Positions 1 through 22,181 of a stretch of 22,181 nucleotides of DNA are shown in pieces. The DNA comes from a virus. The DNA lies in IMG/VR virus record IMGVR_UViG_3300036792_000069, positions 1 to 22,181 of that record; one strand, 5' to 3'. The translations under genes were made by a program, and so were the position numbers. Under the pieces are notes generated by a model. It saw only the letters and a program-made list of their open reading frames with translations, had not been told where the DNA came from and searched no databases. Each line of letters begins with the position of its first letter. Positions within the stretch are counted from its first letter, which is position 1.

Positions 1-923
1 AGCGGACGCACCGCGTTGGCGGCATTGGTGATCAGCGTAAGGAACGATGCTGGTGGCGTGCCGGAGCCATCATCGGCGACAACGAAGAAATAGCCGGGTC
101 GATAGCTGCCGTCATAGTTATAGAGCTCCGTCAACGTCCACTGTACGGTGACGTCGGTGCCCTCAATCGAGGCATTGAGGCCGTAAAAATCGCCGCGGGA
201 AAGACCAAGGATGTAGTCGGCGAAGCGCTTCTTCAGCGCGCTGTCACCCTCCTGGTTTGCGCCATTGAAGAAATCTGCCGCGTTCGTCACCGTATCGATG
301 CCGGAGATCGGCGCCGTCATGGTGTTGATGCTGCCGGCGAGGACATTGCCGCCGATGCCGGCGGTCTTGGCCTGGACGGCGACATCGATGGAGGCGACGC
401 TGGAGGCAAGGGTGTAGCCGCCGAGCGATGCCGAATAGTTCGGATTCGTCGTATCGGCGATCACCACGAAGACCTCACTGCCGTCTGCGGTTTGCGCCGT
501 TGCAGCGGCGATCACGCCAGCATTGGTGATGTTACCGAAGGCGTCGACCTTCGATGCTGCGGGGATGAAGCAGGTGCTCGGCGCCGCGGTGAAGCGAGCG
601 AAGGTCAGCGTACCCGTGGCCGACTGCGATCCGAGCCGCGGTGATCCACCGGGCAGGGCGGCGGTTTGGCTGCCGGCGATCACCGGCATGAAGTCTGCCG
701 TGAAAGTGTCGACATCGATGCCGGTTGCGGTCGATAGACGCATCGCCTTCAAGAGCTCCAGCACCAAAGTCTGGAACCAGAGGAAGAGACCGGCGAAACC
801 TTCGACGATGGCGCGCAGTGTCGAGCCAATCGAAAAGTTGATCAGCTTGCTGGCGCGGCCCTGGATGCCGGCAATCGTGTTGGTTACGATTTGGGCAAAG
901 GATTTCGTTGGCAGAGTCGCCAT
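1..923 (-). CDS. Baseplate assembly protein J-like (Mu gp47 / P2 gpJ family), 3' end cut off
   Basis: Reading leftward from the ATG at 923 the frame stays open to the window edge, about 307 codons with no stop. It begins MATLPTKSFAQIVTNTIAG. Baseplate J proteins form the wedge ring that surrounds the hub in contractile tails and carry the tail fibres. Family features seen here are an N-terminal helical region with FSIGSTLRAIVEGFAGLF near residues 30-50, a beta-rich middle, and an acidic-then-basic stretch NQEGDSALKKRFADYILGL in the last third. That stretch matches the conserved block before the second half of the family. The gene sits 35 bases downstream of the gp25/gpW-like gene, the order expected in Mu and P2. 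The ribosome binding site is weak (AAGG about 12 bases upstream). Family assignment is confident; the missing C-terminus cannot be judged. Confidence 0.9.
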   Translation of the reverse strand, partial: MATLPTKSFAQIVTNTIAGIQGRASKLINFSIGSTLRAIVEGFAGLFLWFQTLVLELLKAMRLSTATGIDVDTFTADFMPVIAGSQTAALPGGSPRLGSQSATGTLTFARFTAAPSTCFIPAASKVDAFGNITNAGVIAAATAQTADGSEVFVVIADTTNPNYSASLGGYTLASSVASIDVAVQAKTAGIGGNVLAGSINTMTAPISGIDTVTNAADFFNGANQEGDSALKKRFADYILGLSRGDFYGLNASIEGTDVTVQWTLTELYNYDGSYRPGYFFVVADDGSGTPPASFLTLITNAANAVRP

Positions 924-958
924 GATGCAGAGCTACCTTTTAGGAAAGCGGTGTTGGA

Positions 959-1327
959 TCAGGCCGTGATCGTGAAAGACACGGACAAGCCGGTGCGGGC
1001 ATCCCAATACTGGATACCGATCACGGTGAGATCGGCCTGGTTGGGATCGCGCTGCACCGTGATGATGGCGGGCGGGTTCGTTGCCACCGAGGCTTCGAGA
1101 TTGAGCTGCTGCTGGCAAATCGACTTGATCTGCGACACCGACAGAACGGAGCCGATCTTTTGCGGCAAGCCGGCGCCGTACTCCTTATGCCAGACGTAAC
1201 CTTCGACGGCGGTGAACAGTCGCCGCTCGAGTCGTTGCCTGACCTCATCGTCACCGTCGACAACGAAGAGATCGCCGGTGGGATCGTCCTGGAAGTCGTC
1301 GTGCCATTCCAGAGATACGTCAGCCAT
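959..1327 (-). CDS. Baseplate wedge protein, gp25/gpW-like (Mu gp46 type), 122 aa
   Basis: A small acidic protein starting MADVSLEWHDDFQDDPTGD. The family (T4 gp25, P2 gpW, Mu gp46) forms the baseplate wedge core and starts sheath polymerisation. Visible features are the EVRQRLERRLFTAVEGYVWH helix near residues 28-47, the KEYGAGLP turn just after it, and a C-terminal beta region with TVIGIQYWDARTG, as in the family. Its length of 122 residues is normal. It lies between a hypothetical baseplate gene, whose stop is one base upstream of this ATG, and the baseplate J gene, which is the canonical W-then-J order. Translation is probably coupled to the upstream gene. Confidence is high for the family, from both motif pattern and synteny. 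Confidence 0.88.
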   Translation of the reverse strand: MADVSLEWHDDFQDDPTGDLFVVDGDDEVRQRLERRLFTAVEGYVWHKEYGAGLPQKIGSVLSVSQIKSICQQQLNLEASVATNPPAIITVQRDPNQADLTVIGIQYWDARTGLSVSFTITA

Positions 1328-1328
1328 C

Positions 1329-2300
1329 TCACCATCCCGTCGTCACGTCGAGGGCGATCACATTCGCCACCGTAGTCAGCCCGGCGATCACCGCGTTCTT
1401 TGTGGCCTTGACCACCGTTTCGTTGTTGCGCTGGTTCTGGATCGCCGTGATGACGGCGAACTGATCGGCGAGCGTGAAGTTCGGGAAACTGGTCTGCCCG
1501 ATGGGCAACATCTTCACCGCGGCCGTCAGCGCCGAGATTGCCGATGGACCGGTATAGGCGCCTGACGCTTCAAAGGTTGTCCCAAGCGTCGACCCGACAA
1601 GATCGTTTGATGTCCCAAGCGTTGTGCCTGCAAAGGTGGTGTCCACCGAGGTGGCGACGGTCTCGTTGATGGTGAGGAAGTTGGAGCTGAGAGTTGACGC
1701 CAGAGCGTTTGTGTAACTGTTGATGCTGCCGAAGGTACCGTTCAAAATACCGTTCAGAGAAGAGGCCTCTGAAGCGGTGTAAGTGTTCACCTCACCGAAG
1801 GTCGTGCCGATGTCGCCGAGCTGCGTGTTGAGCGAGGTGACGAGGTCGGAGATCGCTGTCGCTATGTCGGTCTGGGTGGTGTTGAGATCGGAGATCAGTG
1901 CGGCCACGGCCGGCAACCACGATCCGATATTGAGCGGTCCCGACAGGATGTCGGTTGGATCGAAGCTGAAGGTGCCGAGTGAGGTCGCTACCGAGACCGG
2001 CGCCTGGATTTTGGAAAGATAGATCGCCTGCACAAATTCGGTCTTGACCATCTGGGCCTGCGCCAAGGTGAGACCATTGGCGATTTGCGCCGTCATCCAC
2101 GCATCGATGATGGTCTGATATGGCGACGGGTCCGTGAAGGTTGTGCGAAGAGCGACACCGGTTGCGGGTTCGACGAAGCCGCTGCCGTTTTCGTTCCAGA
2201 TGACATAAGCCACCGTGGTGTCTAGCGACGAACAATCCACCGAAGCCGCGACATTGTCGATGGCGACGAGATTGTCTTTTCGGCTGATAAAAAATCTCAT
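1329..2300 (-). CDS. Baseplate-associated protein of unknown function, 323 aa
   Basis: I do not recognise a named family. The start ATG at 2300 overlaps the stop of the spike gene as ATGA, so the two are translationally coupled. Residues 1-100 look globular (MRFFISRKDNLVAIDNVAAS, then an aromatic-rich part and a helical AQAQMVKTEFVQAIY stretch). Residues 133-245 are strongly Thr/Ser/Leu/Gly rich with regularly spaced hydrophobics (LISDL, AISDLVTSL, TTLGTS, STLGTTF), resembling a repeating coiled or fibrous segment. Residues 250-323 return to a helical globular pattern with two repeats of hydrophobics and a Trp at the C-terminus. Its location between spike and gp25-like genes implies a baseplate or short-fibre role. 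This is inference from position only; a structural comparison would be needed to name it. Confidence 0.6.
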   Translation of the reverse strand: MRFFISRKDNLVAIDNVAASVDCSSLDTTVAYVIWNENGSGFVEPATGVALRTTFTDPSPYQTIIDAWMTAQIANGLTLAQAQMVKTEFVQAIYLSKIQAPVSVATSLGTFSFDPTDILSGPLNIGSWLPAVAALISDLNTTQTDIATAISDLVTSLNTQLGDIGTTFGEVNTYTASEASSLNGILNGTFGSINSYTNALASTLSSNFLTINETVATSVDTTFAGTTLGTSNDLVGSTLGTTFEASGAYTGPSAISALTAAVKMLPIGQTSFPNFTLADQFAVITAIQNQRNNETVVKATKNAVIAGLTTVANVIALDVTTGW

Positions 2301-3094
2301 GTAACGGTGACCAGTCCCGCAAGATTGGCGATATCGACTGCGCCGGCGGTATCGATGGTCCCAAGCTGAGCGGCCGGCTTGCCGCCCTGGCTGCCGAGGT
2401 GGGTATCGCCGACCGTGTTGATGATGCCCGCAGTGACGGTGACAGCACCACCATTCGCGTTGACAGCGATGTCGCCGCTCGTTGAAGTGATGGTAATGTC
2501 ACCCTTGGCGGTTTGGGTGATCGTGTTGTTGGTCGACGTGATCGTGATATTGCCTTTGCCGTCGTGAACGGTGGTTGCACCATTGCCGTCAGTCCAGGAG
2601 ATCGAGCCGTCTTTCAGGAACTTGATCTGCTGACCGTCGCCACCTTGGCCACCATCTCCAGAATCCGGCGTCGGTCCGCCACTCTTCTGGAATTTGGTGT
2701 AGAAGATCATCTCGCCGGGCTCGGCCTTCGGCGGATGGTCGGTATCGGAGTGAACGCGCTGGACGACCTTGCCGCTTTCGAAGTCGCCTTCATGGAAGCG
2801 AACGATGACCTGGTCGCCCTGGTTATCCTTCATCGGGCCGGCTTGACCGCCCTGCCCCTTTGAATTGACACCGCCCTTGCCGGGTTGCAGGCCGATGACG
2901 ATGCCGTAGGTCTCGCCGATGTGGCCGGTCTCAATCGGCAGCCAACCGGTCTCCTGCCCGCCGGGCTGGATCGCGACCTTGGCGAGATACTTGTCGGGAT
3001 CGTAGCTCGTGACGATGCCGTGGCGCTCGGTGTGCTTTGCCGCCCACCAGCGCTCCAGAATGCTGAGGATGTGATCCTCGAAGTCGTCACTCAT
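2297..3094 (-). CDS. Baseplate spike (central puncturing) protein, Mu gp45 / P2 gpV type, 265 aa
   Basis: The start is the ATG at 3094, which overlaps the stop of the hub gene as ATGA; a much longer upstream reading would run through that gene. The protein has the layout of phage tail spikes. Residues 24-115 form an OB-fold-like part (HGIVTSYDPDKYLAKVAIQP, ending ESGKVVQRVHS). A Gly-rich flexible insertion follows at about 137-155 (GGQGGDGQQ). Residues 160-225 form a short-period beta repeat (NITITSTNN, DITITSTSGDIAVNANG), typical of the trimeric beta-helix that pierces the outer membrane. No PAAR-like tip gene is seen nearby; the tip may be the last 40 residues (GDTHLGSQGGK). Neighbours are the hub upstream and the gp25-like region downstream, as in Mu. 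Confidence 0.87.
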   Translation of the reverse strand: MSDDFEDHILSILERWWAAKHTERHGIVTSYDPDKYLAKVAIQPGGQETGWLPIETGHIGETYGIVIGLQPGKGGVNSKGQGGQAGPMKDNQGDQVIVRFHEGDFESGKVVQRVHSDTDHPPKAEPGEMIFYTKFQKSGGPTPDSGDGGQGGDGQQIKFLKDGSISWTDGNGATTVHDGKGNITITSTNNTITQTAKGDITITSTSGDIAVNANGGAVTVTAGIINTVGDTHLGSQGGKPAAQLGTIDTAGAVDIANLAGLVTVT

Positions 3095-4113
3095 GACGCC
3101 GATCTTCCCTTCTTCGGCGACCGCGCAGTGATGTGCGTGAGGTAGCCATCCATTCCAAAGACGTGCGACGTATGATCGATGTCGTAGGTCTGGTCGAAAA
3201 ACGTGGTACCGCTGACCGAAAGGCCCATGCCCGCCGTCACCGATGGATCGCCGACCACGGTTGCGGTCACCTTGAACTCGTGCTGCGCCTTGCCGTTGGC
3301 GCGCGCCGTGGCGCGGGCGTCGACATCCTGCTGCTGCATCGTCGGCAGATGAAATTCGTATTCGATTGGCCCGCCGTTGCCCTCGACGGTCTTCTCGCTT
3401 TGAAAGACCTGCTTCTTTTTCGGATGCCAGGACTTGACGGTGACCTTGATGGTTTTGCCGGCCTCGATGTTGCGGCGGATCCTGAACTTCAGCGCATCGG
3501 ACGAGATCGGTTCCTGATCCTGGTTGATGCTGATCGAATAGTTGCCGGTCGGGCTGCCATACGGCGCATAGTGAAAGAGGCCGTTTTGATCGACCCACCA
3601 TCTCGCACCATCGATATAGGCGAGCTTGGAGATGATCTGGGCATAGTTGAGGTTCGACGTCAGCTTGACGTAGTCCTGCTCCAGCTTCTTGCCGGCCATG
3701 TTGCCGCTGGAGAAGACATCGCCGGAAAGACCGACGCGACCGATCAGCGTGTTGACGATGTCGGATGTTTTCTGGTTGAGAAACTTCTCGTTGCTCTTTT
3801 TATCGTGCAGCTTCTTCGATTTGTCGCGGCCGGTGACGTGGATGGTGCGCGCGATATAGTCGAAGGCAACATCGTCGACCTCGCCGGTAAACAGCGTCGC
3901 CACTGCACCGCGCGCCAGCACCGAGATGGTGGCATCATTGTCGCCGAGGTTCGCGAGAGCCGCATAAGCGCCGGGATACGACAGCGGCATCGTGCAGGAG
4001 AAGCGCGATGTCTTCCGCTTCGAGCTGTTGTCGACAGTGCCGTGCTCGACGGGCCATGTACCGTTGCAGTTGAGCCATGCCGCATGAGGCCCAACGCCGG
4101 TCGTGATCGCCAT
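3091..4113 (-). CDS. Baseplate hub protein, gpD / Mu gp44 / T4 gp27-like, 340 aa
   Basis: I chose the ATG at 4113, four bases after the stop of the LysM-like gene, because the upstream in-frame codons overlap that gene. The protein matches the hub family in its pattern. It has a ligand-like N-terminal beta region with LFTGEVDDVAFDYIARTIHV near residues 75-95 (the widespread 'G.I....d.......l.v.grD' block), then GRDKSKKLHDK. A helical segment follows with LNQKTSDIVNTLI (the hub family's 'tasdv...ia...Gl'). Next comes RWWVDQNGLFHYAP, the family's 'W.d.dG.l.f'. The hub trimer joins tube and spike. The C-terminus ends in a basic tail (SPKKGRSAS). Its stop overlaps the spike start, so the two partners are probably made in a fixed ratio. 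Confidence 0.85.
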   Translation of the reverse strand: MAITTGVGPHAAWLNCNGTWPVEHGTVDNSSKRKTSRFSCTMPLSYPGAYAALANLGDNDATISVLARGAVATLFTGEVDDVAFDYIARTIHVTGRDKSKKLHDKKSNEKFLNQKTSDIVNTLIGRVGLSGDVFSSGNMAGKKLEQDYVKLTSNLNYAQIISKLAYIDGARWWVDQNGLFHYAPYGSPTGNYSISINQDQEPISSDALKFRIRRNIEAGKTIKVTVKSWHPKKKQVFQSEKTVEGNGGPIEYEFHLPTMQQQDVDARATARANGKAQHEFKVTATVVGDPSVTAGMGLSVSGTTFFDQTYDIDHTSHVFGMDGYLTHITARSPKKGRSAS

Positions 4114-4117
4114 TGCT

Positions 4118-4339
4118 TCAGAGCCCCAGGATGCCGGTCTGCGCACCGGCCGGGAAAACCGGCGGGATCAGGATGTCGGCCTGCGCCGTGACCCATGGAT
4201 CGTCCAGGCCGTTGAGCTGCGCGATGGCAGCCCACTGCATGGGATCGCCTGCCTCGACCATGGCGAGATGGAATAGCGTCGTGTTGGAGACGCGGTCGAC
4301 CTTGGCCGGCACGGTTGATGCGATGAAACCGACGGTCAT
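4118..4339 (-). CDS. LysM-like small tail protein (gpX / hub-adjacent), 73 aa
   Basis: The ATG at 4339 overlaps the preceding stop as ATGA, which fixes the start; upstream codons lie in the neighbouring gene. The 73-residue product has the LysM-type pattern: a first helix TTLFHLAMVEAGDP, then QWAAIAQLNGLDDPW, then ADILIPP near the end. P2 gpX and related small tail proteins carry one such fold and sit next to the hub gene, where they are thought to bridge baseplate hub and tube. Length and position fit. Whether it binds peptidoglycan is not shown; in tails the fold often has only a structural role. Confidence 0.75.
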   Translation of the reverse strand: MTVGFIASTVPAKVDRVSNTTLFHLAMVEAGDPMQWAAIAQLNGLDDPWVTAQADILIPPVFPAGAQTGILGL

Positions 4340-4647
4340 GGCAGCATGTCCAGATTGCTGACGACGCGGCCGGTGACGCCGCGCCACAGGGATAGGGTTT
4401 GCTGGTCGTTGGAGGCGTCGACCACCGAGAGGACACCGGAGACGATGGTCTTGACGTCGGCGGTCGCGGCCCAGGTGTCGAGCAGTGACGTTTCCGTCAG
4501 CGTCTCCTGGATGCTGTCGACAAGGGCGGCCGCATTGAGCTTGAGAGCGGTGCGCGTTGCCTGCGATGCGTTCACCAGCGGCTGCGCCGCGGTGACCTGC
4601 GCCTCGAGACTTTCGAGCGCGTCTGTGATCGTCGACGGAATGCTCAT
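4336..4647 (-). CDS. Small tail protein of unknown function, 103 aa
   Basis: It starts at the ATG at 4647, overlapping the stop of the gpU-like gene as ATGA, and its own stop overlaps the LysM-like gene in the same way. The protein is mostly helical with Ala, Leu, Thr and Val (SIPSTITDALESLEAQVTAA), and ends VSNLDMLP. No catalytic motif is visible and I do not recognise a family. The tight overlaps on both sides show it belongs to the tape measure-to-hub translation unit. It is most likely a minor baseplate or tube-initiator component, by position only. Confidence 0.65.
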   Translation of the reverse strand: MSIPSTITDALESLEAQVTAAQPLVNASQATRTALKLNAAALVDSIQETLTETSLLDTWAATADVKTIVSGVLSVVDASNDQQTLSLWRGVTGRVVSNLDMLP

Positions 4648-5084
4648 TGCTGACTCAAGGCGAGAGAGATATCAGACAGGACAAGATCATCGATGCTTCC
4701 AGTCGAGACACCGAGGAGACCGAGCGATGGATTTTGGTAGACGGTGCAGGAGACGCGATAGTCCACCAGCACAGGCATGCGTCGAACCTCGTAAATGAAG
4801 CTTTTGATGATGACGGAGCGAAACTGGCCGCCCCAGGTCAGCGGCAGCACTTGGCCGGCGGCGCGCATCGCATCGAGCTGCAGTGCCGTGCTGTAGGCAT
4901 TGTCACCGAAGAACTGGCCATGCCATCGGACGTCGGCCTCGTCAGGTCCGAGCGTATCGATGACACGATTGCCGCCAGGAAGCTTGTGCACCACCATCCA
5001 TTGATGGCCGCCGCCCGGCATCGCCTCGGGCGTCGAGAAGTCATCGAAGGTGATACCTCCGAGGGTCAGAACATCGGCAGGCAT
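4644..5084 (-). CDS. gpU-like baseplate/tail protein, 146 aa
   Basis: The ATG at 5084 is preceded by GAGGGA at a usual distance. The protein has the layout of the P2 gpU-like group and of the N-terminal part of Mu gpN-type proteins. It starts VLTLGGITFDDF, then HKLPGGNRVIDTLG and DVRWHGQFFG, then a helix QLDAMRAAGQVLPLTWGG and a strand pair with RVSCTVYQNP. In these families the block 'aL......G....L.wGg' and the final beta strands are conserved. It lies directly after the tape measure, where gpU/gpN-like proteins are expected. Such proteins initiate the tube at the baseplate or cap it. The exact subfamily is uncertain because the similarity is only at pattern level. Confidence 0.7.
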   Translation of the reverse strand: MPADVLTLGGITFDDFSTPEAMPGGGHQWMVVHKLPGGNRVIDTLGPDEADVRWHGQFFGDNAYSTALQLDAMRAAGQVLPLTWGGQFRSVIIKSFIYEVRRMPVLVDYRVSCTVYQNPSLGLLGVSTGSIDDLVLSDISLALSQQ

Positions 5085-5099
5085 TGTTCCGTCCCTCGG

Positions 5100-6878
5100 T
5101 CAGATGTCGTCCGAATGGTCACTGCCGGCGGACCAGCGCGACGCGTCGTTGCCGTCCGGCGAGCCGGTCGGATAGTCATAGAGCTGGGCGAGCTGATCGG
5201 AAATGGCTTGCGCCAGCGTTCGACCATCCACATTGAGATTGAGCGAGATCGGCTGCGCCCGCATCGGCCGCTCACCGGGATGGAAGGCCATCGGAGCGGC
5301 ACTGCCGTTGAACTCGGGATTGCCGAGGTCTTTGAAGGCCTTGCCGATGTTACCGAAGATGCCCTTCACCTTGTCATAGAGGCTCGCGATCTCGCCAACG
5401 AAAGCGGCAATCGCGTTCTTTATGCCATCGAACATACTGACGATGCTGTGCCAGTTCAGCGCGATCAGTGCACCAAGAGCCGCCACAACCCCGGCGATCA
5501 ATCCTCCAGCACCAACCAGCGGAGCAAGACCAACGACAATCGCCGCGGCGCCGAGAGCGGTGAGGCCTACGGCAAGAGCGGCGATGGACTTCATGACCTC
5601 GGAGACAGCTTGCGGATGCGCGTTTGCGAACGAGGTCGCCGTGTTGAGCGCGGACGTGATGCCCTGCAGGATCTTGACGAAGTTTTCTCCGTTCGCACCG
5701 CCGATGGCAACCATGAGGTTATGCCATGCGGAATGCATCGCGGTCAGATTGGCGTTGACGTTCTGGGAGAAACCCTTCAGGCCCTGATCGACGGTGGCGC
5801 CCTGTTCCAGGCCCTTGGTGTCCCGGTCGATCTGTTGACGCGCCAACATCATGTCGGACACGAAACGCTGCGTGGTCTGACGGCCAAGAATGCGCGACAG
5901 CGCAATCATCTGCCCGTCTTTGTCGTTGATGCCCTTGGCCTCAAGCGCCTTCATCACCGTATCGGCGAACTTGATCGGGTCGTCCTTGACCAGAGCAGTC
6001 ATCCGCTTCGCGCCGGCATCCGTCATGATGACGCGGCCGTGGTCGCTGGTCCATTCGTCGGGATGGAGCAGACCGTACTGCTGCAGCGCTTCGGCGTTGC
6101 GCTTGAACATCGTGCCGGTCATCTGCTGTCGCAAGGACAGCAACGACGTGCCGGCGCGGGCGCCTCCCATCATCTGGGACATGATCATCATGTGCTCGTA
6201 TCCCTCTTTCGAGAGACCTCGCAGCGCGATGCCGCCGCCTTGCTGGCCGAGCTGCATCAGCGTTTGGGCGTTCACCTGACCGTGGCTCGAGGCCTCGGCG
6301 ATGGCGGCCATATCGAACCACTCTTTGACCTTCTCGGGGTCAATTTTGCCTTTATCGTCGGTCAGGCGACCGGCCAATTCGCCGGCGCGCATCAAGGTGT
6401 TGATGCTCTGCTCGGGATGGCTGTCGGGATGGCGCAGCTGCATGAGACGCGCGTATCGGGACGCGTATGGCAGCAGCTCCTGCGCCTCCTTCGGGTCCTG
6501 GATCACGCCATAGATGCCACCGTACATTCCGGTGATATCCTCGACCTTCATGCCGAGTTGCTGGCCGAGCTGGTAGGACTGTTTCTGGATGGCGCCGCTC
6601 TGGACCAAGGAGGCAACCTTGGGATTGAGCTGCGAGACCTTGGTCAGCGCATCCTGGAAATCTGCCGCCTTCTCGGCGAGTTCCTTCATGACGCCGAGCA
6701 TCATCGTGCCGCCGAGGACGGCCGCGGCACCCAGGATCGCGGGTTTCCAGCCCTGGAACCCCTTTTGGATCTCGCCGATGTTCCCCCTGAGACCCAGCAA
6801 GTCCTTGGTGATGACGGCCAGCGCGGACGAAACGCCGTTCGTCAAGACGAGGCTGACACCTACCTTGTAAACGTCCAC
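5100..6878 (-). CDS. Tail tape measure protein, 592 aa
   Basis: A GTG at 6878 is the likely start: AGGTGA lies five bases upstream and the protein begins MDVYKVGVSLVLTNGV. The tape measure fills the tail tube, sets its length and leaves ahead of the DNA. Features seen are a hydrophobic segment near residues 45-62, a long helical Gln/Met/Ala-rich body, a hydrophobic Gly/Ala block at about 428-474, and a C-terminal segment with NLNVDGRTLAQAISDQLAQL, common in Mu-like tape measures. At about 0.15 nm per residue this predicts a tail of roughly 90 nm, short for a myovirus. Unlike most phages, the gene does not directly follow the chaperone; a lysin, a gp10-like gene and an opposite-strand gene intervene. 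Confidence 0.9.
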   Translation of the reverse strand: MDVYKVGVSLVLTNGVSSALAVITKDLLGLRGNIGEIQKGFQGWKPAILGAAAVLGGTMMLGVMKELAEKAADFQDALTKVSQLNPKVASLVQSGAIQKQSYQLGQQLGMKVEDITGMYGGIYGVIQDPKEAQELLPYASRYARLMQLRHPDSHPEQSINTLMRAGELAGRLTDDKGKIDPEKVKEWFDMAAIAEASSHGQVNAQTLMQLGQQGGGIALRGLSKEGYEHMMIMSQMMGGARAGTSLLSLRQQMTGTMFKRNAEALQQYGLLHPDEWTSDHGRVIMTDAGAKRMTALVKDDPIKFADTVMKALEAKGINDKDGQMIALSRILGRQTTQRFVSDMMLARQQIDRDTKGLEQGATVDQGLKGFSQNVNANLTAMHSAWHNLMVAIGGANGENFVKILQGITSALNTATSFANAHPQAVSEVMKSIAALAVGLTALGAAAIVVGLAPLVGAGGLIAGVVAALGALIALNWHSIVSMFDGIKNAIAAFVGEIASLYDKVKGIFGNIGKAFKDLGNPEFNGSAAPMAFHPGERPMRAQPISLNLNVDGRTLAQAISDQLAQLYDYPTGSPDGNDASRWSAGSDHSDDI

Positions 6879-6934
6879 GTTTTCACCTATTGCGCTTTTT
6901 TCAGGGGTGCCCCTCGGGTCAAAGGAGACGGGTG

Positions 6935-7561
6935 ATGAGGTTGTTTTTCATCGGGCCGCGCCTTTTCGGCATTCGGCCAGGTATCAGCGTGAACCCAAGA
7001 GACCTGAAGAAGCTTGTCTCCAGCGGGACAGCCAGCAGCGCTGGCAGCATTACCGGAGGGTTCGTTTACGTCCTCAAGAACAAGTCCGGTCAGCACAAGA
7101 TCGGATCGTCGGTCGACCCCATCCAGCGCATCAACCAGCTGCAGACCGGATCGGCAGAACCTCTCGACTTCGCCTGGGTCGGTGTTTCGCCGGAAGGCGC
7201 CTACACCAGAATCGAGCGCTATGCTCACACCCTTCTCGAAGCCCAGAAGATACCAGGCGCCGGCGACGAATGGTTTGCAGTCCCGGCCTCCATCGCTATC
7301 GGTGCCGTTCATGAGGCCGCGATGCGTCTCGGCGATCCGATCCAGCAGGTGCAACCCGGCATGGTACCGCAGATACTCGCTGTGGCAGCCCAGGCAGCGC
7401 GCCTGGAAGCGCGCCCCGACGTCGGCAAGTATTGTGGAATACTCAATCCGTTGCCGCGCTACATCCGATGGCCGCTGACGGCCTTGTTCAGCCTCATCAT
7501 CGGTATCGCCGCCGCCGGCATCGTTTTCGTGATCGCGGCAATGATCCAGAGCGGAAGCTAA
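6935..7561 (+). CDS. T5orf172/MUG113-type GIY-YIG domain protein with C-terminal membrane helix, 208 aa
   Basis: This is the only plus-strand gene. ATG at 6935 is chosen because AAAGGAG lies seven bases upstream; a TTG at 6890 in the same frame has no such site. Residues 43-118 fit the T5orf172/MUG113 branch of the GIY-YIG fold: FVYVLKNKSGQHKIGSS (first motif VYVL, second KIG), an Arg at 65 in DPIQRINQLQTGS, and Glu94 in RIERYAH, followed by DEWFAV. Arg and Glu are the expected catalytic positions. Residues 179-203 form one hydrophobic helix (LTALFSLIIGIAAAGIVFVI), so the C-terminus is probably membrane-anchored. The gene lies antisense to the late operon between a gp10-like gene and the tape measure, and looks like an added moron gene. 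Function is unknown; a nuclease with a host-altering or exclusion role is inference. Confidence 0.8.
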   Translation: MRLFFIGPRLFGIRPGISVNPRDLKKLVSSGTASSAGSITGGFVYVLKNKSGQHKIGSSVDPIQRINQLQTGSAEPLDFAWVGVSPEGAYTRIERYAHTLLEAQKIPGAGDEWFAVPASIAIGAVHEAAMRLGDPIQQVQPGMVPQILAVAAQAARLEARPDVGKYCGILNPLPRYIRWPLTALFSLIIGIAAAGIVFVIAAMIQSGS

Positions 7562-8001
7562 GGGATCAGCTTCGGTGCAGTGAAGGCGGCGACCAGCCGC
7601 TCGCCGATGATCTTTTTTATCTCGGGCATCTTGCGCACCATCGTTTCCTTCAGGAAGGAGCGTGGCGGGATTTTCGAGGTACCCATCTCCTGATAGACAG
7701 CGATGTCGGAGTTGGATCCGATGCGCGCTTCGCGATGATCGCTGCAATGCTGGATCGTGTCCCGCATCTCGCCGGTCCGCAGCAACGGTTCATTCGGTTC
7801 GAAGCCGAGATACTCGCGCTGTTTCTGGGTCGACTGCGCAAGCTGCGGCCAGCCATAGTCATAGGTGCCGATGACTTCCTTGGCGCCCTTGTCGACCAGC
7901 TTGGCGACCTCTTTGAGGGCCTCGCGATTCTGGTGCTCGATCTCGACAACGAACCCGCCGAGGAGAGCGCCGAACTGGTCCAGTGTCAGCTCTCTGCTCA
8001 T
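7558..8001 (-). CDS. HK97 gp10-like tail/neck completion protein, 147 aa
   Basis: The ATG at 8001 overlaps the lysin stop as ATGA. The product resembles the HK97 gp10/virion morphogenesis group. It has an N-terminal helix pair (LDQFGALLGGFVVEIEHQNR), then LLRTGEMRDTI near residues 73-83, then IAVYQEMGTSKIPPRSFL near 100-117. The last matches the conserved 'YaryvE.GT...pPRPFL' block. A helical C-terminus follows. Such proteins act at the head-tail joint or as tail completion factors and normally sit in the neck gene cluster; here the gene lies between lysin and tape measure. Its stop shares four bases with that of the convergent plus-strand gene. Confidence 0.78.
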   Translation of the reverse strand: MSRELTLDQFGALLGGFVVEIEHQNREALKEVAKLVDKGAKEVIGTYDYGWPQLAQSTQKQREYLGFEPNEPLLRTGEMRDTIQHCSDHREARIGSNSDIAVYQEMGTSKIPPRSFLKETMVRKMPEIKKIIGERLVAAFTAPKLIP

Positions 8002-9290
8002 TTCTTTGCCGTTTCAGTATCTCCGGGCCCACCCCACTCGAAGTGACCCCAGTCCGGATTGCGCCAATCGCCGCCGGAGACCATGTTGTGCTTTGCGAGA
8101 GCGGCACGCAGCTCCGGCCCGTGTGTCTCACGCCACCGCTCGAAATCACGCGATGTGGCGTTACGACCCGACTGGTTGATGTCGATGGCATTGCCGTAGG
8201 CATGCTGAGACCAGCGATTGGTGCCGGCAATGTGCCTTCGGTTGTAACCGCCGACATCGTGGATCGGTGCGCCGGCCTTCTCCAAGTCCTCGACGAAGCC
8301 CTTGATGGCGTCGGCGCTATTCTTGTGAACCGTGAAGGTATGGCCGCCAGAGGTCTTGATCGGCACCATGGACGATGCCGGAGGCGGTTCGCCGCGGTAA
8401 TAGTTCGCGCTCGGATGCGATGATGGCTGACGAGAGGCCTGGGGCACCGCCGTCGGATTTTTATCGAACTGCGCCTGACGCCGAGCGATCTTGTTGCCCC
8501 AGTACCGTTCGAAACCGGCATGGGTCATGTTTTCCGGCGTGCGAGCTCCGGCCGGAAGATTGCCGGCGATGTTGGTCATGGCACCGCGGGTGTAGAAGCC
8601 GAGCCCCTGCTGGTGCATGAGGTACATCTCGGTATTGGTCGGATCGCGACCGAATTTCTTGTGAAAGGCGCTCTTGTTCGCCTCGAACATGCGCGCCGCC
8701 GCCATCGCATTATCGTGCGCGCTGTAGGGATTGCCGCCGGCACCGAAGCGAGCCCACTCGGAATCCTTGCCACGCGTTCCGACCTGGAACAGCCCCTTGT
8801 ACTGGGTATGCTTGTTGGCGTTCGAGCTCGGGTCCATGTTGGACTCGATGGAGGCTACCGACTTCATGAACGACGGGCTGAGGCCATGGGCCTTTGCCGC
8901 CTCCTCAATCGCCTCATTGACCGTCTGGCTACCTTTCGGTGCGGGACGCTCACGGACACCGGATTTGTGCGCAGACTTACCCGCGCCCTCGCCTGCCTCG
9001 CCGGAACGCGGTTCATGGTAGGGGAAATGGTGGTGGCGCGGCCGGTGCGGCTCGCCCTCCGGTACCGTGCCGGGGTGATGGCGTGGATGGTGGTCGTGGT
9101 GCTCTTGGGGAGAAGCGCCATGTTCCTGGGGAGGAGATGGCGACATGCCGTGGGGAGGCTCGGAGGAGCGGCCCTCCGGGGTGTAGCCATTCTCGTCCGG
9201 GATGAACGGATCGATGGCGTGCTCGCCGACGATCCATTCGATAGACCCGACCGTGGACCCGTCGACTGTGATGGTGCCGACGCGCGTCAT
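7998..9290 (-). CDS. Virion-associated lysin: lytic transglycosylase-like plus M15 peptidase-like domains, 430 aa
   Basis: The protein has four parts. Residues 1-42 form a short domain that may anchor it to the virion. Residues 43-93 are a Pro/His-rich linker with 13 histidines. Residues 118-270 resemble a lytic transglycosylase: Glu149 in SVASIESNMDPSS, then KGLFQVG, then YLMHQQGLGFY, which would cut glycan strands. Residues 310-420 resemble M15 D-Ala-D-Ala peptidases, with zinc ligands His363 and Asp370 in SQHAYGNAIDI and His416 in WGHFEW. The ATG at 9290 is preceded by CGGAG and sits one base after the stop of the chaperone frameshift product. The likely role is local peptidoglycan opening during DNA entry. 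A lysis endolysin is less likely, because the gene is in the tail cluster with no holin nearby. Confidence 0.85.
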   Translation of the reverse strand: MTRVGTITVDGSTVGSIEWIVGEHAIDPFIPDENGYTPEGRSSEPPHGMSPSPPQEHGASPQEHHDHHPRHHPGTVPEGEPHRPRHHHFPYHEPRSGEAGEGAGKSAHKSGVRERPAPKGSQTVNEAIEEAAKAHGLSPSFMKSVASIESNMDPSSNANKHTQYKGLFQVGTRGKDSEWARFGAGGNPYSAHDNAMAAARMFEANKSAFHKKFGRDPTNTEMYLMHQQGLGFYTRGAMTNIAGNLPAGARTPENMTHAGFERYWGNKIARRQAQFDKNPTAVPQASRQPSSHPSANYYRGEPPPASSMVPIKTSGGHTFTVHKNSADAIKGFVEDLEKAGAPIHDVGGYNRRHIAGTNRWSQHAYGNAIDINQSGRNATSRDFERWRETHGPELRAALAKHNMVSGGDWRNPDWGHFEWGGPGDTETAKK

Positions 9291-9291
9291 C

Positions 9292-9857
9292 TCATCTCCG
9301 CTCGATGAACTTCATCCGGCCCCAGTCAAATTCCTGGTCGCCGTTCTCGAACTTGGCGAAGGTCACCGCATAGCCGAGCAGCTCCCAATCCGGCAGAGCA
9401 TGGGCAACATCGAACGGGACTCCGTTTTTCACCGCATAGCAGATCAGGCGAAAGACGGAGTCCTCTGTTAGTTTTTTGCTGCGGCCAGCGCGTCTGCGGG
9501 CGCGTCCTCGGCCTGATTGAGCCTGGTGGCGGCGGTGCCGGCGGCCGCGAGGCCTTCGACATCGAGTCGATCATAGATCGCATCGAGCTCGCCGCGCGAT
9601 CTCGGGAACGGGATCGGATCGCCATCGATCTCGCAGACCGTGGCGGCGATCATCAGCGGCAGCCGATGCGGCACTAGGATCTTCTCGCCGGTCTCGCTGA
9701 GCACTTCATCGGAGCCGGACAGGTCGGCGGTGAGGCCCGCGGCCTTGGTCTGCTCGGATGGCTTCAGGCGACGGACGCCGATCAGGCGGCCGAACTTGTC
9801 GGCCTCGCGCTCGACCTTGTTGTAACGGGCAAGCTTGATCTCGGACTCGGTAGGCAT
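9292..9857 (-). CDS. Tail assembly chaperone, minus-1 frameshift product (gpGT-like), about 188 aa
   Basis: The zero-frame product shares its first 128 codons with this one. At A AAA AAC (9477-9471) ribosomes can slip back one base and bypass the immediate TAA. The minus-1 frame then reads 59 more residues (starting LTEDSVFRLICYAVKNG) to a TGA at 9294-9292. That extension contains LPDWELLGYAVTFAKFENGD followed by EFDWGRMKF, the pattern of frameshift extensions of Mu-type chaperones (aromatic, 'FDW..M'). In the family the short form coats the tape measure and the long form recruits tube subunits. The extension has no start codon of its own, so simple gene calling would miss it. Confidence 0.88.
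9468..9857 (-). CDS. Tail assembly chaperone, zero-frame short form (gpG-like), 129 aa
   Basis: ATG at 9857 is chosen because GGAG lies five bases upstream. The 129-residue product starts MPTESEIKLARYNKVEREAD, is rich in charged residues, and contains LIGVRRLKPSEQTK near residue 26-39 and LMIAATVCEIDGDPIPFPRS near 68-87. This fits Mu gp41-like tail assembly chaperones ('...a.v..idG.p...p.s...'). It ends in an Ala-rich helix and AAAKN directly on the slippery site, with the TAA next. It lies downstream of tube and sheath, as expected. Chaperones of this type bind the tape measure and are absent from mature virions. Confidence 0.87.
   Translation of the reverse strand: MPTESEIKLARYNKVEREADKFGRLIGVRRLKPSEQTKAAGLTADLSGSDEVLSETGEKILVPHRLPLMIAATVCEIDGDPIPFPRSRGELDAIYDRLDVEGLAAAGTAATRLNQAEDAPADALAAAKN
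9471..9477 (-). promoter_or_regulatory. Programmed minus-1 ribosomal frameshift site, A AAA AAC
   Basis: On the minus strand the zero frame reads GCA AAA AAC TAA, so the heptamer A AAA AAC is in the correct phase for a minus-1 slip (X XXY YYZ). The stop follows directly. No strong downstream stem or pseudoknot is obvious by eye; the immediate stop codon may supply the pause. The re-read frame is open for 59 codons with tail chaperone signatures. Confidence 0.88.
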
Positions 9858-9872
9858 GCATTCTCCAATGGC

Positions 9873-9900
9873 AAAAGAAAACCCCGCCGGGTTGGCGGGG
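9873..9900 (-). terminator. Hairpin plus U-rich tail between tube and chaperone genes
   Basis: Minus-strand hairpin with arms 9900-9894 and 9888-9882, a perfect 7 bp GC stem with a 5-base loop, followed by TTTTCTTTT. It lies just after the tube stop, and its U-run ends about ten bases before the chaperone ribosome binding site. No promoter would fit downstream, so read-through is implied. Confidence 0.8.
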
Positions 9901-9907
9901 CTTGGGA

Positions 9908-10345
9908 TCAGGCGATCTGGACCTTGCGGCTGGCGTAGCCTTCGACCTTGACGGTCACCGCCTTGTCGCGGCTGATGTTGCCGTGATCTGGCATGAACAG
10001 CACCATCTTCTGGTACTGATAGCGGCTAACGCTGCCGTCGGGGTTGGTCGTGGTCTGATTGAGGAAGCCCGGCTTCTGCACCGAACCGGCGCGGAAGTTC
10101 GCGTCGGCCTTCACCATGAAGTCCTCGAGATCGGAACCGGTTCGGGTGATCGTGAACTCGATCCGGAAGCCGTCGGGGATATAGCCGTAGCTCGGGTCAT
10201 CGTTGTACGGCATGTTCTTGATGTCGTGCTTCAGCTCGGTGATGGCGACATTCTGGATGTCACCCATATTGAGCAGCGTGCCACTCGTGCCGTCATAAAA
10301 CATGAGCGAGTAGTCGACGCCGACGTTCATTCCATTGACTGGCAT
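9908..10345 (-). CDS. Tail tube protein, contractile tail (Mu gpM / P2 FII type), 145 aa
   Basis: ATG at 10345 is preceded by GGAG ten bases upstream. The protein starts MPVNGMNVGVDYSLMFYDG and has the alternating beta pattern of tube subunits: VAITELKHDIKNMPYND near residues 33-49, RIEFTITRTGSDLEDFM near 61-77, and a final strand KAVTVKVEGYASRKVQI. Tube subunits stack as hexamers around the tape measure and share a fold with the sheath-bound type VI tube. It is encoded directly after the sheath gene, the invariant sheath-then-tube order of contractile tails. Hairpins with U-runs flank it on both sides. Family assignment rests on size, beta pattern and position. Confidence 0.87.
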   Translation of the reverse strand: MPVNGMNVGVDYSLMFYDGTSGTLLNMGDIQNVAITELKHDIKNMPYNDDPSYGYIPDGFRIEFTITRTGSDLEDFMVKADANFRAGSVQKPGFLNQTTTNPDGSVSRYQYQKMVLFMPDHGNISRDKAVTVKVEGYASRKVQIA

Positions 10346-10356
10346 CTGCGGTCTCC

Positions 10357-10389
10357 AAAAGAAAACCCGCCCTGGTAAGGGACGGGTTT
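10357..10389 (-). terminator. Hairpin plus U-rich tail between sheath and tube genes
   Basis: Minus-strand hairpin with arms 10389-10379 and 10372-10363, a 10 bp GC-rich stem with one bulged base and a 6-base loop. It is followed by TTTTCTTTT and then directly by the GGAG of the tube ribosome binding site. The U-run touches the binding site, leaving no space for a promoter. Confidence 0.82.
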
Positions 10390-10411
10390 CGGGTCAGGGG
10401 TTGATGGTGGA

Positions 10412-12364
10412 TTAGGCGTTGACGTTGACGGCTTGCGCGAACTGCGACGGGTTCGGCTGCGTCGACTGCACGGTGACGGTGACGTTGCCGCCACCCTGGA
10501 ATTTCACCACGAAGTAGCGGACGACGTTCAGGTAGCGGACCTCCCAGTAGAGGAAGAGGTAACCGAGAGCCTGCAGGTTTGCCGGGTTGTTGTTGAGATC
10601 GCACTGGACCAGCCACGGCGTATCGATCATGCCTTGACCGTTGATGCCGGTGCCGACCTCGGGGCTCGCGAGCTGCGCCGAGAAGCCGTCGAACAGGGCC
10701 TTCGCTTGCGCGCGGGTCTGGTCGTTCGGCTGGATCGACTGCAGCTTGCCGATGAAGCTTCCCGCCGCCTTGCTTTCGGCAGCACGGATCAGGAAGTTCG
10801 TCATGCGGGTGTACTCGATACCGTTTGCGGCGGTGTTCGAGCTCGCATTGCGGCCGGTGGCAAACGAGAAGTAGTATCCGCCCGGCGACTGCACCGGAGG
10901 CAGGATGGTGTCGATGCCGCCCGTGTTGATCTGCGTCAACTCGGTGTCGGAATAGGTCTCGCCGAGCACCGAACGCTCCGTCGAGGAGATGCCCTGCAGC
11001 GGCTTGTTCAACGGGCTCTGCTGCGGCGAGAGATTGCCGCAGATGCCGATGCCGAACGCCGCCGGATTGATCAGGCGGGAGACGCCATTGTAGCTGTCAT
11101 AGAACGTCGGCCAGTCGCCGAGGATAAGCCAGAACCACGGCGAGTCGACGCCGGAGTTGATGCGGATCTGAAGCGCGTCCGCAATGGTGTCGCCGGAGGT
11201 CGTTGCGAACACCGGGAGCATGGTCTCCGACAGACCGAAGGAGACGACAGCCGCATAGTCTGCGATGGTGGAATGATCGCAGAGCGTGAAGCAGTCGCAA
11301 TTGGAGTTGCGCAGCGCATACATGCCCTTGCGCGGCACGATGTCCTGACCCATGAGGGTGGCATCGGTGACGCCGGCATCACCATCGGTGCCGCCACTCA
11401 GCGTGATCGGCGTCGACAGAACAGGCGGGGTCGTCGAGACGCCCGCGGTGGCGACAACGAACTGTGACGGACCATGGAACGGCGTGCCGTCATTGATGGC
11501 ATTGGCGAGGTTCGTCCAGAACGTCTGCCAGGTCCCGAGACCGCCGGCGAGCGTCGCACCCGACAGCGTGATGTTGGTCGAGGTCTTGGCAAGCGTCAGC
11601 GCATTGCCGGCGGTGCCGGCGTTGGCGCCGCTGGAGACGAACTGGTTGGCTGTAATCTTCAGCACCGAGCCGGACAGGCTGTAGCTGCACTTCACGAGGC
11701 CGGTGTCGGCCGATGCCAGCAAAAACGCCAGCAGGTTCGACAGCGTCACCGCGAGCGAGGAGCCGATGTTGACCTGCAGACCGGTGGCGCCGGACGCCAC
11801 GAAGGTGATCGCCGAGCCGGCAATCGTCAGCGTATCTGCCGCGGTCGGCTGACCGGCGAAGGTTGCGGTACCGCTTGCGGGCGTCGGACCTGCGATGTTG
11901 TTGAACTGCTCCGGCACGATGCCGGGGAAGGCAACAACACCCATGAAGGTATTGAGCGCAGAGCCGTTCTGCATCGAGAACTGGATCGCATTGCCGAGCG
12001 TGCCGGTGTACTTGCCGGTGAGCGTGACGCCGCCGGTCGTGCCGGATGCGGCAAGATCGGTGCCGTCGGAGACGCGGATCATGTAATAGCCGATGGCGCC
12101 ACCGACCTGCGAGGCTGCGGCGACATACGATGCGATGTCGTACTTGCGGATTTTCGGCGGACCAACCGTCAGGGCGACGTCGGCCGGCTTCGATCCGGGG
12201 ATCAGCGCATTGAGCGGACCCCAGCTGCCGACGCCGACCAGACCTTCGATGTTGGTCGGCGTGCCGAGAATGTTCGGCACAGGCAGGATGATGTCGCCAT
12301 AGACGCCAGGGACTTGCAGCGCAGCAAGGTTCTGCTGGCCATCGAGGAAGACATTACCGGTCAT
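10412..12364 (-). CDS. Tail sheath protein (Mu gpL type), 650 aa, with inserted beta domain
   Basis: ATG at 12364 follows GGAG by nine bases. The sheath contracts around the tube to drive penetration. Family features are an N-terminal [13 protein letters not shown], then [12 protein letters not shown] near residues 41-52 and AALAIQ-like spacing, plus a C-terminal core with [29 protein letters not shown] and [20 protein letters not shown]. The last part mediates subunit linking. Residues about 158-276 are an inserted Gly/Thr/Ala-rich beta domain ([20 protein letters not shown] to TLAGG) that would project outward. At 650 residues it is longer than Mu gpL (about 495), mostly owing to insertions. 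Hairpins with U-tails lie on both sides, suggesting separate high expression. Confidence 0.92.
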
Positions 12365-12378
12365 TGCGGTTGCTCCAA

Positions 12379-12408
12379 TAAAAAACCCGCCGGTCAGGGC
12401 GGGCTTTC
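12379..12408 (-). terminator. Hairpin plus U-rich tail upstream of the sheath gene
   Basis: Minus-strand hairpin with core arms 12403-12398 and 12391-12386 (6 bp, GC only), extended by a G-U pair and A-U pairs to about 10 bp, with a 6-base loop. TTTTTTATT follows and then GGAG of the sheath ribosome binding site. A-runs on one flank and T-runs on the other mean it could stop transcription in both directions. Confidence 0.8.
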
Positions 12409-12439
12409 AAAAAACGAGTGGATGGGGATTTGGTGGGGT

Positions 12440-12646
12440 TTACTTGGCGCGAACGAACTCGACGCCGTTGATCTCGACCTCGTCGACCTTGGCCGGCTTC
12501 TTGGCCATTGCCTGCGGCGGCGCCGGGACGCGGACGAAATGCTTGTCGCGCTGCGATTTGACGCGCTCGACTTCCGACGATTCGGTGATGCGGTCGCCCT
12601 TCTTGTAGGGGCCCCACGGGTGGACGCAGACGAGGTGGTGGTCCAT
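12440..12646 (-). CDS. Small pre-sheath protein of unknown function, 68 aa
   Basis: ATG at 12646 is preceded by GAGGAAA, a good ribosome binding site. The 68-residue product starts MDHHLVCVHPWGPYKKGDRI, followed by VERVKSQRDKHFVRVPAP and a basic C-terminus ending VEFVRAK. The beginning (HPWGPYKKGDRIT...) is a pattern I associate with small phage proteins found before the sheath or near the connector. The location matches Mu gp38, but I see no clear residue-level match. It is a real gene by start signal, size and position; its role is unknown. Confidence 0.7.
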   Translation of the reverse strand: MDHHLVCVHPWGPYKKGDRITESSEVERVKSQRDKHFVRVPAPPQAMAKKPAKVDEVEINGVEFVRAK

Positions 12647-12670
12647 GAGAGTTTCCTCTTTCTCTTTTCT

Positions 12671-13552
12671 TCAGGTGATTGCGGTAGCGACGGCGGAGGT
12701 GCCAATCGGGCCAACCCTGGAGATCGATACCTGGGTTGAGGTGATGGTGAAGATGTCGAACTTCTCGACGGTGGCGTACTCGATGTCGTAAATCAGGTCG
12801 CGCCGATAAACGCCGGTGACCTGCTTGTCGTCATTGAGGTAGGTGCCGTGATAGCGCACGATGGCCTGCGAGGTGTCCGGCATCGACGGCTTGATCGTCT
12901 GCTTGATGACGTTGTCGATGGCGCTCGCAAGCGCCGTTCGTACCGTCGGTGATGGCGCCCATACCGTCACCATGACGTGCTGGCATTGCCGCCGCGTGAC
13001 CTTGCCGGCGACGCCCTTGCCGCCTTGACGAACCGTCATCGAAAAGACGAACGGGATCGTGAGCGTGGTTGCCGTTGCCGTTGCCGAGTAACCGGCCGCA
13101 ACAGCCTGTGCCGCGAGCGCCGCCAGCATCGCTGCAACATTGGCCCCGGTCTGCGAGCAGATCACGGCGTCATCGAGGACGACGGTGAGAAATTCGCCCG
13201 GCGAAAGTGTCCCGGAGACGGTGATGACCTGGTCCGTGACCGCGACCGTGGTCGTTACCGCGGGTTCGGAGATCGTGTAGGTGTGGTCCAGGATCTGATA
13301 AGGGACGCCGCCGGCGATGCCCCATGGGAAGATCGAGACGTTGCAGACCGGCCCGCCCTCGCGCGCGACGAGGTTGCCGGTCGCATCCTTGACCTTGCCG
13401 GAAAGATCGAGCTCGACCTGATCGGGAAGCGGCCAACCCTCGAAGATGCGGACATCCATATTGGCGACCGACGGCTGTGAGGTGCCGTTCGGGTAGGTCG
13501 CGACGAGGGCCTGCTGTGCGAGGTAGGCCGTGACATCGGTGATATCCGCCAC
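12671..13552 (-). CDS. Tail terminator/tail completion-like protein with inserted domain, 293 aa
   Basis: The start is a GTG at 13552 preceded by GGAGGTG six bases away; no ATG fits better. The ends resemble tail terminator-like proteins (Mu gp37 position). An N-terminal helix ADITDVTAYLAQQALVATYP and IFEGWPLPDQVELDL lead to VSIFPWG, and the C-terminal half has TALASAIDNVIKQTIKPSMPD and VTGVYRRDLIYDIEYATV. Residues about 95-185 form an inserted Ig- or sheath-type beta domain (QVITVSGTLSPGEFLTVVLD to VRQGGKGVAGKV), similar in layout to the one in the sheath. Position between head closure and sheath genes supports the assignment. The terminator caps the tube and binds the neck. Confidence 0.7.
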   Translation of the reverse strand: MADITDVTAYLAQQALVATYPNGTSQPSVANMDVRIFEGWPLPDQVELDLSGKVKDATGNLVAREGGPVCNVSIFPWGIAGGVPYQILDHTYTISEPAVTTTVAVTDQVITVSGTLSPGEFLTVVLDDAVICSQTGANVAAMLAALAAQAVAAGYSATATATTLTIPFVFSMTVRQGGKGVAGKVTRRQCQHVMVTVWAPSPTVRTALASAIDNVIKQTIKPSMPDTSQAIVRYHGTYLNDDKQVTGVYRRDLIYDIEYATVEKFDIFTITSTQVSISRVGPIGTSAVATAIT

Positions 13553-13553
13553 G

Positions 13554-13940
13554 TCACACCTCCAGTCGGATACAATTCAGCTTCCAGCCGAGGATGTTGG
13601 GATACGCCTGCGCGACCTGGTAGCGATAGCCGACGTCGTCAACAACGATGTCACGATCACGAATTGAACCGTAGCCTGGGACCGCACCGGCGGGCAGATA
13701 GATATCCCAGGTCGGATTGGCGACGGCATCGGCAGGCAGTGCCGAGTCGCCGCGCTTCTTGCCGGTGGCGCCGGCCTGGATGCTCGCCTGCACTCCGGTG
13801 AAGAGCACGGTTTCGCCGTTTGCGCTGCCGGGATCGGTTGTCGCCTGCTCGCCGGAATAACCGGTGAGCCCGATGGCGGTGCCGTTCAATCCCGCAACCG
13901 TCTTGGCGCGACGGATTTCGATCTTGCGGATATAGAGCAT
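13554..13940 (-). CDS. Head closure / head-tail joining protein, 128 aa
   Basis: ATG at 13940 overlaps the connector stop by one base (TGATG); a TTG codon one position earlier is an alternative start. The product starts MLYIRKIEIRRAKTVAGLNG and is beta-rich. It includes ETVLFTGVQASIQAGATGKK, GDSALPADAV, PTWDIYLPAG and IVVDDVGYRYQVAQAYPNIL, ending LNCIRLEV. This arrangement (small barrel with a gap for 'id..G..y.V......n..G....v.l') is the pattern of head closure proteins, which plug the connector and receive the tail. Position between connector and tail terminator-like genes agrees. Assignment by pattern and synteny only. Confidence 0.7.
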   Translation of the reverse strand: MLYIRKIEIRRAKTVAGLNGTAIGLTGYSGEQATTDPGSANGETVLFTGVQASIQAGATGKKRGDSALPADAVANPTWDIYLPAGAVPGYGSIRDRDIVVDDVGYRYQVAQAYPNILGWKLNCIRLEV

Positions 13941-14827
13941 CAAAACCCAACCACGCGCTTGTAGTTCATCAAGGCGGAGACGATGATCGGCGGCAGCGGA
14001 ATTTTCGTGGGATCCGTCACCGAGCTGTTGCCCGCCATCTGGATCGTGGTGTCACCGGCCGAAATCTTGTTGACGTTGGCGCCGATGGTCGGGATTTGGC
14101 CCGAGGCATAGATCATCTTCAGCCAGTCGAGGCAGGCCTGCTCGATCTCGGCGGGGACCGGATTATATCCCGCGGTGTAGGAGGCTCGAATGTTCTGGAA
14201 GCCTCTGCAGAACGAATAACCAACGACAAAGATCGCGGCATCGTCATTGTAATAACCCGGCATCTGCGAGCTGCCCGACCATGCCCCGGCAGGGATCGTC
14301 TGGCCGTTGATGGTCAGCGACTGCACCGAGACCAGCGGAATATCCGGCACAAAGAGCTTGTAGCCGCCCTGCCCGTTGAAGGTCCGGCTATAGCTTGCCT
14401 GGACGACCTGATAACCGAGCCAGGCCTGGATTTGAGACGAGATCGCCGCCATGCCTCGGGCGATGAAGCCGTTGGTGTCCTGCGAGGCACCAAGAAACTG
14501 CATCGCGTTCGAAAGCGTCGTCAGGCTCGGCGGCGGTGCCGGTCGCACCGGCAGCTGGACCAGCTCGTCGAGCGTGTCGCCGGCCGCGGTGGTGACCTGG
14601 TTGAGCAGCGTGTAGTTGACGCCGAGATTGCCGCCCGACAGCCACACCTTGGAGATGGTGTTGGTGAAGCTCGACGTATTGATCGTCAGCGTCCCTGACG
14701 CGCCGGTATCACCCGACGTGATCGACCACGTCGAGGTAACGATGGTGTCGCCGGCAAGGCGAAGGGTCCAGTCGAGATCGAAGTCCTCGGTCTCTCCTGG
14801 TTGCTTTCCGCCCTGCCAAACCAACAT
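13940..14827 (-). CDS. Head-tail connector (HK97 gp6-like) fused to an N-terminal beta domain, 295 aa
   Basis: ATG at 14827 lies four bases after the previous stop. Residues 10-96 form a beta domain (EDFDLDWTLRLAGDTIVTST, SKVWLSGGNLGVNYTL, ELVQLPVR) normally found as a stand-alone small phage protein of fibre or adaptor type. Residues 100-295 are gp6-like connector: FIARGMAAISSQIQAWLGYQ (helix), RTFNGQGGYKLFVPDIPLVS, then RASYTAGYNPVPAEIEQACL followed by DWLKMIYASG, the family's 'Y.aGy..vP..ie.a...l...'. The connector ring joins the portal to the head closure protein. The fusion would hang a beta domain at the neck. Fusion is seen directly; its display role is inference. Confidence 0.78.
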   Translation of the reverse strand: MLVWQGGKQPGETEDFDLDWTLRLAGDTIVTSTWSITSGDTGASGTLTINTSSFTNTISKVWLSGGNLGVNYTLLNQVTTAAGDTLDELVQLPVRPAPPPSLTTLSNAMQFLGASQDTNGFIARGMAAISSQIQAWLGYQVVQASYSRTFNGQGGYKLFVPDIPLVSVQSLTINGQTIPAGAWSGSSQMPGYYNDDAAIFVVGYSFCRGFQNIRASYTAGYNPVPAEIEQACLDWLKMIYASGQIPTIGANVNKISAGDTTIQMAGNSSVTDPTKIPLPPIIVSALMNYKRVVGF

Positions 14828-14830
14828 GGC

Positions 14831-15016
14831 TCAATCGTCTCCGTCGGTCGCGATGACCGTGTTATTTTTTGGCTCCGCAGTAGCCGTTCGGTTGCGCACC
14901 GGTACAGCAGCGGTCCGGTTGATGAGGTCGGTGATTGCAAGACTTGCGGCGGGCAGGAACAATCTTCCGCTGCCGCAAGCCATCACGATGGACGTTGCGC
15001 TTAGCTGAATGCTCAT
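14831..15016 (-). CDS. Short protein of unknown function, 61 aa
   Basis: ATG at 15016 is preceded by GGAGG at 12 bases, a long but usable spacing. The product starts MSIQLSATSIVMACGSGRLF, has a hydrophobic middle (FLPAASLAITDLI), and ends with a polar tail (NNTVIATDGDD). Its Ala/Ser style is like that of the much longer protein directly upstream, so the two may act together. No family is recognised. It is accepted as a gene because the stop is three bases before the next ATG and the spacing on both sides is that of an operon. Confidence 0.5.
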   Translation of the reverse strand: MSIQLSATSIVMACGSGRLFLPAASLAITDLINRTAAVPVRNRTATAEPKNNTVIATDGDD

Positions 15017-15024
15017 GACCGCGA

Positions 15025-16653
15025 TCAGCCTCCAGGTGGACGTTTCGATTGAGCCTGTGCGGTCCTGTCCTTGGGCGAGGCGGTCACGATCCGGTCAGAC
15101 TGTCCCGAGATGATCCGGCGCGGTGACGGAAGGAAGGTACGGGCATGCATGACCAGCCGCATCATCGTCGCGGCGCCCATGAACAGGAGCTGTGCCGACG
15201 CCCCGATCCTGGCGCTGGTATTGGCGATAAACAGGGATGCCGTTTCGAGTTTCGTCGACCCGGACGGGACCGCCGATGCCTTTGCCGCGGCCCTGAAGAA
15301 GGCCTGCAGCTGCATGACGCGTTTGAAGTCGGCACGCGCGACACCGATGGCCTGGACAGCTACATTGATCGCAGCTCTACCGGAAGCCAAAGTTCGATGC
15401 GAACCTTGAACCGCGGCGCGTGCACCGAGGACTACGGCGACGCCAAGTGACGATCCGGCGGACGCCGTCATCGCCATCCTGGCATTCAGGGTCGACAACC
15501 CGACGGCAATCGCCGATGCAGTTGCGGACGATGTCGCCTTGACCTGGAGACCGGCAGCGTATGCGGCGGCACCCGTTGTCGAGATGATGCTGAGCGCCGC
15601 TGCGGTGATGCCGGCGCGGCCGGCGGGCTCGATGGCACCGGAGGCCCTTGCATCTGCGGTAGCAGACAGGCTTGCGGATCCTGCAACGTCTGACTTCGAC
15701 TGCAGCGCCAGGAACGACAATCCGCGAATGAAGGCGATCCATCTCGGCGGCTGTGACGGCAACATCGCCGCGGCGAAAGCCGTCGATGACAGGCCGGTCC
15801 TTGCTGTCGTTGCCGCTTGTGCAACGGCTCGAGCGAGAGCTTGCGCCGCAATCTTCACCGACACCGATGGATTTTGCGAGGCGACCGACAGTGCCGCCCG
15901 CGACACGGCCGACATCACCGCGGTCCTGATCAGCGGGAGCGCCGCGGACGATGACGTATAGGCAGCGCCGACAAGATCGGTGAAGCCGGCGATTGATGTC
16001 ACGACCTGTGCCGAGAATGCGGTGACACCGAACAGGCTTACGAAACCTGCCGGGACCGTTTGACCAAGCGTTCTTGCAATCGATCTGGCGCCAAGCCAGG
16101 CCACCATGGTGAGCGCCGGCGCATTCGCCGACGATGCCGCCGTTACCGCTCCAGAGATGGCAGTAACGAACCCGCCGACAATCGATGCCGACACCATCAT
16201 GGCGGAGTCGACAGAAAGATTGGCAACGAAATTCGGAAGAAGGCGAGCGGATGAGATCGATGCCTGTCTGGCGAACAGTGCGGCCCGCAGTATCGGGAGA
16301 GATGCAGCGGCAGCAGACGAACGTACAGTCGCCGCGATTGCGGCGAACAGCTGCGGATGCTGATCGACTGCGGCTACCGCAAACGAGCGCGCCGCGATGC
16401 GCGCCGTCGCCAAGACACCTCCGCTCGATGTCGCACTCTGGGCAGCGCGAGAACTCAATCCGGTGACAGCAGTCGAGTTAGACCTGCCGAAAGTGGACGA
16501 GATGTTGCGGATCGACATCCGCGCCATCGGACTTGGTGCCGACCTGAGTACAGCGAATAGCAGTGTCCGAGCGGAGACCGCCAAGGTCGTTGTCAAACTC
16601 GGTACCTGCCCGAGCGCCTGGCGCCCGAGTGCATCGAAACCGAGAAGGCACAT
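15025..16653 (-). CDS. Low-complexity Ala/Ser/Arg-rich structural protein, 542 aa
   Basis: ATG at 16653 lies seven bases after the preceding stop; an upstream start would overlap that gene. The first residues MCLLGFDALGRQALGQVPSL have a short leader ('GFdalGR.ALGQ.P') that I associate with repeat-containing phage structural proteins. The rest is a very long run rich in Ala, Ser, Arg, Thr, Gly and Val with few Asp or Glu, in degenerate units such as 'A...A..AR.......A'. It ends in a basic, Pro-containing tail. No enzyme motif is seen. Third-position GC in a sampled stretch is about 64 percent, only modest codon bias. The 542 open codons and tight spacing support coding. It may be a repetitive fibre or neck/head decoration protein; the function is unknown. 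Confidence 0.6.
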   Translation of the reverse strand: MCLLGFDALGRQALGQVPSLTTTLAVSARTLLFAVLRSAPSPMARMSIRNISSTFGRSNSTAVTGLSSRAAQSATSSGGVLATARIAARSFAVAAVDQHPQLFAAIAATVRSSAAAASLPILRAALFARQASISSARLLPNFVANLSVDSAMMVSASIVGGFVTAISGAVTAASSANAPALTMVAWLGARSIARTLGQTVPAGFVSLFGVTAFSAQVVTSIAGFTDLVGAAYTSSSAALPLIRTAVMSAVSRAALSVASQNPSVSVKIAAQALARAVAQAATTARTGLSSTAFAAAMLPSQPPRWIAFIRGLSFLALQSKSDVAGSASLSATADARASGAIEPAGRAGITAAALSIISTTGAAAYAAGLQVKATSSATASAIAVGLSTLNARMAMTASAGSSLGVAVVLGARAAVQGSHRTLASGRAAINVAVQAIGVARADFKRVMQLQAFFRAAAKASAVPSGSTKLETASLFIANTSARIGASAQLLFMGAATMMRLVMHARTFLPSPRRIISGQSDRIVTASPKDRTAQAQSKRPPGG

Positions 16654-16660
16654 GTTGTCT

Positions 16661-17095
16661 TTAACTCGTTGGCACCACCAGAGTTGGACGACCCATGGCG
16701 GTGGCGATATCATTCATGCGCGCTTGACCGAGAACTGAAACGAGCGTCTGCCATCCTGTCTGGAAACGTGTGCTCGAAATATCCATGGGGTCCCGTCGAG
16801 AGACCATGGAGTTCCAGAGCAATGACATCCTTCCGGTCGAGTCGCCGGCGATGGCGGCATTGATTTTGACCTGGTCGGCCGGCAAGAGCTGCGTGATCAA
16901 ATCCTGCGACAGGATGGTGATTGGCGGCGGCGGTGGTGCTACATATGGATCGGTTGCGCCGCCGGCGGCCGCATAGACCAGATAGGCGGCATAATCCCGG
17001 TTGGCGGGATTGGCCGGAATGATGGCGCTGTCCTTGTTGCGGACAACCAGCATCGAGCCATCCACCGGATCTTTTTCGAACCGATAGTCAGCCAT
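16661..17095 (-). CDS. Fibre-assembly-like protein downstream of the candidate fibre, 144 aa
   Basis: The ATG at 17095 shares one base with the stop of the fibre gene (TGATG), so translation is coupled. Residues 1-45 read MADYRFEKDPVDGSMLVV then AIIPANPANRDYAAYLVYAA, the 'IP.dp.NrDy..YL.w...G' pattern of proteins that accompany tail fibres. A Pro-rich linker (PPPPP) follows near residue 52. The rest is helical, with LLWNSMVSRRDPMDISSTRF and LVSVLGQARMNDIATAMG. Gene position and pattern suggest a fibre chaperone or adaptor for the product encoded at 17095-18552. Not a certain family assignment. Confidence 0.6.
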   Translation of the reverse strand: MADYRFEKDPVDGSMLVVRNKDSAIIPANPANRDYAAYLVYAAAGGATDPYVAPPPPPITILSQDLITQLLPADQVKINAAIAGDSTGRMSLLWNSMVSRRDPMDISSTRFQTGWQTLVSVLGQARMNDIATAMGRPTLVVPTS

Positions 17096-18552
17096 CACAT
17101 CCTCGCATCGAGTACGAAATGGGCGCCGAGCGATAGTGTTGGTCCGGTGTTGACAATGTTGCCGCCCCAAAACCGAATACCTTCGGTGCCGGGGCTGGCG
17201 GCGGAGGCAGTGATATCGGCATTTGCTGCCAGATCAGCGGCTTTCCCCAACAACCCCGTCACCGGCGATATCATCGTGACGGTAGGCTGAAGACGCTTGG
17301 ACTTTTTGTAGTTGAAGCTAGCGCCGTTCGAGGATCCGTTGCTGATGGTGCCGCTCGCCAGCTGAAACACGAGCTGCTGCATGCCCTCGAAGATGTTGGT
17401 AGCCGCGACAATATTCTGCGGCACCTGAAAATAGCTGTAGGTCTTCTCGTAATACCTCTGCGAGAGATCGAGCTCCTGGCCGAACGGGCGCGCGATGAAT
17501 GGCGCTCGAGTCGATGACGGCACCTCAAGTCCTGGCAGGATCGTCAGACCCGTCCACTCGAAAGTATTCGACGTTGACGAAACGATGTTGATGTTGGGGC
17601 TACCCCCCGCGACCCAGATACTGAGTAAGGCGCCATTCCGATAATCTGTAAATCCGGTCCACGTCGTTTGGGCGGGAAATGTCGCGGTTATATACTGCGC
17701 CGTATTTGCGGCGGTGATTGTAACACTGACGTCGACAAAGCTGCCGCCACCGTTGTTCTCCATGCGGAGATTCATTGATCCAGCAACGCTGGATTTAACC
17801 CAAAAGCCAGCCGTAACAGGCTGGGCTTGCGAAGTGCCCCACATCGCCTTGTTGAAGCGATAGCCTTCGATGGGCGTGCGGAATGCAATAAAGTCGCCCG
17901 AGGTCGGGCTACCAACCGTACTTACAGTCAGTTTGAGTTCTTTGGCATATCCTGGGAAAACCGAGGCGACCTGCTGAATCGAAACAACAGGGTTGCTTCC
18001 CGTTACAACATTGGTGACATACACGCCGTCGATGACGTAGGCGAAATTGTGATTTGTCAGCGTTACGGCATTGCCGACATGCTCCTGGTCCACCTCGAGG
18101 GAGCCGTTGAACTGCATGCCGCTGTAGGCCATCGCATCGAACGGCGCGGCGTAGACGTTCTGACGTACCTGTTTCTTTTGCGTGTCGGTGAAGCTGTTGG
18201 CTTCCTCGATTGAGATCAAATCTTCCTTGACGCCGATGATGGCGACCTGCGGTGCAGCCGTAAAGCTGATCTTGGTCCCAGCCCCGCTCTGACCTGGCGT
18301 CTTGGTGCCGGTGTTCGAGGAATTGTAGAGGACCGTGGTGCGCGCGAAGGTGCCGGTCGACGAATTGTAGGCGCCTTCGCCCATCTCCATCTGTGATAGA
18401 TCGGCGGAGATCGCGAGGTACTTGTAGACCGTGCCATTGACAGCATTGGCGGCCGTTGGCGACAGCGATCCAGCCACCGTGGTGCTATAGACCCAGTCGG
18501 TGGTGCCGCCCGCAGTCGGAACGAAGCGGCAGTTGTCGAGGAAGGCGGCCAT
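17095..18552 (-). CDS. Candidate fibre / receptor-binding structural protein, 485 aa
   Basis: ATG at 18552 lies eight bases after the preceding stop; no strong ribosome binding site is visible, so coupling is likely. The N-terminal part MAAFLDNCRFVPTAGGTTDW, with TVYKYLAISADLSQMEMGEG and FARTTVLYNSSNTGTKT, is the adaptor-like beginning seen in many phage fibre proteins. About residues 215-370 form a beta-rich region with GFWVKSSVAGSMNLRMENNG and SIWVAGGSPNIN, like a carbohydrate-binding jelly-roll. Then comes APFIARPFGQELDLSQRYYE, a 'EL.LsqRYYeKsy' motif common in fibre proteins. The C-terminal region (TVTMISPVTGLLGKAADL...) would be a trimerising tip. A receptor-binding role is inferred. Confidence 0.7.
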   Translation of the reverse strand: MAAFLDNCRFVPTAGGTTDWVYSTTVAGSLSPTAANAVNGTVYKYLAISADLSQMEMGEGAYNSSTGTFARTTVLYNSSNTGTKTPGQSGAGTKISFTAAPQVAIIGVKEDLISIEEANSFTDTQKKQVRQNVYAAPFDAMAYSGMQFNGSLEVDQEHVGNAVTLTNHNFAYVIDGVYVTNVVTGSNPVVSIQQVASVFPGYAKELKLTVSTVGSPTSGDFIAFRTPIEGYRFNKAMWGTSQAQPVTAGFWVKSSVAGSMNLRMENNGGGSFVDVSVTITAANTAQYITATFPAQTTWTGFTDYRNGALLSIWVAGGSPNINIVSSTSNTFEWTGLTILPGLEVPSSTRAPFIARPFGQELDLSQRYYEKTYSYFQVPQNIVAATNIFEGMQQLVFQLASGTISNGSSNGASFNYKKSKRLQPTVTMISPVTGLLGKAADLAANADITASAASPGTEGIRFWGGNIVNTGPTLSLGAHFVLDARM

Positions 18553-18560
18553 GAAAAGGA

Positions 18561-19418
18561 TCAGGCAATCGTCAGCGTCACCGTGGACGCGGCGAACGAT
18601 GCCGACACACCGGTCGGGATCGACTGTTGCGTGACCTGACGGATCATGCCGTTGCCGGTCGTCGACGTGTTGACGCCGGTCACCGTGACGGTGTCGGTTG
18701 TCACCGAGCTTGCGGTCTGGATACCGGTGAGGTTGCCGGCGGAGAACGTCGGAGCGGTGCCGCCGTATTCCGTCGAGAACACAAAGGAGCCGGCGGTGGG
18801 AATGCCGTTGGCATGCGCCGTGATCACGGCCGGCGAGTTGGCCGAGATCGTTGCGGGCTGCCACTGGAAGTTACCGAGGTAGTCCCAGACCAGGAGATTG
18901 CCGCCGGTCACCGCATCGTACAGGCCGAAGGCGACAACGGTGCCCCAGTTGGCGGTTGCCTGCGGGAAGCTGATCACCGAACCATTCGACGTGCTCGATG
19001 GTGCGGTGCCGGAACCCTGGGCGAATGCGGAGATGTTGAGAGTATCGCCGGAGGCGACGGCGTGCGCGGCATTGGCCGTCAGCGTCAGTGTCGTGGTGCC
19101 GACACCGCCGGCAGCAATGGTGCCGATCTCGTTTCCGTTGGTCGGATCGTAGACCGTCATGCCGGGCTGAATCCACGACGGGATCGAGGCCGCGCCGATG
19201 GTCGGGCTCGAGGTCGTGGTCGACGCGTTGGTGACGATTGAGCCGGCGACCTGCTGGCGCGCATAGGCGCCGCCGGTGACCTCAGTGAAGCCGGTACCGG
19301 CATCGGTGCCGACAGCCGTGAACAACGCGAGATAGACTGCCGGGAGCGCGGGCATTGCGATCTGGCCGGTCAGGTAGTTCAAGACATTGTCGGAAGCGAA
19401 GTTGGTGAGACCGGTCAT
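18561..19418 (-). CDS. Phage fibre-type structural protein, 285 aa
   Basis: I placed the start at ATG 19418 (GGAAACA upstream); the frame extends further upstream but only through the neighbouring hairpin and gene. The product starts MTGLTNFASDNVLNYLTGQI, then PAVYLALFTAVGTDAGTGFT and EVTGGAYARQQVAG. It later contains ISFPQATANWGTVVAFGLYD and AVTGGNLLVWDYLG. This is the 'vYvgLft..ptdag.g.ev.ggsYaR......FP.at..WGtv...gifDa..GG.ll' layout of a widespread phage fibre-type family. Residues about 70-125 (SWIQPGMTVYDPTNGNEIGT and following) look like an insertion, and the C-terminus is a Thr/Val-rich beta stretch. It is probably exported to the virion surface as head or tail fibre component. Confidence 0.72.
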   Translation of the reverse strand: MTGLTNFASDNVLNYLTGQIAMPALPAVYLALFTAVGTDAGTGFTEVTGGAYARQQVAGSIVTNASTTTSSPTIGAASIPSWIQPGMTVYDPTNGNEIGTIAAGGVGTTTLTLTANAAHAVASGDTLNISAFAQGSGTAPSSTSNGSVISFPQATANWGTVVAFGLYDAVTGGNLLVWDYLGNFQWQPATISANSPAVITAHANGIPTAGSFVFSTEYGGTAPTFSAGNLTGIQTASSVTTDTVTVTGVNTSTTGNGMIRQVTQQSIPTGVSASFAASTVTLTIA

Positions 19419-19432
19419 GGCTGTTTCCGCGC

Positions 19433-19462
19433 AAAAGAAAAACCCGCCTGCGAAGGCGGGTT
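19433..19462 (-). terminator. Hairpin plus U-rich tail upstream of the fibre-type gene
   Basis: Minus-strand hairpin with arms 19462-19454 and 19449-19441, a perfect 9 bp stem with a 4-base loop, followed by a run reading TTTCTTTT. It lies 23 bases after the upstream gene's stop codon and just before the ribosome binding site of the gene starting at 19418. Confidence 0.83.
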
Positions 19463-19485
19463 GGGTTGATGGAATGTTGGTGGGT

Positions 19486-19884
19486 TTAGCCGCGCTTCTT
19501 CTGCGACTTGTCGTCACCCTTGACGTCCGCGGCCGCCTTGTCGACGCCGCCGGCGAGATCGGCTTCAGCCTTCGCGACGGCACTTGCCTTCGCCTTGACT
19601 GCGGCCTTCAGCATCTCAACCATCTTGATGGCGGGAAGCGTGGTATCGGCGACGGCGATACCGAGATGACCGAGCATCTCGTGCAGGTCGTCGCGGGACA
19701 TCTTGACCTCGTCCTTGGCCTCGACATCGATGTGCGCCAACTCTTCGGGCGAACGGAAGCCATGCGGCCGCAGCGCGGCAACGCGGTCGACGGGCACGTC
19801 GACGAGGCCATCGGAGCCAACGTCGAAGACCTGGCCTTCATAGGAATAGTGCCTGCAACCTTCGGGTGCCTTGAGGCAGACCAT
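19486..19884 (-). CDS. Small post-capsid protein of unknown function, 132 aa
   Basis: ATG at 19884 follows GGAGAG by six bases. The product starts MVCLKAPEGCRHYSYEGQVF and then DVGSDGLVDVPVDRVAALRP, a beta-hairpin pattern ('aPeG....s.dG....v..dG.v.Vp...v..L..hGF') that is widespread in small phage proteins encoded after the capsid. A helical middle part follows (RDDLHEMLGHLGIAV). The C-terminal 45 residues are rich in Lys and Ala (MLKAAVKAKASAVAKAEADL) and very polar, probably flexible or DNA-contacting. Hairpins with U-tails flank it on both sides. The role could be head decoration or head-tail joining; it is not proven. Confidence 0.65.
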   Translation of the reverse strand: MVCLKAPEGCRHYSYEGQVFDVGSDGLVDVPVDRVAALRPHGFRSPEELAHIDVEAKDEVKMSRDDLHEMLGHLGIAVADTTLPAIKMVEMLKAAVKAKASAVAKAEADLAGGVDKAAADVKGDDKSQKKRG

Positions 19885-19913
19885 ATCAAACTCTCCAGTG
19901 TGTGATGGACATG

Positions 19914-19937
19914 AAAAAGGGCGCTAGATGCGCCCTT
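19914..19937 (-). terminator. Hairpin overlapping the homing endonuclease stop, with U-run
   Basis: Minus-strand hairpin with arms 19937-19930 and 19924-19917, a perfect 8 bp stem with a 5-base loop holding the first bases of the stop codon TAG, followed by a T-run. The stop of the GIY-YIG gene lies across the loop and 3' arm, so translating ribosomes could disturb the structure. Confidence 0.75.
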
Positions 19938-20559
19938 CGCTCTTCAGGTATTTGCCGTTCGGACCCCGAGGTCGTTGGGCATGTGAAGCCCGCATCTTGG
20001 CGAGCGTTTCCGGCGGATGCGTCTTGCCTCTCATGTGAGGCGTCATCATCCGTCCGTACTCGGACTGTCTGGCTCGACGTTCTGGATCAGCCATCGCAGC
20101 CGACACCGCTGCAGATATTTTGGCTCGATGTTCTTCGGTTCGTTTTTTACCGAGAAGAGCGGCCGCGATCTTGGCGCGATGTTCCGGGCTCTTCGGTTTA
20201 CCCTTATGCGCGGCGCGCAATTTGATGCCGACAGTGATCGGCTGTGGCACACCTTCACGGGTGCCGGTCACCTTGCAGATATTATAACCAAACCGATCAT
20301 CGCTCGTTTGTAGAGCGTCGATCCAAATCTGTTCGCGAGCGAGGAGCTTGTCCTTATCGCAGTATTCGATCATGGCGAAGGAAAAGGCTCCCTCACCGTC
20401 ACGATCCCACGTCCGCTGCAACTGCGGAGAATGATGCTTTCCCCATCGCAGCATGTAACGATGCGCGACAATTCTATGACGAGCGTCGACCGAGGAGCCG
20501 ATGTATCGCTTGCCTGACTTAATATGGAGAATGCAATAGATGCCGGAGCGGGGCGCCAT
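19924..20559 (-). CDS. Free-standing GIY-YIG homing endonuclease with NUMOD3-like repeats, 211 aa
   Basis: Residues 6-83 are a GIY-YIG nuclease: SGIYCILHIKSGKRYIGSSV carries the GIY and YIG motifs, Arg27 in DARHRIVAHR is the catalytic arginine position, and Glu76 in LLAREQIWID is the metal-binding glutamate (I-TevI numbers 27 and 75). Residues 117-196 have three NUMOD3-like DNA-binding repeats: KGKPKSPEHRAKIA, GKKRTEEHRAKIS and RGKTHPPETLAKMR. It is a mobile gene lying directly after the capsid gene, typical for free-standing endonucleases, which cut phages lacking them and spread by repair. The ATG at 20559 lies inside a hairpin, and no good ribosome binding site is visible, suggesting low expression. 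Confidence 0.92.
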   Translation of the reverse strand: MAPRSGIYCILHIKSGKRYIGSSVDARHRIVAHRYMLRWGKHHSPQLQRTWDRDGEGAFSFAMIEYCDKDKLLAREQIWIDALQTSDDRFGYNICKVTGTREGVPQPITVGIKLRAAHKGKPKSPEHRAKIAAALLGKKRTEEHRAKISAAVSAAMADPERRARQSEYGRMMTPHMRGKTHPPETLAKMRASHAQRPRGPNGKYLKSEGRI

Positions 20560-20578
20560 CGTTTTCAGATGGCGTCCC
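20550..20578 (-). promoter_or_regulatory. Hairpin enclosing the homing endonuclease start codon
   Basis: Minus-strand arms 20578-20568 and 20560-20550 pair over 11 positions with one mismatch, around the 7-base loop TGAAAAC. The start codon ATG (20559-20557) is inside the 3' arm. There is no U-run, so it is not a normal terminator. T4 I-TevI and related genes are held down by comparable hairpins over the ribosome binding site; the same is inferred here. Confidence 0.6.
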
Positions 20579-20602
20579 GCACCGATTTTTCAACTCAGCC
20601 TA

Positions 20603-22181
20603 TTAGCCGTTCGCAATGTTCGTGATGACGGCCATGCTCGGGGGGAAATAGTGCTGCAGCACCTCGTCCGCATACACGCCGGACTCATACCGACGCGAGC
20701 GGAGCGGCCACTCGATCTGGTAGTAGTCCTGACGAGCGCGAACCTGCATGACGTTCGCGATGCCGCTGACCGGGTACGGCAGCGTGCGCGAGGTCATCAG
20801 GATGGTGCCCGGCGGCATGTTCGGATGGATGCGGATGTCGAGGCTCTTTGCACCACCCATCGAGAACCGATTGAGGTAGGTGCGAACCATGACGCCGCCA
20901 CCGAGCGAGTCGCGCTGGCTGTCGAAGACGAAGCGCTGGGCCGACGTTGACGAGCCCTGCAGGATCTTCTTCGAGATGTTGAGCGCCTCCTGGCTGTTCA
21001 CCCAGATGGTATCGGGCGAGAGCCGGTAGTTGTCCCAACGATCCTTCAGTGCGGCATCGATCTCGACGATGCCACCCGAACCGTCCGCCGTCAGTGCGGT
21101 GCCAACACCGGCGGTGCCGGTGGCGAGCGCCACGTAGTAGGCGTTCTGGCCAGCCTTGATCGCCTGCGTGAGCAGACCATCGAAGACGAGCGCGTTGGTC
21201 GAGTGGTCGGCGGCGCCAAGCGAGGTGTCCGATGCGAGCATCGTACCCGTCGCAGCAGCAGCAATCGACACCGAGTTGATCGACGTGATGGCGCCGAGCG
21301 TCTCGGAGCCAGCGGTGCCCCAGAACCAGGCGTAACCAGCCGCACCGCGAACCGCGGTAACGGTCGCCGTGAGGGCGTTGGTCGAGCCGGTCAAGGCGCC
21401 GGAGCTACCAGCAGCAGACTTCTGGGCCGCACCGCCACCGAAGGTGTCGGTCGAACCGTCCGCGTTGGTGCGGGTGATCGAGCCCTGGATGCCGGACTGC
21501 AGCGAGCCGAAGAGGAAACCCTCGAACGACAAGGCGACGCAGATCACCGACTGGGTGCCACCGAGCGCACCAGCAGTGGTGGACGCGGTCGCAACGGTCG
21601 GAGTCGGCGTGGTGCCGAGCGCCATCGACGTGTTACCGCCGAGGATCAGGGCCTCTTCGCCGATCATGGTCGCTTCGAGACCAACCTTCGCCGCAATGGC
21701 GCGGATGTCGTCGAAGCCACGGCCGGCGTATTCAGCCTCGAAGTCGACGCTGGTTTCCAGACCGATGCCACGATAGGCCGCGGTGTAGTCCTGCGTGGTG
21801 ACCGCCTGCACGGCGCCGCGGTTGCCCGAGGACACACCGATACGCATGTTGGAGGTGTTCACGCCGGTGACGGCACGCCAGGCAGCCTGAATGCCACCCT
21901 TGCCGGACACGCGCGGAATCTCGTTACGAAGCGGCGTCAGAACCGGGTAGACGAACTTCGCACCGAGCTCGAGGTCATAGTAGGTCAGACCCGAGGTAGC
22001 CGAGCTGGACTGCTGGAAGGTGCTCTTCTGCAGGAAGTCGGGAATGAAGTCCTTGACAGCGTGGGACTTCGACATCGCGGTGAGGAAGCTGTTGACTTCC
22101 GCGGCGATGGCAGCACGGTCCAGGAAACCACCGTCGTTATAGATCGGGGCCCAGGACTTCTGCAGTTCAAGCGGCAGATAG
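20603..22181 (-). CDS. Major capsid protein, 5' end beyond the window (525 aa visible)
   Basis: The frame stays open to the right edge: 35 further codons precede the internal ATG at 22075 (YLPLELQKSWAPIYNDGGFL and on). The true start is therefore outside the window, and 22075 is not a start. The pattern suits an HK97-type capsid subunit. Helical stretches (GRGFDDIRAIAAKVGLEATM) carry the GEEALILGGNTS turn. A later region with DTIWVNSQEALNISKKILQG leads to a C-terminus rich in aromatic residues (YPVSGIANVMQVRARQDYYQ, EVLQHYFPPSMAVITNIANG). Between them lies a Gly/Ala/Thr-rich insertion with GAAGYAWFWGTAG, probably an Ig-like surface domain. Synteny (before neck and tail genes, homing endonuclease adjacent) supports capsid. 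No residue motif is unique to the family, so some doubt remains. Confidence 0.8.
   Translation of the reverse strand, partial: YLPLELQKSWAPIYNDGGFLDRAAIAAEVNSFLTAMSKSHAVKDFIPDFLQKSTFQQSSSATSGLTYYDLELGAKFVYPVLTPLRNEIPRVSGKGGIQAAWRAVTGVNTSNMRIGVSSGNRGAVQAVTTQDYTAAYRGIGLETSVDFEAEYAGRGFDDIRAIAAKVGLEATMIGEEALILGGNTSMALGTTPTPTVATASTTAGALGGTQSVICVALSFEGFLFGSLQSGIQGSITRTNADGSTDTFGGGAAQKSAAGSSGALTGSTNALTATVTAVRGAAGYAWFWGTAGSETLGAITSINSVSIAAAATGTMLASDTSLGAADHSTNALVFDGLLTQAIKAGQNAYYVALATGTAGVGTALTADGSGGIVEIDAALKDRWDNYRLSPDTIWVNSQEALNISKKILQGSSTSAQRFVFDSQRDSLGGGVMVRTYLNRFSMGGAKSLDIRIHPNMPPGTILMTSRTLPYPVSGIANVMQVRARQDYYQIEWPLRSRRYESGVYADEVLQHYFPPSMAVITNIANG

Follow-up and report, generated by a model that had tools for sequence, protein, structure and literature searches.

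A predicted −1 ribosomal frameshift with a covarying downstream hairpin in the tail assembly chaperone gene of a contractile-tail phage family

The window analysed here, a whole stretch of 22,181 bases from a virus record, carries its tail-module genes on the minus strand, and one of these genes raises a simple question: how would a reading frame that closes on a stop codon give rise to two proteins? The ORF list places the zero-frame tail assembly chaperone gene at 9468..9857 (minus strand), with 129 aa from ATG to TAA, and its 3′ end reads ...GCC GCA GCA AAA AAC TAA. A sequence-only reading of the window had proposed that a −1 frameshift is hidden at this end, and the direct sequence bears out its two central observations. 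The slippery heptamer A AAA AAC (9471..9477, minus strand) stands in the X XXY YYZ register directly before the zero-frame stop, GC[A AAA AAC] TAA, with the TAA at 9468..9470. The −1 frame is then open for 59 codons (LTEDSVFRLICYAVKNGVPFDVAH...FDWGRMKFIERR; 9295..9471, minus strand) up to a TGA at 9292..9294, just past which the ATG of the next gene lies at 9290. Zero-frame part and extension together make a predicted fusion of 188 aa. The same reading held that the extension has no start codon; this is correct for the full extension, which has none in frame upstream, and incorrect for its interior, where GTG occurs at residues 14 and 36 and ATG at residue 54.

Conservation of the junction and selection on the extension

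To follow the junction across relatives, we compared 33 junction-distinct sequences that have both gene parts, with duplicates removed and the window counted. A slippery heptamer is found at the same junction in 33 of 33: A AAA AAC in 27, A AAA AAT in two, A AAA AAG in two, A AAA AAA in one and C CCA AAG in one (L015, to which L016 is identical). Such sharing at one position excludes chance, and the exceptional C CCA AAG is itself a known shifty heptamer (PMC5009743). Lysine is mostly encoded by AAG elsewhere in these genes (127 AAG versus 54 AAA), so the AAA kept at the junction does not reflect codon bias. The heptamer stays in place where the zero-frame stop shifts, with offsets of −2, 1, 4, 25, 37, 40, 58 and 106 nt among relatives; in 17 of the 33 sequences the stop comes 1 nt after the first −1 codon begins. 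An extension of 57-65 aa is nevertheless present in all 33. Because the position of the stop varies while the extension does not, both stop readthrough and a fixed accidental overlap are excluded.

The extension also evolves as a protein would. Mismatch fractions at codon positions 1, 2 and 3 of the −1 frame are 0.39, 0.32 and 0.58, a pattern that the zero-frame part, read in its own frame, repeats (0.38, 0.32 and 0.61). Among close pairs with measurable dS, most have an extension dN/dS of 0.06-0.22. All differences between the extensions of L051 and L052 are synonymous. The segment VPFDVA is the same in all of the first 14 sequences and varies in more distant members. The zero-frame proteins of relatives are 48-67% identical. 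Conservation of the extension begins at the heptamer itself (D4, F7). These sequence comparisons show that the extension is under purifying selection and that both reading frames are selected.

Two further sequence features were considered as contributors to frameshifting in these loci and set aside. In L015, a GGAGG upstream of C CCA AAG (2976-3001) could be an internal Shine-Dalgarno stimulator; as a general feature such a stimulator was rejected, the motif being found upstream in L015 and L020 and not in the window. Another in-phase heptamer, A AAA AAG, lies in the neck-like gene of the window (7618-7612, minus strand) and is followed by an open −1 frame of 241 codons. It was rejected as a second shift site, for it is not conserved in relatives and runs antisense to a gene at 6890-7561; on both grounds it is taken to be a chance site, and it serves as a negative control.

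The downstream hairpin

What would hold a ribosome at this heptamer? A hairpin, absent from the sequence-only reading, begins 7 nt 3′ of it, after a spacer that includes the stop (9464..9470, minus strand). Its basal stem of 9 bp pairs the 5′ arm GGACTCCGT (9455..9463, minus strand) with the 3′ arm ACGGAGTCC (9417..9425, minus strand), the latter overlapping the extension codons NGVP. The region folds at −26.5 kcal/mol in the window, with z = −4.1, and across the 33 sequences the median fold z is −4.3, with values below −2 in 29 of them. In an alignment of 40 sequences, 91% of the cells in the stem are paired versus 80% in shuffles; none of 500 shuffles reaches the observed pairing, and controls slid along the alignment stay at or below 57%. 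Double changes occupy 32 cells of the stem, against 7.5 in shuffles. When changes were placed on a tree of the zero-frame protein and counted as standard pair to standard pair with both sides altered, 16 of the 20 changes inferred at the most variable pair were independent double changes of this kind. This pair joins the first base of extension codon 5 to the free wobble base of Gly17, and protein coding alone therefore does not explain the covariation. Higher up, the hairpin is weaker and only partly conserved, with 60% of cells paired, so our claim is limited to the basal stem. An Rfam search returned chance matches only.

One could argue that the hairpin is a functionless by-product of conserved codons, since the GD.P and NGVP codons hold its two arms. 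This is very improbable in view of how the stem changes. The Gly17 wobble base tracks the first base of codon 5 through CG, GC, UA and AU, even though it is free in the protein code; a Val-to-Ile replacement, accompanying G to A in the 3′ arm, goes in L037 and in L043/L047 with a change of the partner base; and in L036 and in the clade of the phage phiKX1 the arms swap G-C to C-G.

Three relatives are without the hairpin, L049 (A AAA AAA) and the pair L051/L052 (A AAA AAG), and their lack of it counts against a hairpin-assisted shift. L015, with the strong site C CCA AAG, retains it. The losses may represent a trade-off with the slippery site, in one or two events only. A wider idea is that the two elements together determine the shift rate, such that lineages with the weaker A AAA AAY must keep the hairpin, lineages with A AAA AAR lost it and the gpG:gpGT ratio stays constant; we regard this as tentative and, on the sequences compared, rather doubtful.

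The chaperone gene, its neighbourhood and its relatives

The surrounding genes describe a contractile tail. A PHROG tail sheath gene (10412-12364) is followed by the gene assigned from position and synteny to the tail tube (9908..10345, minus strand; phrog_12993, a family of unknown function), whose product is the expected partner of the extension. The tape measure, the expected partner of the zero-frame part, is a 592-aa protein (5100..6878, minus strand; phrog_28 tail length tape measure, E = 1.3e-21). Between chaperone and tape measure lie a transglycosylase-like and M15 peptidase gene (7998-9290, minus strand) and a gene resembling neck or tail-completion genes. Relatives share one gene order (sheath, tube, chaperone, extension, optional cargo, neck, tape measure and baseplate genes), which recurs in dozens of IMG/VR contigs as well as in genome contigs of Bradyrhizobium and Rhodocyclaceae. 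The phages are an uncultivated contractile-tail family of Bradyrhizobium and related bacteria. The one or two genes that separate the chaperone from the tape measure were counted against the chaperone reading. The transglycosylase/M15 gene is missing from that place in several relatives, which marks the place as a variable cargo slot; in L013, L014, L044, L045, L048 and L049 the neck-like gene directly follows the extension.

Several other features of these loci were noted. A Bradyrhizobium locus (L020, 4095-6548) has a rearranged order with the tape measure before the chaperone, and Bradyrhizobium sp. Tv2a-2 (NZ_AXAI01000008.1) has two different tail-module copies on one contig (L017, L019). 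The window gene at 6890-7561, flanked by the neck-like gene and the tape measure, is on the opposite (plus) strand and encodes a MUG113/T5orf172 (GIY-YIG-like) protein whose C-terminus is hydrophobic. Homologues occupy the same slot in the same orientation in about ten loci (among them L003, L006, L018, L023, L030, L040, L042, L048 and L049), and the gene resembles a conserved moron. A GIY-YIG and NUMOD3 protein, homing-endonuclease-like, is encoded at 19924-20559 (minus strand) beside the likely capsid gene.

A tail assembly chaperone is the best reading of the zero-frame gene, given its position, the frameshift signal and the predicted fold. The structural model of the zero-frame protein (pLDDT 86.7) matched FS-gp41 of phage Mu in a Foldseek search of BFVD (E = 3.6e-3, probability 1.00), with other named tail assembly chaperones at rank 5 (E 6.6e-3) and, more weakly, at ranks 15 and 17; TM-scores were modest, and the likeness to Mu FS-gp41 would indicate remote kinship at most. 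The model of the extension (pLDDT 86.6) shows a small domain with three helices and two short strands. Foldseek against the PDB gave nothing significant for either part. The window fusion had no Pfam match at E <= 1, and its relatives shared no common Pfam family; PHROG, Pfam and PDB searches with extension and fusion yielded nothing usable and no named chaperone family, the zero-frame part having a weak match to the unnamed phrog_20383. A tblastn search with the fusion found no match among INPHARED phages and PLSDB.

The sheath protein led to two cultured relatives, the Komagataeibacter phages phiKX1 and phiKX2 (LC644975, LC644976), which were induced with mitomycin and have contractile tails by electron microscopy (PMC8566455). 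In phiKX1, a distant relative whose tail module is as in the window, A AAA AAC TGA is followed by GGCACCCCG pairing with CGGGGTGCC, a hairpin at the window's spacing, and the extension carries SGVPWDVA...FDW. Profile comparison links both phiKX1 parts to the window family (probability ~57%, E ~1e-4), and ten IMG/VR relatives of phiKX1 agree with this. The phiKX1 pair (L059; 8495-9036 of LC644975) differs from the window family in its swapped stem sequence. It is also annotated as two unrelated proteins: GenBank splits it into the hypothetical proteins PhiKX1_580 and PhiKX1_590. The second is given as 59 aa from an internal ATG, a start that is probably wrong.

How does this junction compare with known chaperone frameshifts? 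The motif W.LLGYAV...FDW..M had been read as a signature of Mu-type extensions, an attribution that comparison did not support. Mu gp41/FS-gp41 belongs to a contractile-tail module and has the same gene position, but the verified Mu shift is −2 and the window extension lies in the −1 frame; the Mu extension lacks the GVPFDVA and FDW motifs of the window family, and no Pfam or PHROG match makes the connection. The proposed profile check against the Mu chaperone extension likewise gave no link, hhalign assigning a probability of 0.3% to both the zero-frame and the extension families when compared with Mu gp41 and its extension. Judged from the aligned sequences, the motif belongs to the window's own phage family. 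The E/E+E′ pair of P2 is alike in arrangement, with a contractile tail, a −1 frameshift and the order sheath, tube, E and tape measure; its slippery site is T TTT TTG instead of A AAA AAC, and hhalign of the window extension against P2 E′ gave a probability of 0.1%.

Xu, Hendrix and Duda (2004) reportedly described a conserved class of chaperone frameshifts in dsDNA phages. As in the window, the lambda gene for gpG/gpGT lies between the major tail protein and the tape measure, and a −1 slip on an X XXY YYZ heptamer near its 3′ end gives a short and a long product. The window family differs in its heptamer A AAA AAC, in having no detectable sequence homology to named families and in the lytic enzyme and neck-like genes that precede the tape measure. 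It also differs in its conserved, covarying downstream hairpin; a review notes that certain tailed phages seem to shift without the help of a stimulator (PMC5009743). In the Burkholderia phages KL1 and AH2 the chaperone likewise has a predicted −1 shift and a possible stem-loop, and in KL1 one gene intervenes before the tape measure, a further likeness to the window (PMC3483164). Their sites are GGGAAAC and AAAAAAG, and their stem-loops come from single-sequence folding only.

Proposed mechanism and rival explanations

We propose that a programmed −1 ribosomal frameshift yields two forms of the tail assembly chaperone, one short and one long, and consider this very likely. Sequence comparison documents a slippery site, a spacer, a covarying stem and two selected frames. 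Most ribosomes would halt at the TAA and release the 129-aa, gpG-like chaperone. A minority would be held at A AAA AAC by the hairpin 7 nt downstream, their P- and A-site tRNAs would slip back one base together, and the stop would be passed in the −1 frame to give the 188-aa, gpGT-like fusion with its 59-aa helical C-terminal domain. The slippage, the tandem movement of the tRNAs and the low ratio of fusion to short product are what we infer from these elements. The lambda chaperone attaches to the tape measure through gpG and to the tube protein through its T part (PMC5009743); by analogy, coating of the tape measure would here fall to the short form, and recruitment of tube subunits to the long one. 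The expectation of a gpG/gpGT-type pair is in this sense upheld, as a predicted −1 frameshift chaperone identified by position and a conserved hidden extension. Counted against the mechanism is the finding that A AAA AAC promotes far less frameshifting in E. coli than A AAA AAG does (PMC5009743).

Could the fusion arise without a ribosomal shift? RNA polymerase might slip on the A6 run, so that mRNAs one base out encode the fusion. Such a homopolymer is present in nearly all relatives, and RNA hairpins can stimulate polymerase slippage too (PMC5009743). Yet C CCA AAG in L015 is a tandem-tRNA slippery site with no homopolymer, the run is constantly kept in the X XXY YYZ register and the hairpin stands at ribosomal spacing. 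Six A's are, moreover, a short run for slippage by a bacterial polymerase. Transcriptional slippage is disfavoured on these sequence grounds, and we think it very unlikely. Still less credence attaches to the extension being a separate small gene, with its own start or coupled to the upstream stop, and no fusion being made. The GTG codons at residues 14 and 36 would allow this, as does the GenBank entry for phiKX1 with its internal ATG, but conservation from D4 and F7 at the heptamer lies upstream of any start codon in the window's extension, the overlap of stop and extension varies in length, and heptamer and hairpin would be left without a role. As for a disabled gene or a sequencing error in what was originally one ORF, A6 runs are indeed prone to indel errors; dozens of independent contigs, however, have the break, as do a RefSeq Bradyrhizobium assembly and cultured phages, and the stop positions differ among them. 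Comparison across relatives refutes this explanation, and we give it practically no weight.

The programmed −1 frameshift that we favour is as a mechanism a textbook phage trick, already known; the evolutionary evidence is unusually clear and the RNA stimulator unusually well supported. Stem-loops at such sites are often inferred from single sequences, and here it is covariation that supports a hairpin assisting the predicted −1 shift of a phage tail gene. The analysis assigns tail chaperone proteins to a phage family in which databases had left them hypothetical, shows how gene callers overlook the chaperone gene or divide it in two, and, through the mitomycin-inducible, non-pathogenic relative phiKX1, makes the predicted frameshift testable.

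Follow-up and report, generated by a model that had tools for sequence, protein, structure and literature searches.

A predicted terminator set at a fixed distance from the next ribosome binding site at gene boundaries of a contractile-tailed phage, its relatives and unrelated phages

Two gene boundaries in the late structural operon of a contractile-tailed phage share one compact geometry, namely a hairpin, a 9-nt U-rich tract, the Shine-Dalgarno (SD) sequence GGAG and an ATG. The first-pass annotation had suspected a recurring element, and one does exist: a stop-like hairpin, a U-tract and a ribosome binding site (RBS) form a unit of fixed spacing in the relatives of this phage and in unrelated phages. 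On balance, we favor the interpretation that the unit is a phage gene-boundary cassette, which would end some of the transcripts after one gene and would start the translation of the next gene from the read-through RNA. Its layout, register and distribution are established by the sequences themselves; termination at the hairpin is what these sequences predict.

The window (the whole stretch of DNA analyzed here) is 22,181 nt long and corresponds to positions 1 to 22,181 of the IMG/VR record IMGVR_UViG_3300036792_000069; every gene read in it lies on the minus strand, as do all of the features listed below. PHROG and Pfam searches revealed a contractile-tail structural operon, the products of which include a GIY-YIG homing endonuclease, a head protein, a fibre-like protein, a head-tail adaptor, and the tail sheath, neck, tape measure and baseplate proteins. 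The GIY-YIG gene (19924..20559, 211 aa; PHROG 314, PF01541 and PF07460) is an inserted gene, missing from the corresponding place in the relatives whose gaps were compared. The head protein or Gp80-like gene (18561..19418, 285 aa) was recognized by PHROG 240 (E-value = 8.8e-7) and Pfam PF23140 (E-value = 1.9e-20), and the tail sheath gene (10412..12364, 650 aa) by PHROG 23, tail sheath (E-value = 1.4e-18). The probable tail tube gene (9908..10345, 145 aa) matches PHROG 12993, which carries no function, and was named for its position 3' of the sheath gene; its homologues follow the sheath gene in 60 of 61 relatives. The probable gene for tail assembly chaperone G (9468..9857, 129 aa) was likewise named by position, and is overlapped by a second frame (9625-9326). 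For the product of a 490-aa gene, the name capsid protein was considered and withheld; its AlphaFold2 model has a mean pLDDT of only 29.6.

All of the five hairpins proposed in the first-pass annotation are present within a few bases of the places given, on the minus (coding) strand. They have GC-rich stems and folding energies of -11.4 to -14.8 kcal/mol, and at all five a U-tract of TTTT or longer begins directly at the stem base. A scan for compact terminators (hairpin of at most 26 nt, -10 kcal/mol; the 26-nt limit was set after a wider scan) picked out these five and no others on the minus strand, with no hit on the plus strand, whereas dinucleotide shuffles gave a mean of 0.168 and a maximum of two (n = 500). 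The wider scan (hairpin of at most 40 nt, -10 kcal/mol or better) found seven on the minus strand, compared with a shuffle mean of 1.3 and a maximum of five (n = 200). A generic terminator scan of both strands yielded 19 candidates against 14.4 ± 4.1 expected, which is not significant overall, and lists just two of the five sites. The predicted terminator scores are positive at all five (15.7-37.7), and at the four sites other than that of the endonuclease the entire intergenic gaps have fold z-scores of -1.9 to -2.5; Rfam 15 gave no matches above the gathering score within the window. The five sites are predicted intrinsic terminators and not one exact repeat. Their supposed likeness is one of layout (GC stem, U-tract and SD), which recurs, and does not extend to a single shared stem sequence. 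Three tails had rightly been described as alike, TTTTCTTTT being contained in those of the stems starting at 9900, 10386 and 19460.

Nor are the five sites equals, as they had been taken to be: strict cassettes account for two, loose copies for another two, and the fifth ends the inserted endonuclease gene, so that GGAG at +8 to +10 from the stem, followed by a start codon, is found at two of the five. The strict cassette 5' of the sheath gene (12377..12403; fold -11.4 kcal/mol) has the stem CCCGCC/GGCGGG (12403-12386), 36 nt past the upstream stop codon, and a U-tract, TTTTTTATT (12385-12377), that runs directly into the adjoining GGAG of the sheath gene (12373..12376) at +9. In relatives the position and the tail of this cassette are kept and the loop varies, the element upstream of the sheath start reading AACCCGCC, variable loop, GGCGGGTTTTTTATTGGAG and ATG. 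The strict cassette of the sheath-tube gap (10357..10386; stem 10386-10366; fold -11.8 kcal/mol) has the U-tract TTTTCTTTT and the GGAG of the tube gene (10353..10356), also at +9. The loose copy in the tube-chaperone gap (9873..9900; stem 9900-9882; fold -14.8 kcal/mol) has the tail TTTTCTTTT with the SD at +15, and its stem begins 7 nt past the tube stop codon; the other loose copy, between a 132-aa gene and the head-protein gene (19434..19460; stem 19460-19443; fold -12.3 kcal/mol), has the tail TTTTTCTTTT and a weak SD, GGAA, at +14. At the fifth site (19914..19935; stem 19935-19919; fold -11.6 kcal/mol), the GIY-YIG stop codon is inside the hairpin and the SD of the next gene comes only at +22, so the hairpin at 19914-19937 looks like an ordinary gene-end terminator, not a strict cassette. 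The gaps between U-tract and start leave no room for a promoter, as had been argued, and a crude consensus scan of 1-20000 found the minus strand free of sigma-70-like sites, although the promoters that the phage uses in its host may differ. Moron-type units have their own promoter and their own terminator.

Relatives were selected through their sheath protein, independently of the hairpin, which gave 61 viral loci and four genome contigs, two of the latter from Bradyrhizobium. These 65 relatives contain 46 distinct compact terminators, and an SD and a start codon follow within 40 nt after 23 of them, compared with 270 of 4000 random sense positions under the same test. When the relatives and the window were taken together and no start codon was required, GGAG was found at +9 after 16 and at +10 after five of 51 distinct terminators, and at any other offset after at most two, 0.13 being expected per offset. 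Terminators on the sense strand outnumber those on the antisense strand by 73 to 12 in 66 sequences (near-copies counted). The linkers vary among the relatives (TTTTTTATT, TTTTTCTTT, TTTTCTTTT and others), as do the stems, with 17 distinct ones in 21 strict cassettes; in the 20 of these that could be scored, the distance from the upstream stop codon to the stem has a median of 28 nt (IQR 25-32).

The distribution of the cassette within this family is patchy. Of the 53 sheath rows, the 38 that were distinct were kept, and rows without the needed flank were left unscored. Under a strict rule, the cassette lies upstream of 13 of the 36 distinct sheath genes that could be scored and in nine of 33 sheath-tube gaps, and is missing from the remaining 23 and 24, respectively. 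On the sheath tree, four changes are needed for the element upstream of the sheath gene and seven for the sheath-tube element, so the element comes and goes. As most relatives lack it, the cassette is dispensable, not essential; two relatives (L020 and L064) proved to have no cassette when their sequences were read. At the same borders in some relatives, for example after the 490-aa gene (L004, L005 and L065), there are strong hairpins without a U-tract. The association of the tails with structural genes, which had also been proposed, holds in the relatives, where they belong to the coding strand of the late structural region and precede head, sheath or tube genes wherever the gene is known. 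Of 12 full records of relatives, six contain the tail pattern TTTTNNTTGGAG, 12 times in all and always on the structural-gene strand of the record, and the reversed pattern occurs twice.

The exact joint, GGCGGGTTTTTTATTGGAG, was found in at least 119 viral stretches, whereas controls in which CTCC replaced GGAG or GGAG was moved by 6 nt were found in four and seven stretches, respectively; GGCGGGTTTTCTTTTGGAG is present in 22 viral stretches. After 115 of the 120 matches listed comes a start codon that opens a frame of 40 or more codons, and a 5' arm that can pair with GGCGGG, which lay outside the search pattern, is present as the full CCCGCC in 29 of the 120 and as a five-base arm in 83 more. 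The downstream proteins of the matches listed, a set selected by the motif, form 35 clusters. A PHROG search of 20 of these recognized tail fibres, tail assembly proteins, tape measure proteins, major head and tail proteins, head proteases, terminase small subunits and endolysins, together with several proteins without known function. When any linker was allowed, T-rich linkers accounted for 26 of 108 distinct matches listed with GGAG at +9 and for five of 121 at +16, so that it is a U-tract, and not just any spacer, that accompanies the adjacency.

In 195 genomes from the genus to which Bradyrhizobium Tv2a-2 belongs, GGCGGGTTTTTTATTGGAG occurs five times, in three genomes. Four of these occurrences precede homologues of the head protein (one), the sheath (two) and the tube (one; 62% identical to that of the window), and the fifth lies on the same viral contig with an opposite-strand gene next. 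A 400-kb portion of one Bradyrhizobium genome, taken with any prophages that it may contain, has 26 compact terminators, none of which is fused to an SD; in 49 kb of E. coli, an SD follows two of 13, at offsets of +23 and +29.

Parts of the arrangement are familiar. The sites of the window resemble ordinary intrinsic (Rho-independent) terminators in operons in their GC hairpin, their U-tract at the stem base, their intergenic position and their coding-strand orientation, but differ in that the SD of the next gene stands at a fixed +9/+10; termination here is predicted. Before Eac in phage MG40, a CTCGC..GGTGGG-like hairpin is followed by TTTTTTATT, GGAG and ATG as in the window, and in its record a 'terminator' feature abuts a 'ribosome_binding_site' feature. 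In the HK022 record a related site is named the tL4 terminator, and lambda has a near version of the joint with a longer linker before GGAG. The tL4 of lambda, HK022 and 434 lies before a small gene in the pL operon, upstream of xis; this early operon is under N antitermination. The lambdoid cases are thus single copies in an early operon, whereas those of the window belong to the late structural operon of another type of phage. T4 has intercistronic CUUCGG hairpins which, like the hairpins of the window, are near an RBS within a phage operon. The operator of T4 gene 43 is likewise a hairpin near an RBS in a phage operon, which binds the gene's own protein and overlaps the RBS, but the accessible text on it describes no U-tract cassette (PMC3014915). 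In Cluster K mycobacteriophages, the start-associated sequences (SAS/ESAS), of unknown function according to the accessible text of Pope 2011 (PMC3203893), also combine an inverted repeat with an SD-bearing sequence just 5' of start codons and are repeated through the genome; they differ in their 13-bp core, GGGATAGGAGCCC, their 17-bp imperfect repeats and their location at non-structural genes, and no U-tract is described in that text. The sites of the window do not have this core, the best match to GGGATAGGAGCCC in the window having two mismatches and lying inside a coding region (0.34 expected by chance). In a search covering mainly the open literature and few subscription journals, we could not find any paper on a fixed terminator-SD register in phages. 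Single cases of a terminator beside an RBS have thus already been annotated in lambdoid phages, and the fixed register appears to be the new part.

Intrinsic termination releases the RNA about 7-9 nt past the stem. In the proposed cassette, a fraction of the polymerases would stop at this distance, in the U-tract, and the released RNA would end just short of the SD, with a protective 3' hairpin; the read-through RNA would bear the SD, so that the next gene could be started without a promoter. The extent of read-through could depend on a ribosome that closely follows the polymerase, or on phage antitermination. Such a cassette would give abundant structural genes separate messages within one operon, and may lower late-gene transcription from stray promoters in the lysogen. 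The graded expression and the 3'-end protection suggested in the first-pass annotation are putative roles, and a simple polarity gradient fits poorly, because the sheath and the tube, which are required in many copies, lie downstream of several sites. In E. coli, the terminator tR2 is almost completely repressed near a stop codon, where the ribosome on that codon blocks its hairpin, and reaches full strength beyond about 27-30 nt, according to the accessible text of the study (PMC4824070); with their median of 28 nt, the cassettes would tend to lie just clear of the repressed zone. The tube-chaperone copy, only 7 nt past the stop codon, is an exception, and the suppression of termination that is expected there counts against our interpretation. 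So does the result that no Q-type antiterminator (PF03589) was found in 13 records or genomes of relatives, and five strong terminators in series would starve the downstream genes unless read-through is high. In 130 assorted phage contigs not selected by the joint, GGAG at +8 to +10 followed four of 92 terminators, so the cassette seems common in the sheath family and less common elsewhere; this scarcity, and the absence from most relatives, also count against a cassette.

The strongest competing explanation, which we nevertheless regard as rather unlikely, is that ordinary intrinsic terminators are packed against the next gene, the adjacency reflecting only genome economy and common descent. 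Each part is indeed a known signal, the near-identity of the sheath-gene stem and tail in relatives suggests descent, and, because the U-tract takes up 8-9 nt, zero spacing alone would yield +9. However, the upstream side is not packed, as the stop-to-stem distances show, and the offsets do not tail off beyond +9/+10 but fall at once to two or fewer. At least 17 distinct stems with differing tails keep one register, which also precedes 35 clusters of downstream proteins in the motif-selected set, and the stretches of host chromosome lack the joint, although phage genomes are more densely packed than those of hosts.

Boundary sequences have reportedly been proposed, in the paper on HK620, as sites of gene exchange in lambdoid phages, and the joint could be a short shared sequence at which phages swap genes. 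This would be compatible with a cassette, but as the explanation of the joint it seems improbable. At 112 motif-selected sites with both flanks available, one upstream DNA family meets 10 downstream families and one downstream family meets 11 upstream families; 179 pairs of sites share the upstream flank only, 165 the downstream flank only, 58 both and 5814 neither. The pattern fits swapping at the joint and is a lead, not proof: in a set chosen by motif, breaks near the motif are partly built in, families clustered by 250 nt of DNA split mosaic genes, most pairs have no shared flank, which descent or convergence would explain as well, and an identity of about 30 nt is short for recombination. 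We hold only tentatively the wider idea that a phage-specific gene-boundary module exists in unrelated tailed phages, in which one register would fix both the termination point and the RBS. A single joint of 30 nt would then determine where one late message stops as well as where the next protein begins, and would be exchanged between phages together with the genes it joins.

It is also quite doubtful that the hairpin is a 5' leader element and not a terminator, capping or insulating the downstream message while the U-rich tract lands S1 or a waiting ribosome and raises translation: the SD spacing is tighter than that to the upstream stop codon and, in the sheath family, the element sits before head, sheath and tube genes, but the T run begins at the stem base as in terminators (positions 4-6 are mostly T, positions 1-3 being T by the filter), lambdoid records name such sites terminators, and the predicted probability that the SD is unpaired is not raised (0.94 at the GIY-YIG site, but 0.07, 0.20, 0.31 and 0.31 at the cassette-like four). 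With SD exposure predicted to be so low, insulation of the RBS by the hairpin is unsupported.

From one transcript, phages have to produce some structural proteins in hundreds of copies and others in a handful. If the gene-boundary cassette acts as proposed, such ratios could be set simply, by a compact and portable stop-and-start joint at gene borders, and it would explain how genes can be exchanged with their proper expression kept. The sequence rule of a hairpin, nine U-rich bases and GGAG would then predict the ends of phage RNAs, and the joint may be a useful part for the building of operons.

Between the 490-aa and 132-aa genes of the window, a gene for a GIY-YIG homing endonuclease with a NUMOD3 motif sits inserted (19924-20559, minus strand). 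In three relatives retrieved by the tail sheath protein (L004, L005 and L065), its place is taken by a gap, 83-95 nt long, that contains a strong hairpin. The gap between the sheath and tube genes measures 248-650 nt in five relatives (L019, L038, L048, L056 and L065), and small endonuclease genes are perhaps inserted there. The 562-aa frame of the window (15025-16713, minus strand), in which small residues are very abundant, is possibly a phage-specific insertion; no PHROG match was found for it, nor any homologue among the relatives retrieved by the sheath.

A G/GT frameshift pair of the tail chaperone probably lies on the minus strand at 9326-9857, with its junction at 9468-9480. At its 3' end the G frame reads GC AAA AAA C TAA; relative to it, the second frame is shifted by -2 (or +1). 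This offset has the direction of the phage Mu frameshift; the usual direction is -1.

On contig 8 of a Bradyrhizobium genome (G001), the terminator-ribosome binding site cassette at L220 (1440-1680) lacks a downstream start codon, and an opposite-strand gene (1470-2135), which by eye may encode an HNH endonuclease, starts inside it, as if cassette and gene had been separated by an insertion. At L221 (211246) on the same contig, a related tail tube gene occurs a second time, again preceded by the cassette. This copy lies outside the 69-kb viral contig and suggests that the same Bradyrhizobium genome carries a second related prophage.
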